A stretch of DNA of 64,000 bases, from assembly GCF_000686845.1 (NCBI RefSeq), contig NZ_JMLS01000001.1:434001-498000 (forward strand). The letters run 5' to 3'. The stretch's first letter is position 1. The number at the start of each line of letters is the position of its first letter. The notes under the pieces were generated by a model. That model saw nothing but the letters and a program-made list of their open reading frames with translations, did not search any database and was not told the DNA's origin. The translations under genes were made by a program, and so were the position numbers. This stretch comes from Paenibacillus sp. UNC451MF (GTDB lineage: Bacteria; Bacillota; Bacilli; Paenibacillales; NBRC-103111). Shown one piece after another: positions 1-64,000 of the stretch.

Positions 1-1
1 G

Positions 2-1276
2 GCTGGCTCTGATGCAGTAATTTCAGATCCCGCTGCTATCAAAAATTGGGGCGAGGCATTTACTATTGCTTCCAGCAATCTTCCTTTAACTTATACGCCT
101 GTTGATATGGATAAACAAAATAACGGTCAAAAAACGGCATATGTCGTTAAGCTCATGGTAGAAAACAAAGGAACTTCCACTGTAACGGTTCCGGATCTTG
201 TATTGGAAGGCAAAGACGGAACATCTTCTTTCCAAGGCAAGCAGGTTGAGCAAACAAAAGTTACGATAGAGCCTAATGAGAAGAAATACGTTCACTATGC
301 AATCGAGACTAACCAAGACACCATATTAAAAACGATCAACGTGCTTACACCGGAAAGCTTTATTCAAACCGATGCCAAAGGACAAAGCACAGCGGTCAAC
401 TATACAGTTGGACGTATTCAAATCGTGCTTCCTGAGGGTGGAAAAGTCCAAGGTGCTCTGCAGCCAGTAAATTATGTCTATAACAGCAATATTGCATTCG
501 ATACGTTAAGCAAGGCGGTTAACTCCGATGTAAATGTTTCACTGGTTGAGTTGACCATGCATGAAAACCAAGGCATCGGCTATAAGACGGCAGTTGCCAA
601 ATTCAGACTAACCAATAACAGTGACTCGCCTATTCCACTTCCAGCATTGGGAGCTGAGCTGAATACTGCTCAAGGAGTCAGCTATGCGGGCAGCAGACAA
701 ATCAATCCACCGAAGCAGCTAATGCCTAAGCTGTCCCATATTGTGAGCTATTCGTTCATCGTTCCTAATACGGAGGAGGGTGAAACAATGGTTCTGAAGC
801 TCTCCGATACGCAAACGGCAGCTCCATACAAATCTGCCATTGCTGCGTTGAACGTTACTATGCAGCCTCTTGCTCAGCCGGATGATGTTCTGTCCTTCTA
901 TCCGTTCCAAGTCAAAGTTGAGAACTGGAGCATTCAAGCCTACACGAATCTGGCTAGTGCCGCTAACCCTCAAGTTACTTACGGGTACAAGCTGAAAATG
1001 AACCTGGATATTAAACAAACCGATAATGTCGTAGTCGATCAAGACTTCTCCAAAATGAAGGTTGCTTTGGTCGATTCCGCAGGACGTACGCTGGCTGAAA
1101 ATGACTTGGCCTTTACGGATAGCGGCGGCATCAACAAACTGGTATCTGGTGAAGTAATCGTTGACTTTAACAAAGTCCGTGCAGATTATCAAGATAACAA
1201 TTTGACGATCCAAATGTATGAGTCTATTGAAACAGAATTTGGCGTAGCCAAACGCTTGGTAGCTGTATTCAAATAA
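2..1276 (+). CDS. Secreted or surface protein of unknown function, C-terminal part
   Basis: The reading frame is open from the first base of the window, so this is the 3' part of a longer gene; 424 residues are visible before the TAA. The first internal ATG is at 107, but codons upstream are also coding-like. The protein is rich in Val, Thr, Asn and Ala with very few Cys, and appears to contain successive beta-sandwich-like segments (patterns such as VKLMVENKGTSTVTVP and AKFRLTNNSDSPIPLP are typical of CARDB-like adhesion or structural modules). No catalytic motif is seen. It is followed by a hairpin and then a MarR gene. An exported structural protein is the best guess; I do not recognise the family. 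Confidence 0.75.
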   Translation, partial: AGSDAVISDPAAIKNWGEAFTIASSNLPLTYTPVDMDKQNNGQKTAYVVKLMVENKGTSTVTVPDLVLEGKDGTSSFQGKQVEQTKVTIEPNEKKYVHYAIETNQDTILKTINVLTPESFIQTDAKGQSTAVNYTVGRIQIVLPEGGKVQGALQPVNYVYNSNIAFDTLSKAVNSDVNVSLVELTMHENQGIGYKTAVAKFRLTNNSDSPIPLPALGAELNTAQGVSYAGSRQINPPKQLMPKLSHIVSYSFIVPNTEEGETMVLKLSDTQTAAPYKSAIAALNVTMQPLAQPDDVLSFYPFQVKVENWSIQAYTNLASAANPQVTYGYKLKMNLDIKQTDNVVVDQDFSKMKVALVDSAGRTLAENDLAFTDSGGINKLVSGEVIVDFNKVRADYQDNNLTIQMYESIETEFGVAKRLVAVFK

Positions 1277-1287
1277 GTTGAGACATG

Positions 1288-1325
1288 TCCCGCGTTTCCT
1301 TCTCATGGAGGCGCGGGATTTAAAT
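1288..1325 (+). terminator. Hairpin after the first gene
   Basis: TCCCGCG at 1288-1294 pairs with CGCGGGA at 1312-1318, followed by TTTAAAT. It is a GC-rich stem with a weak U-run, and probably ends transcription of the surface-protein gene. Confidence 0.55.
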
Positions 1326-1350
1326 TGATTGTGTGTAGAGGAGCCACCCA

Positions 1351-1782
1351 ATGGAGACAGTAAACGTAGTACTCGAAGAATTGGAGGAAACGTCCAGGCG
1401 CATTATGAGGAGATTGGTTTCCTACAGTAAACATGTAGATCGCCGATTTTCCGGGTCTCAGGTCAGTGCCCTTCAGACGGTTGAATTTTACGGTTCATTA
1501 AAAGTATCGCAATTGGCGGAGTGTTTGTCCTTATCGTCGAGTGCGGTTACTTTGCTGTGCGATAAATTAATTCACAATGGCTACCTTCAAAGGGAGAGAA
1601 GCTTTGACGACCGCAGAGTCGTTTGTCTGGTTATTACTGAATCAGGAAAAGAGATGCTTCAGCAGCTGCTGGATAAGGAGAAAGAAGTCGTCTGTCGCTG
1701 GTTAACGGGACTTTCTGCTGAGGAAATGCGTCAATTCAGCACAACTTTAAATCGGATTACTGAGAACGTAAAAAATTTGTAA
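1351..1782 (+). CDS. MarR-family transcriptional regulator
   Basis: A 143-residue protein, the usual MarR length. The recognition region runs from about residue 40 to 100: KVSQLAECLSLSSSAVTLLCD is the winged-helix HTH and the wing follows as RERSFDDRRVVCLVITESG, the DRR wing signature of MarR proteins. The start is set by GAGGAG 8 bases before ATG. Such proteins act as dimers, usually repressing a neighbouring gene until a small ligand or oxidant is sensed. The next gene downstream has a promoter embedded in a large palindrome, which makes it the obvious target candidate. The signal is unknown. Confidence 0.88.
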   Translation: METVNVVLEELEETSRRIMRRLVSYSKHVDRRFSGSQVSALQTVEFYGSLKVSQLAECLSLSSSAVTLLCDKLIHNGYLQRERSFDDRRVVCLVITESGKEMLQQLLDKEKEVVCRWLTGLSAEEMRQFSTTLNRITENVKNL

Positions 1783-1823
1783 ACGAAGTTCATAAAACAT
1801 TCACGAAAGTTTGCAGAAAGTAA

Positions 1824-1884
1824 TTCACAAACAAGTTTAATTGTGATATATTTCGTATAGAAATATTTCTTATGCGAAATATAT
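1824..1884 (+). promoter_or_regulatory. Promoter overlapped by a 39-bp imperfect palindrome
   Basis: TTCACA (1824-1829) and TATATT (1847-1852) are 17 bases apart, a plausible sigma-A promoter. The -10 lies inside the left arm of an inverted repeat: ATATATTTCG (1846-1855) and CGAAATATAT (1875-1884), with a nested palindrome AGAAATATTTCT at 1859-1870. A dimeric repressor bound here would block RNA polymerase; the MarR protein encoded just upstream is the natural candidate (inference). Confidence 0.6.
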
Positions 1885-1911
1885 AGAAATAGAAGGAATG
1901 GAGAGAGATCG

Positions 1912-3261
1912 ATGAACACAAAGCGTCTAGCAAGAAAAACTATTACTGGTGGGGTTGCAGCAGCACTATTACTTGGAGGCTTTGCTTACGCGCCTCAAGC
2001 TAAACCAGCTTATGCGGCTGAAGTACAGCAAACAGCTGCAAGCTCCTCCATTGTTGCGAATTACCTTCGCAACCTGGTTACTTACACATCATGGGTGGCA
2101 GACAGAGATGTGGATGATGTACAATCCGATTTATTCTCGGGCAAAACTTTGGCTACAGCTTCCGGCTTGTCCTCAGCGGAACTGAAAGATCGTTTGGTAA
2201 GCAATTTCAACTGGTTTATTGACAACAACGCTGCTACAGGACTTTCCTCCGAAGATCTTCAAAAAGTACGCGAAGAAGGAGCACGTCAAATCAGCGAGGC
2301 AATTACACAGCCTGGATATCAACCAGATGAAAATCAAGCAAGTGTAAATTTAAAAGCCGTTATTCAACAACGTCTTAACGCTCTTGCTTCCGACGTTGCC
2401 TTGATCACAAACGACGATATTGAAAATATTGATTCCAAATTGGAATCTGGATCTACATTGGCTATCGCTTCTGGTCTTCCACAAGCGCTCCTGATCGATT
2501 CCTTGCGTGATTTGATGTATGCATCAATCGATAACGCTGTTGGCCAGCTTCCTGTTGATTCGGATAAAGTTCAACAAGCTAAAACGGATGCTCTTCGTCA
2601 AATTCGGACGGCTATTACTACACCAGGTGGCTACCACGTGAGTGCACAAACGAATGAATTTAGTCTTGACGATGTGATAAATAACCGTATTGCGTACATC
2701 ATCAGCGATGCGGCAACAATTGCTGACAAAAACTACAGCGATGTCATTCAAGATCTTCAATCTGGCTGTACTCTGGCTCAAGCTGTAGGCATGAGCCAAT
2801 CCGATCTATCCATTAAATTGAATGAACTCATTGATAAAGAGATTGATACTGCAGCTGATCAAAACGCTATTGATCCTGAACTGGTAACTAAAGCTAAAAA
2901 CGATGCAGGCTCCAAAATCAGCGATATCTTGTCTCAAGCAGGATATAGCAGCAGCAACAGCAACAGCAGCGAATCGGTTAATGATCTTAACGCTCAAGTT
3001 GATGCAAGATTGAAAGTCATCGTAAGCGATGCAGCTACAATTGCTGATAAGGAAAACTATGAAATTCAAGATATGGTAGACCAAGGTGCAAGTCTTGCTA
3101 CTGCTACAGGAATTTCCGGCATGGAGTTGTTTGAACGCTTGATGGCTCCTGTTAACCAATACATCGAATCCTTGTCCAGCGATGCGGATGCTGTAGCAGC
3201 TGCTAAAGCTAAAGCTGCGGATCAAGTGAGAACTTGGGTTGAAGCAGGTTACAACAATTAA
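1912..3261 (+). CDS. Secreted protein with four ~90-residue helical repeats
   Basis: 449 residues. A signal peptide covers about residues 1-36 (basic start, AAALLLGGF core, cleavage near AYA-AE). The mature part is four diverged repeats beginning near residues 46, 147, 250 and 358. Each has a helix, an acidic D/N-rich turn, a conserved GxxLAxAxGLxxxxL segment (KTLATASGL, STLAIASGL, CTLAQAVGM, ASLATATGI), a second helix, and an ending like AxxQIxxxIxxPGY. A Ser/Asn linker precedes the last repeat. There is one Cys and no enzyme motif. It is preceded by the promoter-palindrome and followed by a strong terminator, so it is monocistronic. Function unknown; an abundant secreted or wall-associated protein is likely. 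Confidence 0.85.
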   Translation: MNTKRLARKTITGGVAAALLLGGFAYAPQAKPAYAAEVQQTAASSSIVANYLRNLVTYTSWVADRDVDDVQSDLFSGKTLATASGLSSAELKDRLVSNFNWFIDNNAATGLSSEDLQKVREEGARQISEAITQPGYQPDENQASVNLKAVIQQRLNALASDVALITNDDIENIDSKLESGSTLAIASGLPQALLIDSLRDLMYASIDNAVGQLPVDSDKVQQAKTDALRQIRTAITTPGGYHVSAQTNEFSLDDVINNRIAYIISDAATIADKNYSDVIQDLQSGCTLAQAVGMSQSDLSIKLNELIDKEIDTAADQNAIDPELVTKAKNDAGSKISDILSQAGYSSSNSNSSESVNDLNAQVDARLKVIVSDAATIADKENYEIQDMVDQGASLATATGISGMELFERLMAPVNQYIESLSSDADAVAAAKAKAADQVRTWVEAGYNN

Positions 3262-3286
3262 TTTTCCAAATATTATTTAAATAGAG

Positions 3287-3318
3287 ACGCAAAGGTCAAA
3301 CGGCCTTTGCGTTTTTTT
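3287..3318 (+). terminator. Rho-independent terminator
   Basis: ACGCAAAGG (3287-3295) pairs with CCTTTGCGT (3304-3312), followed by a run of T. It ends the repeat-protein transcript. Confidence 0.9.
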
Positions 3319-3459
3319 CCATTTCAGGATGAATAATGAGTTTTGCAAGAAGAAATCAAGGAAATGATTGAAATTGTCAAAATAAACCCATATAATATCG
3401 ACATAACCATCAAAATCGGAATGGTAATTAAATTGAACGGCAGTTGGAGTGAAGTTAAT

Positions 3460-4254
3460 ATGGGCGACCAGGATTTGTCCAAAGGGGAAGAAAGACGCAG
3501 TAAGATTATGACAGTTTTGAAAACGCAGGGCAGAATAACAATCCAGGATATTATGGACAAGTTTGGCTGCTCTGAAGCGACGGCGCGCCGTGACCTTGAC
3601 TATTTGGTGAAGACGGAAGCTGTTATCCGAACCATCGGAGGGGCTCAATTCGAAGGGATCTCCGGTATGCGCGAGGCTTCTTTTAATGAGAAAAGAGAGC
3701 TTCTGTGGGTCGAGAAGGAAACGATTGCGGCTAGAGCCGCCTCCTTAATTGAGGAAGGCGATGTGGTGGGCCTAACCGGCGGTACTACGACTTATTTGAT
3801 TGCCAAGGAAATAAAGGCAAGAAGGAATATTACAGTTGTCACCAACGCTGTTAATATTGCAATGGAGCTTGCTGACAGTGACGGCGTTCAGGTTGTGCTG
3901 ACTGGTGGCGTCATGCGTAAAAACAGCTTTGAGCTATGTGGTCCATTGGCGGAAAAAATAGTCGAGGGCTTGAATATCGGTAAAATGTTCATGGGTGCGG
4001 ATGGTTTTGCTCTCGAACAAGGAGTGACCACATATTCAGAACTTGAAGCGCAAATCGCGAGGCTGCTCATTCAGCGTTCCAATCGAACGTATGCGGTTAT
4101 TGATCATTCTAAGATTGGTAAAGCATCTTTGTTCGGCATAGTGCCGCTCTCGTCATTGAATGGATGTATTACAGATGCTCCACTCAGCGAAGAACTATCT
4201 ACAGCCTTGGTGGAAGCCAATGTCGAAGTGCATATTGCAAACTCTAGGAGCTAA
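3460..4254 (+). CDS. DeoR/GlpR-family transcriptional repressor
   Basis: The frame is open from a TTG at 3343, but ATG 3460 preceded by TTGGAGTG gives a 264-residue protein, the usual DeoR size. The N-terminal HTH reads RRSKIMTVLKTQGRITIQDI followed by a recognition helix with CSEATARRDLDYL, the DeoR signature. The C-terminal DeoRC sugar-phosphate sensor follows (GLTGGTTTYLIAKEI, VVTNAVNIAMEL, VVLTGGVMRKNSFELCGPLAE). Family members repress sugar catabolic genes until a phosphosugar binds. The ROK kinase begins 26 bases downstream with no terminator between, so the two are very probably one operon. Confidence 0.9.
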   Translation: MGDQDLSKGEERRSKIMTVLKTQGRITIQDIMDKFGCSEATARRDLDYLVKTEAVIRTIGGAQFEGISGMREASFNEKRELLWVEKETIAARAASLIEEGDVVGLTGGTTTYLIAKEIKARRNITVVTNAVNIAMELADSDGVQVVLTGGVMRKNSFELCGPLAEKIVEGLNIGKMFMGADGFALEQGVTTYSELEAQIARLLIQRSNRTYAVIDHSKIGKASLFGIVPLSSLNGCITDAPLSEELSTALVEANVEVHIANSRS

Positions 4255-4280
4255 GCAGCAAGAAAGGATAGGGAGAAACG

Positions 4281-5261
4281 ATGGGGTTAATGATAGGAAT
4301 GGATATCGGCGGCACTAATATAGTATGCGGGCTGGTCGATGAAAGCGGCAAGCTATTGAATAAGATTAAGCAGTCTACGGAAGCACACCTTGGAAGCGGA
4401 TACGTCTTCGATAAAATTAGTAGCATGGTGGACGAGCTGCTTCGTGCTGCGAATGTGAAACATAGCGAGGTTACGGCTATTGGAGTAGGTACTCCCGGTT
4501 TTATTGATCCCGAAAAGGGCATCACCGTATTCGCCAGTAATTTAAAGTGGACTCAAGTACCGACAGCGGAGGAGATCCGCAAACGCACGGGAATACCAAC
4601 ATTTATCGACAATGATGTTAGAATGTATGTATATGGGGAAGCAGCTTGCGGTGCTGCCAAGGGCTATGAGCACGTGCTAGGCATTACGATCGGCACTGGA
4701 TTGGCAGCAGCGATGGTGAATAGAGAGCAACTGTACTATGGAAGCGGGTATATGGCAGGAGAGCTCGGCCACATTCCTTTTCCGGAAATTCCTTATGAAT
4801 GCGGCTGCGGCTTGCAGGGATGTCTGGAAACCGTCGTTTCGGCGACGGGCATCGCTCGTCAGGCAAGAGAACAGCTTGCTGCTGGCCGTGACAGTATAAT
4901 GAGAGATTGGATGGAAGCCAAATCAATCAATAGCATTACTGCTGCAGATGTATCCAAGGCGTATGACGCCAATGATCCGCTGGCTATAGAGATTATGAAT
5001 CATACAGGAACGCTTCTTGGAAAAGGGCTTGCGGCAGCTGTGACCTTGTACAGCCCGGAAATTATTGTCATCGGGGGAGGAGCGGCGTTAGCCGGGGAAA
5101 GATTGTTTGCACCTATGCGCGAGCAATTAAAAAAATCGGTTTATTCCGGGTACTGGGACCGGTTAACGATATCGCAGGCGCAAATGATCGACGACGCAGG
5201 GATCGTTGGAAGTGCCATGGCAGCAGGACAAAGACTTTTGAAAACCCAAACAATCGAATAG
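4281..5261 (+). CDS. ROK-family sugar kinase
   Basis: 326 residues. DIGGTN at residues 8-13 is the phosphate-binding loop, FIDNDVRMYVYGEA holds the catalytic Asp region, and ECGCGLQGCLE is the ROK zinc signature (CxCGxxGCxE). TIGTGLAAAMV and the C-terminal VIGGGAALAGE complete the actin-like ATPase fold. It should phosphorylate a hexose (glucose, allose, fructose or an N-acyl sugar) with ATP in the cytoplasm. There is no N-terminal HTH, so it is a kinase and not a ROK repressor. It follows the DeoR gene in a likely operon. The substrate cannot be told from sequence alone. Confidence 0.9.
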   Translation: MGLMIGMDIGGTNIVCGLVDESGKLLNKIKQSTEAHLGSGYVFDKISSMVDELLRAANVKHSEVTAIGVGTPGFIDPEKGITVFASNLKWTQVPTAEEIRKRTGIPTFIDNDVRMYVYGEAACGAAKGYEHVLGITIGTGLAAAMVNREQLYYGSGYMAGELGHIPFPEIPYECGCGLQGCLETVVSATGIARQAREQLAAGRDSIMRDWMEAKSINSITAADVSKAYDANDPLAIEIMNHTGTLLGKGLAAAVTLYSPEIIVIGGGAALAGERLFAPMREQLKKSVYSGYWDRLTISQAQMIDDAGIVGSAMAAGQRLLKTQTIE

Positions 5262-5276
5262 TACGAATTTCATATC

Positions 5277-5303
5277 AAGCCGCAGCATATGCTGCGGCTT
5301 TTT
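5277..5303 (+). terminator. Rho-independent terminator
   Basis: A perfect inverted repeat AAGCCGCAGCAT/ATGCTGCGGCTT at 5277-5300 followed by TTT. It ends the DeoR-ROK operon. Confidence 0.9.
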
Positions 5304-5445
5304 CACTATTTGTAAACAACGATAGACGACTTTTTCCTAAATATAGTATATTAGTAGTAGAAAAATAGATTCTCTGTCAAAATTACAGCATACGAAAAAA
5401 GAGTGTATTAAATATAAAGCGATTATTAGAATTTTAGCGAATTTC

Positions 5446-5462
5446 CTAACACTTTCTTAACA
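5446..5462 (+). promoter_or_regulatory. Direct repeat resembling a PhoP-type box
   Basis: CTAACA (5446-5451), five bases, TTAACA (5457-5462): two half-sites spaced 11 bases start to start, as OmpR/PhoP-family regulators bind. It lies 25 bases before the start of the OmpR-family regulator gene, so autoregulation is possible. Only two half-sites are good, so the case is weak. Confidence 0.3.
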
Positions 5463-5487
5463 ATCCATTCGAATAGGAGGGCCGTGG

Positions 5488-6207
5488 ATGTACAAAGTTT
5501 TGGTTATTGAAGATGATCATATGGTCGGAGAAATGTCGACGATGTATTTATCGGAAGAAGGGTACACCGTGGAAAGAGCTGAGAATGGCAAGGAAGGCCT
5601 GCTCATTCTAGATCGGTTTCTTCCTGATCTTATCATATTGGATATTATGCTTCCGGATATAAGCGGCATTGAGCTGTGTTTGGAGCTGCGTAAAGTATCT
5701 ACAGTCCCAATCTTAGCGGTATCGATGAAAACAGAAGTATTGGATCGCGTAGACGCTTTGGTAGCAGGTGCAGACGATTATTTATGCAAACCGTTCAGTA
5801 TGAGAGAGCTGACAGCCAGAGTAGCTGCTTTAATTCGGCGTTCGCAAATGCAGTATCATCAGCCTGAAATGGAAGTCGTTCACGCTATTGCTGCCGGAGT
5901 ATTGCATGAGGATGGCGAACCTGTAACGATGGATCATGAGCGAAGAGCCATCTATGTGAATGGAGCCTTCGTCGAGACGACCTATTCGGAGTTCGAAATC
6001 ATGAAGCTTTTTGTAGCAAATAAGGAAAAGGTGTTCAGCAGAGATGAGTTGATAAATGCTTTAAGAGGCATTGATTCCTTTGTGAACGACCGTTCTATCG
6101 ACGTGCATATTGCTAACTTGCGAAAAAAAGTCGAGCTGGACCCCAAGGAGCCGAAATTAATTAAAACGGTGTGGGGAATCGGATATAAGTATATGGGTAA
6201 CTCTTAA
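5488..6207 (+). CDS. OmpR/PhoB-family response regulator
   Basis: 239 residues. The receiver domain (1-120) has the acidic pair after VLVIEDDH, phospho-acceptor Asp52 in LIILDIMLPD, and the conserved Lys in CKPF. The C-terminal winged helix (about 145-236) has EFEIMKLFVANKEKVFSRDE, DRSIDVHIANLRKK and VWGIGYKY, the Trans_Reg_C signature. A GGAGG site precedes the ATG. The hybrid sensor kinase downstream is its presumptive partner, although a terminator-like hairpin overlaps this gene's stop. Signal and regulon are unknown. Confidence 0.93.
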   Translation: MYKVLVIEDDHMVGEMSTMYLSEEGYTVERAENGKEGLLILDRFLPDLIILDIMLPDISGIELCLELRKVSTVPILAVSMKTEVLDRVDALVAGADDYLCKPFSMRELTARVAALIRRSQMQYHQPEMEVVHAIAAGVLHEDGEPVTMDHERRAIYVNGAFVETTYSEFEIMKLFVANKEKVFSRDELINALRGIDSFVNDRSIDVHIANLRKKVELDPKEPKLIKTVWGIGYKYMGNS

Positions 6208-6228
6208 GGACCGTCCTTAGGAGTTTTT
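6199..6228 (+). terminator. Terminator-like hairpin overlapping the regulator stop codon
   Basis: AACTCTTAAGGAC (6199-6211) and GTCCTTAGGAGTT (6213-6225) form a long inverted repeat, one wobble, followed by TTTT. It covers the last codons and the TAA of the response regulator and would lower read-through into the sensor kinase gene. Confidence 0.7.
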
Positions 6229-6277
6229 GTTTTGCTTTCATGACGATTTTGAAACCATTACATCAGAGGGGATGCCG

Positions 6278-9200
6278 ATGAGGAGTTTGTCGATCCGCAA
6301 TAAAATGATGATTCTTGTATCGTTAATTACGAGTATTTCCTTATTATTTATCGGGATTAGCAGCTATCGGACAGCTAAACAGCAAATTGTGAACGCTCTC
6401 CAGGAAAATGCTACCGCCAAAGTTTTGTCGCGCTCTTATAACTTGTCTGCCTGGATAGAAACAAAACTCGCAGAAGTCGAGGTGATGAGCAGAACAAGTC
6501 AAGTTCGATACGGTACAGATTCGGAGCGTATGGATTATTTGCGCAAGGAAGTTGAACGGTCCAAAGGTGTCTTTTATGATCTTGGCTTTGCCGAGCTGGG
6601 TGGTTCTTTGACGATGACATCAGGAGATGTTATGAATATTAGCACTTCTTCAACCTTTTTGAAGGTACTTCAGGGCACGAGTGTCGTGTCCGATGTATTC
6701 CGGGGCAGTACTCCGAACAGCGGAATGCTGTTTACTCTTCAAGTACCTGTTTACGGTGAGAATGATAAGATGATTGGGATCATCAGTGCTTTAATGTCCG
6801 TTGAATCTTCCTTCAGGCTTCATACGGATTTTAGAGTTGGAAATTCGGATACGATTATGATGTTTACTAGAGACGGCACGATTATATATCATCCGGATGC
6901 TTGGATGGTTGGGTATGCCAATATCAAACATACGGACTCACCATTCAAAAGTATCGTTACCGAGATCCTGACCAATGAATATGGATATACTCAAGTGATG
7001 AGGGGGAAGGAGGAGCAGTTGATTTTCTACTCCTCTATCTTAGGGACGCCTTGGCATATGGTGCTGCAAGTTCCTATCCAGGAGTTTGAGAAGCCGCTTG
7101 GGGTCTTGCTTGTCAAAACGGTGTTAACGATCATGGTTATGGAGTTTGTTATGCTATGGCTGATTACGGTTTTGTTCAACCGTGAAATATTGAGGATCAG
7201 GGAAATAACTTCGATTACGGCCCAAGCAGCAGAGGGACAGTTCGACATCACTCCGATTGAAGTACATAATGAGGATGAAATCAGCACTTTGGCCAGTTCG
7301 GTAAACGGGATGATGGTACAGCTTAAGCTATTATTCGAGAGGCTGGAGGCAATTATTAACCAAAATGATTTTGCGATCATTTCGTTGGATTCCAATTATA
7401 CGATCAATTATTTTAGCAAATCGGCTGAAAAGCTGTTAGGTTATACGGCTGAAGAGGTTCTTAACAAAGAAACTCCGCTGCTGTTTCATGATCCGGAGCA
7501 AATTCAAGAGGTGGCGAAGCAGCTGACCGAACAGCTCGGAAGGCCGGTTGCCCCTGATCTTTCAGTGTTTAAAGAACTGAGAAATAACCAGTTTGCATAT
7601 GATCGTAACTGGTATTTCATTCGCAAAGACGGATCACGAGTAGCGGTTTCCCATAATTCTAATGGGATCAGGGATCGGGCAGGACGATTCATTGGTGTTG
7701 TCGCAATCTCCAGGGATATAACCGAGCAGATACGGATGCAGCAGGAGCTCGTTCACGCCAAGCTTGCGGCTGAAGAAGCGGATTCGGCCAAAGGTGCTTT
7801 TCTCGCACGGATGAGTCACGAAATAAGAACGCCTCTTAACGGCATTATAGGATTGTCTCAACTGATGCATAAAACGGAATTGAGCGATGTTCAAAGCGAC
7901 TATTTGCGTAACATTACGGCATCATCTCAAACGCTGCTGAGGATTATTAACGATATTTTGGATTTCTCTAAAATGGAAGCTGGAAAGTTCGAGCTGGATC
8001 ACATTGTTTTTCACTTGGAGGATAGCATCCATCGGCTTTCTGAAACAATAAGTGTGTTTCTCGGAGGCAAGGAGCAGTTTGAATTTATAATAGAAACACC
8101 AGAACGAATGCCGAACGGACTCATCGGTGACCCGCTTCGCTTGGAGCAGGTTTTGCTAAATCTGTGCAGTAATGCAGTGAAGTTTACTCCAAAAGGTCAA
8201 GTCGTCGTAAAAATTGAGCTTGTGGAGGAGCTTCATGATTCGGTATTGCTGCAGATTAGCGTGAACGATACGGGAGTTGGTATCTCCAGGGAACTAATGG
8301 ATCATTTGTTTGAGCCCTTCACACAGGCGGATGGATCTATGAGCCGAAAGTTTGGAGGAACCGGCTTAGGTCTCGTTATATCCAGCTTTTTAATCGAGAA
8401 AATGGGTGGAACGCTAGAAGTAGACAGTGAGTTTGGGGTGGGGAGTTCATTCCATTTTACAATCCGATTCAAACGTTCCAAACAATCTGAGGCGATTAGC
8501 TACAGACTGTCAGAGCCCGAGGAAATTCCCGTATGGATTGTCGAAGATAACACAGCTATGAGGGAGCATTTATGCACGATGCTTCAGTCTTACGGGTTGA
8601 AGCCTTATCCCATGTGCTCGTGGAAAGAGGCCTATGCGAAGCTGCAGTTGGCGGCACAATCAGATCCACAGTGCCGAATAGCCGTTATGGATATGGAAAT
8701 GCCAGATATGTATGGCCCGGAGACATGGAAGGCTTTTCAGAAAGCGGCTGGAGCTGCTGGAATGATTACGTTGGCTATGACAACTGTATTCGGACGTGAA
8801 GAAATGCTGGGGATGTCGGTGGAAGACCGGCCTGACGGAATCATTTTAAAGCCTTTCAGCCGCCCCGAATTATTCCGTACGATCGAGGCTGCATTGGATC
8901 GTTATGTTGCACCAGGTGAGGAACACGGAGAGAAAGATCGAAGGACTACGGATAGGAGTAAGGCCATCGTATCAGCTAAACGTATCTTGCTGGTTGAAGA
9001 CAACGAGATTAATCAGCAGGTTGCATATGAAATGCTTCACCAGCACGGCTACGAGGTAGAGGTTGCCGGCAACGGGAAGGAAGCGCTGCTGAAGCTCGAA
9101 CAGTCCGAATGGGATCTTGTGCTAATGGATGTTCATATGCCTGAAATGGACGGGTGTGAAGCAACACAGGTCATTCGTAGCATCCCGCGGTTTGAGCACA

Positions 9201-9748
9201 TTCCGATTATTGCAATGACAGCCAACGTTATCCGCAATGACCATGAGAAATATATGCAAATCGGCATGAACGATATTATTACAAAGCCGCTAGAGATCGA
9301 GCCAATGTTTGCGACGCTTCGCAAATGGCTTCGAGATTCGGACAATCATTCGGTCAGCCTAACTTCTGAAGGCTCTGCAGCCGAAGTGAGCGATTCGTTA
9401 CCTAGTCTGGAAGGGATCGATGTTAGAAGAGTGGTCAACCGTTTGAACGGTCGAGTGTCTATCTTTAGGCAAATGATAAAGACGTTTGAGCGGGACTATG
9501 TTGATTTTATTGCCCAGCTTCAGCACTCCTTGCAGGAGGGAAAAGCTAACGAAGCTCTGCGGCTCGTGCATACATTGAAAGGAGCAGCGGGGAATCTTGC
9601 AGCAGGGCAGCTGGAAACAGCCGCAAGCAGGCTGGAGACCGTAATGCTGGCAACAGGGGCAGTAGACCCGTTATCACTGGAGAAAGCAATGGAAGAGGTT
9701 GAGCACTGCCTCGAGCAATTGCTTGCTTCTATACATTCCTCCCACTGA
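6278..9748 (+). CDS. Hybrid sensor histidine kinase (dCACHE-like, HAMP, PAS, HisKA, HATPase, REC, REC, Hpt)
   Basis: ATG 6278 is chosen because AGGGG lies six bases upstream; this gives 1156 residues. Membrane helix at about 9-29, an extracytoplasmic sensor of about 245 residues (dCACHE-like), second helix at about 276-301, HAMP to about 350, PAS at about 361-481, HisKA with phospho-acceptor His514 in MSHEIRTPLNG, HATPase at about 618-733 (NAVKFTPKG, DTGVGI, GTGLGL), receiver 1 with Asp805, receiver 2 with Asp951, and an Hpt domain with His1098 in HTLKGAAGN. Both receivers keep their Asp and Lys, so a full internal phosphorelay looks intact. The output could be the OmpR-type regulator upstream, reached via Hpt. 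The ligand is unknown. Confidence 0.93.
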   Translation: MRSLSIRNKMMILVSLITSISLLFIGISSYRTAKQQIVNALQENATAKVLSRSYNLSAWIETKLAEVEVMSRTSQVRYGTDSERMDYLRKEVERSKGVFYDLGFAELGGSLTMTSGDVMNISTSSTFLKVLQGTSVVSDVFRGSTPNSGMLFTLQVPVYGENDKMIGIISALMSVESSFRLHTDFRVGNSDTIMMFTRDGTIIYHPDAWMVGYANIKHTDSPFKSIVTEILTNEYGYTQVMRGKEEQLIFYSSILGTPWHMVLQVPIQEFEKPLGVLLVKTVLTIMVMEFVMLWLITVLFNREILRIREITSITAQAAEGQFDITPIEVHNEDEISTLASSVNGMMVQLKLLFERLEAIINQNDFAIISLDSNYTINYFSKSAEKLLGYTAEEVLNKETPLLFHDPEQIQEVAKQLTEQLGRPVAPDLSVFKELRNNQFAYDRNWYFIRKDGSRVAVSHNSNGIRDRAGRFIGVVAISRDITEQIRMQQELVHAKLAAEEADSAKGAFLARMSHEIRTPLNGIIGLSQLMHKTELSDVQSDYLRNITASSQTLLRIINDILDFSKMEAGKFELDHIVFHLEDSIHRLSETISVFLGGKEQFEFIIETPERMPNGLIGDPLRLEQVLLNLCSNAVKFTPKGQVVVKIELVEELHDSVLLQISVNDTGVGISRELMDHLFEPFTQADGSMSRKFGGTGLGLVISSFLIEKMGGTLEVDSEFGVGSSFHFTIRFKRSKQSEAISYRLSEPEEIPVWIVEDNTAMREHLCTMLQSYGLKPYPMCSWKEAYAKLQLAAQSDPQCRIAVMDMEMPDMYGPETWKAFQKAAGAAGMITLAMTTVFGREEMLGMSVEDRPDGIILKPFSRPELFRTIEAALDRYVAPGEEHGEKDRRTTDRSKAIVSAKRILLVEDNEINQQVAYEMLHQHGYEVEVAGNGKEALLKLEQSEWDLVLMDVHMPEMDGCEATQVIRSIPRFEHIPIIAMTANVIRNDHEKYMQIGMNDIITKPLEIEPMFATLRKWLRDSDNHSVSLTSEGSAAEVSDSLPSLEGIDVRRVVNRLNGRVSIFRQMIKTFERDYVDFIAQLQHSLQEGKANEALRLVHTLKGAAGNLAAGQLETAASRLETVMLATGAVDPLSLEKAMEEVEHCLEQLLASIHSSH

Positions 9749-9771
9749 ATCACCGCTTTGCATCTAATACG

Positions 9772-9804
9772 AAGCCTCTACTAATATACGGTAGAGGCTT
9801 TTTT
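9772..9804 (+). terminator. Rho-independent terminator
   Basis: AAGCCTCTAC (9772-9781) pairs with GTAGAGGCTT (9791-9800), followed by TTTT. It ends the sensor kinase transcript. Confidence 0.9.
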
Positions 9805-9901
9805 AACCGGCATGGGTTGCAGCCCAGGTTGAACGGTTATGAGGACATTCGCCTTTTTTGGGAAGCCAAGATAAGCGCCCATTAGGTAATAGAGGCAAAC
9901 G

Positions 9902-9910
9902 CATATGTTA
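9902..9910 (+). promoter_or_regulatory. Sigma-K-like -10 element
   Basis: CATATGTTA matches the sigma-K -10 consensus CATANNNTA. No clear -35 AC at the usual spacing. It is 83 bases before the Arg-rich gene. The same nine bases occur on the other strand at 12328-12336 ahead of the small-protein operon, which strengthens both calls. Confidence 0.4.
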
Positions 9911-9992
9911 TCACTAGGGTAAAGCACAAAATGAGGAAGCAAACATAGAAACCAGGTAATATCCCAAATTGAGACTTTGGAGGCGTGAATGC

Positions 9993-10295
9993 ATGCGATT
10001 AAGGAAAAGGCGTGTAGCAAAGAAAGCCGTTAAAAATAGAATCAGGGCCAGGAGGATTGTTCGCTCTAGGCTTAAGCGTAGAGGAAGACGTCCTGCATCT
10101 TCAATCAGAAGAAAACGTCTCATCACAAGAGCGAGAAGACGTCTTGTCTCTAGAGTAAGAAGAAGGCGTAGAGCCATAATTCGTAGAACTTCTTTGAAGA
10201 AAACATATCAGCAAGCCTATAACGAAGCATTTGACCAAAAATATAATGAAGGATTTAACGCAGGCTTTGCTCAAGGGCTTAAAGAGGGACAATAA
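9993..10295 (+). CDS. Arg-rich small basic protein with periodic Tyr/Phe-Gly tail (putative spore-surface protein)
   Basis: ATG 9993 with GGAGG upstream gives 100 residues (an upstream TTG at 9969 is less likely). Residues 1-70 hold 29 Arg and 8 Lys, with almost no acidic residues. Residues 72-99 are strictly periodic: an aromatic or Leu every four residues (Y72, Y76, F80, Y84, F88, F92, L96), and Gly at 87, 91, 95 and 99. The same Arg-rich plus Gly-periodic layout opens the 388-residue glycosyltransferase encoded at 13156-14322, and the Gly period opens all three CgeB proteins. It sits at the head of the spore-sugar locus behind a sigma-K-like element. I know no named family. A coat protein or scaffold is inferred. 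Confidence 0.75.
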   Translation: MRLRKRRVAKKAVKNRIRARRIVRSRLKRRGRRPASSIRRKRLITRARRRLVSRVRRRRRAIIRRTSLKKTYQQAYNEAFDQKYNEGFNAGFAQGLKEGQ

Positions 10296-10344
10296 TACAT
10301 TTGAAAGGAAATTAATTCCATATAAAAATGAAAGAGGCCTAAAT

Positions 10345-10407
10345 ATGCTGATTTCCGACAAAGCTAATAAGGAAGCTATGCCTGAAGAAGGAAGTCTGGG
10401 CTTATGA
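10345..10407 (+). CDS. Possible 20-residue leader peptide coupled to the next gene
   Basis: ATG 10345, with AGAGG seven bases upstream, opens a 20-codon frame ending in TGA at 10405-10407; the TGA overlaps the ATG of the reductase gene (ATGA). The peptide starts MLISDKANKEAMPEEG. The overlap suggests translational coupling, but so short a frame may arise by chance. Confidence 0.3.
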   Translation: MLISDKANKEAMPEEGSLGL

Positions 10408-11249
10408 GAATATTAATCATTGGCGGTGAAGAAATCGTCGGACGTGTGCTTGTTCCTTATTTGCTTCAGGAGACCCGGCATGAAGTGTTCTACACAACGA
10501 GACTAAAAGGAAAAGAGCGTAAGGGATTATATTTAAATCCGAGCGATGAAGCGATGGTTGAAAAATTAGTCGAGATCGTAACACCCGATGTCATCGTGAA
10601 TGGAACGAGTATTATGAATGATATGGCCCGGCTGCATGAAATTGAAGCATACCGGATTAACGGCTTGCTGCCTCATCAGCTAGCCCGGCTGGCGGATCAA
10701 CGTAAAATTCGTTTTATTCATATGAGCACGGATGGCGTATTCTCGGGGGTCCGAGGACATTATGAGGAACGCCATGTCCCGGAAGGAACCTCGGTTTATG
10801 CCAAGACCAAGGCACTTGGTGAAATTAAGGGCACACCCCATTTAACGATACGGGTATCGATTGTCGGACCGGAAGGGGGGGAGGGGATTGGACTTCTTGA
10901 TTGGTTTTTGAGGCAAAAGGAGGTCCGGGGCTTCATTAATGTTCCTTGGAACGGATTAACCTCCCTGGAAGTTGCGAAATTTATCCATTATGTACTGGAA
11001 CGTGGCCGAAGATTGAATGGAATTATTCATCTGACAGCCCCGGAAAGGATTAGTAAATATGATTTACTTTTACTAATCAGGAGCCTGTACGAAAGGTCGG
11101 ATATTACCATTCAGCCTAACGATGCGGTTGAATTGGATCGAACTCTTAAAAGCACGCGTCGGGACGTCGGTTACCGAGTCCCTTCTTACGTGGATATGTT
11201 GACGGAGCTGCGTGATTGGATGCGGAGTAATGCCACGCTTGCTAAGTGA
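10404..11249 (+). CDS. RmlD-like NAD(P)-dependent sugar-nucleotide reductase/epimerase
   Basis: 281 residues of the extended SDR fold. The N-terminal strand ILIIGGEEIVG replaces the usual GxxGxxG, STDGVFSG resembles the RmlD STDYVFDG motif, and YAKTK supplies the catalytic Tyr and Lys (YxxxK). It resembles dTDP-4-dehydrorhamnose reductase, but the canonical rmlD is a separate gene at 17206, so this enzyme probably reduces or epimerises another nucleotide sugar or has drifted in substrate. It lies downstream of the Arg-rich gene without a terminator and faces the minus-strand glycosyltransferase operon. A role in spore-surface sugar synthesis is inferred from position. Confidence 0.8.
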   Translation: MRILIIGGEEIVGRVLVPYLLQETRHEVFYTTRLKGKERKGLYLNPSDEAMVEKLVEIVTPDVIVNGTSIMNDMARLHEIEAYRINGLLPHQLARLADQRKIRFIHMSTDGVFSGVRGHYEERHVPEGTSVYAKTKALGEIKGTPHLTIRVSIVGPEGGEGIGLLDWFLRQKEVRGFINVPWNGLTSLEVAKFIHYVLERGRRLNGIIHLTAPERISKYDLLLLIRSLYERSDITIQPNDAVELDRTLKSTRRDVGYRVPSYVDMLTELRDWMRSNATLAK

Positions 11250-11272
11250 CAGCATGTTGGATGATATGACTC

Positions 11273-11318
11273 AAGGGGAGAATGAAGTGCTCGTGAGGCC
11301 AACCACGTTTCTCCCCTT
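11273..11318. terminator. Bidirectional terminator between convergent genes
   Basis: AAGGGGAGAA (11273-11282) pairs with TTCTCCCCTT (11309-11318). It lies between the plus-strand reductase stop and the minus-strand 99-residue gene stop, with A/T runs on both flanks. Confidence 0.7.
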
Positions 11319-11339
11319 TATTTGCAGCCAAAAGACCGA

Positions 11340-11639
11340 CTATCTCGAATTGGAAATAGTCGGCGGGAAACGGCGCAGCTTCCGGTTAAGCCAGGGCTTA
11401 ACCGGCTTGCCGCGCTTTTTTCTTCTTATTTTCAGCCCGATCATTTTGACGGCTATCTGTCGCTGGTAGTTGCTGATCGACTCGATCTGTTCAACAAGTC
11501 CTTTGGCTACGTAATGAGAGCCTTCAACAACTTCGGCCATGCTTTCCATAATGACGGCCAAGGCGCGCTGACTTCGGGCCAATGATTTTAAAATATGCAG
11601 CTTAAGCTTTAATTGAATGTCTTCCTCATGGCGACTCAT
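11340..11639 (-). CDS. Small helical protein with basic tail, spore-surface locus
   Basis: 99 residues, start ATG at 11639 with GGAGG upstream on the minus strand; the start overlaps the stop of the preceding gene by four bases. The first 65 residues look alpha-helical (LKLKLHILKSLARSQRALAV), then a strongly basic tail (KIRRKKRGKPVKP). There are no Cys, no signal peptide and no known domain. It is last of three small genes in one minus-strand operon beside the glycosyltransferases. I do not recognise a family; overlap, ribosome site and conserved context support a real gene. Confidence 0.65.
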   Translation of the reverse strand: MSRHEEDIQLKLKLHILKSLARSQRALAVIMESMAEVVEGSHYVAKGLVEQIESISNYQRQIAVKMIGLKIRRKKRGKPVKPWLNRKLRRFPPTISNSR

Positions 11640-11974
11640 CTGGAGTTTCCTCCGAAGAAATCGTTAAAATCACCCGATATTTCACTGGAGTTACTGCTAT
11701 CGCCGCTATCCCCTAATATGGCTTGCAAATTTTTCGTTAATGCCTGTTCCATCTTTGTTAAGCCGTCTATGACATCGAGCAGCTGCTCATGGATTTCAAT
11801 AGAACGCTTGACTTGGTCGTTGTGATCGCCTAGATGAGAGGAATTCAGGTGGGAACACATCCATCGGCTGGAGCGGGTTGCTTCAAACGCTTTGGCTTCC
11901 AAAATTAAGGAAATATTTTTTTGAAAGCTTGCTGACGATTGCAGCAGCCTGCGGTAAGAGTTCGTTCTGCTCAA
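11636..11974 (-). CDS. Small helical protein, spore-surface locus
   Basis: 112 residues from a TTG start with GAGGG six bases before it. It is mostly helical (SFQKNISLILEAKAFEA; HEQLLDVIDGLTKMEQALTK) with a Ser/Asp/Gly-rich tail (GDSGDSSNSSE...). The tail chemistry is opposite to the basic tail of the next protein, so the two may interact by charge (inference). It overlaps the downstream gene by ATGA, indicating coupled translation. No recognised domain. Confidence 0.6.
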   Translation of the reverse strand: MSRTNSYRRLLQSSASFQKNISLILEAKAFEATRSSRWMCSHLNSSHLGDHNDQVKRSIEIHEQLLDVIDGLTKMEQALTKNLQAILGDSGDSSNSSEISGDFNDFFGGNSR

Positions 11975-12006
11975 AGCTAACCCTCGCTTTCCTGATCAAC
12001 TATTCA

Positions 12007-12294
12007 TTACTCTTCGCTTGCAGAGTCTATTTCTTTCATTACCATAAGGAGAGTATCGCCCAAGGTGTCGGCTAAATCGGCCAGACTGTTGAGATAGGCG
12101 GCAATATTTTTCGTTACATTGAGCGTATTGTCCGTTAACATCTCTATGCTTTCGAAAGAAGGGTTTTCATGCGGAATGCCATGAATAAATTGAGCGACGT
12201 GTATTGCGATATGACGCTGAGCCTCCAGGATTTTAGACATTTCCAGCTGGGAGACGGACATATTTTCAATGATATTATCTATTTGCCGTTGCAT
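12007..12294 (-). CDS. Small helical protein, first gene of a three-gene operon
   Basis: 95 residues, ATG preceded by GGGAGGGCGG. The sequence is predicted helical throughout (SQLEMSKILEAQRHIAIHV; NIAAYLNSLADLADTLGDTL), acidic overall, with no Cys and no signal peptide. A sigma-K-like -10 element lies 34 bases upstream on the same strand. It probably belongs with the two following small genes. The family is not recognised; a coiled-coil coat or assembly factor is a guess from context. Confidence 0.6.
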   Translation of the reverse strand: MQRQIDNIIENMSVSQLEMSKILEAQRHIAIHVAQFIHGIPHENPSFESIEMLTDNTLNVTKNIAAYLNSLADLADTLGDTLLMVMKEIDSASEE

Positions 12295-12327
12295 TTCCCG
12301 CCCTCCCTTCTATATAGGTTTCCACCA

Positions 12328-12336
12328 TAACATATG
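12328..12336 (-). promoter_or_regulatory. Sigma-K-like -10 element for the small-protein operon
   Basis: The minus strand reads CATATGTTA, matching CATANNNTA, and identical to the element at 9902-9910. A start about 8-10 bases downstream would leave a roughly 25-base leader carrying the ribosome site. The -35 region is not convincing. Confidence 0.4.
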
Positions 12337-12422
12337 CGGACTTTTCCCGATAAACCACGGCATTAGCCCATCGTAGGCTGAGTGTCGAGAAATTTCATGG
12401 TTGTTAGCGGAGGATGCTTCTC

Positions 12423-13151
12423 TTAGATAAAAGTGTGCGGGTCGACACCCCATTTTTCAACAAATTGATTGTAGTTGTGTTGGATAAGCTGTTGGACCCT
12501 TTGCTGCCCTTCTTTCTCAAAGCTGGCACTGCCATGATGGAATATGAAGGTATCACCGGCAATCATCAGACGAAATCCGGCTTGTCGGGCACGATAGCAG
12601 TAATCGTCATCCTCCAGATGGCCAGGCGAGAATCTTTCATCGAGTATGCCGATTCGGTTCATAAGCTCTCTCTTGAACAAGAAGCAAATCCCTACGATAC
12701 GTTCAGTCTGCTGCCATTTTGTGTTGTCAGGCTGATTGTAACGCTGTGCCATCTCCGTCACATTAGTAAAAGGATCATTTATTTGCTGTTTTCCGCTGGC
12801 GTAATTGGTTACAGGACCGACGATGCCGATATCCACAGAGCTGTAAAGGCAGCGTAGCATATGGTCCAGCCAACGTGGCGTAAGCAGGGTGTCGTTATTT
12901 AGCAGAAGCAGGGCGTCGCCAACGGCAACACGGAGACCAAAGTTGCAGGCTGCTGGAAATCCCCGGTTAAAAGGCAAAGAAATCAGTTTTACTTTTTCTT
13001 TAACACAATAATCAACGGAACCGTCATTTGAGCCATTATCCACGACTATAATCTCGAAAGCGGTTTTGGTGTGTTCACGGATGGACTCAATACAAGGCTT
13101 CAGCACATGAAGTCCGTTAAAGTTAGGGATGATGATGCTGGTCATTTGCAT
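12423..13151 (-). CDS. GT2-family glycosyltransferase (rhamnosyltransferase-like)
   Basis: The frame is open to 13244, but ATG 13151 has GGAGG upstream and begins MQMTSIIIPNFNG, the canonical GT-A start; 242 residues. SIIIPNFNGLHVLKPCIESI, VVDNGSNDGS, a NNDT metal-binding motif (DxD equivalent) and EDDDYCYRARQAGF place it with WcaE/RfbF-like GT2 enzymes that transfer dTDP-rhamnose or similar sugars. It starts four bases after the stop of the preceding gene, so it is third in the minus-strand operon. Likely role: a sugar of the spore-surface glycan, with dTDP-rhamnose made by the divergent rml genes. Confidence 0.9.
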   Translation of the reverse strand: MQMTSIIIPNFNGLHVLKPCIESIREHTKTAFEIIVVDNGSNDGSVDYCVKEKVKLISLPFNRGFPAACNFGLRVAVGDALLLLNNDTLLTPRWLDHMLRCLYSSVDIGIVGPVTNYASGKQQINDPFTNVTEMAQRYNQPDNTKWQQTERIVGICFLFKRELMNRIGILDERFSPGHLEDDDYCYRARQAGFRLMIAGDTFIFHHGSASFEKEGQQRVQQLIQHNYNQFVEKWGVDPHTFI

Positions 13152-13155
13152 AGTG

Positions 13156-14322
13156 CTATCCTCCTGCAAAAGCTCTTTTACGTTGGGTATCCACAAAGTC
13201 CAACCGTTCTCCGGATCGCTCGCTCGCCAGCTTAATGGCTTCAATATGGTCTCCGATGATGAGATCCGCCATTTTATTTTTCATTCCGACGTTTCCTTCA
13301 CGAAGCTTGTTACGTCGAATGACATTTATACTGCCTCCTATACCGATGTTCAGCCTGTTTATCGAAGCTAGTACTTGGGCTTTTGGAGGGACGATCAACG
13401 GATGGGCACCGATGGTTTCCACCGTTTTGCGAGATAAGGCGTGAGGTACGGCTGTCATTGAATTGGCCGCAAGGTCGGGACGGTGGAGTGCAACATTCAA
13501 AAATTGCTTCATGTAGGTGACAGAATCCAAACGGGCAAATGAAGATAGAAAAGGAGTCACATCGTTCAATGCGATATCCAATCCTTTCTCAATCCCATAA
13601 ATGAAAGGAATCAGACTCTCCGCTTGAATGGGGATATCACCGTCAAGGAATAACAAAATATCCGATTGTGCCATATTAGCTCCAATAGCGCGTCCTACAT
13701 CATGTCCTACCGCCTGTGGATAAGAAATGACCACAGCATGGGATAGGTTCCGGGTGATTTCAAAGCTCCGGTCGGTGGAGCCGTTTACGACAACATACAC
13801 TTCATCCAGAGGAAGCCGGTTTAATTGGTGAAGAATAGCGCCAATCGTATCCTCTTCATTCTTAACCGTGACGATAGCGGCAATGGATTTATTCGTTGGA
13901 ACGAGCAGCCAGTCGTGGGGATGCCTGCCCTTTGCTTTTTGGAAGCCGTGTACGTAGCCTTTGGCTGCATCCGCATAATGCTGCCAAGGCTTCCGTGTAA
14001 TGTTTAAAGAAGGGATTCGCTTCATCCAAAAGCGATTTAATGCTTTTTTTTGAAATGGATCCTGATCGATAGAATATAGAGCTGCGTCCTCTTTGCCTGC
14101 TGCCTTGCCGGATTGGTAGGAGCGTGAGAAGATCCTGACAGTCTTCGTTAGGAAACGTTTTTTCCTAAAAGCTCGAGGGGAAGCTCTGCGCCTTGCTCTT
14201 TTTTTTAGCATCATTTTGCCTTTAATGACCTTACGGGTCCTTGTTCGTGTTCGTCTTCGCATTGAATAAGGTTTTCTTTTGGGTGCAGCTTTTTTTGTCA
14301 ATCTTTTTAAATTAGGTTGCAT
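13156..14322 (-). CDS. GT2-like glycosyltransferase with Arg-rich, Gly-periodic N-terminus
   Basis: ATG 14322 is chosen (GAGGTGA eight bases upstream; the frame is open to 14400 inside the previous gene), giving 388 residues. Residues 1-75 are Arg/Lys-rich (RRRTRTRTRK, KKRARRRASPR); SYQSGKAAGKEDA and YADAAKGYVHGFQKAKG carry Gly spaced by four. From about 155 comes a GT-A domain: AAIVTVKNEEDTIGA, VVVNGSTDRS, DILLFLDGDIP. It is about 50% similar by eye to the next enzyme upstream in its catalytic half (GHDVGR, PHALSRK, VPPKAQ, IIGDHIEAI). The N-terminus looks like a fusion with the type of module encoded alone at 9993. Confidence 0.85.
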   Translation of the reverse strand: MQPNLKRLTKKAAPKRKPYSMRRRTRTRTRKVIKGKMMLKKRARRRASPRAFRKKRFLTKTVRIFSRSYQSGKAAGKEDAALYSIDQDPFQKKALNRFWMKRIPSLNITRKPWQHYADAAKGYVHGFQKAKGRHPHDWLLVPTNKSIAAIVTVKNEEDTIGAILHQLNRLPLDEVYVVVNGSTDRSFEITRNLSHAVVISYPQAVGHDVGRAIGANMAQSDILLFLDGDIPIQAESLIPFIYGIEKGLDIALNDVTPFLSSFARLDSVTYMKQFLNVALHRPDLAANSMTAVPHALSRKTVETIGAHPLIVPPKAQVLASINRLNIGIGGSINVIRRNKLREGNVGMKNKMADLIIGDHIEAIKLASERSGERLDFVDTQRKRAFAGG

Positions 14323-14327
14323 TCTTA

Positions 14328-15098
14328 TCACCTCACTAAGGAGCGGTTTCTGGTTAAATCCGAATGATGTGCCCGTTCGTTGGTAGCTTGGGTCAACCAA
14401 TGTATGGCTTCCAGATGATCGCCTACTATTAAATCGCGAAGCGGATCGATTCCCTTGCTTCTGCGACGTATGGGATTGAGTGCACTGACATTGACATGAT
14501 GGATGGCCTGCACTCGAAGCTGTTTCACCATGGCTATCGTTTGCGCTTTGGGAGGGACGGACAGGTTCTCCGCACCTATCGCATTCAGAGCTTTACGACT
14601 TAGAGCATGAGGTATCGCAGTCATAGAAGATCCGCGCAGATCACCTCGCCCTAGCATACTGTTCAAAGCGTGCTTCGCCAGTACGACAGGATGCACTTTA
14701 TGCGTATGAACGGGACCGGAATATCGGTTCAGAGCAACATCTACACCTCGATGAACGGCATGAATAAAGGGAAAGAGCTGGACTGCCGGGATAACGATAT
14801 CACCATCTATAAACAATAAGATATCTCCTGAAGCATGCTGAGCGCCTACACTTCGTCCCACATCATGCCCTAGAGGATGCTCATAGCTTATGACCCTGGC
14901 CCCGCTGGCTTGAGCAATTTCTTTAGAGCCGTCGGTGGAACCGTTAGCTACCACAATGATTTCTAGAGGTTTGAGCTTTCGCGCTTCTCTTAGCACCGAA
15001 CGTAATGTTCGTTTCTCGTTCATCACCGGAATAATAACCGACACTCTGGAAGAGGATGGAGAGATGGCTGCTGACACGGACTTGCGTTGTCGCCGCAT
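14328..15098 (-). CDS. GT2-family glycosyltransferase
   Basis: 256 residues. After a short basic start (MRRQRKS) comes VSVIIPVMNEKRTL, VVANGSTDGSKE, GHDVGRSVGAQ and DILLFIDGDIVIP, a complete GT-A nucleotide-sugar site with DGD as the metal motif. It is a paralogue of the catalytic half of the next gene, sharing PHALSRKA, VPPKAQTI and IVGDHLEAIH. GAGGAG precedes the ATG. It is first of three glycosyltransferase genes, transcribed divergently from rmlA, with a sigma-K-like -10 in the gap. It likely decorates coat or exosporium proteins in the mother cell (inference). Confidence 0.88.
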   Translation of the reverse strand: MRRQRKSVSAAISPSSSRVSVIIPVMNEKRTLRSVLREARKLKPLEIIVVANGSTDGSKEIAQASGARVISYEHPLGHDVGRSVGAQHASGDILLFIDGDIVIPAVQLFPFIHAVHRGVDVALNRYSGPVHTHKVHPVVLAKHALNSMLGRGDLRGSSMTAIPHALSRKALNAIGAENLSVPPKAQTIAMVKQLRVQAIHHVNVSALNPIRRRSKGIDPLRDLIVGDHLEAIHWLTQATNERAHHSDLTRNRSLVR

Positions 15099-15164
15099 TT
15101 GTTATACAACTCCTCTCATCGGATATTGTGGCAAAGTTAGGTAAATATAGATTCGTACAATAGC

Positions 15165-15173
15165 TATCTTATG
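15165..15173 (-). promoter_or_regulatory. Sigma-K-like -10 element for the glycosyltransferase operon
   Basis: The minus strand reads CATAAGATA, matching CATANNNTA, 67 bases before the ATG at 15098. The -35 position lacks a clear AC. Supported mainly by recurrence at other operons in the locus. Confidence 0.35.
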
Positions 15174-15226
15174 TACTTTTGTCACGGGAGAGAGGGCTAT
15201 AGCATATAGGGGATGAAAAGGGCGGG

Positions 15227-15356
15227 GAATGTATGCATAGATGCATTCGAATGGGGAGGCAATTACATTATTATGACTGTCCGAAAAATTGGGGAGTCTG
15301 TTCGTTCGGGTGTCGGAGGTAAAGCTAATTGGGTACCGGACAACAGCCAATTTTTC
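15227..15356. other. Structured leader of the rml operon (366-base gap)
   Basis: The 366 bases between the divergent GT operon and rmlA hold a 22-bp imperfect palindrome at 15227-15248 (GAATG...CATTC) and a perfect 10-bp inverted repeat, GAAAAATTGG (15283-15292) and CCAATTTTTC (15347-15356), with an inner TGTCC/GGACA pair. The frame of rmlA stays open back to 15213, but no ribosome site supports that earlier start, so I treat it as leader. A sigma-K-like -10 for the plus strand was not found with confidence. Confidence 0.4.
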
Positions 15357-15464
15357 CTATTATACGGTATTCGTCTATATGCATATGTCTGTACGAGAAT
15401 ATCATTAACTAGAGTGTGTGCCGCAAGCTGGAGGCATAAGCCGAAAGGAAAGGAGTCGTGTGCA

Positions 15465-16187
15465 TTGAGAGGAGTTATTTTGGCCGGTGGTACGGGAACG
15501 AGATTGCGTCCACTGACGAACATTGTGAACAAACATCTGCTACCCGTAGGAAAATACCCGATGATTCATTACGCCATAGACAAAATGGTATCGCTCGGCA
15601 TCAAGCAAATTCTTCTGGTCATTGGCAAACAATCCGCCGGTTTATTTACAGAATATATAGGAAGCGGCCAGCAGTGGGGGGTCAACATATCATACAAAAT
15701 TCAGGAGCAGGCCGGAGGCATTGCGGAGGCGTTGGCTATGGCGGAGGATTTTATTCCGGCTGAAGAAAAGATGCTGGTCATTCTCGGAGACAATTTATTC
15801 CAGGATGATCTGCAGGAAGCGGTCGTGAAGTATAAGAAGCAACCACAGGGTGCGCATGTTTTTTTGAAAAAAGTGTCTGATCCTACCCGTTATGGGGTAC
15901 CCATATGGGAGGGAGAACGGATTGCCTTTATAGAAGAAAAGCCCGCAGATCCTCAGTCTCACTTCTGCGTCACAGGCATTTATATGTATGATTCGCAGGT
16001 TTTCGATATCATCCGTACGGTGAAGCCTTCTTCCAGAGGAGAACTGGAAATAACGGATGTGAATAACGCGTATGCTGCAAAACGCGAGCTATCTTACAGT
16101 ATTTTAACCGGTTGGTGGACCGACGCGGGGACGCATTCCTCCTTGCAGCAGGCCACCTCGCAGTTGACTGGACGTGGTGCGGAGTGA
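15465..16187 (+). CDS. rmlA: Glucose-1-phosphate thymidylyltransferase (SpsI/RmlA short form)
   Basis: TTG 15465 with AAAGGAG upstream gives 240 residues starting RGVILAGGTGTRLRPLT, the nucleotidyltransferase pyrophosphorylase signature. NKHLLPVGKYPMIHYAID, LGDNLF and EEKPADP are all in place. It makes dTDP-glucose from dTTP and glucose-1-phosphate, the first step of dTDP-rhamnose synthesis. It is the short SpsI-like type, not the ~290-residue RmlA. Its stop overlaps the start of rmlB by four bases. First gene of an apparent seven-gene operon through the three CgeB genes. Confidence 0.93.
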   Translation: MRGVILAGGTGTRLRPLTNIVNKHLLPVGKYPMIHYAIDKMVSLGIKQILLVIGKQSAGLFTEYIGSGQQWGVNISYKIQEQAGGIAEALAMAEDFIPAEEKMLVILGDNLFQDDLQEAVVKYKKQPQGAHVFLKKVSDPTRYGVPIWEGERIAFIEEKPADPQSHFCVTGIYMYDSQVFDIIRTVKPSSRGELEITDVNNAYAAKRELSYSILTGWWTDAGTHSSLQQATSQLTGRGAE

Positions 16188-17209
16188 CAACAGTATTGGT
16201 TACCGGGGGGATGGGGTTCATAGGGAGCAATTTCGTTCTGCATTGGATGAACAATCATCCGCAGGATCGAGTGTTAAACTATGATTTGCTTACTTATGCG
16301 GGGAATCCCTCTAATGTCTCGGCTGTACAGAAGCTGCCGAACTACCGATTTATAGAAGGCGATATCGCCGATTCGTCGCTTCTTGAGGAAGTGATGCTTG
16401 AAGAAAAGGTAGACACGGTTGTTCATTTCGCAGCGGAATCCCATGTGGACCGAAGTATTGAGGATCCATCCGTTTTTGTCCGTACGAACGTGCTAGGCAC
16501 ACAATGCTTATTGGAAGCGGCCAAGAAGTATGGCATAAGCCGATTTATCCATGTATCTACGGATGAAGTGTACGGAACGCTCGGGAGTGAAGGCTACTTT
16601 ACCGAGTTATCCCCGATTTCCCCGAATAGTCCATACTCTGCCAGTAAAGCCGGGTCCGATTTATTGGCACGAGCCTATTACGAAACGTATGGATTTCCTG
16701 TCATAATAACCCGCTGCTCCAACAATTACGGGCCGCACCAATATCCAGAGAAACTTATACCCAAAATTATTTCAAACGCATTACAGGATCAGCCTATTCC
16801 AGTATATGGTGACGGGCGAAACATAAGAGATTGGCTGCATGTGGAGGATCACTGCTCAGCAATAGAGCATGTAATAAATTGCGGTCGACCGGGTCAAGTA
16901 TACAACATCGGAGGAAACAGCGAACGCACGAATCTGGAGGTCGTGACAGAGATACTTCATCGCTTGGGCAAGCCGTTATCGTTAATTCAGTTTGTGGCTG
17001 ATCGACTTGGACATGATCGCAGATATGCTATAGATGCATCCAAAATCAGAGATGAGCTGGGATGGACACCTCATTATTCATTTCAAGAAGGAATAGCGCG
17101 AACCGTAGATTGGTATATCGAGCACGAGGATTGGTGGCGTCGGCTTATTCAAGAGGCTCCGAACCGTAACGGTAGGGAAGTCGATGACGGAGGTGAGCCA
17201 ATGACATGA
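16184..17209 (+). CDS. rmlB: dTDP-glucose 4,6-dehydratase
   Basis: GTG 16184 (overlapping the rmlA stop as GTGA) gives 341 residues. TGGMGFIGSNF is the NAD-binding Rossmann loop, HFAAESHVDRS, STDEVYG and YSASKAGSD (catalytic YxxxK) are RmlB hallmarks, and RCSNNYGPHQYPEKLIP is the substrate loop. It converts dTDP-glucose to dTDP-4-dehydro-6-deoxyglucose. Homologue of SpsJ in the sps locus of Bacillus subtilis. It overlaps rmlD by ATGA. Confidence 0.95.
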   Translation: MTTVLVTGGMGFIGSNFVLHWMNNHPQDRVLNYDLLTYAGNPSNVSAVQKLPNYRFIEGDIADSSLLEEVMLEEKVDTVVHFAAESHVDRSIEDPSVFVRTNVLGTQCLLEAAKKYGISRFIHVSTDEVYGTLGSEGYFTELSPISPNSPYSASKAGSDLLARAYYETYGFPVIITRCSNNYGPHQYPEKLIPKIISNALQDQPIPVYGDGRNIRDWLHVEDHCSAIEHVINCGRPGQVYNIGGNSERTNLEVVTEILHRLGKPLSLIQFVADRLGHDRRYAIDASKIRDELGWTPHYSFQEGIARTVDWYIEHEDWWRRLIQEAPNRNGREVDDGGEPMT

Positions 17210-18072
17210 AGGTATTGATAACTGGAGCTGGAGGCCAGCTCGGGTATGACTTAATTCGCGTCCTGTCGGGTAGTCATCAGGTTATCGCCATGACGAGGGC
17301 TGAATTGGACGTAGCGGATGAGGCAGCCGTAAATACTACTTTCAGACAGATGAAGCCGCAGGTTGTGATTCATGCTGCAGCTTATACGAATGTGGATCTG
17401 GCTGAGCAAGAGAGTGACAATGCTTATACGATCAATTCGATAGGGACAAGGAACGTAGCAATGGCGGCTGAAGAGCTTGGAGCCAAGCTGGTTCATATCA
17501 GCACCGATTATGTATTTGACGGCAGTAAGAGGACTCCGTACACAGAGACAGACCGCCCTAATCCACTAGGGGTATATGGAAATTCCAAGCTGCATGCAGA
17601 GAAGTTCGTAGAGCTGATTAGCGGGCAATATTTTATATTGCGCACTTCGTGGCTTTACGGCAAGAATGGCAGCAATTTTGTAACCAAAATGATTTCTCTG
17701 GGTCAGCAAAAAGAAGAGTTGTCCGTAGTTGCCGACCAGTTCGGTTCACCGACCTATACGCTCGATTTAGCTCGATTTATTGAGCATTTGATGCTGACGG
17801 ACCGCTATGGACTATACCACGTCTCCAATCGGGGATACTGCTCACGGTATGCATTTGCTCAGGCCATATTCCAGGCGTTGAAATGGAATCATATTCGGCT
17901 TGTTCCTATAAGCTCTTCAGGATTCCCGGCGGCGGCTCAGAGACCCGAGTATTCTGTTTTTGATGATACAGCTATCAGACTGAATCAGCTGCCAAGGCTG
18001 CGTAATTGGAAAGATGCGTTAAACGACTTCTTGCACAATGATTATGTATTGGAGGACAAAGGCGATGATTGA
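17206..18072 (+). CDS. rmlD: dTDP-4-dehydrorhamnose reductase
   Basis: 288 residues. ITGAGGQLGYDL is the NADPH loop, HAAAYTNVDLAEQE, STDYVFDGSKRTPYTE and YGNSKLHAE (YxxxK) are diagnostic of RmlD. It performs the last reduction to dTDP-L-rhamnose. The gene precedes rmlC here, as in spsK-spsL. Start and stop both overlap the neighbours (4 and 8 bases), pointing to tight translational coupling. Confidence 0.95.
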   Translation: MKVLITGAGGQLGYDLIRVLSGSHQVIAMTRAELDVADEAAVNTTFRQMKPQVVIHAAAYTNVDLAEQESDNAYTINSIGTRNVAMAAEELGAKLVHISTDYVFDGSKRTPYTETDRPNPLGVYGNSKLHAEKFVELISGQYFILRTSWLYGKNGSNFVTKMISLGQQKEELSVVADQFGSPTYTLDLARFIEHLMLTDRYGLYHVSNRGYCSRYAFAQAIFQALKWNHIRLVPISSSGFPAAAQRPEYSVFDDTAIRLNQLPRLRNWKDALNDFLHNDYVLEDKGDD

Positions 18073-18520
18073 AGGCGTTCAGAAAAAAAATCTCGTGCTG
18101 CACAGTGACGATAGAGGCTATTTTATGGAGCTGTTGCGGGAGGATGATCCTATTTACGGGCGTTTTGGGCAAGCATCCCTCTCCATGTCGTTTCCAGGTG
18201 TAATCAAAGCGTTCCATTACCATAAAAAGCAGGATGATATCTGGTTCTTCCCTTCGGGTCATGCTCAAGTGGTGCTTCATGATATGAGGCCCGAGTCCTC
18301 GACTTATAAACAGACGGATGTTTACTATATGGGGGACAATAATCGGTACCTGCTGTTCATCCCCCGTGGCGTTGCTCATGGTTACAGGGTATTAGGGAAT
18401 CAGCCTGCTACCATCGTATATTTTACGAATTTAGCTTACGATCCTGAGCAGCCGGACGAATACCGGATCGACTGGAACGATGAGTCCATCGGCTTTGATT
18501 GGCACACACGCAATCGTTAA
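18065..18520 (+). CDS. rmlC: dTDP-4-dehydrorhamnose 3,5-epimerase-like cupin (SpsL type)
   Basis: ATG 18065 preceded by GGAGG gives 151 residues, the SpsL size (classical RmlC is ~180). The cupin core shows KAFHYHKKQDDIWFFPSGHAQVVLHDMR, with the active-site His, and IPRGVAHGYRVLG. It epimerises C3 and C5 of the dTDP-4-keto sugar before RmlD acts. All four rhamnose genes are therefore present and contiguous. A long hairpin follows before the CgeB genes. Confidence 0.88.
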   Translation: MIEGVQKKNLVLHSDDRGYFMELLREDDPIYGRFGQASLSMSFPGVIKAFHYHKKQDDIWFFPSGHAQVVLHDMRPESSTYKQTDVYYMGDNNRYLLFIPRGVAHGYRVLGNQPATIVYFTNLAYDPEQPDEYRIDWNDESIGFDWHTRNR

Positions 18521-18536
18521 ATAATAAAAAAGTTTT

Positions 18537-18580
18537 CTACGGAAAACTGGGCTACTGCTTACGAAGATAGTTTTCCGTAG
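18537..18580. other. Hairpin within the rml-cgeB operon
   Basis: CTACGGAAAACT (18537-18548) and AGTTTTCCGTAG (18569-18580) are perfect 12-bp arms with a 20-base loop. There is no T-run on the plus strand, so it may be a processing or mRNA-stability element and not a terminator; on the minus strand it is followed by a short T-rich stretch. Confidence 0.55.
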
Positions 18581-18604
18581 GTGAACTTTTAGGAGGTCGA
18601 CATA

Positions 18605-19729
18605 GTGGCTGTCCATGTGAAGAAATCGCGTGCTCTAGCCTTAAGGCAAAGTGCCATAAAAGGACGAAAGGACGGTTATCGGCTTGGTCGAAGCCATGGT
18701 TACCATCACGGACGATGCCAGGCGGTGTTGGACATAGTTCCCCCGTGGCAGCCCGTAAAACGTGCGCTAAAGGTGATGTATGTAGAGGAGGGAACACCCG
18801 GCTTTCGAACACTGGATTTGGGTATTGCCCATTCACTTGGAGAGTTGGTACAGGAAGTTCTAGTCGTGCAGTCTACTTCGGATTTGACAGATATAGCACA
18901 GCAATTTAAACCGGATCTTGTATTCATTTTGAACGGTATTTTTCGTGTTTCCAATGAGCAGGTCGTTAAGCTTCGGCAGCATGGATTCCGAACGGCCATT
19001 TGGTTTATGGACGATCCGTATTTTACGGATGTTACGGCACAGATGGCTCCGTTGTACGATTATATTTTTACACATGAGCTAAATGCCGTTCCATTCTATA
19101 AGACTTTGGGATGCAATCATGTTTACTATTTGCCCTCCGGAGTGGACAGAGCTGTTGTAGCTCCTCGATTTGTCGAAAGATCATACCGGTCGGATGTATG
19201 CTTTATCGGCTCCGGTTTTCCGAACCGGCTCTCGTTTTTTAATAAAGTCATTCCAGCATTAAAGGGAGTTCATCTGTTCATGGCAGGCCATGGCTGGAAC
19301 CAACTGGGGCAGTACAAAGCCATTAAAAAGCATGTCAAGCTCCAAGGCGTTTTGTATGACGAGAACATCCGACATTACATCGGAGCCAAAATCGTTATCA
19401 ATTTGCATCGGTCACCATTGGAACGCCTGAACAGCCGGGGAATTCAGGCTATGTCCATTAATCCCAGAACCTTCGAAATTTGTGCAAGCGGAGCTTTGCA
19501 AATAACTGACGTCAGACAAGATTTATCCAGATACTACACGCCGGGGCAGGAGCTTGTTACGTTTGCAAGTCCTGAGGAGCTTGTTGATCGTATCCACTAT
19601 TATTTGCGGAATGAGGAAGAACGACGACGCATAGCCCTGAACGGCTTGTATAAAACAATGAGTCAGCACACGTATAGCCAGCGTCTGAATGGAATGCTGC
19701 ATACCATTTTCGATGAAACAGGTGGTTAG
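18605..19729 (+). CDS. CgeB-family glycosyltransferase, copy 1
   Basis: GTG 18605 with AGGAGG eight bases upstream gives 374 residues. Residues 20-36 have Gly at 20, 24, 28, 32 and 36 (GYRLGRSHGYHHGR), an exact four-residue period. Then a DUF3880-like N-terminal domain (PDLVFILNGIF, IWFMDDPYFTDV, DYIFTHELNAVPFY) and a C-terminal glycosyltransferase-4-like domain (DVCFIGSGFPNR, NPRTFEICASGALQITDVRQDL, YTPGQELVTFASPEEL, HTYSQRL). CgeB is a sigma-K-dependent spore maturation protein of B. subtilis. Together with copies 2 and 3 it probably transfers rhamnose-type sugars to the spore surface. Confidence 0.88.
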   Translation: MAVHVKKSRALALRQSAIKGRKDGYRLGRSHGYHHGRCQAVLDIVPPWQPVKRALKVMYVEEGTPGFRTLDLGIAHSLGELVQEVLVVQSTSDLTDIAQQFKPDLVFILNGIFRVSNEQVVKLRQHGFRTAIWFMDDPYFTDVTAQMAPLYDYIFTHELNAVPFYKTLGCNHVYYLPSGVDRAVVAPRFVERSYRSDVCFIGSGFPNRLSFFNKVIPALKGVHLFMAGHGWNQLGQYKAIKKHVKLQGVLYDENIRHYIGAKIVINLHRSPLERLNSRGIQAMSINPRTFEICASGALQITDVRQDLSRYYTPGQELVTFASPEELVDRIHYYLRNEEERRRIALNGLYKTMSQHTYSQRLNGMLHTIFDETGG

Positions 19730-19731
19730 GT

Positions 19732-20889
19732 ATGAGTAAAAAGCTTGTTCTTTTGGCGAGTTATAAAAAGGACACAGCCCAGACCTATAACAAAGGTGTC
19801 CTTGTAGGCAGACAAGAGGGCTTTCGCAAAGGCTGGAGTCGAGGATATCATCTTGGGAGAAGCGCAGTGATTTTGCAGAAATTACAAGAGGCGGCAGGAA
19901 TTCAACCTATTCGGGATCTTCACGTGCTGTTTGTTGTAGAAGCCTTTGAAGAAGGGCAATTTCACGAGCCTATCAACCAAGGCATCATCCGCGGCTTGCA
20001 GGGCCAGGTACGGCAAGTTTCCGTAGTATCTCCGCTAGATAACGTGGCAGAGCTGGCGAAGAAGGTACACCCTGATTTGGTTTTCGTTCTCAATGGCATT
20101 TTTCATTTGTCGATGCAACAACTTGCTGCTATACGTATGATGGGGATTCGGACCTGTGTTTGGATTACCGAGGACCCTTATTTTATTGATGTTACCTTAA
20201 CCAAAGCCCCTCACTTCGATTACGTATTCACCCATGAACTCGGAGCAATTCCATACTACCAGACAGCCGGATGCCAGCAGGTTCATTATTTGCCGCTTGC
20301 TGTGAATGAGGCTATGTTTCGACCGAGCCATGTGAGTTTGGCGTACAGTAAGGACATCTGCTTTATCGGTACCGCATTTTGGAATAGGGTGCGTTTCGTG
20401 GATAAGATATCCCCTTATTTGATGCACAAAAAAACGTTCATTTCAGGCTATTTGTGGGATCGGCTGAAAAGCTACCGTAAACTCGGCTCGAGAGTCAGTC
20501 TGGAGCGATGCTTAAGTGCTAAAGAGACAGCCTCCTACTACAATGGTTCCAAGATAGTTATCAATCTTCATCGCTCCCACGAGGATGATCAGCATAATTA
20601 CAATACAAGAAGAATCCGCGCGCTGTCCATTAACCCGAGAACGTTTGACATTTGTGCGTGCGGGGCGCTTCAGCTGACGGATATTCGGCATGATTTAAAG
20701 TACTTTTATACACCGGGCGAAGAGCTTGTCACCTACTCAAGTCCGGAGGAGCTGAGGGACAAATGCGAATATTATTTAACCCACGAAGAAGAGCGCAGAG
20801 AAATTGCGTTGCGGGGACTATATAAAACAATGAGTGAGCATACGTACAAACAAAGAATATCCCGATTGCTCAGCATTATGTACGGATAA
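19732..20889 (+). CDS. CgeB-family glycosyltransferase, copy 2
   Basis: 385 residues, ATG two bases after the copy 1 stop. Gly at 22, 26, 30, 34, 38 and 42 form the longest of the N-terminal runs (GVLVGRQEGFRKGWSRGYHLGR). The catalytic part repeats the copy 1 motifs: PDLVFVLNGIF, VWITEDPYFIDV, DICFIGTAFWNR, SKIVINLHRSHED, NPRTFDICACGALQLTDIRHDL, YTPGEELVTYSSPEEL. Sequence identity with copy 1 is high by eye across the C-terminal half, so tandem duplication is clear. Different acceptors or linkages for each copy are likely but unproven. Confidence 0.88.
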   Translation: MSKKLVLLASYKKDTAQTYNKGVLVGRQEGFRKGWSRGYHLGRSAVILQKLQEAAGIQPIRDLHVLFVVEAFEEGQFHEPINQGIIRGLQGQVRQVSVVSPLDNVAELAKKVHPDLVFVLNGIFHLSMQQLAAIRMMGIRTCVWITEDPYFIDVTLTKAPHFDYVFTHELGAIPYYQTAGCQQVHYLPLAVNEAMFRPSHVSLAYSKDICFIGTAFWNRVRFVDKISPYLMHKKTFISGYLWDRLKSYRKLGSRVSLERCLSAKETASYYNGSKIVINLHRSHEDDQHNYNTRRIRALSINPRTFDICACGALQLTDIRHDLKYFYTPGEELVTYSSPEELRDKCEYYLTHEEERREIALRGLYKTMSEHTYKQRISRLLSIMYG

Positions 20890-20927
20890 CAGACTGGCGT
20901 TTCAGTCATAAGTTAGGAGGGCCGCGA

Positions 20928-22049
20928 ATGGCTGTTTTAAGGAAGTTAAACCCGTCACAAAGGCGGGGGAAAATACTTGGAAGCAGGGCAGGCTACAAGC
21001 TGGGTTGGAGCTACGGTCAACGTTTGGGACGTAGCGAGGTTGTAGTAAGATCCAATGTTCCGTTCGTGTCGAAGGCTTGTGATCTCTCCGTGCTTTGTGT
21101 CACTTCGGGCATGGGACTTCCTTTCTCACCTATAGACCATGCAGTCATAGAAGCGCTGAAAAAGCAGGTGCGTGAGCTTCATATTTGCTCGCCCAAGGAT
21201 GACCTTGTTAAGCTAACCTCTCAATTAAGACCTCAGCTCGTGCTGGTGCTGTTCGGGATGCATGTAACAACGGAGGTTGTAAATTCCGTTAGAAGTCTCG
21301 GGAGCACTACAGCGATCTGGTATTCGGATGATCCGTACTACTCGGATATTACAAGGTTAACGGCAATCCATTACGATTATGTTTTTACCAATGAACTCAG
21401 CTGCATTGAGTTTTACCAGCTCCAAGGCTGCAGAAAAGTGTATCATTTACCCTTAGCGGTCGATTTGAATGTGTTTCGGCCCAAGAGGGTCGATACTGGA
21501 TATTTTAGCGATGTGTGCTTTATCGGGAGTGCTTATTGGCACAGGGTTGGCTTTTTTAACCGTATAGCTCCTTATTTGGCAAGAAGAAACGTGAAAATAT
21601 TTGGTTGGTGGTGGGAGCGCCTGGAGCAGTATTCCAAGCTGTCGCATAATATCCGTAATGAATGGTTGTCTCCGGAAGAAACGGACAAATATTATAACGG
21701 CGCCAAAATTGTGATTAACCTGCATCGCTCTCCCTATGATGAAACGTTTAATAAAAACAGCACGCGTGTCAAAGCTCTGTCCTCTAATCCGCGTACATTC
21801 GAAATTTGTGGCAGCGGAGCCTTCCAGTTGACGGATGCGCGACAAGATCTGCCTAATCTATATGGGCCCGGCCAAGAGCTGGCCACTTACTCCTCGGCCG
21901 AAGAACTGATAGAAAAAATTGAATACTACTTGCATCATGAGGAAGAGAGAAACGATCTTGCACTAAAAGGGCTGCAAAGAACACTCCGCGATCATACCTT
22001 TGATCACAGGGTTGCTGTATTACTTAATGTGTTAGTCGCGAGACGTTAA
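20928..22049 (+). CDS. CgeB-family glycosyltransferase, copy 3
   Basis: 373 residues, GGAGGG before the ATG. Gly at 14, 18, 22, 26, 30 and 34 (GSRAGYKLGWSYGQRLGR). PQLVLVLFGMH, IWYSDDPYYSDI, DVCFIGSAYWHR, AKIVINLHRSPYDE, NPRTFEICGSGAFQLTDARQDL and ATYSSAEELIEKIEYYL show the same two-domain plan as the other copies. It is the most diverged of the three near the N-terminus (no acidic EAFEEG-like stretch). A hairpin follows and probably ends the operon. Confidence 0.87.
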   Translation: MAVLRKLNPSQRRGKILGSRAGYKLGWSYGQRLGRSEVVVRSNVPFVSKACDLSVLCVTSGMGLPFSPIDHAVIEALKKQVRELHICSPKDDLVKLTSQLRPQLVLVLFGMHVTTEVVNSVRSLGSTTAIWYSDDPYYSDITRLTAIHYDYVFTNELSCIEFYQLQGCRKVYHLPLAVDLNVFRPKRVDTGYFSDVCFIGSAYWHRVGFFNRIAPYLARRNVKIFGWWWERLEQYSKLSHNIRNEWLSPEETDKYYNGAKIVINLHRSPYDETFNKNSTRVKALSSNPRTFEICGSGAFQLTDARQDLPNLYGPGQELATYSSAEELIEKIEYYLHHEEERNDLALKGLQRTLRDHTFDHRVAVLLNVLVARR

Positions 22050-22065
22050 AAAGATTCATCTTCTT

Positions 22066-22100
22066 CCGTGAAGAACCTGATCATAGCGGGTTCTTTACGG
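22066..22100 (+). terminator. Hairpin ending the cgeB operon
   Basis: CCGTGAAGAACC (22066-22077) pairs with GGTTCTTTACGG (22089-22100), 12 pairs with one G-U. There is no long T-run afterwards, so termination strength is uncertain. Confidence 0.55.
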
Positions 22101-22250
22101 ATATAAGTTCGTATGCTCATCCTGAATTCCTATGCTAGATGCTTCTGACATACGTTTTACAAAAAAATGTGGTGTCATGGGCGAGCTATCGTGAATACGC
22201 TATTACTAATAGTGATTTGCCTATTCTTGTCTTGGAATGGAGGAAGCAGG

Positions 22251-22703
22251 ATGAACATTAAATCCCCCTCTGCCGACGAATATTTTTCCTTGTCCGCCAA
22301 ACTGCAATTTCAGGACGTACGCCGGTTTATGTCCCAGCTTCAGTGGAGTGTTAATCATACCGCTACATTGATTCGTGCTTATGCGGCACTGGTCAAATTG
22401 GCGCCTGCCGATGAGGCTATTATGGAGCTGGATCGGATGCTGGCTGAGGAGAAGCGGCATTACAAGCTGCTCGAAGCATTGTACATGGAGCTGAAAGGCA
22501 TTGAGCCCTCGGTTCAGCCAGAACGAATTACTTATGCCACATATGAGGAAGGCTTGCAGCATGTTGTCCGTTTGGAGCGGGAAGCCATCCGGCAGTATCG
22601 CGATACTTACCTGCTAACTCCGAGTCCGAGGGTGCGGGATTTATTTTTCTATGGGATGAGTGACAGTGCAGATCATCTGGTAGGACTTATTTTAATGAGA
22701 TAG
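22251..22703 (+). CDS. Ferritin-like helical-bundle protein
   Basis: ATG 22251 after GGAGGAAGCAGG gives 150 residues (the frame is open from 22167). Four helices with a possible metal set: NHTATLIRAYAALVKLAP, EEKRHYKLLEALYMELKG (the ExxH spacing of ferritin-like proteins) and a third segment with VRLEREAIRQYRDTYL, followed by SDSADHLVGLI. The pattern suggests a rubrerythrin-type diiron bundle, although not every ligand can be placed. It comes 201 bases after the last cgeB gene, behind a hairpin, so it may be separate. Spore or oxidative-stress function is only inference from context. Confidence 0.6.
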   Translation: MNIKSPSADEYFSLSAKLQFQDVRRFMSQLQWSVNHTATLIRAYAALVKLAPADEAIMELDRMLAEEKRHYKLLEALYMELKGIEPSVQPERITYATYEEGLQHVVRLEREAIRQYRDTYLLTPSPRVRDLFFYGMSDSADHLVGLILMR

Positions 22704-22734
22704 TACTAAAGGCTTGTTTTTGGGAAGAAGGGTA

Positions 22735-22764
22735 TTGCAAAATCTGACAATAATCTAGTATAAT
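22735..22764 (+). promoter_or_regulatory. Promoter upstream of the SLH operon
   Basis: TTGCAA (22735-22740), 18 bases, TATAAT (22759-22764): a good sigma-A promoter with a perfect -10. It leaves a leader of about 140 bases before the ATG. Confidence 0.6.
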
Positions 22765-22822
22765 CGAACTGCATAGGAAAGTTTTGGAATTGATGTGGGA
22801 TAATTTCATATTTATGGGTCGG

Positions 22823-22872
22823 AAGCACCGCCATTCAGAGGGATTTTACCTATGTTTGGAGGTGCTTTTTTA
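22823..22872 (+). promoter_or_regulatory. Terminator-like hairpin in the SLH leader (possible attenuator)
   Basis: AAGCACC (22823-22829) pairs with GGTGCTT (22861-22867), followed directly by TTTT. It lies between the promoter and the SLH gene, so it could act as an attenuator. I recognise no riboswitch aptamer in the leader. Confidence 0.5.
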
Positions 22873-22913
22873 TGAGCTGATATTTGTTAACCAAATGTTG
22901 AAGGGGCGTATTT

Positions 22914-24131
22914 ATGATGAAGAAAACGGTTATGGCTGCATTTATTGCTGGGGTCTCGTTATTTTCTGTAGTAGGTAGTGTTAATGCAGAGGTTAAATTC
23001 ACCGACTTAAACGGTCATTGGGCAAAAAAACAAATTGAATTTGCGGTTAATGACGGTTATGTAGATGGATATCCAGATGGTACTTTTAAACCAGATCAAA
23101 ATGTAAGCCGTGTGGAGTTTATGAAATTGGTTGTGGATGCACTTAAATTTAAAAAGCAGGATGCTTCCGGTGAATGGTATCAACCGTACGTCAATACAGC
23201 TGTTGCGAATGGCATACATCAATTGGATGAATTTGCTGTGGATCAATTGACCAAGCCTATCACTCGGGAAGAAATGGCTAGGATCGCTGTTCGTGCTACA
23301 GGAGAAGCTAATTACGATGCTAAGAAGTGGATGTATCTTGCAACATCAAAAGGAATCATCCAAGGACTGGATAACAAAGGTACGCTTGGTGAGGATCAGC
23401 CGACGACACGGGCGCAGGCGATTACCGTAATCGAACGGATACTCAAGATCAAGAGCGGAGAAAAAATCGCTTTGGATAAATATGCTAAGTATGCGGCTTC
23501 GAGAGCGGAGATTAACTGGCATAAGACGAATGTCTACACCATGGCACAAGAGTATTTTGGTTGGGGTAAAAGTATTGGTAACGAGTTTAAAGTTGATCGC
23601 TTGAAGTTTGAGAATGAAAAAGGAATGTCTGAAGTTGAAAAGTTTGTAGTTGTTGATATGGGGGACCCGGAAGACCCGTTCAGAGTGGAGATTCCGGATA
23701 ACATGTATTGGACTAATAAGGTCGGGAAACAGCGTATAAAGACTCAGGAGGTTCCATTAAACACTTATGCGTTTCTAAGTTTCAACCACTTTACGGTAAG
23801 TACGGATGTTCCAAAAAAATATTTTCATTATGCAATACTACACACAAGTCCTTTTATCAAGAACGGAGATTCATTGGATGAAAATGGTAACCTAAAGGAT
23901 GTGGTGACTTATGGGACTCTTGATGAGTATGGTAGCTTGCAGTCTGGTTTGATAGATTTGAAGACTGGTGATCATGATATGCGTATCATAACAGCGCAGC
24001 TCGTCCCAAAAATGTCTGGATTTGATGGTGCTTCCTGGGGAGTAGACAGGCAACCTTGCGTTGAACTTGGGGAAGGATCGACAGAAATTTCTGTGTTCGT
24101 CTCTGAAGTGCATCATGATTTGGGGGAATAG
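22914..24131 (+). CDS. SLH-domain surface protein
   Basis: 405 residues. Signal peptide MMKKTVMAAFIAGVSLFSVV...NA. Three S-layer-homology repeats occupy about residues 25-190: FTDLNGHWAKKQIEFAVNDG with YPDGTFKPDQNVSRVEFMKL, a second built round WYQPYVNTAVANGIHQ and ITREEMARIAVRA, and a third round WMYLATSKGIIQG and TTRAQAITVIERIL. These bind pyruvylated secondary cell-wall polymer and hold the protein on the wall. The C-terminal 200 residues are unfamiliar. It starts a three-gene operon with the two large secreted proteins; the next gene begins three bases after its stop. Confidence 0.9.
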   Translation: MMKKTVMAAFIAGVSLFSVVGSVNAEVKFTDLNGHWAKKQIEFAVNDGYVDGYPDGTFKPDQNVSRVEFMKLVVDALKFKKQDASGEWYQPYVNTAVANGIHQLDEFAVDQLTKPITREEMARIAVRATGEANYDAKKWMYLATSKGIIQGLDNKGTLGEDQPTTRAQAITVIERILKIKSGEKIALDKYAKYAASRAEINWHKTNVYTMAQEYFGWGKSIGNEFKVDRLKFENEKGMSEVEKFVVVDMGDPEDPFRVEIPDNMYWTNKVGKQRIKTQEVPLNTYAFLSFNHFTVSTDVPKKYFHYAILHTSPFIKNGDSLDENGNLKDVVTYGTLDEYGSLQSGLIDLKTGDHDMRIITAQLVPKMSGFDGASWGVDRQPCVELGEGSTEISVFVSEVHHDLGE

Positions 24132-24134
24132 AGT

Positions 24135-26795
24135 TTGAAAAGCAAACTGTTAAACAGCTTATTAGCAATTTCAATTCTAACTCCCTCATTTTCCTTCTTA
24201 TCAACACCGGCAGGGGCTATACCCTCTAAGGAAGTGCCTTTACCAGTATATTATGTTCCTGATGAAGTCCTATTCAATTTGGGAACAAAATATTTTGGTT
24301 CAAATAAGTCCAGTATAACAGTATCTGATGTAATTATAACACCAACTGGGACTGACCCCATTTCAAGGGTAGAACTGAGGGATTCCGAAGACAATGTATT
24401 ACAAACTTTGGTTAATACTTCCGAAAACACATATAAAGTTCCAAACCCTGTTACTCCGCTTTCAAATAACATAGCGTTAGAGTCCAGTAAAAAAGTGGCG
24501 ATTCTTCAAGGAACCTTCGAATGGTTCAGGGACCCGAATAAGAAGGTTTGGATATATGATTACGATGACCCTGCTGTAGATGATGGTATTACTAAGAGGT
24601 ATTACAAGAGTGATGACAAAATTTATGACCGACCTCCCTCAAGTTTCTGTAAATTGCATGTAGGTTTCCCAACTGACTCTTTACCTTCTTATCCTTCTGG
24701 ATATGAAGACACTGCTCAGTGCAACGAGGCTACAGACTATAGGCAAGGAATCTTGGATATATCAGGGGTTATGATGAAAGTTAAGGAAGATACTAAAATA
24801 ACTATATCTCCGGCTGAAGTAGCCTCCCTGAATTTTGATAATCAAACATTTGAGTTTCTCCCAGACGGTAATCTTGGTCAAGATAATATTAAAGGAATCA
24901 CTCAGGGAAAAATTAACCCCAAAACTCTTACGTATCGTTTTGAATATACGGCTGTTTATGATGTTGAGCCGGACAGGGTTGACACATCTTCACCTAGCTG
25001 GGTATTTACATGGCTCAACAGGTGGGATATTGCCTTAAAGGGTGAAGTTTACCGCTACCCACAAATGAAGATTGTGTATGTGACAACCCCACCGACTGAA
25101 AAAACGAACTTATCTTTCCCTTCTATCACTGCACCTAAGTGTGTCGCAGCTGGTGAGGACAATACATACGCATACAAACTTATGAACAGTGGTCCGGCAG
25201 TTTCCACTGCATTTAAGGTCAAAATCTCAACAGATTGGGGAGAAATAATAACGCACACTTTTCCGGGGATTGGCAGGGAAACAAAGGATGGTTCGTTCAC
25301 CCATAAATTTACTTCAACAGGGTTAAAGACCATAACGTTTTATGCGGATAGCGATAATGCGTTGGAATTGGACCCAGCTAGTGAACGTACAAAGACCTTA
25401 ACCGTCGATGTGCAAAGCTCGTGCTCCGGGGGACCTCCTGAAGAAGGGGGAGGCTGTTCTCTTGGTGCCGGATGCCCTGGCGTACTAACAGGTAAACTCA
25501 CTGTTCGTGACAAGGAAATTGAGTGGAAGGATGACAATGAATTTGACGTTATTTTGGATGTGCCGCCTAATTCCTGCAAACCTACTCAAGGTAGGTTTAA
25601 GGCCATACAGGGAGATAACGAGTATGTTTATGGGTGGACATCAACCATAAGCTCATCAAATTCTGACTCTACCTATTTCCGGTTCAAAAGCAACCAGTAC
25701 CCGGCTAACATGCAGGCTGGTACTGTAAAGGTTCTGTATTATGTTGAAGATACTTGTGGCCGAACTTCGCTGATAGGTCCAGATGATTTTAAAATTATCA
25801 AGATATCTGGCGTGCCTACGGTTGAAGTTTCTTGGTATGCTCAGGATAATTTAAAAATTACCGAAGCTATTCAAGACGACATTGTGTATGTCAAGGTTAA
25901 GGCAACAGATACCAAGAACGAAAAGATCACCTTCTCTTGGGACTTTACTAAGAGCACTCCTTGGTTAAGTAGTCTACCATCTTTGTATGGTTGGAAATCC
26001 CCATTAGATAAAGAATCCTACACAGGCATCAAAGCCACTACAAAGGGTAGCCATAATGTTTGTGTGACTGCCATAAACGAATCGGGTGCTACAGCAACTG
26101 CTTGTGCTTACTTAGATGTTTTGGGTCCTGAACCTAAAGCAAAAATAACAGTAGGCGGGTGGCCGAAAGAAGAACGTAGGATTGAGTTATCTGGTTCACG
26201 AAGCTACAGCCCAAGGAATTTACCTTTAACTTATCGGTGGACCATTGAGCCAGTGGCTGGTCAAACAGAAGGTACGATGTCTGATATAACATACATTGCA
26301 CCACTGTCAGGGGAACTTAAGGATTTCAAGACATCGAAGAAAGGTAAATACTTGGTAACTTTGGTAGTTACCGATACTATGGGGCTAAGTGACGATGATT
26401 CAGAGATAGTGGACGTAGCCCCTGATATTCCTCCAGTAGCTAACTTAACAGGAAATCAGATAGCAGGTAGGCAATTGCCCGACAGAGGCCTAGCACCCTT
26501 TGTGTTACTAGGTTATGGTGCAAGTTTGGATGCAGACATTATAAGTAAAAGGTATTGGACCTTAATTTACGACTCCAATAATGATGGTGTGTTCAATGAA
26601 CCTATTACTGCCGAAATTGATGAAGATGCGTTAGTTCAAGGGTGGGAATACCCATACATTATCGGATATGATCAGCTTATCATAATTAAAACAGGTGAGC
26701 ACATAGTTACAGTTAAGGGCCCACATGTGGGAAAATACAGGTTCGGTTTAAAGGTTATCGAATCTCCGGGGCAGCCTACTGATTTAATTCACTAA
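24135..26795 (+). CDS. Large secreted protein with CARDB/PKD-like domains
   Basis: 886 residues from a TTG start preceded by GGGGGAA. Signal peptide: LLNSLLAISILTPSFSFLST...AGA. A CARDB-like domain (about 320-425: PKCVAAGEDNTYAYKLMNSGPA, FTSTGLKTITFYADSDN), a Cys/Gly-rich hinge at about 427-450, then three beta-sandwich segments, of which the clearest is PKD-like (about 675-770: SGSRSYSPRNLPLTYRWTIE ... KKGKYLVTLVVTDTMGLSDDDS). There are no SLH repeats; it probably associates with the SLH protein or is released. The stretch is more AT-rich than the flanking rml and glc genes. Function unknown; a surface or matrix protein. Confidence 0.8.
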   Translation: MKSKLLNSLLAISILTPSFSFLSTPAGAIPSKEVPLPVYYVPDEVLFNLGTKYFGSNKSSITVSDVIITPTGTDPISRVELRDSEDNVLQTLVNTSENTYKVPNPVTPLSNNIALESSKKVAILQGTFEWFRDPNKKVWIYDYDDPAVDDGITKRYYKSDDKIYDRPPSSFCKLHVGFPTDSLPSYPSGYEDTAQCNEATDYRQGILDISGVMMKVKEDTKITISPAEVASLNFDNQTFEFLPDGNLGQDNIKGITQGKINPKTLTYRFEYTAVYDVEPDRVDTSSPSWVFTWLNRWDIALKGEVYRYPQMKIVYVTTPPTEKTNLSFPSITAPKCVAAGEDNTYAYKLMNSGPAVSTAFKVKISTDWGEIITHTFPGIGRETKDGSFTHKFTSTGLKTITFYADSDNALELDPASERTKTLTVDVQSSCSGGPPEEGGGCSLGAGCPGVLTGKLTVRDKEIEWKDDNEFDVILDVPPNSCKPTQGRFKAIQGDNEYVYGWTSTISSSNSDSTYFRFKSNQYPANMQAGTVKVLYYVEDTCGRTSLIGPDDFKIIKISGVPTVEVSWYAQDNLKITEAIQDDIVYVKVKATDTKNEKITFSWDFTKSTPWLSSLPSLYGWKSPLDKESYTGIKATTKGSHNVCVTAINESGATATACAYLDVLGPEPKAKITVGGWPKEERRIELSGSRSYSPRNLPLTYRWTIEPVAGQTEGTMSDITYIAPLSGELKDFKTSKKGKYLVTLVVTDTMGLSDDDSEIVDVAPDIPPVANLTGNQIAGRQLPDRGLAPFVLLGYGASLDADIISKRYWTLIYDSNNDGVFNEPITAEIDEDALVQGWEYPYIIGYDQLIIIKTGEHIVTVKGPHVGKYRFGLKVIESPGQPTDLIH

Positions 26796-26863
26796 GTAAT
26801 ATAGGTAAAGGGGGAACGAAAACGTGGTCTCCCTTTACTTTCTTAATAAGAGGGGATAGTCAG

Positions 26864-29800
26864 TTGAGATTTCATTTAAGAACAGGCCTAACTTATCTAC
26901 TTGGAGTGGTCTTAGTAGCAGGCTCCCTTCTCCCAGCTGGACAAGCTCAGGCACTTTATAAGTATGATTACAAAGATTTTTTTGGTGAAGTGATTAACGA
27001 TAATCCTGAGGTATCATTCACAGTGACCGGAGAAACTACCGAACCATCTCCAATGAATGTTGCTGGTTATGCTGCTTCTGAATTATCAGGCAGTAGTTGG
27101 ACTAACACTACTTTAGATAAGCCAAGTATTTATAATTCCTGGGCAGTGGGGCCAAACGGTGTACTCGCAAGCAGCCGTAGATATCCGGGCAGTGGTTCTC
27201 CTTCTTTATATTCTTTGCCATTAGGTGATGCAAACATTAAGTTAAATGGCAGACCTATCAAGCTTCCAAGTATGGCTAGTGTGGAGAATGCCACCTCCAT
27301 AGGTAACGACGAATATTTAATAACTAAAGAATATTATACTTATTTAACTGGACCAAACCACGATCCCATACAGCTTGCCTTTGTTTCTGGTGCCTCCAAT
27401 AAATACTACAATTGGTTAACGGATGAATTAATGGTCATTGAGGTTGATGGTCCAAGATATAATAATGTGAGTGCCGAGTACCAATATATAGAAACTTGGA
27501 GAAGATGGAAACTATCCGATTTACGGCAACGGCAAACAAGTTCGGTGGCTAGTGGGGTAAGAAAAGCTACTTGGAACTCCGGACCTGGATATAGAGTCAG
27601 CGGGGAGTACGCAACATGGGGTGACGGCTACAGATACGCTGGATATGAGAGAACACAATTGAGAGAAGATTTTGCCGAAATCAACCTCACGTCGAGAACA
27701 GTAACCTATTTTAAGAAGGACGGAAAGGGGACCCCCTACAAAACAGCTAGTTTTGATAATATGGCTCCCTTTCCAAAGAAGACCGGAACTGGAACGGCCT
27801 CAAACCTTTCTTATTATCCTGGAGAAGCGCCCGACTATATCTTTAAGCCAAAGGTAATGGATGGAAAAGGAAATTATTATAATTTCGAGATCGATGGCAA
27901 TAGCAAGACACATCTAATAAAAGTAGATGGTTACACTGGGATGCCGGTGGATCTAGGCATTATAAATCTAGATCCTTACGCTTCTAATAGCTTTGAGAGC
28001 ATTTCTGAGGATGGTACCATAATAGGCATTCTCAGTAATTGGAATGGTCATGACGATGATAATGGGAATTGGATTCCGAGTGGTAACGAAACATATTATT
28101 TGCATATCGCGACGGGTTCAAGGGTTGGAAAGCCTGCTATCCATTTAGAAGGCTTTAAAGATGGTTATCAAAATGGTTACGGGTTTAAAACTTTCAAAGA
28201 GCCTGATAAGTATTGGGATGATGATGAAGGGAAGTGGGTAGACACATATAGATTTGTTGAAAAATTAGTGGATATGTCTAATGATGTTCCGGTGAATACA
28301 AATTCCATATACCGGCCACCTGCTAATAATAGTACCCCTCCTGCAGTAATCACATCTGATAATCAGTATTTATCGCAGGGTTATGTATATGAGTATATTC
28401 CCAGCACTGATCAACCGATAACTTCAAATGAACCGTTTACTTTTGGTCAGTTGTATAAGCCTTCCTCCCAATCTATTAAGAATGGTACATTGGCTTGGAG
28501 TATGAAAGCATCGTTAGACCACCCTAATATGGCAATTGGTGTCGGATTTAGAATGCAAAACAATCAAAACATGTATCGTCTCGAATCCAACAAATCTAGC
28601 CTCGATCTTATTAAGATTGTGGGTGGTCGCAAAACACTACTATCTTCGACGGTGCATGTTGTTCCATCAACGGAATGGATTCCCTATCGTATCAAGTTGA
28701 ATGGTACGACTATTAGAGTCTATGAGAATAATGTTAAAGTAATAGACATTACTGATGGGACGTTTACACAAGGAACTGCGGGTCCTTTTAGTACGGCAGA
28801 CAATGCGTTATTCCGAAATATGACCTATCAGTGGAGTGCTAATGATGATTCATATGCAACTCCAGGAACCGCCATCGTTGATACAGAGGTGAAGTATGAA
28901 ACAACATTTAACGACCCCGAAAATGACCCACCATTAACGTCTGGAACTGAGTGGAATTACGCTCATGTGGATACCACCATGTTCTTGGATGCCGGTGATG
29001 GAAAGTCAGGGTTATCGTCTTTGAATGGTAAAACGGTAACATCTACTGTACTGACTTTCGATAAAGTAGGCAGGTATAAGATCGACTATCGCTTACCTGA
29101 TGATCCCCATAAGAATCATAGATTATCGAATGGCGATCTTGCTTTTAAAAATTACTCTCAATATTCTGATTGGTATTCGCAATATCTCATAGTACATCGG
29201 AGACCTATTGCCAACTTTACTTTGAGTGTTGACGGTAACAAGTTAGTGACTTGGACAGACTACAGCTACGACCCGGATAGGTGTTATAGCTCTTCAAATT
29301 GTCAATCATCCTATAGCTCAAATCATGGTATTTTCAAGAAAAAGTTTTACTACATAACACCTAGCGGTAATCGGGTTGATGGCAAGTTAATCCGTCCTGT
29401 AGAATCTGGCGAATACACCGTGTATATGGCTGTTGGAGATGAGTATAACGCATGGTCGGATTGGTATGAACAAACCATTCAAATTGATCAACCCGCTCAA
29501 CCTAACAATCCTCCCACGGTAACATTAACATTCCCTAACGGAAACTACGATAACCCATCACCAGTATCCTTATTGCCTACGGTAACTTGGGATCAAAATG
29601 ACCCTGATCCAAATACGATTTTTACAGCGTTCGATCTTGTGATTAAAGACGAGTGGGGAAATTGTGTCGAGTGTACTACAAACAGGGTGATGGAAACGCC
29701 AAATACGAGCTGGGCATGGACCATGAATCAGTCGCTAGAAATGGGACGGAAATATCAAGTACAGGTTAGGGTTAGTGACGGGGAGAGTTGGTCCGGCTGG

Positions 29801-30829
29801 AGTAACATCGGTTGGATGAGCACGAACAGCCCACCAGCTGCTTACATGAGCTTTCCTTATGGTACACAAGCAGCTCCGACCATCATTAACACATTGCGAC
29901 CCATATTGACTTGGTTACAGACCGATCCGGACACAGACGCTTGGTTCGATTATTTCCAGATCCAAATCATCAATGAAGCGAATAACACTATCATCTACCA
30001 TAGCAGCAAAGTGTGGCAGCATACACAATCAGCCAATGGCAGCTTAGCTGTGCCGGTAGATCTGCCGACTGGCCAAAAAATGCGCGTACAGGTTAAGGTT
30101 TGGGACCAATATGGGGCTGAATCTCCTTGGAGTCCTCAAACCTGGATGATGATTAACCGGCCTCCGGTAGCTGATTTTGATTGGACGCCGAAGCCAGCCT
30201 TTGAAGGGGATACGGTGACCTTGATCAATCGCTCTTCGGACCCGGAAGGAGATTCTTTAACGTATGAATGGCTAATTGTCGGCCCTGATTACAGTGCGGT
30301 GTATACATCGGAAAATGCCGAAATCCCGTCATCATGGACTGATAACCATCCTGGAGATTATCGGGTAACCCTAACTGTTATGGATATACACGGTGCGTCG
30401 GATTCCATCACCAAAATAGTCCATGTCGGAGATTTAATGCTGGATGGATTCGTCCGGCATACTTCACAGTGGAATGAAAACCGGCAAAGCTACAATCTAC
30501 GCAAAACTGGAGATCCTGAACGTCCTCGTCCCTACGAGCTGTTCTGGTCTGGAGAGGCCTTTGTATTAGTCTCAACTACTAATGAGCCTGCTTCAAGCGT
30601 GATGGTACACATGTCCTACACGGAGCTTGAGACGCTGCTGACCGCTGCCCCTAATCGTACGGGTTGGGACGGGCAGATGTTGAGAGACGATTTTGAAAAT
30701 TTACCGGATAAGGCGTATATATTCCGATTTACGGCTGTATGGCCCAATGGTCACACAGAATATGTTGATAGAATCATTTCTATTAAAAATCCTTGGACCG
30801 AATTTGCTGCCAGCGTTAGAAAAGAATAA
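26864..30829 (+). CDS. Very large secreted multi-domain surface protein (LamG-like, FnIII-like, PKD)
   Basis: 1321 residues, TTG start with GAGGGG upstream, signal peptide ending near QAQA-LYK. The first 500 residues are a beta-rich region with many Tyr, Trp and Asn and no family I can name. About 525-665 resembles a LamG/3-keto-disaccharide-type jelly roll (GVGFRMQNNQNMYRLE). About 780-870 is PKD-like. About 880-988 and 988-1096 are two FnIII-like repeats (PPTVTLTFPNG; PPAAYMSFPYG, both with W..DPD motifs), followed by a PKD domain at about 1097-1189 (PPVADFDWTPKPAFEGDTVT, SDPEGDSLTYEW). The 3' third is visibly richer in G+C than the 5' part. Likely a cell-surface adhesin or carbohydrate-binding protein. 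Confidence 0.82.
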   Translation: MRFHLRTGLTYLLGVVLVAGSLLPAGQAQALYKYDYKDFFGEVINDNPEVSFTVTGETTEPSPMNVAGYAASELSGSSWTNTTLDKPSIYNSWAVGPNGVLASSRRYPGSGSPSLYSLPLGDANIKLNGRPIKLPSMASVENATSIGNDEYLITKEYYTYLTGPNHDPIQLAFVSGASNKYYNWLTDELMVIEVDGPRYNNVSAEYQYIETWRRWKLSDLRQRQTSSVASGVRKATWNSGPGYRVSGEYATWGDGYRYAGYERTQLREDFAEINLTSRTVTYFKKDGKGTPYKTASFDNMAPFPKKTGTGTASNLSYYPGEAPDYIFKPKVMDGKGNYYNFEIDGNSKTHLIKVDGYTGMPVDLGIINLDPYASNSFESISEDGTIIGILSNWNGHDDDNGNWIPSGNETYYLHIATGSRVGKPAIHLEGFKDGYQNGYGFKTFKEPDKYWDDDEGKWVDTYRFVEKLVDMSNDVPVNTNSIYRPPANNSTPPAVITSDNQYLSQGYVYEYIPSTDQPITSNEPFTFGQLYKPSSQSIKNGTLAWSMKASLDHPNMAIGVGFRMQNNQNMYRLESNKSSLDLIKIVGGRKTLLSSTVHVVPSTEWIPYRIKLNGTTIRVYENNVKVIDITDGTFTQGTAGPFSTADNALFRNMTYQWSANDDSYATPGTAIVDTEVKYETTFNDPENDPPLTSGTEWNYAHVDTTMFLDAGDGKSGLSSLNGKTVTSTVLTFDKVGRYKIDYRLPDDPHKNHRLSNGDLAFKNYSQYSDWYSQYLIVHRRPIANFTLSVDGNKLVTWTDYSYDPDRCYSSSNCQSSYSSNHGIFKKKFYYITPSGNRVDGKLIRPVESGEYTVYMAVGDEYNAWSDWYEQTIQIDQPAQPNNPPTVTLTFPNGNYDNPSPVSLLPTVTWDQNDPDPNTIFTAFDLVIKDEWGNCVECTTNRVMETPNTSWAWTMNQSLEMGRKYQVQVRVSDGESWSGWSNIGWMSTNSPPAAYMSFPYGTQAAPTIINTLRPILTWLQTDPDTDAWFDYFQIQIINEANNTIIYHSSKVWQHTQSANGSLAVPVDLPTGQKMRVQVKVWDQYGAESPWSPQTWMMINRPPVADFDWTPKPAFEGDTVTLINRSSDPEGDSLTYEWLIVGPDYSAVYTSENAEIPSSWTDNHPGDYRVTLTVMDIHGASDSITKIVHVGDLMLDGFVRHTSQWNENRQSYNLRKTGDPERPRPYELFWSGEAFVLVSTTNEPASSVMVHMSYTELETLLTAAPNRTGWDGQMLRDDFENLPDKAYIFRFTAVWPNGHTEYVDRIISIKNPWTEFAASVRKE

Positions 30830-30843
30830 AATACTGACTAAAT

Positions 30844-30887
30844 ACCCGGGGCATCCTTTGCTGGTGCGATACCCGGGTGTTTTTTTC
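30844..30887 (+). terminator. Rho-independent terminator of the surface-protein operon
   Basis: ACCCGGGGCATC (30844-30855) pairs with GATACCCGGGT (30868-30878), followed by a T-rich run to 30887. Confidence 0.85.
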
Positions 30888-31208
30888 GCAAAGCTTTTCC
30901 TTTTCTTAAAGTGTATAATGAGTGGAAACAGAGTGATAGAAGGGGATGCACGCGAAGTGCATTCCAATATGCTATCATGACTGTATTCGAGCATCATGAG
31001 TGCGCCGTGAAGACCGCATGGACATTCACGGAAAATTGTTCAGGCTTTATTGGAGTCCAATCCCGTTCAGGTGGAGCGCTTCGAGCAGAAGCTAAAAAGA
31101 ATTGATGGCATGGTTCAGCTGACTCGTATACAGATTTAGGACCGTCCTAATGCGCTGGAAGAGATCGCAATCACAAGAAATGAATAAACGGAAACGAGTG
31201 AAATCCAA
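30888..31208 (+). other. Gene-poor stretch with promoter-like site and possible decayed ORF
   Basis: About 320 bases without a convincing gene. A TATAAT is at 30914-30919, a small hairpin ATGCAC/GTGCAT at 30946-30962, and a 15-bp palindrome TTAGGAC-C-GTCCTAA at 31136-31150. Between 30977 and about 31012 one frame reads MTVFEHHECAVKT, and a second frame to 31134 gives KIVQALLESNPVQVERFEQK and more before a stop. Together they look like a short gene broken by a frameshift, but there is no ribosome site to prove it. The two-component operon starts at 31209. Confidence 0.3.
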
Positions 31209-32027
31209 ATGTCATTACGAACGCTAAAATGGCTGACTATCCTTGTGCCGCCGCTCATAATTGGAGGATTTGAGTACATTCGCCATGATTTTTTGCTTGA
31301 TCAGCTGTCGATGGAGACAGGCAATTTATATATAACGATTTTGACTTTATTCCTGTCATATCTGTTCGCTACGTGGATGTTTCAGAGCATCAAACGCATA
31401 AGTGAGCGGCTGTCGGCTGAACAATCCAAAAGAGCTGTTTACGAAGAACGTGAACGTTTGGCTCAAGAATTGCATGATAATATTGCACAAATCTTATTTT
31501 TTTTGAATGTGCAGTTAAGCAAGGGGCAGCTGCAGGAAGCTCGATCGGCAGTATCCGAAATTGATCATCATCTTCGTCAGGCCATATTCAATTTGCGGAC
31601 GATGCCCGAAGAAGGATCGACTTTCGCTTCGCGATTAACCACTTGGATTGAAGAGTGGAGCGGGATTACCGGTATCGCAGTCGAGCAATCCATTGACCTG
31701 ACACAGCAGAGCATTTCCCCGTCCGCGGAGGTGAAGCTTTTCGCCATAATCCGGGAGGCGTTCACGAATATCCGCAAGCATTCAGAAGCGGATCATGCCG
31801 CCATTGAGCTTGGAGCAATAGGCCATGGCGAAGAGTGGAGGCTCTGTATCCGGGATAATGGAGTTGGTATGGACACAGACCATATCGAGGCTTCCTCCAA
31901 ACGTTACGGATTAACCTTAATGCGCAAGCATGCAGCCGAATTAGGAGCACAATTCACCATCCAATCGACATCCCAAGCGGGAACTATATTAACAGTCTCA
32001 GGACCTGTAAAAAGGAGTGCATCGTGA
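31209..32027 (+). CDS. NarL/LiaS-type sensor histidine kinase (HisKA_3)
   Basis: 272 residues with two N-terminal membrane helices (about 8-22 and 43-61) and a very short outside loop, so the signal is probably membrane stress or an intramembrane partner. HisKA_3 has the phospho-acceptor His89 in ERLAQELHDNIAQ; the HATPase part shows REAFTNIRKHS and IRDNGVGM, then YGLTLMRKHAAELG. It overlaps the response-regulator gene at its stop. It belongs to the LiaS/ComP/DegS group; I cannot assign a specific orthologue. Confidence 0.9.
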   Translation: MSLRTLKWLTILVPPLIIGGFEYIRHDFLLDQLSMETGNLYITILTLFLSYLFATWMFQSIKRISERLSAEQSKRAVYEERERLAQELHDNIAQILFFLNVQLSKGQLQEARSAVSEIDHHLRQAIFNLRTMPEEGSTFASRLTTWIEEWSGITGIAVEQSIDLTQQSISPSAEVKLFAIIREAFTNIRKHSEADHAAIELGAIGHGEEWRLCIRDNGVGMDTDHIEASSKRYGLTLMRKHAAELGAQFTIQSTSQAGTILTVSGPVKRSAS

Positions 32028-32698
32028 TGAATTACCGCGTATTGATAACGGATGACCATCCGCTGGCCCGCAGAGCCGTATGTACTCTGCTGGAAGGTGA
32101 GCCGGGCTTCGAGATTGTAGGCGAAGCGGATAATGGAGAAAAGGCAATTATAATGTGCAATGACCTTGCACCCGATCTTGTCTTAATGGATATTCAAATG
32201 CCCGGAATGTCGGGGTTGGAAGCGACAAGGAGAATTAAGCAGCATAATCCGCATATCAAAATCGTCATGCTTACGGTATCCGATGATGTAGCCGATTTAT
32301 TCACGGCGATTCAGAACGGGGCGCAGGGGTATTTGCTCAAAAACATGGACCCTGACGATTGGATCGTCTATTTGCGAGGATTGCTTGATGACCAGAGCGA
32401 AATTTCGCGTCATATCGCCGATCGCTTGTTTCATCAATTTCGTTCCGCTCCTGCTCAAGCTGTGGAGGAAACAAAACCCAATGTCCTCTCCCAGCGTGAA
32501 GGTGAAATTCTCATGTGCGTGGCTAGCGGGCAGAGCAACCGACAAATTGCGGAACAGTTGATCATCACTGAAAATACAGTAAAAAATCATATTAAAAACA
32601 TTTTGGCCAAGCTGTCGCTTGACAACCGGGTTCAGCTGACGGCCTATGCGATCCGTCACGGCTTGACACAGTATAGTCAAAAACAATCGCGCAAATAG
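32027..32698 (+). CDS. NarL/FixJ-family response regulator
   Basis: ATG 32027 gives 223 residues (a GTG directly before it, at 32024, is also possible; GGAG is at 32014-32017). Receiver with ITDDHPLARR, Asp55 in LVLMDIQMPG and LLKNMDPDD; LuxR-type HTH at about 155-215 (LSQREGEILMCVASGQSNRQ, IAEQLIITENTVKNHIKNIL). The stop of the kinase overlaps its start, so both are one transcript. The target promoters are unknown; the 15-bp palindrome at 31136 is a candidate autoregulatory site. Confidence 0.92.
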   Translation: MNYRVLITDDHPLARRAVCTLLEGEPGFEIVGEADNGEKAIIMCNDLAPDLVLMDIQMPGMSGLEATRRIKQHNPHIKIVMLTVSDDVADLFTAIQNGAQGYLLKNMDPDDWIVYLRGLLDDQSEISRHIADRLFHQFRSAPAQAVEETKPNVLSQREGEILMCVASGQSNRQIAEQLIITENTVKNHIKNILAKLSLDNRVQLTAYAIRHGLTQYSQKQSRK

Positions 32699-32738
32699 CC
32701 CGATGGGGTCATATTCAGTACGTCCGGTTTGCAGTAAA

Positions 32739-32785
32739 TTTAAAGGGTAGTTTAGAAGCGTTCGGCTTCAGAGTAACCTTTTAAA
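32739..32785 (+). terminator. Two-part hairpin after the two-component genes
   Basis: TTTAAAGG (32739-32746) pairs with CCTTTTAAA (32777-32785), and inside it GAAGC (32755-32759) pairs with GCTTC (32765-32769). No T-run follows, so terminator function is probable but not certain. Confidence 0.45.
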
Positions 32786-32831
32786 CAAAAGCAATAAAGG
32801 ACATAATGATGCCCAGGGGGATGATGGATTC

Positions 32832-33491
32832 ATGAAGAAAACGAGTATGATTTTGATGATTTGCCTACTTTTTACCGTGCTTGGCGGCGGAATCGCAAGC
32901 GCACACGTAACGGTGCTTCCGAGTGAATCAGTGCAGGGCTCCTACGAGAAGTTTACGGTACGAGTTCCTAATGAAAAAGATATACCTACAGTAAAGGTTG
33001 AGGTTAAGTTTCAGCTGGACAGCGTTTCTATAAGCCGTTTTGAACCTAAGCCAGGGTGGAAATACGATTTGGCGAAAGACGCTTCCGGTAAAATTACGGC
33101 GGTTACTTGGACCGCAACCGGAGAAGGGTTAGCCGCAACGGAATTCGGCGATTTTAATATGCAGGGGAAAGTGGCTGACAATGCTACCAGCATTAACTGG
33201 AAAGCCTACCAAACCTATAAAGACGGTTCAGTTGTAGAGTGGGTTGGAGCAGCCGGCTCTGATAAGCCCGCATCTGTAACAAAGGTAAACGCCAAACCGG
33301 CTGGGGCTGCCGCTGACAGTCACGGTAATACGACAGCACCTGCCGGCAACGCAGGGGGAGCAAGCCATGACAACGGTGCTTCTGCGGCACCTGCCGCTTC
33401 GCAAACGCCACTGTATTTATCCATAGTAGCACTTGTTCTCGGAGTTTTAGCTTTAATCGTTGCCTTGTCCAAAAGAAAAGCAAGCCGTTAA
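32832..33491 (+). CDS. YcnI-like (DUF1775) copper-binding protein
   Basis: 219 residues. The signal peptide should be cut after ASA so that His25 is the mature N-terminus (HVTVLPSESVQG); YcnI proteins use such an N-terminal His for Cu(II). The DUF1775 core continues with YEKFTVRVPNEKD, FEPKPGWKY and VTWTATGEGL. Then an Ala/Gly-rich linker and a C-terminal membrane helix (LYLSIVALVLGVLALIVALS) with KRK after it, which anchors it outside the membrane. In B. subtilis ycnI lies with ycnJ and ycnK; no YcnJ-like importer is present here, so the gene stands alone behind a terminator. Confidence 0.85.
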   Translation: MKKTSMILMICLLFTVLGGGIASAHVTVLPSESVQGSYEKFTVRVPNEKDIPTVKVEVKFQLDSVSISRFEPKPGWKYDLAKDASGKITAVTWTATGEGLAATEFGDFNMQGKVADNATSINWKAYQTYKDGSVVEWVGAAGSDKPASVTKVNAKPAGAAADSHGNTTAPAGNAGGASHDNGASAAPAASQTPLYLSIVALVLGVLALIVALSKRKASR

Positions 33492-33508
33492 GATCTAGTC
33501 ACTCTTGT

Positions 33509-33543
33509 AATCGGAGCCCATCACAGGGTCTCCGATTTTTTTT
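33509..33543 (+). terminator. Rho-independent terminator
   Basis: AATCGGAG (33509-33516) with GCCC and GGGT inside, pairing to CTCCGATT (33530-33537), then T-run to 33543. Confidence 0.9.
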
Positions 33544-33615
33544 GTTAAAAACCTGCACGGATGGGGATGCTTGGTATGATGAACAATATCGATACAAGCA
33601 TGGAGGTATGGAGTC

Positions 33616-34368
33616 ATGTTGGGCAATATGAGAAAAGGGAGAGCCGTTGTTATCCTGTTGATTTCTCTAATGCTGTTTGGACTATTCAGCGCAACTGGGT
33701 GGGGGTTCGGCAAAGAATCTCAAGGGCCAGACGTCTACGTTGTACAAGGGATGTTAAAGTCGCTTGGGTATTATCCAGGCGCTGTCTCGGGTTATTACGA
33801 CGAAGAAACAGCGGCGGGTGTGAAACTGTTTCAAAAAGCAAATGGACTTCCGGAAACGGGAGCAGTGGACGATCGGACGCTTCAGGCGATCCTGTGGGCC
33901 TACAACCAGCTCAATGGCCCACGGAAACCTACTCCAAGCCCGGTACCAACTCCTTTGACCACCCCGAAGCCACCTTCTTCTTACCTTACCCATGATGAGC
34001 AGAAGATGGTCGATCTGATTAATAAAGAGCGCAAGCAAGAGGGATTGGCTCCCTTGAAGGTCATTGCCGATGTATCGTATACAGCGAGGCTCAAAAGTCA
34101 GGATATGGTGGAGAATAACTATTTCTCGCATAATTCCCCGAGGTATGGCTCACCGTTTGATATGCTTCAGCAGCGTGGGATAACCTATACTTCTGCAGGC
34201 GAAAACATCGCTTGTAATGAGACAGTTGAAGGGGCTCATCGGGTATTGATGGAGTCACCGGGTCATCGTGATAACATATTGGACAAAGACTATACTCACA
34301 TCGGAATTGGAGTCGTAAAAGGCGGTTCCTGCGGCAAAATGTTCACACAGCAGTTTATCGCAAATTAA
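33616..34368 (+). CDS. Secreted CAP/SCP-domain protein with peptidoglycan-binding domain
   Basis: 250 residues. An uncleaved or cleavable signal at 8-28 (VVILLISLMLFGLFSATG), a PG_binding_1 domain at about 38-95 (VQGMLKSLGYYPG, KLFQKANGLPETGAVDDRTL), a Pro/Thr linker, and a YkwD-type CAP domain at about 125-250 (MVDLINKERKQEGLAPL, YFSHNSPRYGSPFDML, GENIACNETVEGAHRVLMES, PGHRDNIL). The His and Glu of the CAP cavity are present. A wall-bound protein of unclear enzymology; YkwD homologues occur widely in spore formers and often act in spores. Confidence 0.9.
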   Translation: MLGNMRKGRAVVILLISLMLFGLFSATGWGFGKESQGPDVYVVQGMLKSLGYYPGAVSGYYDEETAAGVKLFQKANGLPETGAVDDRTLQAILWAYNQLNGPRKPTPSPVPTPLTTPKPPSSYLTHDEQKMVDLINKERKQEGLAPLKVIADVSYTARLKSQDMVENNYFSHNSPRYGSPFDMLQQRGITYTSAGENIACNETVEGAHRVLMESPGHRDNILDKDYTHIGIGVVKGGSCGKMFTQQFIAN

Positions 34369-34371
34369 GCC

Positions 34372-34408
34372 AAAAAAGCTCTTCCAGGCTTTGCCAGGGG
34401 AGCTTTTT
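34372..34408 (+). terminator. Rho-independent terminator
   Basis: AAAAAAGCTC (34372-34381) pairs with GAGCTTTTT (34400-34408), T-run at the end. Confidence 0.9.
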
Positions 34409-34483
34409 CGCGTTTTGGGCATCGACCGAATATGTGAAATGCAGTATTATAGAGATAAATAAGAAAAAGGAGTTTCAATACAT

Positions 34484-34975
34484 ATGGCTTCCAAGATACT
34501 TAAAGAGTTTAAAGATTTTGCTATGAAAGGTAACATGATCGATTTGGCGATCGGTGTCATTATCGGTGGTGCCTTCGGTAAAGTTGTTACATCGATTGTT
34601 AATGATGTTGTTATGCCGCCTATAGGCTTGCTCCTTGGCCGCGTCAATTTCTCGGACTTGTTCTTCAGCTTAAATGGAAATAGCTATGATTCGCTGGCTG
34701 ATGCCAAAGCAGCCGGAGCACCTACGCTCAACATCGGATTGTTCATTAATACGCTGCTGGATTTCTTGATCGTTTCTTTCGTTATTTTCATTACGGTCAA
34801 ACAATTGAACCGCCTTCGTAAAAAGCAGGAGGACAAGCCGGATCCGAAGAAAGAAACGAAGGAATGCCCTGAATGCTTGTCGGATATCCCAAAACAGGCC
34901 ATCCGCTGCAAATTTTGCACCGCTTATGTCGAGCCTGCGGCTTCAATGGAATCGTCGCCGCGCACAATGAACTAA
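34484..34975 (+). CDS. mscL: Large-conductance mechanosensitive channel MscL with C-terminal zinc ribbon
   Basis: 163 residues, longer than the usual ~130. MscL body: [40 protein letters not shown] and a second helix [18 protein letters not shown]. MscL opens under membrane tension to release osmolytes. After a Lys/Asp-rich stretch the protein adds CPEC (128-131) and CKFC (142-145), a four-Cys zinc ribbon on the cytoplasmic side. The extension is in frame with good codon use, so it is not a sequencing artefact. Other Firmicutes channels usually end at about residue 130-150 without it. Confidence 0.93.
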
Positions 34976-34980
34976 TGCGA

Positions 34981-35006
34981 AAACCGCCCAATAAGGCGGT
35001 TTTTTT
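34981..35006. terminator. Terminator between mscL and the convergent cyclase gene
   Basis: AAACCGCC (34981-34988) pairs with GGCGGTTT (34995-35002), with T-runs after it on the plus strand; on the minus strand it lies directly after the cyclase stop. Confidence 0.85.
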
Positions 35007-36886
35007 CAATTTATTAATGAGCCGTACTTCCTCAAATATTTTGAAAAGGTTAATAAGGGCCATACGAAATTTCCACTATGGTAATTGACGTATACGCTTC
35101 CGGGAAGACCGGACCCTGTTGGGTACGTAAACCGCCAATCGGAAATATGTAACAATTCAATTAAACGCTGGACCCCTCGTTCAATCTGGACAGTCGGGCG
35201 ATCATGAGTATCGATCAGAAGATCGAGAGCCCAAGCAGTTTGCGAAGGAGTGCTGCTGTTTAATGCGACATAGTGTCGCCTGATATCGCTGTAACACGAT
35301 TCCCCCCAGCCTCCATCTTCGTTCTGAATGCTTAGAATCCAGCGTACTGCCCTTTCAATAGCCGGATGATGCTGTGGAATACCGACAGCAAGCAGTCCGG
35401 TGACAGCGGCGCTGCTGCCGTGAATGTAGCAAATCCCCCAGCGCCCGAACCAGCTGCCGTTCATTTCTTGCTGGCGAATGATCCATTGTGCAGCTTTCTG
35501 TACAGGAAGACGGGCTACCGACTGACCAACCTCTTTGCCAAGAAATAGCAGGGTACGAGCCGTCAAATCTACGGTTGAACGATCTAGTATAATATCTTCG
35601 GCGTGTTCGAAAGCAAAGAGATGGGCCATTCGTTCTGGAGACTCCCTTTCAAAAGCAGACCAACCCCCGTCATCATTTTGCATGGCAAGCACCCAACGTA
35701 ATCCGTTATGCCAGGCTTGTTTATACTCTGGGAGTGTGAGGGTATATGGCGTGATAGCTCTTAGTGCCGCCGTGCTGTCATCAATATCGGGATACAGCGT
35801 ATTAATATTGGAAAATCCCCAGCCACCAGGCGGGGTGTCTGGGCACCGCAATGCCCAATCGCCAAAACGTGTTTGCTGACGGGACAGCAGGTACTCGGCC
35901 GATCTTTGAATAATAGGCTCTCTGGAAGAGACGCCTGATTGCTGTAGAGCAATACTTATCATGGCAGTGTCCCATATGGTCGATGTGGATACCTGCAGAT
36001 GAGCTTTGTGGTCGCTAACGCATAGTAAAGTACTAAGGCTGCTAATCGCTTTATTCAGGAGAGGAGATTCGTTCTTGTACCCAAGAGATGTCAGGGCGTA
36101 GACCATGAGTATGGTTGCTGTAGAGTAGGTTAGCAGAGTTCCGTCTGGCTCAATTCGGTCGAGCATAAACATTTTAGCTTTGTCTACAGCAGCTTCATGA
36201 AGAGGAGCATGGAGGAACGGAGCGGCTTCCAGAAGACGATGAATGGCATGAATCCAGGATGGATGGCTTTCGAATGGAAGCTTTTCCCCGACATACAGAT
36301 CGGATAAATCAGGTGTGCTCTCGGTTCGCAGTGAGTAATTAGCATTGGCCATGATCATGATGGGGACTAAGTGGACTCTCGCGTGCCCGGATAAGTCAAA
36401 GATGTTAAAGATGAACCAGGATGGCGCGAGCATGAACTCAACAGGAACTTTGAGCATATCAGGCCATGGCGACTGACCGGTAATAGCCAAAAATGCTTGC
36501 GTGAGCATCGTTTTAACTTGGGTTAACCCGCCACGGTTAAGGATGTACTGCTTGGCCTTTTGTATGCGTGAATCTTCTTTGGAGAAGTAGCCCGAGTACA
36601 ATAGAGCATAATAGGCTTCAACTGTCGCCTCCAGATCACCTTCTGGTTGATCGTAAAACAGCTTCCACGCTCCGTTCTCCTCCTGCAAGCTGATGATTCG
36701 ATTCGCAAGCTTCCGTATGACCGTTTCATCCCCCGTTCGTTGTAATGAACGAAGCAGCAGAATCATATAGGCGTCGGTCATAGGACCGGTTTCAAAACAT
36801 AGCCGCCATGAGCCATCCGTATGCTGCAGCTGCTGCAACTTGGCTGTCATTTCGTTTATTTGCGCAATAATAGTTTTAGGATTCAT
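35006..36886 (-). CDS. sqhC: Squalene-hopene / sporulenol (sesquarterpene) cyclase
   Basis: 626 residues, GAGGTGG before the ATG. The catalytic acid motif DIDD at 367-370 (DxDD class) and several QW repeats (QNDDGGWSAF, QNEDGGWGE and others) define the SHC family. B. subtilis SqhC cyclises tetraprenyl-beta-curcumene to sporulenol in spores; hopanoid synthesis is the alternative. The window has no squalene synthase, so the substrate cannot be settled. The gene is monocistronic on the minus strand and convergent with mscL. Confidence 0.9.
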   Translation of the reverse strand: MNPKTIIAQINEMTAKLQQLQHTDGSWRLCFETGPMTDAYMILLLRSLQRTGDETVIRKLANRIISLQEENGAWKLFYDQPEGDLEATVEAYYALLYSGYFSKEDSRIQKAKQYILNRGGLTQVKTMLTQAFLAITGQSPWPDMLKVPVEFMLAPSWFIFNIFDLSGHARVHLVPIMIMANANYSLRTESTPDLSDLYVGEKLPFESHPSWIHAIHRLLEAAPFLHAPLHEAAVDKAKMFMLDRIEPDGTLLTYSTATILMVYALTSLGYKNESPLLNKAISSLSTLLCVSDHKAHLQVSTSTIWDTAMISIALQQSGVSSREPIIQRSAEYLLSRQQTRFGDWALRCPDTPPGGWGFSNINTLYPDIDDSTAALRAITPYTLTLPEYKQAWHNGLRWVLAMQNDDGGWSAFERESPERMAHLFAFEHAEDIILDRSTVDLTARTLLFLGKEVGQSVARLPVQKAAQWIIRQQEMNGSWFGRWGICYIHGSSAAVTGLLAVGIPQHHPAIERAVRWILSIQNEDGGWGESCYSDIRRHYVALNSSTPSQTAWALDLLIDTHDRPTVQIERGVQRLIELLHISDWRFTYPTGSGLPGSVYVNYHSGNFVWPLLTFSKYLRKYGSLIN

Positions 36887-37034
36887 AGTCCACCTCGATT
36901 TTCGATCCTACATCCTTATTTGTATGCTTCGAGAAAGTTACTATGCTCCTATCTGCCGCTATCTGGTGTCCGAGGCGGTTTTATTATAAACTAGGTGGGA
37001 AGATGCTTGTATTTCTAAGATTCGGGGGCTGTAT

Positions 37035-37898
37035 ATGAAACAATTGAGAGACTCCCAGCTAACGCTGCTCTGGACAGCGCGTATCGATTATTCTAAGGGC
37101 AGTCAGGTTGAGACTCACACGCATTCCGATTATGACCAGCTCCTGGTTGTTTTATCGGGCCATGGAAAAGTAACCTTTGGCCAGCAAGAGTGCGATATGC
37201 AGGAAGGGCACGCATATTTATTTATGAAAGGGATTTCACATAGCTTCCGATTTACAGGACAGAGCGTTACGCTTGATTTCAAATTTAGAATTTCAGACCC
37301 TGACATGGCGGAATATTTTTCTTCTATTAGACCTTTTAATGTATGTGAGGGCACCTATTTGGCGGAGCTGAAGCAATGGTATAAAATGTCGCTGCTTCAA
37401 GCAAGAAAGCCTGGAAGATTCCATCCCATGAGCATTGAGGCGGGGTTCAAAGGAACGCTTGTTTCGCTGCTTTCTAGTGAGAGCTCAGTGCAAACAGGGG
37501 TTTACACGGAATTAGGTTCCAAGGAATCTAGCGATCCTATCGTTCACTATATGAATACACATTTTGCTGATAAAATAACGCTCGGCTTGCTTTCGAAGCA
37601 TTTTGGGTTTAATCCCAATTATTTGATCAAACGGTTTTTCGATAAAACTGGCATGACACCCATTCAATACTTGCAAGAGATTCGTTTGGAGAAAGCGAAG
37701 GAATATCTCGAGTTCACCGATCTGCCCATATCCGAGGTAGCGGAGAAGGTAGGATGGACACAAGCGTATTTTTCTAAAATATTAAAAAAACGAATGGGGC
37801 TCCCGCCGTCACAGTATCGGGACTCGCTATTGAATGCGATTGGGAAAGACATTATTTTGGAGCAGAACTTCTCCAATATATGGCGTATCGTTCCTTAA
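37035..37898 (+). CDS. AraC-family regulator with cupin sensor domain
   Basis: 287 residues, with a GGGGG stretch upstream of the ATG. N-terminal cupin (about 20-95: VETHTHSDYDQLLVVLSGHG, GHAYLFMKGISHSF) and C-terminal AraC HTH pair (about 180-275: ITLGLLSKHFGFNPNYLIKR, TGMTPIQYLQEIRLEKAKEY, EVAEKVGWTQAYFSKILKKR). Such proteins activate sugar genes on binding the sugar. The alcohol dehydrogenase and alginate-lyase-family genes follow 112 bases later and are probable targets; a TATAAT at 37966-37971 without a good -35 fits an activator-dependent promoter. Confidence 0.9.
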   Translation: MKQLRDSQLTLLWTARIDYSKGSQVETHTHSDYDQLLVVLSGHGKVTFGQQECDMQEGHAYLFMKGISHSFRFTGQSVTLDFKFRISDPDMAEYFSSIRPFNVCEGTYLAELKQWYKMSLLQARKPGRFHPMSIEAGFKGTLVSLLSSESSVQTGVYTELGSKESSDPIVHYMNTHFADKITLGLLSKHFGFNPNYLIKRFFDKTGMTPIQYLQEIRLEKAKEYLEFTDLPISEVAEKVGWTQAYFSKILKKRMGLPPSQYRDSLLNAIGKDIILEQNFSNIWRIVP

Positions 37899-38010
37899 GG
37901 CAGAAACTGAATAATGACAATAAACAGATGAAGTTTGTCCCTGTTCGGTTCAAAGGTTCATCCTTTATAATTTTCAATGAATCGAACTAAAGTGGATAAG
38001 GGGCTAAACT

Positions 38011-39048
38011 ATGGTTAGAAAAATGTCTGTTCCGCCGATGCAGCTGGTAGATTATGAAGGCGAAGGAACCCAGTTATGTGCGGTTGTTGAGGAAGTTGGC
38101 AGCATTACGCTAAAAAGAGCGCTTATTCCGGAGCCTGCCGAAGGAGAAGTTCGAGTCAAAGTAAAGTGGGTCGGTATTTGCGGCAGCGATGTGGAAGTGT
38201 TCAGAGGAGCACGTGAGCCGGAATTTATCTCCTATCCAACGAGACTGGGCCATGAAGTGGCTGGAGTTATTGATAAAGTAGGTCCCAATGTAATAGGGCT
38301 TAAGGTCGGAGACCCAGTCGCTCTCCGCTACATATGGGGGGCATTTGCCGAGTATGTTTGTTGTACTCCTTTTTCCGTGAAGGTGCTGCCCAAAGAGCTT
38401 CCGTTAATTGAAGGCTCATTAATTGAAGTGCTCCCCGGTATCATTCATGCGGCTGAGCTTGGTGAAATTTCTACAAACAAAAATGTGCTTATAACCGGAC
38501 AAGGTGTCAGCGGTTTGGTGATGACGCAGGTCGTCAGCTTATTCAGCCCGAGGAATCTCGTTGTAACGGATTTATTCGATGAAAAGCTGGCTCTGGCTCG
38601 TAAATACGGTGCAACCCACACGTACAAAATGCCTTCACCGGATGCAAACACGATGGATATTGTAGGAAAAGATTTCCCTAATGGCTTCGATGTCGTTATT
38701 CCTTGCTTGCTCGAAGGCGACGGTATGGTGGACGCAATCAACGCTGCTGCACAAAATGGACGAATCGTGATGTACGGCTGTATTGGGACTTGTCATAAGC
38801 CAGTCGATTTTTTCAAAATCCATAAAAAACGGCTGGATATCTTCTCGACCGAGCCGAAGCGGGACATCGATAACCGTCGATATTTTGACCAGGGATTAGG
38901 GCTCGTTCTTGACGGGCTGGTTAACACCGAAGAAATGATTACGCATGTCGTCAAGCTGGATCAGGTGGCTGAGGCGTTCAAGCTTCGTAACGAGCATAAG
39001 GGAGATACCATTCATGTAATGATCGATTGCGAGATGAAAGCCGATTAG
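38011..39048 (+). CDS. MDR-superfamily zinc-type alcohol/polyol dehydrogenase
   Basis: 345 residues. The catalytic zinc region is VGICGSDVEVFRG and the GHEVAGVIDKVG motif; the NAD-binding strand is VLITGQGVSGLV. The four-Cys structural zinc lobe (normally after the GHE motif) is missing; only VCC at about residue 115 remains. It oxidises a secondary alcohol, sugar alcohol or threonine-like substrate with NAD(P). It is followed 25 bases later by the alginate-lyase-family gene and preceded by the AraC regulator, which points to polysaccharide or uronate breakdown. Confidence 0.87.
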   Translation: MVRKMSVPPMQLVDYEGEGTQLCAVVEEVGSITLKRALIPEPAEGEVRVKVKWVGICGSDVEVFRGAREPEFISYPTRLGHEVAGVIDKVGPNVIGLKVGDPVALRYIWGAFAEYVCCTPFSVKVLPKELPLIEGSLIEVLPGIIHAAELGEISTNKNVLITGQGVSGLVMTQVVSLFSPRNLVVTDLFDEKLALARKYGATHTYKMPSPDANTMDIVGKDFPNGFDVVIPCLLEGDGMVDAINAAAQNGRIVMYGCIGTCHKPVDFFKIHKKRLDIFSTEPKRDIDNRRYFDQGLGLVLDGLVNTEEMITHVVKLDQVAEAFKLRNEHKGDTIHVMIDCEMKAD

Positions 39049-39073
39049 GCATCAATTGAAGGAGCGGGACACG

Positions 39074-40198
39074 ATGATCAATCAAGCAATTTCCGGAAGC
39101 AGACAAGAACGTCTGGCTCTGTTTGATAAAGAATGGGTAATTAAGCAAGCGGAAGCGTCTTTGGCTGCAGATACGATACATATTACGGATTCCATAGCCA
39201 AGATGAGTGAGGGCGGTATTCACGATTTTTACTCCAATGGAGACTACTGGTGGCCTAATCCGGATACGCCGGACGGACTTCCCTATATTCAACGTGATGG
39301 TGAAAGCAATCCGAATAATTTTGGCAGTCACCGTCTCGGTCTGAGGAAAATGAGAACGCTCGTGGCTAACTTGGCCGCTGCCTACTTGCTGACAGGTCAT
39401 GAAGCATACGCGGAGAAAGCAGTTCAATTTGTAAAAGAATTTTTCTTGGATGAAGCCACCCAGATGAATCCTCATTTGCTTTATGCGCAGGCGATTCCGG
39501 GCATTTGTGCGGGGCGCGGTATCGGTATTATCGACACGCTGCATTTGATCGATATTCCGTTCGCTGTAGAAGCATTGAAGGGATCACCTGCCTTGACAGA
39601 GGAGATTTATCTCGGGTTAAAGCAGTGGTTTGCTGACTACTTAACCTGGATGAGTACACATCCGAATGGGATTGAAGAGATGAATGCTCATAACAATCAT
39701 TCTGTATGCTGGTTTGTTCAGGCCGCTGCCTTCGCTTGGTTTACCGGGAATGAGGAGATGCTGCAGCTTTGCAGACAGCGTTATAAAGAAAAGCTGCTGC
39801 CCGATCAAATGGCAGAAGACGGCAGCTTCCCTCGTGAATTAGCCCGGACGAAGCCGTATGGGTACGCGATATTCGTTCTGGATAATATGGTGACGCTGTG
39901 CCATATTTTATCGACACCTCAGGATGACTTGTGGAGCTATGAGCTGCCTGACGGTCGCGGCATACGCAAGGGAATGACGTATCTATTCCCCTATATGCAA
40001 GACAAGAGCAGCTGGCCGTATGCTCCGGATGTGGAGCATTTCGAAGGCTGGCCGGCTAAAGTATCAGGCTTGTTATTTGCAGGGCTTGCCTTGAAAAAAG
40101 AGGAGTATGTAGAGCTTTGGAAGCAGCTTGACCCGGATCCTACCGATATGGAGGTTCGTCGGAATATTGCGGTACGGCAGCCGGTGCTGTGGGTATAA
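39074..40198 (+). CDS. Alginate-lyase-family protein (PL5-like alpha-toroid)
   Basis: ATG 39074 with AAGGAG seven bases before it gives 374 residues. The alginate-lyase domain covers most of it: NGDYWWPNPDTPDGLPYIQR, a HRLGLRKMRTLVANLAAAYL helix, and MNAHNNHSVCWF with the paired Asn-His seen in PL5-type active sites. There is no signal peptide, so it acts in the cytoplasm, probably on unsaturated oligosaccharides. It shares an operon with the dehydrogenase. The true substrate (alginate, rhamnogalacturonan side chain or other) is not known. Confidence 0.82.
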   Translation: MINQAISGSRQERLALFDKEWVIKQAEASLAADTIHITDSIAKMSEGGIHDFYSNGDYWWPNPDTPDGLPYIQRDGESNPNNFGSHRLGLRKMRTLVANLAAAYLLTGHEAYAEKAVQFVKEFFLDEATQMNPHLLYAQAIPGICAGRGIGIIDTLHLIDIPFAVEALKGSPALTEEIYLGLKQWFADYLTWMSTHPNGIEEMNAHNNHSVCWFVQAAAFAWFTGNEEMLQLCRQRYKEKLLPDQMAEDGSFPRELARTKPYGYAIFVLDNMVTLCHILSTPQDDLWSYELPDGRGIRKGMTYLFPYMQDKSSWPYAPDVEHFEGWPAKVSGLLFAGLALKKEEYVELWKQLDPDPTDMEVRRNIAVRQPVLWV

Positions 40199-40206
40199 GG
40201 AAATAG

Positions 40207-40260
40207 AACAAAGCAGGAAGCGTCTCTCGTTAAAGAGGGGACTCCTGCTTTGTTCTTTTT
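40207..40260 (+). terminator. Rho-independent terminator
   Basis: AACAAAGCAGGA (40207-40218) pairs with TCCTGCTTTGTT (40243-40254), followed by CTTTTT. Confidence 0.9.
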
Positions 40261-40328
40261 ATGTTAAGGATAAAAGCTTGACTGCAAAGAGTTCTACCCT
40301 CGCAAAGCCCATTTTTTTCAGCTACTGC

Positions 40329-40356
40329 ACCATTATATGTAGCGATTCATAAACTA
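40329..40356 (+). promoter_or_regulatory. Sigma-K promoter of gerE
   Basis: AC at 40329-40330, 17 bases, CATAAACTA at 40348-40356: both parts match the sigma-K consensus (AC, then CATANNNTA). It is 62 bases before the gerE start, and gerE is a sigma-K gene in B. subtilis. Confidence 0.7.
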
Positions 40357-40417
40357 ACTTTGACTGTATCCCTACACCTTGTAATGATACAAAAACCCGG
40401 GCAAGGAGGGGTGACAC

Positions 40418-40642
40418 TTGAAGGGCAGCGACCACAAAAGTAAATTTTTGCTAACCAATCGTGAACGCGAAGTTTTCGAACTGTTGGTGCAGGACAAAAC
40501 TACCAAGGATATAGCACAACAGCTGTTTATCAGCGAGAAAACGGTGCGTAACCATATTTCTAACGTCATGCAAAAACTGAATGTAAAAGGTCGTTCACAA
40601 GCAGTTGTCGAGCTGATTAAGCTTGGGGAGTTAACCATCTGA
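40418..40642 (+). CDS. gerE: GerE, late mother-cell transcription factor for spore coat genes
   Basis: TTG 40418 behind GGAGGGGTG gives 74 residues, exactly the GerE length. LLTNREREVFELLVQDKTTK and DIAQQLFISEKTVRNHISNV plus MQKLNVKGRSQAVVEL are near-identical to B. subtilis GerE (from memory). It is a LuxR-type HTH without a receiver domain, which represses sigK and activates or represses coat genes under sigma-K. It is preceded by a matching promoter. Presence of gerE shows this is an endospore former. Confidence 0.96.
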   Translation: MKGSDHKSKFLLTNREREVFELLVQDKTTKDIAQQLFISEKTVRNHISNVMQKLNVKGRSQAVVELIKLGELTI

Positions 40643-40774
40643 TCGCTCAGACAATCCCGCTTTGCACAGTCTAGTCCTATTTAGCTCTCTAATGCGCTTT
40701 CCTACAAAGGGGAAGAGGCTGGAGGGCTCTTTGGTTTTGAATACATATGGAGCTAACGAGGATAAAGGAGGACG

Positions 40775-40921
40775 TTAGTCCTCCGGTGTACGGTCAAGGA
40801 AGAGGCGAGTAACGGAAGTATATTCTCCTTTTTCCGTTTCTTCCTCGGATGCTTTTTCTTCCAGACTATCGTGCATGTTCATGCCTGGAGCGATGGTTGG
40901 CTCATCATGCTTGTTATCCAT
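40775..40921 (-). CDS. 48-residue acidic hypothetical protein
   Basis: ATG on the minus strand with a perfect GGAGGTGA eight bases before it. 48 residues, rich in Glu and Asp (EEKASEEETEKGEY), ending in SVTRLFLDRTPED. No signal peptide or Cys. After the stop the hairpin GGAGGAC/GTCCTCC (minus strand, 40766-40783) may end it. It is a small gene typical of spore formers; I do not recognise the family. The ribosome site is the main evidence. Confidence 0.65.
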   Translation of the reverse strand: MDNKHDEPTIAPGMNMHDSLEEKASEEETEKGEYTSVTRLFLDRTPED

Positions 40922-41113
40922 AGTTTATCACCTCCGTGGTTATCATTGGCAATGAGTGGCTAAGAAATACACTAACCGATTCATACATGAAGTTTCGAAC
41001 TTTGGATCTATTGTCCTACTTATCAACGTAAACTATGATAGATATGGGACTATTTGCCATTCTTTGTTGAAGCAAAGACGTTCTCTACATCACAAATATA
41101 GGAGTGGAATGGA

Positions 41114-41794
41114 TTGAAAAAGCTGATTATCGTATCATTAACCAGTGCTTCATTGTTGGTTGGACTGGGAACCGGGGTTTATGCAGGATCGAATTTGAAA
41201 GAAATTCAAGCGTACTTGAACGGAGATCTTAAAGTTCGTGTCAATGGGAGTGTAGCTCAGCTGAATGACGAGCAAGGGCTTGCAATGGAGCCTATCACTT
41301 ATAATGGCAGTACATATCTGCCGGTACGCGGTGTAGCTAATGCTTTGAAGGTTGCTGTGGACTATGATGCTGTCAATAATGAGGTTATTTTGGGAGAAAA
41401 GGTGAACGGTACTCCCTTGAATGCGGAAAAGTACGATAACGTTCGTTACTCCAAAGAGCCCGGTCAAACGACTTACAAAGGTAAAAACTATCAGGAAGTA
41501 CTGTACCAGCACAGCGATAATGAGCCGTTAGCACCCTCTCTCTTCATCACACCTGACAAAAAATACCAGAAGCTGAACTTAAAGCTTGCTGCAATCGATA
41601 AAGATATTACACAACTTGAAATCAAGGATCTGGACAGCAATGCGCTTTTGAAAAAGGTAGACACCATATCGATCAACGATGGTTTAAAAGATATTGAAGT
41701 CGATATCGGCGGCGTGAAAACGATTGTTATCAACTTCCACATCAAAGAGGGCGGAGGCTACATGGTTCCGTTAATTGACTCTTATTATAAATAA
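41114..41794 (+). CDS. Secreted protein with copper-amine-oxidase-N-like domain
   Basis: 226 residues from TTG after GGAGTGG. Signal peptide LIIVSLTSASLLVGLGTGVYA. About 30-100 is the CuAO-N domain typical of Firmicutes exported proteins (KVRVNGSVAQLNDEQG, YNGSTYLPVRGVANAL, DYDAVNNEVILG). The domain does not by itself bind copper and is usually a wall or stalk module. The C-terminal half is a beta-rich NPCBM-like region (LNLKLAAIDKDITQLEIK). It is monocistronic between a 192-base gap and a terminator. Confidence 0.85.
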   Translation: MKKLIIVSLTSASLLVGLGTGVYAGSNLKEIQAYLNGDLKVRVNGSVAQLNDEQGLAMEPITYNGSTYLPVRGVANALKVAVDYDAVNNEVILGEKVNGTPLNAEKYDNVRYSKEPGQTTYKGKNYQEVLYQHSDNEPLAPSLFITPDKKYQKLNLKLAAIDKDITQLEIKDLDSNALLKKVDTISINDGLKDIEVDIGGVKTIVINFHIKEGGGYMVPLIDSYYK

Positions 41795-41849
41795 GCATGC
41801 ATAACTTGCATATTGATTTGGCTCTCTTGGCCTATTCCTTATTACTAGG

Positions 41850-41874
41850 AAAAAGCCGGAGGGCTTTTTATTTT
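41850..41874 (+). terminator. Rho-independent terminator
   Basis: AAAAAGCC (41850-41857), GGAG loop, GGCTTTTT (41862-41869), T-rich tail. Confidence 0.9.
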
Positions 41875-41939
41875 GCAGCTATGCATTCTCTTACATACAA
41901 GGTAAAATGACCATAAATAATGGGGAGGAGCGGAACAAA

Positions 41940-42413
41940 ATGCCTGTAATTGAAATGTCCTTATATATTCAAGCTCCTGTTCAGCTATGCTTCGATTTAT
42001 CCAGAAGTATTGATATCCATATGGAGTCTACATCTGAAACACAGGAGAAAGCAATCGCGGGAAGAACGAGTGGGTTGATTGAGTTGAATGAAACAGTGAC
42101 GTGGGAAGCCGTTCACTTAGGGGTGCGACAAAGACTTACGGTTCGCATTACGGAGATGGAAGCACCGCAACGCTTTGTGGATGAAATGGTGAGTGGGGCC
42201 TTCAAACGATTTACCCATGTTCACGAATTTGTACCTTATGAGAATGGCACCCTGATGAAGGACCGGTTTGATTATACATCTCCATTAGGCGTCCTTGGCC
42301 GGCTTGCTGATACGCTATTTCTGGAGAAGTACATGACTCGCTTTTTGCGCCAGCGTAATGATTACATTAAGGAGACGGCTGAGAGGCAAATGGCAGCGAA
42401 CGAACATGAATAA
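41940..42413 (+). CDS. SRPBCC-family (START/Bet v1-like) protein
   Basis: ATG 41940 with GGGGAGGAG upstream gives 157 residues. The hydrophobic-cavity fold shows VIEMSLYIQAPVQLCFDLSR near the start, ETVTWEAVHLGVRQRLTVRI, and HVHEFVPYENGTLMKDRFDY, all typical of the ligand-binding SRPBCC/CalC-like group. It is cytoplasmic. The ligand is unknown. The stop lies 13 bases before the start of the next gene, so the two are probably one operon. Confidence 0.8.
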   Translation: MPVIEMSLYIQAPVQLCFDLSRSIDIHMESTSETQEKAIAGRTSGLIELNETVTWEAVHLGVRQRLTVRITEMEAPQRFVDEMVSGAFKRFTHVHEFVPYENGTLMKDRFDYTSPLGVLGRLADTLFLEKYMTRFLRQRNDYIKETAERQMAANEHE

Positions 42414-42426
42414 AAAAGGGGCCGAC

Positions 42427-43185
42427 ATGATGTTATTACGTAAGCTGGCAAGTGCCTATATGGTGTCTGCTCTGGTTATTATATTTTTTCTTCTGAGCTC
42501 GATACATGTTACTTCACCTGGTTCAACCTTATTTGATTTTTATGCGGCAGTCCTTATTTTCTCCTTATACGTAGTGCCTATTGTTTTTATTTATGGGGCA
42601 GGAGTGTCGGCCTTAGTAGAAGTTGTTTTAGGGAAGCTTCGAATGAATGTAACTATGAAACTACTTCTCCAAGTCGTCCTTCATGCTGTTTTTGGCTCCG
42701 TCTTGGGTATTATTGTCGATTCAAAGCTCTTTTGTCTATACGGAACGATAGCGGCTGTATTGTTCTTATTATTCGATAACCTGCTTTGTAAGCTAGAGGG
42801 CAGAATCCAGGCTAAGGGATGGCTTATATGGATAGCATCCCCCCTCGTGATTTTGGTATGTTTGCAAATATATAACCAATCCATTACGCCTCCACTACCT
42901 CCTTTTACGGAGAAGGATGCCGTAGAGTTCGCAACTTCAGGTAAGGGGACGGTTATCGATTATTTTCCGAAGCAGGTGGGTACACGGGTAATGACAATTG
43001 ACGGCTATCGTGTAGAACGGGAAACACGTGTCGCCAAAACGAACAAGGAGGAATATGAGGTTACGTTCATAGAGAAATGGGAAAAAGATGGAGTTACCGG
43101 ACAGCATTCCTATAATTATTCCGTCAGCAGAGGATCAATGACAGCTAATGGAGGAGGCGGAGACAGGATACCTTACTCTAGATAA
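42427..43185 (+). CDS. Membrane protein of unknown function
   Basis: ATG 42427 with AAAGGGG upstream gives 252 residues (the frame is open into the previous gene, but no earlier start has a ribosome site). About four membrane helices in the first 160 residues (LVIIFFLLSSIHV, YVVPIVFIYGAGVSALV, YGTIAAVLFLLFDNLL, WLIWIASPLVILVCL), then a C-terminal soluble beta-rich domain (TRVMTIDGYRVERETRVAKTN, YEVTFIEKWEKDG). No known family is visible. Confidence 0.72.
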   Translation: MMLLRKLASAYMVSALVIIFFLLSSIHVTSPGSTLFDFYAAVLIFSLYVVPIVFIYGAGVSALVEVVLGKLRMNVTMKLLLQVVLHAVFGSVLGIIVDSKLFCLYGTIAAVLFLLFDNLLCKLEGRIQAKGWLIWIASPLVILVCLQIYNQSITPPLPPFTEKDAVEFATSGKGTVIDYFPKQVGTRVMTIDGYRVERETRVAKTNKEEYEVTFIEKWEKDGVTGQHSYNYSVSRGSMTANGGGGDRIPYSR

Positions 43186-43354
43186 GTACATAGCCGTAAT
43201 AAAGGGCCATCTGGCGCATTTTCTTATAGGAGAATCGCAGGAAGGCCTTTGTTGTTCTATGTTGATAAATTTAATTTATATATAAAATAAAAATGAATAA
43301 TTTTACTTATAATTTAATAAGGAATACAATACAACCAATACGACAAGAAAGGTT

Positions 43355-44665
43355 GTGATTCATTTGAATAATCAAGCCAATTGGTTTCGTGAGCAATTTC
43401 CTTATACAGCTCCGCCTCGTGTGTTGTTTGACGGAGTAGAGGTGCCGACAGCTATGCCGAACGATATTTTTATAACGGATACGACGTTTCGTGATGGACA
43501 GCAGGCGCGACCTCCTTATACTGTGAAGCAGATCGTAACCCTGTTCGATTATTTGCACCGCTTGTCAGGAGCTAACGGAGTTATTAGACAGTCGGAGTTT
43601 TTTCTGTACAGTGAAAAGGATCGTGAAGCAGCTTACAAATGTATGGAGAGAGGGTATCAATTCCCCGAAGTAACAGCTTGGATTCGCGCTATAAAGAAGG
43701 ATTTTGCACTTGTCAAAGACATGGGTATCAAAGAAACGGGTATCTTAACCTCGATCTCGGACTACCATATCTATATGAAGCTGGGACTGGATCGTGAGAA
43801 AGCGATGAACCAATATCTGGATATCGTTGAATCCGCGCTAGCGGCGGGCATTCGACCTCGATGCCATCTGGAGGATGTGACTCGAGCGGATGTGCCTGGC
43901 TTCGTCATTCCTTTTGTACAGCGATTAGTGGAATTATCCGAGCAAAGCGGTATACCCATTAAAGTGCGTTTATGCGATACGATGGGCTACGGTGTTTCAT
44001 ACCCTGGAGCCGTGCTCCCTAGAAGTGTTCCACGTTTGATTCATACTTTGCGGGAAGAGACAGGAATTCGCAGTGAGCAATTGGAGTGGCACGGGCATAA
44101 CGATTTTTACAAGGTGATGACGAATGCGGCGACGGCTTGGCTCTATGGCGTCGGGGGCGTTAATGGTACGCTGCTCGGATTTGGAGAAAGAACGGGCAAC
44201 ACGCCGATTGAAGGGCTATTGTTTGAATATATTGGGTTAACCGGGGACAATTCCATAGATACCACCGTCGTTACAGAGATTGCGGAATATTTTGAACGTG
44301 AGCTGGGATACGAGATACCACCTATGACACCTTTTGTCGGGAAGCAGTTCAATGTAACGGCAGCAGGGATTCATGCGGATGGGGTGATTAAGAATGAAGA
44401 GATTTACAACATTTTCGATACCGGTACGCTGTTAAAGCGTCCTTTGGGTGTGCAGGTGACAGATAAGGCAGGGGCAGCAGGAGTCGCTTTCTGGGTCAAC
44501 AAACAGTTAGGACTTGAAGGAGTTCATCGCTTGGACAAAAAGCATGAGTCGATTCAGGTAATGACAGCCTGGGTGGCTGAGCAGTACAAGGATGGGCGTA
44601 CGACGAGTTTGTCGGATTCAGAGCTGCTGGCGGCGGTACAACGGTTTTTACCGGACCTGTTTTAG
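43355..44665 (+). CDS. HMG-CoA-lyase-like acyl-transfer synthase (Re-citrate/homocitrate/isopropylmalate synthase group)
   Basis: 436 residues. FITDTTFRDGQQARPPYTVK is the metal-binding TIM-barrel start (DTTFRDG), followed by RCHLEDVTRADVPGFV, RLCDTMGYGVSYPGAVLPRS, WHGHNDFYKV and NGTLLGFGERTGN. These belong to the family of enzymes that add acetyl-CoA to a 2-oxoacid. The PPYTV-QIV, RQSEFFLY and HADGVIKNEEIYN stretches resemble the group containing clostridial Re-citrate synthase more than LeuA (from memory). Start: GTG 43355 or TTG 43364. It stands alone, AT-rich upstream region. The 2-oxoacid used is not proven. Confidence 0.8.
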   Translation: MIHLNNQANWFREQFPYTAPPRVLFDGVEVPTAMPNDIFITDTTFRDGQQARPPYTVKQIVTLFDYLHRLSGANGVIRQSEFFLYSEKDREAAYKCMERGYQFPEVTAWIRAIKKDFALVKDMGIKETGILTSISDYHIYMKLGLDREKAMNQYLDIVESALAAGIRPRCHLEDVTRADVPGFVIPFVQRLVELSEQSGIPIKVRLCDTMGYGVSYPGAVLPRSVPRLIHTLREETGIRSEQLEWHGHNDFYKVMTNAATAWLYGVGGVNGTLLGFGERTGNTPIEGLLFEYIGLTGDNSIDTTVVTEIAEYFERELGYEIPPMTPFVGKQFNVTAAGIHADGVIKNEEIYNIFDTGTLLKRPLGVQVTDKAGAAGVAFWVNKQLGLEGVHRLDKKHESIQVMTAWVAEQYKDGRTTSLSDSELLAAVQRFLPDLF

Positions 44666-44792
44666 CGCTTTTCATATAAGGGCAAACCAAGCTATCCAAT
44701 TTATTGACATATTGTAAATAACCTATTGATGTTATGTCCTCTTTGGCATATATTGATCGTATGACAGAGAGAATGGAGATGGAGATGACCGC

Positions 44793-45785
44793 ATGAAAGG
44801 ACGTGACTGGTCAGTGGATAACGTACTTTTAGATCAGATTGTTTTACATGACGGTACACTCGATTCCAGCAAGCTGGCAAGCAGAGAGACCCTATATGTC
44901 GGGAGAAACGGGAAAGCGGTAGAACGGTTTGTTGTCGATCGGGATAGCAATCGTAGCTTCATATTCAAGCCGCTAACCAATCTGGAAACGATAGGCCGCG
45001 AAACATGGGTATACCAGAATCTCTTGCCTCATATTCCGGCGCGATTCCCTAACCTTCTCGCGCAGGCTAAGCATCAAGACGCAGATCGATATTGGGCCAT
45101 TTATGAGGATTTGGGCAAGCTTGAGCACCGTTTTGACAGAGACACTCTGATCAAAGCAGCTGCGGAGATTCCATCCTGGCATCAGCTTCCGCTCGATAGT
45201 GTTCCGGAGGATTTCACAGGCCACACTCCGAATGCGGATAAAATTGTTCGAGAAGTGCAAGCGAAAAGCGATCTGTTGAAGTCGATTCTGGAACGGCTAT
45301 CCTTCCCTACGTACTTAATTGAAAGGGCGCAGCGTATTGTTCAGCAGCTGGACGACGGATTATTATCAGAAATGACGGTCTCTCATGGCGATTACCATCC
45401 ATTGAATTTGTCACTGCGTGATGATCAAATTACGATTCTAGATTGGGAGTACGTGCACCTTAACTCGCTGTATTGGGATTTATATAATCTGTTGGATATC
45501 ACAAGCCCTAACTACAGGAGACCGGAAGTCACCGCTTCGTTAAGAAACGAAGTGCTTCAAGTGTACTATGCTCGTAGATTGCAGCTTGGCTGGAGCAGCC
45601 GCTTCTGTACGTTTCAAAAAAATTATTATCGCTACGCTCTCATCCATTCCTTATGGATTATGACACTTATTGAGAAAGACCTCCAAGCTGGCAGGGTGGA
45701 TCGTTCAGGCTTATTGGAGCAGCAGCAGGAAACACGTGCGATCGTTATGGATATATTGCTTGAAGAAAACGAAATTAGAGATTAA
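44793..45785 (+). CDS. APH-family phosphotransferase
   Basis: 330 residues. The kinase catalytic loop is SHGDYHPLNL (HGDxxxxN), the metal-binding Asp is in TILDWEYVHL, and YEDLGKLEHRFDRD forms part of the hinge. It resembles aminoglycoside, choline or CotS-type kinases that phosphorylate small hydroxyl molecules or proteins. There is no membrane segment. No neighbour identifies a substrate. The stretch after it carries a terminator. Confidence 0.8.
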   Translation: MKGRDWSVDNVLLDQIVLHDGTLDSSKLASRETLYVGRNGKAVERFVVDRDSNRSFIFKPLTNLETIGRETWVYQNLLPHIPARFPNLLAQAKHQDADRYWAIYEDLGKLEHRFDRDTLIKAAAEIPSWHQLPLDSVPEDFTGHTPNADKIVREVQAKSDLLKSILERLSFPTYLIERAQRIVQQLDDGLLSEMTVSHGDYHPLNLSLRDDQITILDWEYVHLNSLYWDLYNLLDITSPNYRRPEVTASLRNEVLQVYYARRLQLGWSSRFCTFQKNYYRYALIHSLWIMTLIEKDLQAGRVDRSGLLEQQQETRAIVMDILLEENEIRD

Positions 45786-45813
45786 ATGTCGCAATAGCAG
45801 CAGGTTTAAACAC

Positions 45814-45853
45814 ACCAAGAGACCGAGTCAGTGCCCGGCATCTTGGTTTTTTT
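45814..45853 (+). terminator. Rho-independent terminator
   Basis: ACCAAGA (45814-45820) pairs with TCTTGGT (45841-45847), followed by a T-run. Confidence 0.85.
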
Positions 45854-45953
45854 GTAAAATAAATAATTAGCTGCCAAATTCATGAAAGCGGTAACATTGA
45901 GATGCCTTTTGTTGTATACTTGTAAAAAAGCGATCAAAGGAGTGGTTTTGACT

Positions 45954-46166
45954 ATGGGAGTAGAACCGATGAATCCTTCTGAATTGTATGCCGTTAAACG
46001 CTGCTGTCGCTGTGGAACTGACTTAGAGGAGCAAGCCGATTGTTACAAAAGCACCTGTGATGAGTGTGAGGGAAATACATTTTATCCCTTATCACCGCTG
46101 CAGCCAAAGGGAAAGCTTATGAAGTTCATGCAAGGAACCAATCTTATCGATGATTATTGGCGCTAA
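45954..46166 (+). CDS. Small four-Cys zinc-ribbon-like protein
   Basis: 70 residues from ATG 45954; TTG 45948 fits the upstream GGAG (45939-45942) slightly better and would add two residues. Cysteines are paired as CCRCG, then C, then TCDECEG, a likely zinc-binding finger. The N-terminus is short and polar, the end is KFMQGTNLIDDYWR. It lies between two terminators as a single-gene unit. Function unknown. Confidence 0.7.
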   Translation: MGVEPMNPSELYAVKRCCRCGTDLEEQADCYKSTCDECEGNTFYPLSPLQPKGKLMKFMQGTNLIDDYWR

Positions 46167-46177
46167 ATAACCGTTCC

Positions 46178-46217
46178 CCCGCGGGGCTCTTTTTCTGAGC
46201 CGCTTGCGGGTTTTTTT
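46178..46217. terminator. Bidirectional terminator
   Basis: CCCGCGGGGCTC (46178-46189) pairs with GAGCC then GCGGG (46197-46210) with a bulge, followed by a T-run. It is shared with the convergent methyltransferase gene, whose stop is at 46216. Confidence 0.85.
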
Positions 46218-47013
46218 ATGTATTGCACGCTAGATAAATGCCCACCTGCTTAGGATCTGTCCACACACCTCCATATTGCTGCAGTCTTCTTTCTGCTTCG
46301 ACCTCCAACCAAGAGAGCAATTCATCATACAACCGAGGATCGTTAGGAATGGACATATAGCTGAACATTGATGAAATATAGCGGACGATTGGAGCGCTTT
46401 CGCGGAAAACAAGAGCATTCGTGAGCAGCGTTTTTTTGACCTCAGCGAAGACCTCTCCAAGAATGGCCATAGCATTTTCTACACAGAACGTAGTAACTGG
46501 CGAAATCATTACAGGATAGCCGAAGGCTTGCAGCATATCGTTGTACAAGCTTTTGATCAGCTGTAATGAATTATTGGAATTAGTAATGGCTAGTATATGT
46601 CCTCCGGGAGCGAGAACTCTATCGAATTGGCGCAGAGCCTGAGGGATGTCCGGTACATGATACAGCATATGTCTGGCCGTAACCCATTGAAACTCACTGT
46701 CGGTAAAAGGGAGTTCTCTTACATCCCCCAGAATGCCCTCAATGCCTTCGCACTTCGTTTGTTCAACCATACCGGCTGATTGGTCTACCCCTACGAGACG
46801 ACCTTGATGCCCCTTGTTCAATAAATGCCGCAAAAATCCGCCTGTACCGCAGCCTGCGTCCAACACGGCTTCTTGTCCAACGAGTTCCATCAAAGAAATA
46901 GCTTCGTCGTTCAAATTAATTTTTTTATCCGTGTACAAGGAATGGGTCTGAATGCGGATGCTCAACGGTTCTGCATTATCGTACTGCCGCGTTACGTGAA
47001 TGGATTGTTCCAT
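46216..47013 (-). CDS. Class I SAM-dependent methyltransferase
   Basis: 265 residues, AGGAGG before the ATG. SAM-binding motif I is VLDAGCGTGGFL, then VGVDQSAGMVEQ, motif post-I LGDVREL, and motif II WVTARHMLYHVPDI with VLAPGGHILAI. It is of the Methyltransf_11/25 class. A C-terminal helical region follows (MFSYMSIPND, ERRLQQYGGVW). The substrate cannot be assigned; there is no pathway neighbour. Its terminator is shared with the convergent small zinc protein. Confidence 0.88.
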   Translation of the reverse strand: MEQSIHVTRQYDNAEPLSIRIQTHSLYTDKKINLNDEAISLMELVGQEAVLDAGCGTGGFLRHLLNKGHQGRLVGVDQSAGMVEQTKCEGIEGILGDVRELPFTDSEFQWVTARHMLYHVPDIPQALRQFDRVLAPGGHILAITNSNNSLQLIKSLYNDMLQAFGYPVMISPVTTFCVENAMAILGEVFAEVKKTLLTNALVFRESAPIVRYISSMFSYMSIPNDPRLYDELLSWLEVEAERRLQQYGGVWTDPKQVGIYLACNT

Positions 47014-47143
47014 GTGGGATTAGCCTCCTTTTAAACCTATCGTACAATACAAAAGAAAGGGAGATAATGGAAATTTGCTTTCCTGATATGGATTTTTATG
47101 TGAAAAAAACACAAAAAAATAATAAATATGACTCATTAGGCTG

Positions 47144-47172
47144 TTGAAAATGAAGCTGAGGGCGTTTACATT
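47144..47172 (+). promoter_or_regulatory. Putative promoter of the solute-binding protein gene
   Basis: TTGAAA (47144-47149), 17 bases, TACATT (47167-47172). The -10 is weak. Confidence 0.35.
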
Positions 47173-47284
47173 AAGGATAGGAAGCGATGTGACATTATTC
47201 GACAAATACAACTGCCGGTTCTGAATGATTCTAGAGATCATTGGAAGTTAAAAGGACGACAGCCTAGAGAGGAAAATACAAATC

Positions 47285-48784
47285 ATGGCGAAGAAAGCGA
47301 CTACAACCGTGATTGTTAGTATGTTTGGATTGGCTGCCGCACTAACGAGCTGCAGTGGCATGAACGAAGAGACTTCAATGATAACAACCGACGTGAATAA
47401 GCCGCTTTCGATGCTTATGATGTGGTACGGAAACGATGTGCTATCGCCGGTAAAGCAGCAGCTGATACAGGAGAAAGTGAAAGATAAATTTAATGTAGAT
47501 CTTAAGATACAAAACGTAGATAAAAATGATTACGACAATGAATTCAACACTGCTTTGATGAACGGTAGCAATCCGGATATTGTTTGGATGAACAATGTAA
47601 TGACTAGACAAGCCGCATACAGCGGAGTGTTGCTGCCCCTTGATGATTTGGTAAAAAGCTCTCCGGTATGGAGTAAGATGCCCAAAGAGTATTTTGCTGA
47701 CTCTACTTACAACGGTAAAATATATTCTTTGCCACAGCAGATTCAAGCTCCGGAATCGATTTATTACCGTGTGGACTGGGCGGAAAAGCTGAATATCAAA
47801 CCGCCAACCAATCCTGACGAGCTGTACAAAATGTTGTATGCATTCGCCAAAAAAGATCCGGATGGTGACGGCAAAGCAAATACGACGGGTTTCACGATGG
47901 AGGGGAATTTAAGCCGTACGGGTGCGATATGGAGAATGTTTTTGCCTGCGGCCCCACGCAAGCTGGCCTTATACTTGGATAGCAAAGAGGATACGATCAA
48001 ATCTGCTTATTTCTCTTCTACGGAGATGAAGAAGGCGCTGCAATGGCTGCGAAGAGGCTATGCGGACGGGGTATTGGATAAAGAATGGGTATTGGAAAAG
48101 AAAAAGACAGCGGAAGAAAAGTTCATTACAGGAAAAACCGGAGCTTGGATGATGGGAGCGGATATGATTTCGCCGCGCTATGATAAAATGAAAGCCAGCT
48201 TTCCTAATGTGAACATAACGTCGATCCCTCCAATAATAGGACCACATGGCTCCAATTATGTTGTGCGTGCTGGTTATTCCAGTAATTATGTTATTTTGTC
48301 CAAAACGCAAGATCCTGTGGCAGCCAAAAAAGTGCTGGATTACTTGCTGGGGCCAGAAGGGACAATGGATACACGGGTCGGAATTGAAGGACAGACCTAT
48401 AGAGTGGAGAATAGTCAACTGCAATGGCTGATTAAAGGCGAGGATAAGTATTATGATCCTGGCTCTATTTTGTGCAGCGTTCATCCTCTGAAGCTGCCAG
48501 TTCCGATACCTGTATTGGAGCAAAATTTGAAGGCAGTAGAAGGCTTTAAGATGGAAATGAATACGAATACTTTATACATACCTCAGAGTGTACGTGCAAG
48601 TTCGAAGGCAGCCGATTTTGAAAAGCTTGCGTTGGAATATATTAGAAAAATTATTATGGGACAATCCCCAATAGATCAATATGATGAATTTATAGGCGAA
48701 GCGAAGAAGATGGGGCTTGAGTCCATTCTTAAGGAAATCAATGAGATTTATAAACGAGAGAAGAAATGGGCCGAAGAAAAATAA
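47285..48784 (+). CDS. Extracellular solute-binding lipoprotein of an ABC-type sugar system
   Basis: 499 residues. Lipoprotein signal with lipobox LTSC (Cys23). The large-lobe SBP fold of the family-1 / LplA-YtcQ type: SMLMMWYGNDVLSPVKQQLI, NGSNPDIVWMNNVMTRQAAY, LLPLDDLVKSSP, and DPDGDGKANTTGF. Such proteins take oligo- or polysaccharide fragments for ABC importers, but no permease or ATPase gene is near, so it is an orphan or acts as a sensor. A long terminator follows. Confidence 0.9.
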   Translation: MAKKATTTVIVSMFGLAAALTSCSGMNEETSMITTDVNKPLSMLMMWYGNDVLSPVKQQLIQEKVKDKFNVDLKIQNVDKNDYDNEFNTALMNGSNPDIVWMNNVMTRQAAYSGVLLPLDDLVKSSPVWSKMPKEYFADSTYNGKIYSLPQQIQAPESIYYRVDWAEKLNIKPPTNPDELYKMLYAFAKKDPDGDGKANTTGFTMEGNLSRTGAIWRMFLPAAPRKLALYLDSKEDTIKSAYFSSTEMKKALQWLRRGYADGVLDKEWVLEKKKTAEEKFITGKTGAWMMGADMISPRYDKMKASFPNVNITSIPPIIGPHGSNYVVRAGYSSNYVILSKTQDPVAAKKVLDYLLGPEGTMDTRVGIEGQTYRVENSQLQWLIKGEDKYYDPGSILCSVHPLKLPVPIPVLEQNLKAVEGFKMEMNTNTLYIPQSVRASSKAADFEKLALEYIRKIIMGQSPIDQYDEFIGEAKKMGLESILKEINEIYKREKKWAEEK

Positions 48785-48788
48785 ATGA

Positions 48789-48839
48789 AAAACGACCGGC
48801 ATGGCACCTGTGAAGGTTTTCACGCAAACGGTCGTTTTT
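48789..48839. terminator. Bidirectional terminator
   Basis: AAAACGACCG (48789-48798) pairs with CGGTCGTTTT (48829-48838). It lies between two convergent genes, with T-runs on both sides, and has an inner hairpin (GTGAAGGTTTTCAC). Confidence 0.85.
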
Positions 48840-48861
48840 GTGTAAGGATAAAGCTGATTTT

Positions 48862-49836
48862 CTAAAGTATCATCAAAAAGCTGTCGATGAGATCAGGGTT
48901 GAACGAAATTCCTTTTTGTTCGATTAAATAAGCCATTGCATTTTCCTTACTCCATGCATCCTTATATGCCCGGCGGCTCGTTAATGCGTCGTAGACGTCC
49001 ACAACGGAAACAACCTGAGCCTCAAACGGGATTTCGTCTCCCTTAAGCTTGGCCGGATAACCGCTGCCATCCCATTTTTCATGATGATATTGGATGATAT
49101 GCTCAGCAATACGCAGCTCTTCTTGGAGGATTTCGTCCTCAAGCTCGCGAGATATTTTATTGACGATTTCGAGGCCGATCAGGGGATGGGTCTCCATAAT
49201 ATATCGCTCGTAGTGATTCAGTTTCCCAGGCTTGTATAGGATTCCCTCAGGAATTCCGGACTTACCGATATCGTGCATGATACTCGCATTGACGATTTGC
49301 TGAATATATTCAACGGGCAAGCCGAGCTTCAATCGCTCATTATGAAAGGTGAGCAGTTTCTCTGTTCCCTGCTGAACACGGGATAAATGCTCTTCGATAT
49401 GCGGATCACGGATCTCACAGGAGATCGCCAAGACCTTCAATATTTCACTTTGCAGCTTGATTTTACGGGTTTCAGACAAATAGCTGCCTTCCGGCATTTG
49501 GTCTAGATCGCGAACGACTCCTACATAATACGTCCTTTGGTTCAGGATGATGGGGGTGATCGTAATGTTCGTGTGCCACACATCCTTATTCTTCTTACGG
49601 TTAATAAACACGCCGGACCATGCCAAATTCATTTGCAGTGATTCGCGCATATTTTTATATGTTTTTTGGGGAGTTAGGCGTGATCTTAAAAAGTTGGCTC
49701 TAAGACCAATCATATATTCACGAGTATAACCCGTTACTTCCTCATATTTGGAGTTAACCTCCACAATACGGTGATCCTCGTCCGTAATGATGACCCCATC
49801 GGCTAATTTCAGGTAAAAGTCAAGAGCCGCCTGCAT
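48862..49836 (-). CDS. PAS-HD-GYP protein (c-di-GMP phosphodiesterase-like)
   Basis: 324 residues. PAS domain at about 5-112 (DGVIITDEDHRIVEVNSKYE), then an HD-GYP domain at about 135-322: His188-Asp189 in MHDIGKSGIPEGIL, HHEKWDGSGYP with the GYP signature at 259-261, and DVYDALTSRRAYKDAW. The GYP motif with HHE is the hallmark of c-di-GMP hydrolases. No receiver domain, so the PAS domain probably senses a ligand or redox state. It is monocistronic; divergent gap of about 250 bases to the next gene. Confidence 0.9.
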   Translation of the reverse strand: MQAALDFYLKLADGVIITDEDHRIVEVNSKYEEVTGYTREYMIGLRANFLRSRLTPQKTYKNMRESLQMNLAWSGVFINRKKNKDVWHTNITITPIILNQRTYYVGVVRDLDQMPEGSYLSETRKIKLQSEILKVLAISCEIRDPHIEEHLSRVQQGTEKLLTFHNERLKLGLPVEYIQQIVNASIMHDIGKSGIPEGILYKPGKLNHYERYIMETHPLIGLEIVNKISRELEDEILQEELRIAEHIIQYHHEKWDGSGYPAKLKGDEIPFEAQVVSVVDVYDALTSRRAYKDAWSKENAMAYLIEQKGISFNPDLIDSFLMIL

Positions 49837-50087
49837 GGTGTTCCTCCTTATGTATAGTAAAGCAGTAAGTGCAGGAGGTTTAGTTACCTCAAGCTAGTTT
49901 CTTCAATATTTTAACATAATCCATGAGATAAAGAGTTCACAATTTGTTGAATACTTCACTTTTTTGTGACGGAACCGTTATGGAGCAGGAACTTAAGAAA
50001 TTTTTAAGCTTTCCTTAGGGGTACCTTAAATTGTAATTTGTATAATAGCCTATAAGATGCATAGCAAGCAAATAAGGAGCGGAATTC

Positions 50088-50135
50088 ATGAGCGACATCT
50101 TAAAGACGGACGGCGTATGGGAAACCGCGCAATGA
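50088..50135 (+). CDS. 15-residue leader peptide coupled to the sigma-like gene
   Basis: AAGGAG six or so bases before ATG 50088, then 15 codons (MSDILKTDGVWETAQ) and TGA at 50133-50135, which overlaps the ATG at 50132 of the next gene. The strong ribosome site followed by an overlap suggests translational coupling of the next gene to this peptide. Confidence 0.4.
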   Translation: MSDILKTDGVWETAQ

Positions 50136-50374
50136 TGGGGTGCCTGTTGATGAGCACAGAACTGGAAACAAGGGCAAAGGCCGTCAAAGAGTATGAAGTA
50201 CGATGCTATCAGATCTGCTTTTATATATTGCAAAATGAAGCGAAGGCTCTACAGGCCGCATTGGCATGTGTTGAAGCTCTACTGCTAAATGATTCATTTT
50301 TCAAAATGCAGGTGAACGAACAGCAGGAGGCTGTCCGCAAGGCTTCGATCCGTTATTCGCTAAAGCAGGCTTAG
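50132..50374 (+). CDS. Small protein resembling sigma-factor region 2
   Basis: 80 residues from ATG 50132 (later ATGs at 50135 and 50150 are alternatives). The segment ETRAKAVKEYEVRCYQICFY-ILQNEAKALQAALACVEALL resembles sigma-70 region 2.1-2.2 (helix, D/E-rich second helix), but there is no region 4 and no recognisable -10-reading residues. It may be a decoy or anti-sigma type protein. The coupling to a 15-residue leader is unusual. The family is not recognised with confidence. Confidence 0.55.
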   Translation: MMGCLLMSTELETRAKAVKEYEVRCYQICFYILQNEAKALQAALACVEALLLNDSFFKMQVNEQQEAVRKASIRYSLKQA

Positions 50375-50486
50375 TATGAATGCGCAACCAAAAGTAAAAT
50401 ATTTCTAAGATGACATAGGCTATATAATCCAGACTTAAAGACATAATACATGTTTAGAAAGTGATCTAAGCATGGAGGATTATGCA

Positions 50487-51239
50487 ATGAGACTGGATGG
50501 AAAAGTAGCTCTTGTTACCGGAGCGGGTACTGGGATTGGCAAGACGACTGCTCTTCGTTTTGCTCGTGAAGGAGCCAAGGTCGTTGTAACGGATATTAAT
50601 CAGAGCAGTGCTGAAGCAACGGCGCAAGCGATTCGCGATGCTGGAGGCCAAGCAGCCGCTTTTGCCCATGATGTAAGCAACGAGGAGCAGTGGGAGAAAG
50701 TTGTAGCTGAAGCGCAGTCCGCATTTCAGAAGATAGACATTTTGTTTAACAACGCCGGTATTTATATTATTAAACCTTTAGCGGACATAACACTGGAAGA
50801 ATGGAACCGGTTGATGTCGATTAACGTGACTGGCGTATTCTTAGGAATGAAGCATGTCATGCCTGTTATGGCGTCCAATCAGGGAGGTTCGGTTATTAAC
50901 GCTTCTTCCATAGCTGGGATCAATGGTGCGAGTGGACATACATTGTACGGAGCTAGTAAGGGAGCTGTACGGATCATGTCCAAGGACGCGGCTATCGAAT
51001 ATGCAACGCAAAAAGTTAGAGTCAATTCGATACACCCTGGTTATATTGATACGGGGATGGTCGAATATGCTTCCTCGGTGACTTCGGCGTCCAAATCGGA
51101 ATTGGCGCAAATTTCTCCCAGCGGCCGTCTTGGCAGTGTTGAGGATGTTGCCCATATGGTGTTATTTCTCGCATCGGACGAGTCTACGCACGTAACCGGA
51201 GCTGAATTTGTAATTGACGGCGGGGCAACTGCCAAGTAA
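50487..51239 (+). CDS. Short-chain dehydrogenase/reductase (SDR), first of a pair
   Basis: ATG 50487 (GGAGG upstream) gives 250 residues; the ATG at 50472 lies inside the ribosome site. ALVTGAGTGIGKTTAL is the cofactor loop, NNAGIYII, INASSIAGINGASG, and LYGASKGAVRI is YxxxK. Classical SDR of the FabG/glucose-1-dehydrogenase type; the acidic residue in VVTDINQS suggests NAD. The second SDR begins 26 bases downstream with GGAGG, so they form an operon. Substrate unknown. Confidence 0.9.
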   Translation: MRLDGKVALVTGAGTGIGKTTALRFAREGAKVVVTDINQSSAEATAQAIRDAGGQAAAFAHDVSNEEQWEKVVAEAQSAFQKIDILFNNAGIYIIKPLADITLEEWNRLMSINVTGVFLGMKHVMPVMASNQGGSVINASSIAGINGASGHTLYGASKGAVRIMSKDAAIEYATQKVRVNSIHPGYIDTGMVEYASSVTSASKSELAQISPSGRLGSVEDVAHMVLFLASDESTHVTGAEFVIDGGATAK

Positions 51240-51265
51240 AGGACGAAAAGGAGGTTAGACAAGGT

Positions 51266-52009
51266 ATGAGATTTAAAGATAAGGTTGCAATAGTGACTGG
51301 CGGCGCCAGCGGAATCGGTGAGACGACAGTTCGCCTGTTCGCTGATGAAGGAGCTAAGGTCGTCATTGCCGACTTCGCGGATCGAGGCCAAGAGCTCTCG
51401 AATCAGCTGAATCAGCAGGGACATGAGACGTTGTTTGTGAAAACGGATGTAACGAATGAAGAGCAAGTGAAGAACATGGTCTCCCAAACGGTCAAGCAAT
51501 ACGGCAAGCTAGACATCTTATTTGCCAATGCAGGAATTGCCAAGGATGCTCCTGCTCATGAGTTGAGTCTGGAGGCTTGGCAAAAAACGATCGATATCAA
51601 TTTAACAGGTGTGTTTCTGTGCGACAAATATTCAATTGGGCAAATGCTGTCGCAAGGTACGGGTGGAGTGATTGTCAATTGTGGATCTATTCATAGTCAC
51701 GCGGGAAAAGCAGGGGTAACCGCCTATTCGTCTGCCAAGGGCGGAGTGAAGCTTCTGACCCAAACGTTAGGTGTAACCTATGCCAAAGATCGCATCCGCG
51801 TCAATGCTATATGTCCGGGTTATATTGATACACCGCTCATTTCAGGGCGAAATGAAGCGATGAATGACCACCTGGTTAGTCTTCATCCGATGGGACGCTT
51901 AGGCAAACCGGAAGAAGTAGCGAAAGCAGTGCTTTTCCTGGCAAGCGAGGATGCTTCTTTTATTACCGGGACGAGCTTGCTTGTTGACGGAGGCTATACG
52001 GCTCAATAA
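51266..52009 (+). CDS. Short-chain dehydrogenase/reductase (SDR), second of a pair
   Basis: 247 residues. AIVTGGASGIGETTVR, ADFADRG, NAGIAKDAPAHE, IVNCGSIHSHAGKAGVTAY and AYSSAKGGVKLL (YxxxK) are classical SDR. It is about 40-45% identical by eye to the first SDR, so a tandem duplication or a two-step oxidation/reduction pathway is possible. A terminator follows. Confidence 0.9.
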   Translation: MRFKDKVAIVTGGASGIGETTVRLFADEGAKVVIADFADRGQELSNQLNQQGHETLFVKTDVTNEEQVKNMVSQTVKQYGKLDILFANAGIAKDAPAHELSLEAWQKTIDINLTGVFLCDKYSIGQMLSQGTGGVIVNCGSIHSHAGKAGVTAYSSAKGGVKLLTQTLGVTYAKDRIRVNAICPGYIDTPLISGRNEAMNDHLVSLHPMGRLGKPEEVAKAVLFLASEDASFITGTSLLVDGGYTAQ

Positions 52010-52033
52010 GCATTGAACTTTTATCGAGCAAAA

Positions 52034-52087
52034 AAGAGACCGCTTCATCAAGCCATCAAAGGGTTTGATTGGAGCCGGTCTTGTTTA
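52034..52087 (+). terminator. Terminator after the SDR pair
   Basis: AAGAGACCG (52034-52042) pairs with CGGTCTT (52076-52082), then TGTTTATT. Confidence 0.7.
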
Positions 52088-52118
52088 TTGTAATGAAACG
52101 GTATACCGTCTGAAGGAA

Positions 52119-52679
52119 TTACTTAGTAACGGCGATTTTTGCCTGCTGATTGAACCATTGGATGAAGTTATTCACGACAGTGTCCAAAAACTTCACTGTA
52201 GGCTCGTGAGTAAGGTTGCCTTCAGCGTCCATTTTCTCATGAACGACTCCAACATATACTTCGTTACCAGGAAGAAGTGGGGAACCTACTCCAGGCGAGA
52301 ACAAAATATCACGCAAATGCATTTGAGCCTTAACGGTTCCGAGCACGCCCATCGATGCGCCCATAATCCAGGACGGTTTTCCGTTCAGAACTCTATCTAC
52401 GCGGGACATCCAATCGATAGCATTGACCATAACGCCAGGTACAGTGCCGTTGTATTCTGGAACTAGCCAAAGTACGGCATCCGCAGCTGCAACTTTGCCT
52501 TTAAAATCTTTTACAGCGGCAGAAGGTTCATTTTCGATATCTTGGTCATAGAAAGGCAGATCACGCAGACTCAAAATTTCAAGTTCAAATTTGTCTTGAT
52601 ACCTTTGTTGGATATATTGCGCCAGCTTACGATTATAGGAGTCTTTACGGATACTTCCGACAATAGCAACTACTTTCAT
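52119..52679 (-). CDS. NADPH-dependent FMN reductase
   Basis: 186 residues. VAIVGSIRKDSYNRKLAQYI is the flavodoxin-like N-terminus, LPFYDQDIENE and LVPEYNGTVPGVMVNAIDWM carry the FMN-binding SxRxxS/PEYN features of the NADPH_dep_FMN_red family (azoreductase/quinone reductase). It reduces flavin or quinones for redox protection. It is transcribed alone on the minus strand, in the same direction as the GntR gene upstream of it (156 bases between them), and converges on the SDR pair. Confidence 0.9.
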   Translation of the reverse strand: MKVVAIVGSIRKDSYNRKLAQYIQQRYQDKFELEILSLRDLPFYDQDIENEPSAAVKDFKGKVAAADAVLWLVPEYNGTVPGVMVNAIDWMSRVDRVLNGKPSWIMGASMGVLGTVKAQMHLRDILFSPGVGSPLLPGNEVYVGVVHEKMDAEGNLTHEPTVKFLDTVVNNFIQWFNQQAKIAVTK

Positions 52680-52835
52680 TGTGATTTACCTCCAAAAGTT
52701 ATTTAGGATATGTATCAGCTCATCAACTAACTACAATTTATATTATTATTTATTTATTATATTTAGTCAACAAAAAAGTTTAGAATATAGGCGAAAAGCC
52801 CCACTGAAGTCCCTAAGGAGGACAAACGCAAACCG

Positions 52836-53552
52836 TCAGCGGGAAAGGTTATTGAAGCGCTCCAGTACTTGTTCTACTTTTTTGAGATGCATAGCCATTC
52901 GTTCTTTGGCCTTAGTCGCGTCGCGCTCCTGTACGGCAGCTACAATAAGATGATGCTCCTCCGAGAGCCTGCCCGTTTCACTTTGATCCGCAAATAACCA
53001 AAGCCGGCGGCTATCCCGCATAACGGTTCCCATAGAAGAAAACAACGAGGCCAAGGTTCCTTTGAGCAGGGGGTTTCCAGACGCATCGGCCAGAGTGGTA
53101 TGCAAGCGAATATCTGCCTGCTCCAGCGCTTCCTCGTCATCTAGAACTGCCATTTCACTTAATATTTTAAATAACTCTGCGATATGCTGTTCGGAACGGC
53201 GATTTGCAGCGAGTGCGGCGCTTTCCGTCTCCAGTATAAATCGAAGCTCAAGCCAAGCCCTCAGCTGATGAATGTCGCTGATTTCGGGCGCTTGCCACAA
53301 GGGAGCTGGAGAGCTGGTTTGCAGCACGAAGGTGCCGCCTCCATGACGTACGTCAACCCAGCCGTGCGCTTTGAGCGACATTAACGCTTCTCGAATCGTC
53401 GAACGGCCTACACGGAAATTAACGGCCAGCTGTTCTACGGATGGAAGACGGGAACCAACAGGGTAGTCACCCTGAATAATTTGTTCTCTAATGGCATCCG
53501 CAACGACTTCATATGCTTTTTGAATGATCACTTCAGGCACATCCTTTGTCAA
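52836..53552 (-). CDS. GntR/FadR-family regulator (LldR/GlcC-like)
   Basis: 238 residues. N-terminal winged HTH (IREQIIQGDYPVGSRLPSVE, LAVNFRVGRSTIREALMSLK) and a C-terminal FCD domain (about 95-230: LRAWLELRFILETESAALAA, HTTLADASGNPLLKGTLASL, EEHHLIVAAVQERD) with His ligands for a metal-bound carboxylate. It is divergent from glcD, and a promoter with an embedded palindrome lies between, so it very likely represses glcDF and is relieved by glycolate or lactate. Start TTG 53552 is uncertain. Confidence 0.88.
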   Translation of the reverse strand: MTKDVPEVIIQKAYEVVADAIREQIIQGDYPVGSRLPSVEQLAVNFRVGRSTIREALMSLKAHGWVDVRHGGGTFVLQTSSPAPLWQAPEISDIHQLRAWLELRFILETESAALAANRRSEQHIAELFKILSEMAVLDDEEALEQADIRLHTTLADASGNPLLKGTLASLFSSMGTVMRDSRRLWLFADQSETGRLSEEHHLIVAAVQERDATKAKERMAMHLKKVEQVLERFNNLSR

Positions 53553-53649
53553 TAAATAAAGATTTGAATTAAACCATGAGGCTAGGGTGGCATGCTAGAA
53601 ATATAAGTGAAATGAGGACCCACAATCAATTGGACTCCGAGTATTATTA

Positions 53650-53695
53650 TTGACACACTATGAAAGCGGATTCTATAATAAAGTCATCAGATGAC
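53650..53695 (+). promoter_or_regulatory. glcD promoter with adjacent palindromic operator
   Basis: TTGACA (53650-53655), 18 bases, TATAAT (53674-53679): both hexamers perfect. Immediately downstream GTCATC-A-GATGAC (53683-53695) is a 13-bp palindrome of the GntR/FadR type. A repressor here would cover the start point; the divergent GntR protein is the candidate. Confidence 0.7.
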
Positions 53696-53754
53696 CTGAT
53701 TAAAATTATAAATGATTTATTTACAATAAACAATAATGCGGGAGGTTACACCCA

Positions 53755-55260
53755 ATGCTAGAACAATCCGCTCGAGAGCAATTGCAGGCCATTGTGGGGC
53801 CACGTTGGTTTAAGGACGATAACGAATCACTTGTTTCTTACAGCTATGATGCAACTCCGTTATATCAATCGCTTCCGGATGGCGTTATTTTTCCATCGAC
53901 TACGGCGGAAGTGTCGGCTGCGATGAAAGTATGCGCACAGCACAAAATCCCCGTTATTGCCAGAGGAGCCGGCAGTAATCTTTGCGGGGGCGTCGTACCC
54001 ATTCAAGGTGGGCTCGTTATGGTTATGACGAGAATGAACCGATTGATTGAGATCGATCAGGACAATTTGACGGCTACGTTCCAAACCGGTCTGAATACGA
54101 AGCAGTTCCATACTGCGGTGGAGGCTACAGGATTATTTTATCCTCCCGATCCAAGCAGCATGATCATTTGTACGATGGGGGGCAATATAGCACTTGGTGC
54201 TGGCGGTTTGCGAGGATTGAAATACGGGACAACCAAGGACTATGTCATTGGCTTAGAAGCCGTGCTGGCCAACGGGGACATACTTCGTACAGGAGGCAAG
54301 CTGGTTAAGGATGTGGCCGGTTATGATTTAACTCGTCTGCTGGTTGGATCTGGAGGAACGCTGGCTATTATTACTGAGGCGACTGTGAAGCTCGTGCCTA
54401 AACCGGTATTTCGTCGGTCTATGGTTGCTATCTATAGTGACTTGTCTTCTGCAGCAAGGTCGGTATCGCAAATCGTGGCCAACCGGATTACTCCATGCAC
54501 CTTGGAATTCATGGACCGTGCAACGATCCGTGTCGTGGAGGATTTCGCCCGCATTGGCCTGCCTGTCGATGCGGAAGCAATACTAGCTATCGAGCAGGAC
54601 GGGGATGAGAGCTTGGTAGAGCGCGATCTGTTGCTGATCGAGACGATATGCCGGCAGGAAGGGGCTATCGAGGTGAAAGTAGCTTCTACGGCTGAGGAAG
54701 GCGCCAAGGTTATGGAGGCTCGGCGAAGCGCATTAGCAGCGCTATCGCGTTTGCGACCTACAACCATACTTGAGGATGCGACTGTCCCCCGTTCGAAAAT
54801 TGCCGAGATGGTACTGGAGGTGCAGCGCATTGCAGAGAAATATAATGTGCAAATATGTACCTTCGGACATGCGGGCGATGGGAATTTGCATCCTACGGCA
54901 ATGACCGATGCGCGCGATAAGGAAGAAATTCATCGGGTGGAGAAGGCATTTGAGGAAATATTCGAAGCGGCTATTCGAATGGGCGGCACGATAACCGGAG
55001 AGCATGGGGTCGGTATGGTGAAGGCGCCTTATCTGGAATGGAAGGTCGGCGCTTCCGGAATTGACATCATGAAACGGCTGAAGGAAGCCTTTGACCCGGA
55101 TCAGCTGCTGAACCCAGGGAAGCTGTTCGCTGAGACACGAAAGCGGATTGTCTATAAAGATTCGTCTCATGAAAGTGAGCCGGATAGAGCCAAGCAAGAG
55201 GCGGGCATAGAGAAGCCTGAAGATCCATCTATGGAGCTGTCCGGTCAGGAGGAGGTGTGA
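53755..55260 (+). CDS. glcD: FAD-linked (glycolate/lactate) oxidase subunit GlcD
   Basis: 501 residues, GGAGG before the ATG. FAD_binding_4 domain with IARGAGSNLCGG, and a FAD-oxidase C-terminal domain (FGHAGDGNLHPTAM; EHGVGMVK). It oxidises glycolate or D-lactate to the 2-oxoacid and passes electrons to the Fe-S partner. An extra 40-residue acidic tail follows the domain (ESEPDRAKQEAGIEKPEDPS). The stop is one base before the glcF start, confirming coupling. Confidence 0.93.
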   Translation: MLEQSAREQLQAIVGPRWFKDDNESLVSYSYDATPLYQSLPDGVIFPSTTAEVSAAMKVCAQHKIPVIARGAGSNLCGGVVPIQGGLVMVMTRMNRLIEIDQDNLTATFQTGLNTKQFHTAVEATGLFYPPDPSSMIICTMGGNIALGAGGLRGLKYGTTKDYVIGLEAVLANGDILRTGGKLVKDVAGYDLTRLLVGSGGTLAIITEATVKLVPKPVFRRSMVAIYSDLSSAARSVSQIVANRITPCTLEFMDRATIRVVEDFARIGLPVDAEAILAIEQDGDESLVERDLLLIETICRQEGAIEVKVASTAEEGAKVMEARRSALAALSRLRPTTILEDATVPRSKIAEMVLEVQRIAEKYNVQICTFGHAGDGNLHPTAMTDARDKEEIHRVEKAFEEIFEAAIRMGGTITGEHGVGMVKAPYLEWKVGASGIDIMKRLKEAFDPDQLLNPGKLFAETRKRIVYKDSSHESEPDRAKQEAGIEKPEDPSMELSGQEEV

Positions 55261-55261
55261 T

Positions 55262-56674
55262 ATGGCGATGACGGAACAACAAGCCTCGCAGCAGCATAAG
55301 CTCGCGGAAAGGTTGAAGCTTACTCTAGACACCAACCAGCTGACGAACTGTATGCGCTGCGGTTTTTGCCAGACGGCCTGTCCGACGTTTAACGAAACGG
55401 GACTCGAAGCCGCCTCTCCAAGAGGACGCATTGCTTTGATGAAAGCCGTGTCCGACGGTTTCATGGAGCCTGACCGTCAGTTCAAGGAGCAAATGGATTT
55501 ATGTCTGGGCTGCCGAGCTTGTGAGCCTGCCTGTCCGTCGGATGTGAAATATGGACAGCTCATTGAGCAGGCACGGGAGTCCATTGCGGCGGAAGCGGAA
55601 TTTCCGTGGCATGTCAAAGCGATACGGACGCTCTTCATGGAGCGGCTATTCCCCAATCATAACCGGATGCGAATGCTTGGAGGGATGCTGAAGCTGTATC
55701 AGCGCTCCGGCTTGCAGAAGCTGACGCAGCAGAGCGGGGTTATGCGCCTGTTTCCGGAGCATATGAGGCAGATGGAGTCCATTCTGCCGGAAGGCTCCTC
55801 CGATGGGGTTATTCGTGCCTGGGAGAAGCTTGGCCTCCCGGCAGCTTGGGAAACGACTAGCAGCGGCAATAGCCGCATGCTGGTCATTCCCCCTGCCGGT
55901 GGTGTCAAACGCGCGCGCGTCGGTCTCTTCCGCGGCTGCATCATGGATGTGCTGTTCACGTCGACGAACGTGAACACGATCAAGCTGCTCCGCGAGGCAG
56001 GCTTCGAGGTCGTCATACCGACCTCGCAAACTTGCTGCGGAGCGCTGCACGCCCACGCGGGCGAGACGGCGTCGGCACGCCGCCTCGCCCGCGAGAACAT
56101 CGACGCCTTCCGCGAAGCGGGCGTCGACTACGTGGCGAGCAACGCCGGCGGCTGCGGCGCGAGCCTGAAGGAATACGACCACCTGCTTGCAGCAGAGGAG
56201 TCGTATTCCACGATGGCGGGCGAGTTTGCCCGCCAGGTCAAGGACATCGCCGAGCTGCTCGTCGATGAGGGGCTTCCGCTGCCGCTTCAGTCCGCGGGGC
56301 AGGATACTTCTAGGGTGGTCACGTATCAGGATTCGTGCCACCTGCGCAATGTCATGCGGGTGCAGCAGCAGCCCCGCACCCTGTTGCAATCGGTCCCGGG
56401 TGTCCGATTGAATGAAATGACGGGAGCGGACCGGTGCTGCGGCTCGGCGGGTATCTACAATTTGACACAGCCGCAAATGTCAGCGGATGTGCTGGATTCC
56501 AAGATGGAGCACGTAGAATGTACGAACGCACAGTATATCATCACCGCTAACCCCGGCTGCCTGCTTCAAATGAAGTGGGGCATCGAGCGGGCGGGACTTG
56601 GGGATCAGATGAAGGCCGTCCATCTTGTCGACTTTTTAGCGGATTCCATGGATCGTGGCGAGAGTCGAGAGTGA
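55262..56674 (+). CDS. glcF: Iron-sulfur subunit GlcF (glycolate/lactate oxidase)
   Basis: 470 residues, GGAGGTG before the ATG. Two [4Fe-4S] motifs, CMRCGFCQTACP and CLGCRACEPACP, in the N-terminal 100 residues; then two CCG domains (TCCGALHAHAGE, RCCGSAGIYN). It takes electrons from GlcD to the membrane chain. The middle of the gene (about 55890-56290) is strikingly richer in G+C than the rest of the window: two successive 60-base blocks at 56041-56160 have 46 G+C each. The reading frame is intact. Confidence 0.93.
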   Translation: MAMTEQQASQQHKLAERLKLTLDTNQLTNCMRCGFCQTACPTFNETGLEAASPRGRIALMKAVSDGFMEPDRQFKEQMDLCLGCRACEPACPSDVKYGQLIEQARESIAAEAEFPWHVKAIRTLFMERLFPNHNRMRMLGGMLKLYQRSGLQKLTQQSGVMRLFPEHMRQMESILPEGSSDGVIRAWEKLGLPAAWETTSSGNSRMLVIPPAGGVKRARVGLFRGCIMDVLFTSTNVNTIKLLREAGFEVVIPTSQTCCGALHAHAGETASARRLARENIDAFREAGVDYVASNAGGCGASLKEYDHLLAAEESYSTMAGEFARQVKDIAELLVDEGLPLPLQSAGQDTSRVVTYQDSCHLRNVMRVQQQPRTLLQSVPGVRLNEMTGADRCCGSAGIYNLTQPQMSADVLDSKMEHVECTNAQYIITANPGCLLQMKWGIERAGLGDQMKAVHLVDFLADSMDRGESRE

Positions 56675-57008
56675 TTGATGATGGGAGGTGGGGTATCCCC
56701 TGGAGGAGCAATAACAACAGTGGGCAGAAAGGGGTACCCTACCGGAGCATTAAGTATAAATCTGAAGCATCAAGGGTTTCTCATCAATCAGAGCTTACCA
56801 ATCCGGTAAGCTTTTTTCGCGTTTTCCAATAAGTCAAGAGGCTTGTATCAGAATATCGGGCGTTAATCGCGAATAACTTTTAGTAAATGAGTAAGATTCT
56901 ACCTAAATACTGAATGTTTCATGATATTTCGGTGTATAATGGAACTATATGAACCTATTATAGTAATATATATCTATAGCAATAAGCCTATTGAAGGAGG
57001 AAGAACGA
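56675..57008 (+). other. Intergenic region after glcF with a possible structured RNA
   Basis: 334 bases without a gene. It contains the inverted repeat GGTGGGGTA near 56686 and TACCCTACC near 56736, and a palindromic GGGGTATCCCC, possibly a folded mRNA 3' end. Then the terminator at 56792. A TATAAT at 56935-56940 with AT-rich inverted segments precedes the DGQHR operon; the -35 is poor. Confidence 0.35.
56792..56817 (+). terminator. Terminator of the glc operon
   Basis: AGCTTACC (56792-56799) pairs with GGTAAGCT (56805-56812), followed by TTTTT. Confidence 0.9.
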
Positions 57009-58145
57009 ATGGATCCCATTTCATCTCTGTCGGAGCTTCTGGCGGAGCAAAAAGCATCATCTTACATCGAGATTCCTGGCGTAGTTTCCAGAACGTTCGG
57101 GCAAACGACATTGTCCACAACGCTGCCAATGAGCAAGCTGTTTTCCATTTATGAAGTGGATTTGGAAGTGCAGCGCGCCATTGTTCCGCAAAATTTATCC
57201 AAGCTGATGGACTACATCATGCTGTACTTGGATCATCAGCAGGGCATTTATTTTCCGGGCATTATTCTTTCGGCAAGAGGTGCGGGAGAATATGATGCAG
57301 ATCAGCAAGTATATCGACTGCAGGCGATTGAGAAGCTGTATGTCGTAGACGGGCAGCATCGTCTGGCTGCATTCCGCCGGATTATGGAAACGCTGCAAAG
57401 CAACATGGCTCGCGCCAAAGATCGTAGAGAATACGATCGAATGGAAGAAATAACAGATAAGCTGAGCAAGCTGTACACCTTCCCGATGTCCACGATGATT
57501 TATCTGGATATTAATGCGCGTCAGGAACGCCAGCTGTTCTCCGACATCAACAAGCTTCCTCGCAAGATCGGTGGCAACCTCGCCGTATTGCGTGAGCAGC
57601 GGAGATTTTACCATGTATTGGCGTCGCATATTGCAGCTCAAGCGCCTGCTATGAAACAAATTTCCGTCGATATGTTCACGGAGCGGGGGAAAGGTCCGGA
57701 ATTTCTATTCTCGTACCACTTGCTGGTTGAGATACTTTGCGGCCTGTTTGAGGGTCGTCTGAAATCGGCAGCCCGCAATAACGGCTATTACTTTGAGGAT
57801 AGTGACATCGAGGAGCATTTGAAGCTTGCTTCCTATTACTTTGATGTCATGCTGCGCTATTTGCCAGAGCCTGAGAAGGGTGAGCTGTGCTGGACAGAAA
57901 ATCTGCAAATTGCCATGGCGCTCTTCTTCCATGACGAAGTAACCAAAACGGGAACTTTCAACAAATATGCGTTGGAATATACCATGAAAATATTGCCGCA
58001 CATCGATTGGAATGCGATCTACGTAGGGGACGAGAAAGATCGGCTGCCTAGACGTTCGCGTATCATGAAAGCTTACCAATACATTAAAGATTTCTATCAG
58101 GAGCATCACGTGTTCTTGATTCGCGATAAGGAGGACGTCGGCTAA
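57009..58145 (+). CDS. DGQHR-domain (DndB-like) protein, first of a pair
   Basis: ATG 57009 after AAGGAGG gives 378 residues. The DGQHR motif is at 114-118 (VVDGQHRLAAFRRI), with QLFSDINKLPRKIGG downstream as in the family. DGQHR domains occur in DndB, the regulator of phosphorothioate DNA modification, and in a set of uncharacterised bacterial proteins. There is no dndA/C/D/E or restriction gene here. The next gene starts by overlapping its stop. Both lie in one operon. Function unknown; a link to DNA or nucleotide modification is inference. Confidence 0.85.
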   Translation: MDPISSLSELLAEQKASSYIEIPGVVSRTFGQTTLSTTLPMSKLFSIYEVDLEVQRAIVPQNLSKLMDYIMLYLDHQQGIYFPGIILSARGAGEYDADQQVYRLQAIEKLYVVDGQHRLAAFRRIMETLQSNMARAKDRREYDRMEEITDKLSKLYTFPMSTMIYLDINARQERQLFSDINKLPRKIGGNLAVLREQRRFYHVLASHIAAQAPAMKQISVDMFTERGKGPEFLFSYHLLVEILCGLFEGRLKSAARNNGYYFEDSDIEEHLKLASYYFDVMLRYLPEPEKGELCWTENLQIAMALFFHDEVTKTGTFNKYALEYTMKILPHIDWNAIYVGDEKDRLPRRSRIMKAYQYIKDFYQEHHVFLIRDKEDVG

Positions 58146-59323
58146 TGGATGGACTTTGCCTTAAAATGACGATTCACCCGTTTTGCGAAAAATTCGGGCT
58201 GGCTACTGTACCTATTCAAGTGCAGGATTTGTTAAATTACACGACAATCGATCCAATGGTTCAACGTAAGCTGAGCGCAGGCCAACGCCGCAAAATTTCC
58301 AATTATTTGCAAGAGCGGGAATTGGACCGCGTATTTTTCGGACCTGTTACACTATCCTTGCGTGAAGTAAGCTCACTGGCCAAAACGGACAAAGGTTTAT
58401 TCCTTCGCCCTGGATCAAAGCTGAGCATTCTGGATGGCCAACACCGGATTCTTGCACTTGGCTATGTAAACGAGCAGCTGCTCAAAGAAGTACGCAGCCA
58501 TGAGAAGAAGGCCGCCGCACTGAAAATCAAGCAGCGCCGCTTGCCTGATAGCGAAGAAGTAAAACAGGAGCTAGAACAAATGGAAGGGCTCGTGGAGCAA
58601 ATTGAACGCCGCCGTCTGGAATTGGTGGAAAGCGAGCTTGCCGTACAAATTTATATCGGCTTGAGTGAAGAAGAAGAGAAGCAGCTGTTCGGCGATATCA
58701 ACTCCAAGGTTCAGCTGGTTAGTAAAGAGCTGGGTCACTCGTTCGACAGTATCGATCCGCTTAATCTCGTCATTCAACAGGTCGTTGACCATAACGTGTT
58801 CCTTAAAGGTGCGGGCGTTGAACGCCGGGCGAACCTGACATCGTATAATAAAAATTTCACCTCGTTCAGCTGGCTGTATTCTACAGCAACGATGCTGTTT
58901 ACAGGTAAAATGCAGCCGTCTTACGAAATGGCTCGCAAAATACGTCAGGACCCGTCCGCGTATATTGAAATCCTTCACCAATACTTCAGCACCTTGCTGC
59001 CGTTAATGCCGGAACAGCCAGGCTTGCCGCAACACACCTCGGCGAGTCGTGCGATGCAGGAAAGTATTGCTTTGTATGCACATGGGCATCTGTTTGCTGA
59101 TGGGAAGTATACGAAAAATTGGACGTCCTGTCTCAGTATATTTGAAGGTTTCGACTGGTCCCATGAGAATGAACAGTTAATTGAACGTTTCGGGACCTTG
59201 GATAACGGTAAGCTGAATCTGATCCATGAGAAGTCTCTTCGTAAGCACGGTAAGCTAGTACAGCTGTTCCGTGAGCTGCACGGAGAACCTGTCGATGCTG
59301 GGGATGAAGCATCTACTGCGTAG
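58145..59323 (+). CDS. DGQHR-domain (DndB-like) protein, second of a pair
   Basis: 392 residues, with the ATG overlapping the TAA of the first copy. DGQHR at 97-101 (SILDGQHRILAL), and QLFGDINSKVQL as the matching second motif. Between them a charged helical insert of about 50 residues (EKKAAALKIKQRRLPDSEEV... EQIERRRLELVE) is missing from the first copy. The two are diverged paralogues by motif order, so they may be two subunits of a heteromer. A terminator follows. Function unknown. Confidence 0.85.
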   Translation: MDGLCLKMTIHPFCEKFGLATVPIQVQDLLNYTTIDPMVQRKLSAGQRRKISNYLQERELDRVFFGPVTLSLREVSSLAKTDKGLFLRPGSKLSILDGQHRILALGYVNEQLLKEVRSHEKKAAALKIKQRRLPDSEEVKQELEQMEGLVEQIERRRLELVESELAVQIYIGLSEEEEKQLFGDINSKVQLVSKELGHSFDSIDPLNLVIQQVVDHNVFLKGAGVERRANLTSYNKNFTSFSWLYSTATMLFTGKMQPSYEMARKIRQDPSAYIEILHQYFSTLLPLMPEQPGLPQHTSASRAMQESIALYAHGHLFADGKYTKNWTSCLSIFEGFDWSHENEQLIERFGTLDNGKLNLIHEKSLRKHGKLVQLFRELHGEPVDAGDEASTA

Positions 59324-59341
59324 TAGAGTGAATTAAATGAG

Positions 59342-59384
59342 AAATCCGTGAAGAAACATAAACCGTTTCTTCACGGATTTTTTT
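59342..59384. terminator. Terminator between DGQHR and FGE genes
   Basis: AAATCCGTGAAGAAAC (59342-59357) pairs with GTTTCTTCACGGATTT (59364-59379), followed by a T-run; serves the plus-strand operon and faces the convergent FGE gene. Confidence 0.9.
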
Positions 59385-59407
59385 GTGCACGATGGAAGGA
59401 GTCGGAT

Positions 59408-60400
59408 CTATTTGGCGTCAGCCGCACAGCGGAAGCCCATATTTCCAGCCGAGCTATCTGGTGTATTGGAGCTGCGTGCTGCCACACGATACCGATTGCA
59501 ATACGACTTATGGCATAAATACGAGCCCCCGCGCATGACACGGGATGTCCCTTTTTCCGGACCAAGCGGGTTGTTTTGAGTCCCGGTAAGATGCCATGTC
59601 GGGCTGAACCAATCCGAGCACCATTCCCATACGTTTCCTGCCACATTGTACAAACCATACCCGTTCGGTTCGAAGGAACGTACCGGGGCTGTACCGGCAT
59701 AGCCGTCGCTCATATTGTTTTTGTCAGGGAATTTACCTTGCCAAATGTTGCACATATGCTCCGTTCCAGGCTTGAGAAGGTCTCCCCATGGATACCGTTT
59801 TTGCTCCAGACCGCCTCTTGCCGCATATTCCCATTCGGCTTCGGTCAGCAGTCGTTTGCCTGCCCAACGGCAATAGGCTTGAGCGTCGTTCCAAGAAACA
59901 TGAATGACTGGGTGGTCCATGCGGTCCTCAACGGATGAATCCGGTCCTTCCGGATGGGCCCAATATGCCCCTTCGACGTTCCACCACCAAGGGGTGCGCT
60001 GTACGACATGCTTCACATTAGCTGCCGTTTGTTCGGAGACGAACAAGTGGAACACGAACGACCAGCCGAACGTTTCGGCTTCGGTCTTGTATCCGGTTTC
60101 CTCGACAAACCGTGCAAATTCAGCGTTGGTGACGGTGTAGGGGTCAACATAGAATGGTGCAACAGTTACAGAGCGAACAGGACCTTCTCCATCTTGAGGG
60201 AATCCTTCTTGGTCATCCGTTCCCATGAGAAATGTACCGCCGGCTAAATAGATCATGCCTTCTCGCGGATTGCTGTTCGATGTGAGACTATCTTCTTTTC
60301 CAGCTTTATTCTTCAAGCTATCCAAGGAAATTGTTTGCTTGGTTGTCTCCAATTCGGATCGGCTTGTGGAGCAGCAGGATGGCTTGGATGTTTCGGTCAT
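59408..60400 (-). CDS. Formylglycine-generating enzyme (sulfatase-modifying factor) family protein
   Basis: 330 residues, AGGAGG before the ATG. FGE-sulfatase fold: [62 protein letters not shown], and [20 protein letters not shown]. Cys296 and Cys301 have the spacing of the two catalytic cysteines of human FGE (336 and 341), so a copper-dependent oxidation of a target Cys to formylglycine is plausible. There is no signal peptide; the N-terminus has a CC pair. No sulfatase gene with a CxPxR site is in the window. Confidence 0.88.
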
Positions 60401-60466
60401 TGGGTTGTCCTCCTAAAAGTTTTTGTGAAGCAAAAACTAGCATCGAAAGCATACGCTTAGAGTTTT

Positions 60467-61678
60467 TTACTGTTCCGTCAGTTGATTAATAACCATAATG
60501 GCAGCGCCGGTAACGAGCGCTTCTTCACCCAAATGGCCAAGGCTGAAAACCACTTGATAAGCTGGATAATAGTACGTATTACGGATAGCAACACGGGTTG
60601 CTATTTGAAAGAAGCTGGGGTCACTGCTAATGAGAGAGCCGCCAAGAATCACTTTCTCTGGATGCAAAATATTGATCAGGTTAGACAAGCCGATCCCGAA
60701 ATAGGTAGCGGCTTGAGAGAAGATTTCCACTGTTAGCGGATCATGCTCTTTAAGCCCATGCAGCAGATGAAGAAAATGAATTTTCTCCGGATCGTTCTCC
60801 TTCAAGCGCAGAGAGCTCTCCCTTCCTTGCTTTAACCTTGACTGAGCCTGCTGCTCCAATGCATGAATGGAGGCAAAGGACTGCAGACTGCCGTAGTTGC
60901 CGTGGTCATCGATGCGTGGACCGTCGGTTTGGATGATCATCTGACCGATGGAGCCTTCCATATCGACTGCCCCATAAACGACTTTGCCATTTGACATCAT
61001 GGCCGAACGTATACCGACCCCTACATGGACATACAGCAGATGCCGGTAGTCACGATTGCGGTCTGACCATGATTCCCCCATAATGGCTGTGTTTGCCCCG
61101 TTATCCAGCAGTACGGGAAACCCTAAACGCTGCTGCAAATAACCGCATACTTCCACGTTGCGCCATCCAGGTGCGGAGAAGTATAAGGGCTCCAGAATCA
61201 TTCCCGATGACCGATCGAGTGGACCGACCGCTCCAATCCCCATACCGAGCACATGATCGGCTGAAATGCTATGGTCAAGCATCATACGAGCCGCTGCGTC
61301 AGAGATTTCCGTGAGAAGGCGGGAAGGGGTCATGGTCTCATCCATGACCCAGCTCTGAACGCTTAGCTTGTTCATATGCAAATCGCAAAGAATCAGCTTG
61401 GAATTCATCCGTGAGATGTCCAGACCAAATACGTAGGCAGCTTGGGGATTGGTTTCATATAAAATTGGACGACGCCCGCCTGTCGATTCTCCGAATCCGG
61501 CTTCAAGCAGCCAGCCATGTACTGTCAATTCCTCTAAAGTGCGGGTTAGTGTGCTGCCCGTCATTTGGCTTTGCTCCAGCAGCTCAATTTTGGAAACGGT
61601 GCCCTGCCTGCGGATTCGTTCGTAAATCTCTTTATGCTTGCGGCTGCCGATCCTTTCCTGAATAGGTAACAAGCTCAT
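60467..61678 (-). CDS. ROK-family transcriptional repressor (NagC/XylR type)
   Basis: ATG 61678 with GGAGG gives 403 residues (the frame runs on to 61825 with no support). N-terminal HTH at about 15-70 (GTVSKIELLEQSQMTGSTLT, RTLEELTVHGWLLE), then the ROK domain with VFGLDISRMNSKLIL, VLLDNGANTAIMGE, HVGVGIRSAMM and VILGGSLISSDPS. The CxCG zinc motif is absent (NYGSLQSFASIHAL at the place of it), unlike NagC. It senses a sugar or sugar phosphate; its targets are unknown as no sugar operon adjoins. Confidence 0.88.
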   Translation of the reverse strand: MSLLPIQERIGSRKHKEIYERIRRQGTVSKIELLEQSQMTGSTLTRTLEELTVHGWLLEAGFGESTGGRRPILYETNPQAAYVFGLDISRMNSKLILCDLHMNKLSVQSWVMDETMTPSRLLTEISDAAARMMLDHSISADHVLGMGIGAVGPLDRSSGMILEPLYFSAPGWRNVEVCGYLQQRLGFPVLLDNGANTAIMGESWSDRNRDYRHLLYVHVGVGIRSAMMSNGKVVYGAVDMEGSIGQMIIQTDGPRIDDHGNYGSLQSFASIHALEQQAQSRLKQGRESSLRLKENDPEKIHFLHLLHGLKEHDPLTVEIFSQAATYFGIGLSNLINILHPEKVILGGSLISSDPSFFQIATRVAIRNTYYYPAYQVVFSLGHLGEEALVTGAAIMVINQLTEQ

Positions 61679-61807
61679 CGCTAACCTCCAACAAACCGAA
61701 ATAGACCATGACTTTCTATAAGCATAAATTATACACCAGTTGAAAGGGCTTAACCATAGGAGATGCTCTTTGGGCGGCGGCTTTTCCTTAACTGGGAACA
61801 AACCGGA

Positions 61808-61837
61808 TTGTGACATCCTCATCAAGTTTGGTAAAAT
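61808..61837 (+). promoter_or_regulatory. Putative promoter of the methyltransferase operon
   Basis: TTGTGA (61808-61813), 18 bases, TAAAAT (61832-61837). Confidence 0.4.
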
Positions 61838-61919
61838 AGGAATAATGCGGTTCGGATTGATGACATTCCAGGGATTACCGCAATGGCTTTAAGCAAGTGG
61901 AAGGAGACAGGAGAACAAC

Positions 61920-62660
61920 ATGTCAGATTGGTATCGAAAAAGCTTCGGCGACGATTATTTATTAGTATACAAGCACCGTGACTTGGAGGGAGCATACAAC
62001 GAGGTTAAACGGATGATCGAATGGCTCCAGCTGTCCAAGGGGGCCAAAGTACTCGATCTTTGCTGTGGGATGGGGCGTCATTCTATGGCGCTGCGGGATT
62101 TTGGCTATACGGTGACGGGAGTCGATCTGTCCGGGGTTTTATTGATGGAAGCAAATAAGCTGAATGTAAACAAAGAAGTGCGTTTCCTGCAGGGGGATAT
62201 GCGGGATGTGCCGTTGACAGAGCCTTTTGATGCGGTCGTGAATTTGTTTACTTCGTTCGGATATTTCGAGCATGATGAAGAAAATGAAAGAGTGCTGCGG
62301 GAGATGTACCGACTGCTTGCACCTGAGGGAAAAGGGAAATTTATTATCGATTTTATGAATCCGGATTTCGTTAAACAGCATTTGGTGCCGTTCTCTTCCC
62401 GCAAGGAAGGCAGCCTTACCATCGAGGAGACTCGAAAAATTGAAGATGGTTTTGTAAGAAAAACAATCGTTGTGAAAGACCCCGGAGGCGAGGAAAGAAC
62501 TTATTTGGAGCAGGTTAAGCTCTATGGACTCGAACCATTCCAGGAAATGCTCGAACGTTCCGGTTTGGAAGTAACCCATGTTTACGGAGATTACAACGCG
62601 GCGGATTATGACCGTAACGAATCCAAAAGAATGATATTCGTCGGGCATAGAAAAGGGTAG
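61920..62660 (+). CDS. Class I SAM-dependent methyltransferase
   Basis: 246 residues. SAM motif I VLDLCCGMGRHSMAL, VTGVDLSGVLLMEA, LQGDMRDVPL, VVNLFTSFGYFE, and MYRLLAPEGKGKFIIDFM. It belongs to the Methyltransf_25 group, close to YrrT/UbiE-like cytoplasmic enzymes. It is followed ten bases later by the metallo-beta-lactamase gene in an operon. Substrate unknown. Confidence 0.9.
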   Translation: MSDWYRKSFGDDYLLVYKHRDLEGAYNEVKRMIEWLQLSKGAKVLDLCCGMGRHSMALRDFGYTVTGVDLSGVLLMEANKLNVNKEVRFLQGDMRDVPLTEPFDAVVNLFTSFGYFEHDEENERVLREMYRLLAPEGKGKFIIDFMNPDFVKQHLVPFSSRKEGSLTIEETRKIEDGFVRKTIVVKDPGGEERTYLEQVKLYGLEPFQEMLERSGLEVTHVYGDYNAADYDRNESKRMIFVGHRKG

Positions 62661-62670
62661 GGACGCTTAG

Positions 62671-63642
62671 ATGAGCTTATACACGACACACAACGATACG
62701 TACATCCAAGTGAAGGTGCCGCTTCCTTTTCCTCTGCGTTGGGTAAACAGTTATCTGATTCGCGGAAATGACGGCTATACACTAATAGATCCGGGTTTAC
62801 ATACGGAAGCAGCTGTTCAATGCTGGGAGTCCGTGATGCTGGAGCTGAAGATAGATTATCGAGATATCGAACAAATCGTTCTTACCCACCATCATCCGGA
62901 TCACTACGGACTTGCAGGCTGGTTTCAGGAGCGCTCGGGAGCTCCGGTGTGCATATCTTCTGTAGGTTATGACCAGGTCCGGTTGCTTTGGGGGGATGGC
63001 CAGCCTATGACCGAGACTCTGCTCTCTTTGTTTGCCGGCAATGGAATGCCTCAGGAGATGCTTGAGCCAATGAAGGAGAATCTGGATACCTTCATTGAGA
63101 TGGTTTCTCCTCAACCAGAGGTGACTTTCATTTCAATGGGCGAGCCCTTTCGTCTTGGAGATATGACGTATGAAACGGTGCATACACCAGGTCATGCTTT
63201 AGGGCATGTTTGCTTTTACCATGCAGACACCAAAGCAATGATTTGCGGTGACCACGTGCTCCCGCAAATATCCCCGAACGTCAGTTATTTGCCCGGTATT
63301 GATGAGAATCCGCTTGCCAGCTTTATACAAAGCTTGGAGCATATGCTTCGATACGAGGTAGACTGGGCTTATCCCGGTCATCGTGAGCCATTCCAGACCT
63401 GGACTAAACGTACGGAGGAGCTGATCAAGCATCATGAGCACCGTCTCGAGCAGATGCGCAGTCAATTGGAAGTCCCGTTGACGGCATACCAAGTCTGCAA
63501 AGCGACCTTCGGTGATCGTTTGTCGCTGCATCAGCTGCGATTTGCATTATCCGAGACTTTAGCGCATTTGATTTATTTGAATCAGTCAGAGCGGGTACTG
63601 CGGTCCGAGAAGGATGGAAGGATCCTTTTTCAATCTAAATAA
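62671..63642 (+). CDS. Metallo-beta-lactamase-fold hydrolase
   Basis: 323 residues. The zinc-binding HHHPDHYGLAGW (HxHxDH) is complete, with TPGHALGHVCFYH, CGDHVLPQISPN and YPGHREPF completing the metal sites. N-terminal region PLRWVNSYLIRGNDGYTLID is a typical glyoxalase-II/YflN-like start, with a C-terminal helical tail (about 250-323). It hydrolyses a thioester, ester or phosphodiester. Weak ribosome site. Pairing with a methyltransferase suggests detoxification or modification (inference). Confidence 0.88.
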   Translation: MSLYTTHNDTYIQVKVPLPFPLRWVNSYLIRGNDGYTLIDPGLHTEAAVQCWESVMLELKIDYRDIEQIVLTHHHPDHYGLAGWFQERSGAPVCISSVGYDQVRLLWGDGQPMTETLLSLFAGNGMPQEMLEPMKENLDTFIEMVSPQPEVTFISMGEPFRLGDMTYETVHTPGHALGHVCFYHADTKAMICGDHVLPQISPNVSYLPGIDENPLASFIQSLEHMLRYEVDWAYPGHREPFQTWTKRTEELIKHHEHRLEQMRSQLEVPLTAYQVCKATFGDRLSLHQLRFALSETLAHLIYLNQSERVLRSEKDGRILFQSK

Positions 63643-63673
63643 TAAAGGTTAGCTAAGAATTACAGTGTATAAG

Positions 63674-63711
63674 AGCATTCTTACCTGGATACAGGTGAGG
63701 GTGCTTTTTTT
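63674..63711 (+). terminator. Rho-independent terminator
   Basis: AGCATTCTTACCTG (63674-63687) pairs with CAGGTGAGGGTGCT (63692-63705) with two mismatches, followed by a T-run. Confidence 0.85.
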
Positions 63712-63865
63712 GTGCGGTTGCACATACCAACGAAGCTTGAAGCATGTGTTCTATGCAGTACGAAAAATGTCGATGTTTGTACCCTGATTGAAGTGGAAAT
63801 AATTGTTTCTATACTTCCGTCTTCTATTTTAAGACGAACAACAAGAGCTGTAAGGAGGCGAGACT

Positions 63866-64000
63866 GTGTCCATATTAAAGTGGTTCAAGCCCAATAAGCA
63901 AGCAAATCATCACACGGCTCAAGGGACTGCTTCCCAGGAACCGGCTGAGGATAAGAAGCAGAAGGCATCCATTAACGGCAATATGGAGGATGCGCTTCGG
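63866..64000 (+). CDS. Probable GerA-type spore germination protein, N-terminal fragment
   Basis: GTG 63866 with AAGGAGGCG upstream, open to the right edge: 45 codons, starting MSILKWFKPNKQ and running into a Gln/Ala/Lys-rich linker and NGNMEDALR. This layout (basic start, low-complexity linker, then a NxxxxLR segment) is seen at the start of GerA/SpoVAF-type membrane proteins. Only a short part is visible, so the call is tentative. Confidence 0.4.
   Translation, partial: MSILKWFKPNKQANHHTAQGTASQEPAEDKKQKASINGNMEDALR

Follow-up and report, generated by a model that had tools for sequence, protein, structure and literature searches.

A glycine-every-fourth-residue helix recurs on glycosyltransferases and a small basic protein in Paenibacillus relatives and may act as a pairing tag

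Results

A helix with glycine at every fourth residue is a recurring module in Paenibacillus relatives, where it is found on CgeB, on other glycosyltransferases, and on a small basic protein encoded mostly near CgeB. That this glycine stripe serves as a helix-pairing tag, gathering glycosyltransferases and a small basic adaptor, has in our judgment slightly better than an even chance of being right. The window, meaning the whole stretch of DNA that was analyzed, comprises 64,000 nt from Paenibacillus sp. UNC451MF (NZ_JMLS01000001.1, positions 434,001-498,000, forward strand).

Four window proteins carry the stripe, with four to six Gly in register. A small Arg-rich protein (9993..10295, + strand; 100 aa from the ATG at 9993) has a basic N-terminal tail and a C-terminal stripe, Gly 87/91/95/99 by sequence count. 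Its stripe helix (10206..10292, + strand) matched profile A3 with a whole-genome E of 2.2e-11, the protein itself being a row of A3. A sigma-K-like box 5' of 9993 was rejected as a signal, such boxes being at chance level in the window. Three CgeB copies on the + strand have period-4 glycines at residues 20-36 (copy 1, 18605..19729; profile match 18650-18733), 22-42 (copy 2, 19732..20889; profile match 19795-19878), and 14-34 (copy 3, 20928..22049; profile match 20964-21050). All three contain PF12996 and PF13524 above the Pfam cut-offs (44.9-61.2 and 97-111.5 bits, respectively). An SLH-domain protein is encoded 3' of these genes. Among the 194 window ORFs of at least 60 aa, the three CgeB copies alone had five of five Gly at period 4, and the Arg-rich protein had four of five along with six other ORFs. 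When whole ORFs were shuffled, the observed score was matched in 3 (Arg-rich protein), 11 (CgeB1), 6 (CgeB2), and 3 (CgeB3) of 20,000 shuffles. Beyond what had originally been noted, an Arg/Lys-rich basic tail was frequently seen N-terminal of the stripe. As originally predicted, the stripe lies outside the catalytic domains, and the window proteins reached no family cut-off across it.

The original prediction had also placed the stripe on a fifth protein, a 388-residue GT2 enzyme with a basic tail (13156..14400, - strand; PF00535, E 1.1e-13), and this part did not hold. The first 170 residues of the ORF reached at most two of five Gly in register, a score equaled by 15,022 of 20,000 shuffles, which ruled the enzyme out as a full member. 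Its GKAAGK and GYVHGFQKAKG segments may, judging from their sequence, be at most a degenerate version of the stripe, and they were kept as such because they recur in close orthologs (L051 and L053; more loosely in L066). Gly or Ala at every fourth residue over at least four turns, which defines the functional class of GX3-repeat helices, was found in the four other proteins and their relatives and not in this GT2. The stripe is also absent from the dTDP-rhamnose-type genes (15213..18520, + strand; nucleotidyltransferase, dehydratase, RmlD, and 3,5-epimerase by Pfam). These are the likely counterpart of spsIJKL, whose role is treated in PMC10502511 (excerpt).

The stripe recurs on CgeB in the relatives. 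At least four of five Gly at period 4 were present in 138 of the 148 CgeB genes from 80 named loci, which favors a pairing tag. The same genes gave 0, 0, 0, and 1 at periods 3, 5, 6, and 7; period 2 gave 16 and period 8 gave 18, both periods sharing positions with period 4. Up to seven Gly were in register in the relatives' stripes. In CgeB2, G30/34/38/42 were invariant in 23 of 23 sequences; across 50 sequences, G34 and G38 were invariant and G30 and G42 were at least 90% conserved. Absence of the segments from orthologs, named beforehand as a finding that would speak against the module, did not arise within the family, where the stripe is conserved. Less favorable to a pairing tag were the 10 CgeB genes below the 4-of-5 rule, some of which are fragments or lack the extension, and the tandem CgeB pair of sister family f10, in which one copy had five of five Gly and the other just three of five in 15 of 15 loci. 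The class tables were built from ORFs of 55 aa or more, chosen greedily so as not to overlap. Their counts include related species, which are not independent, and several named loci seem to be the same genomes as whole-genome entries (for example, L093 and G009).

Other glycosyltransferase classes of the relatives also contain the stripe, a spread over folds that favors a pairing tag and that had not originally been noted. It was found in 32 of 37 long GT2 enzymes and in 0 of 96 shorter ones (first 150 residues). By the strict rule, 14 of the 39 GT-D-like genes and 7 of the 13 GT4-like genes had it, low shares that count against the tag; these two classes were clustered by BLAST and include some members without an N-terminal extension. 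Pfam was run on examples, and the stripes fell on enzymes of several folds; two of the five GT4-like examples passed a cut-off.

A related small basic protein was present in 72 of the 80 named CgeB loci, which again favors pairing. Among the 75 of 95 A3 matches that were kept (at most 240 aa), it was encoded on the same strand as the CgeB match in 75 of 75, at a median distance of 204 bp that includes a placeholder for L106 and L126, where CgeB is absent from the gene list. In the 99 family genomes, among the matches listed, A3 was found in at least 83, A2 (the CgeB stripe) in at least 81, and both in at least 80. Among these same listed matches, the best A3 match had an A2 match no more than 5 kb away in at least 72 of 83 genomes, and at least 102 of 117 A3 matches had a CgeB-stripe match no more than 20 kb away. 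For genomes already represented, some repeat rows were omitted, and the A3-A2 distances can only be overestimates. Since A2 and A3 include segments of the window and of relatives, a match is built in for the window's own genome and for those relatives; the informative point there is the lack of other strong matches.

Restriction to one locus type, as originally expected, was therefore mostly seen within the family, apart from a few off-locus matches. The surroundings of 11 of the 15 A3 matches beyond 20 kb were examined, and a few were unrelated proteins. Occurrence in unrelated proteins, the other finding named beforehand against the module, thus appears weakly, GX3 repeats also being known in FliH and Yae1-Lto1. 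In one genome, G005, the small protein is present but CgeB has no match, which counts against pairing with CgeB. An ORF that by eye resembles the window SLH-domain protein adjoins the small protein there.

The tandem arrangement of CgeB genes, commonly in pairs and in a triplet in the window, fits a different arrangement in which each glycosyltransferase or small protein pairs only with itself or its tandem paralog and no scaffold is shared. FliH, which is a GX3 protein, is a dimer with proposed helix-pairing repeats (PMC2674601, excerpt). Such self-pairing leaves aside the non-catalytic small protein that still accompanies the enzymes in most loci, and also the stripes on enzymes of several folds. 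We regard it as unlikely.

In those Bacilli families outside the order that were examined, CgeB begins at the catalytic domain and has no stripe. No small protein was found at E ≤0.001 in 13 genomes from other families whose CgeB is stripeless (G560 being doubtful), which supports the pairing tag. In L247, outside the order, a 734-aa open frame has a 4-of-5 stretch 5' of the likely CgeB start, and this was taken as read-through. Six of 10 weak matches tested outside the order were FliH.

The stripe was predicted to be a helix, and it is helical in the AlphaFold2 models, which favors a pairing tag; the predicted helix covers residues 3-54 of CgeB2 and 35-99 of the small protein. For the small protein the five models were less favorable, with a mean pLDDT of 72-88 and a pTM of 0.39. 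A four-residue repeat on a helix drifts by about 40 degrees per step and, therefore, the stripe is not one flat face, which also counts against pairing. By Foldseek, the CgeB2 model falls among glycosyltransferases, MshA and BshA for example, with E values of 1e-12 to 1e-11 and TM-scores of 0.41-0.63 for the first matches listed. No PDB relatives were found by sequence for A2 at E ≤1 or for A5 at E ≤0.01. The A3 matches in the PDB covered merely 12 residues of histone demethylases (E 0.29-0.61) and were rejected as relatives.

In the CgeB2 model, the helix is continuous with the GT-B body (pLDDT 98 at residues 41-50). This would suit a helix that is an internal part of each enzyme (a cap or spacer), or else a low-complexity helix that arose convergently and has no partner. 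The same idea fits the differing consensus of A2 and A3, which can be aligned across just 14 columns (probability 72%); this short alignment also counts against the pairing tag, and a single common origin of the stripes is no more than a possibility. Yet CgeB of the other families examined manages without a stripe, and the small protein has a stripe but no enzyme. Stretches with four of five Gly at period 4 are also no commoner than those at other periods once the five classes are removed (50 of 1461 vs 42-64 of 1461 in the same loci). An internal part or a partnerless helix is quite improbable.

The stripes of the presumed partners differ in mean charge, +0.90 for CgeB (n=142) and -2.16 for the small protein (n=74), which favors pairing. 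These values are limited to stripes passing a looser rule (CgeB 142/148, small protein 74/75, long GT2 36/37, GT-D-like 20/39, GT4-like 7/13). Two observations count against pairing: the charges did not covary across loci (Spearman 0.16, P 0.20), and the stripe stretch of the window small protein has a net charge of 0. Locus-by-locus charge matching of partners was rejected for lack of correlation. The residue following a stripe Gly was Phe at 0.45 and Tyr at 0.40. This bears on whether the small protein is instead a glycosylation target in the position of CgeA, with the stripe acting as a substrate-recognition signal and not as a scaffold. Its place, mostly near CgeB, resembles that of cgeA with cgeB in B. 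subtilis (PMC7439481, excerpt), and CgeA has been proposed as a glycosylation target or hub (PMC10502511, excerpt). A Tyr acceptor is unlikely, since Phe is about as frequent as Tyr, and a pure substrate signal does not explain stripes on the enzymes themselves. We give the acceptor role very little weight.

Discussion

In the pairing reading that we favor, a soluble GX3-repeat helix would serve as a protein-protein tag. Within Paenibacillus and its order, it would sit at the N-terminus of CgeB, of long GT2, and of some GT-D-like and GT4-like enzymes, and at the C-terminus of the small protein, with a strongly basic tail forming the remaining half of that protein. Helices could pack closely along the glycine face, with the aromatics beside the glycines filling the interface. 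The enzymes could then associate with the small protein or with one another, and the basic tails might keep the assembly attached to an acidic surface or polymer. A stronger version, to which we give somewhat less than an even chance, is a plug-in tag specific to Paenibacillus and its order: an interchangeable GX3 helix shared by a basic adaptor and enzymes of multiple folds, forming a physical hub for spore-surface glycosylation. A shared pairing helix on enzymes and adaptor is a physical model for which point mutations offer a direct test. If true, the known uses of GX3 helices would extend past FliH and Yae1-Lto1 to that of a transferable tag carried by unrelated enzymes. In the excerpted text of PMC10502511, spore-crust anchoring in B. 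subtilis is called open, and nine glycosyltransferases are thought to be involved.

By analogy with B. subtilis, the gene cluster is probably a spore-surface glycan locus; its products would be made during sporulation and localize to the spore. A locus for vegetative surface or S-layer glycans, with a module unrelated to spores, would suit the SLH-domain protein after the window CgeB genes and the similar ORF in G005, and the window showed no excess of sigma-K-like -10 boxes over chance (38 found vs 32.6 expected). Both the dTDP-rhamnose genes and CgeB, however, are listed among the spore-crust genes of B. subtilis (PMC10502511, excerpt), and we consider a vegetative role rather improbable.

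Titles and opening lines of abstracts in the open-access literature gave nothing that linked a GX3 or Gly repeat with the spore coat, glycosyltransferases, or Paenibacillus. The nearest gene pair is CgeA-CgeB of B. subtilis, where a CgeB-type glycosyltransferase likewise goes together with a gene for a small protein, in the setting of spore-surface glycans; cgeA is listed together with cgeB as cgeAB (PMC7439481, excerpt), and the proposal for CgeA as a target or hub comes without a mechanism in the excerpt of PMC10502511. The difference, judged from those Bacilli families outside the order that were examined, is that CgeB there is stripeless.

On sequence grounds, the stripes resemble the GX3 helices of FliH and Yae1-Lto1 without belonging to them, and no window stripe passed a family-model cut-off. 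Period-4 Gly, frequently as GYxxGFxxG, is also found in FliH/YscL (PF02108, TIGR03825), FliH being a bacterial GX3 dimer whose repeats are proposed to pair helices (PMC2674601, excerpt). Of 35 small proteins, 34 gave a weak match to the FliH model NF009925 (E ≤0.1, best 7e-5), located on the repeat in the one member shown; the small protein of the window reached at most 20.7 bits where the cut-offs are 180 or more. The window proteins scored 11-21 bits against FliH cut-offs of 149-293, no FliH domain was found, and the genes and neighbors here differ from those of FliH. Yae1-Lto1 (PF09811, Yae1_N) is likewise soluble with Gly every four residues, and 31 of 35 small proteins matched PF09811 at E ≤0.1 (best E 1.6e-4). 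In the window, the Arg-rich protein scored 14.7-15.1 bits and CgeB2 13.2 against a cut-off of 27.5, with no match listed for CgeB1 or CgeB3. The roughly ten GX3 repeats of Yae1_N were not found in the window proteins or their relatives, which have about four to seven Gly in register compared with the deca-GX3 of Yae1-Lto1, and the stripe here lies on glycosyltransferases and beside basic tails without an Fe-S context. The Yae1-Lto1 complex depends on its deca-GX3 stretch, the pair acts as an adaptor, and exchanging glycines in Lto1 weakens pairing (PMC4523923, excerpt).

Glycine Stripe in the Window Proteins

The original prediction placed a glycine at every fourth residue (the stripe, GX3) in five proteins. 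Counting on the sequences located it, at the positions predicted, in the small Arg-rich protein (from ATG 9993, + strand) and in CgeB1, CgeB2, and CgeB3 (18605-22049, + strand), whose scores were matched in 3, 11, 6, and 3 of 20,000 shuffles of the respective ORF. The fifth claimed carrier, a 388-residue GT2 glycosyltransferase (13156..14400, - strand), did not hold up: the score of the first 170 residues of its ORF was matched in 15,022 of 20,000 shuffles. Therefore, four of the five claimed members stand. Among the 194 window ORFs, only the three CgeB proteins reached five glycines in register out of five (5/5).

The nearest relatives of the window CgeB among named genomes are from Paenibacillus. 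By eye, a ribosome-binding-like sequence lies 5' of the CgeB1 start (AGGAGG before GTG 18605) and another 5' of the CgeB3 start. About 80 bases 5' of the small-protein start is CATATGTTA (9902-9910, + strand), a sigma-K-like -10 box; the window as a whole shows no enrichment of such boxes (38 seen, 32.6 expected). Three short ORFs at 11340-12294 (- strand; 99, 112, and 95 aa) reached no Pfam cut-off, and the third looks by eye like a 96-aa ORF (L283:10915-11205) near the small protein of genome G005. An SLH-like ORF (L283:8388-9596) adjoins that small protein, also by eye. In the window, the CgeB genes are shortly followed by those for an SLH-domain protein (22914-24131, + strand) and a large protein that matches CARDB and PKD (24135-26795, + strand).

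Carriers in Related Loci

The stripe consensus of 27 CgeB segments is GxxxGYRxGxxxGYHLGRCEA. In CgeB2 numbering, G30, G34, G38, and G42 were invariant in 23/23 sequences; across 50 sequences, G34 and G38 were invariant, like catalytic-domain residues, and G30 and G42 occurred in at least 90%. In a set of 80 CgeB loci from relatives, 138 of 148 CgeB genes had at least four of five glycines at period 4, compared to 0, 0, 0, and 1 at periods 3, 5, 6, and 7 and to 16 and 18 at periods 2 and 8. In a second set, made up of part of the window and 40 loci of relatives (at most 20 kb each), 68 of 80 CgeB-like ORFs reached this level within their first 100 residues, with 0, 0, 0, and 2 at periods 3, 5, 6, and 7; of the other ORFs, scored over their whole length, 102 of 4432 did.

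The small basic protein was found in 72 of the 80 loci (75 copies), always in the same orientation as the CgeB match, at a median distance of 204 bp (21 within 100 bp), and with 25-57% Arg+Lys upstream of the stripe. The eight other loci were L092-L094, L107, L110, L121, L139, and L157. The protein apparently lies about 17-20 kb from CgeB in L092-L094, beyond the DNA taken for the locus, and 34 kb away in L121, and is apparently present with a weak score in L157. Among GT2 enzymes, the long ones (at least 430 aa; PF00535 in 7/7 GT2 examples) carried the stripe in 32/37 cases, usually with a basic tail on one side of it and the GT2 domain on the other, and the shorter ones in 0/96 (first 150 residues searched). 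It was also seen in 14/39 GT-D-like enzymes (PF22882 in 5/5 examples) and 7/13 GT4-like enzymes, of which 2/5 examples exceed a Pfam cut-off.

Non-CgeB genes of the 80-locus set reached 5/5 in 46/1594 cases at period 4 vs 3-4 at periods 3, 5, 6, and 7. After removal of the five classes (CgeB, small protein, long GT2, GT-D-like, and GT4-like), the remaining 1461 genes gave 6 at period 4 vs 3-4 at other periods for 5/5, and 50 vs 42-64 for 4/5. Among 395 genes in 400 kb of the window's own genome (7.49 Mb), taken from outside the locus, the counts were 2 vs 0-1 for 5/5 and 18 vs 13-19 for 4/5.

Specificity and Co-occurrence

Profiles of the CgeB stripe and of the small-protein stripe were searched against the own genome. 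The former matched the three CgeB at E < 1e-9 (next match 0.07) and the latter the Arg-rich protein at 2e-11 (next match 0.49); since the profiles were built with these proteins among their rows, the informative part is the lack of a further strong match in this genome. Among the matches listed for 99 family genomes (E <= 0.01), the small-protein profile matched in 83, the CgeB profile in 81, and both in 80. In the one genome with only the CgeB match at this cut-off, G087, a small gene that scores weakly (E 0.18) lies some 80 bp from CgeB. The module had been expected to recur at one type of locus, and in the family it chiefly does: 102/117 small-protein matches listed lie within 20 kb of a CgeB-stripe match, and 96/117 within 5 kb. 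Off-locus matches included a striped GT2 whose start is overlapped by a small striped ORF (L285), a striped GT4-like enzyme under the Pfam cut-off (L286), small proteins of the usual kind (G005 and G023), low-complexity repeats (L291, L292), and a 58-aa ORF without family (L287).

The possibility that the stripe is common in unrelated proteins was borne out only weakly. In 398 phylum genomes, the small-protein profile matched in 45 at E <= 0.001; six of ten weaker matches tested were FliH by Pfam, one exceeded the Yae1_N cut-off, and three were neither, and two off-locus matches in the family were low-complexity repeats. However, E < 1e-10 was reached in only six genomes, all within the order. 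Small proteins of 104-123 aa with long GX3 repeats were seen at L219:1432-1803, L229:1276-1590, and L289:9733-10092. L219 (36.5 bits) and L289 (31.1 bits; an off-locus match) passed the Yae1_N cut-off, and all three are possibly bacterial deca-GX3 proteins. The repeat also occurs in two further proteins of the phylum, L208:1150-1899 and L207:1036-1899; the latter is another unrelated carrier, in which the repeat comes after a copper amine oxidase N-terminal domain.

CgeB relatives (E <= 1e-25) were found in 25 of 200 class genomes, 16 within the order and 9 outside. Outside, the main matches start at profile position 43-55, approximately the catalytic domain; the exceptions are G560, with an open frame of 744 codons, and G630, with pieces. 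Family f8, within the order, also has CgeB without the stripe. No small protein was found in these 13 stripeless-CgeB genomes (the 9 plus f8); 3/13 gave small-protein profile matches up to E 1, the best (0.0023) lying in a frame on the strand opposite a Gly-rich repeat. In f10, a sister family, all five sampled genomes with CgeB have the small protein, and in 15/15 loci one tandem CgeB copy has 5/5 and the other only 3/5. Therefore, stripe and small protein are mostly present together or absent together, except in G005, which has the small protein and no CgeB.

Predicted Structure and Charge

AlphaFold2 predicted a single helix at residues 3-54 of CgeB2, followed by a GT-B body (mean pLDDT 92.5; residue blocks 21-50 at 88-98), and a helix at 35-99 of the small protein (block pLDDT 95, 97, and 93 across the last 30 residues; mean 72 to 88 over five models, pTM 0.39). 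These single-chain models bear on the helix and not on pairing. The residue after a stripe glycine is Tyr, Phe, or Trp at about 0.46 in CgeB and Tyr or Phe at 0.85 in small proteins. The best 20-residue stretch has a net charge of +0.90 in CgeB (sd 1.79, n=142) vs -2.16 in small proteins (sd 1.46, n=74); CgeB is the more positive in 64/69 loci, and the window itself has +3 to +4 vs 0. The two charges did not covary across loci (rho 0.16, P 0.20). The charge contrast supports heterotypic pairing only weakly.

Comparison with Known Systems

In B. subtilis, crust morphology and surface involve the cgeAB-cgeCDE and sps genes (PMC7439481), and CgeA is a proposed glycosylation target or hub (PMC10502511). 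By analogy, the window locus, where dTDP-rhamnose-type genes adjoin CgeB, may serve the spore. The literature searched gave no description of the stripe in spore glycosyltransferases. According to PMC2674601, FliH/YscL carry GX3 repeats in which GYxxGFxxG is found at twice the expected frequency, GxxxGxxxGxxxG occurs in 7 of 85,770 PDB helices, and helix pairing via the FliH/YscL repeats is a proposal. From this precedent, the gene linkage, and the co-absence, we infer that the stripe may likewise act by pairing. The window proteins share the GX3 stripe with FliH/YscL and Yae1-Lto1 but stay below these families' cut-offs; within the literature searched, the stripe is a real case of a known helix type in a conserved, hitherto undescribed use.
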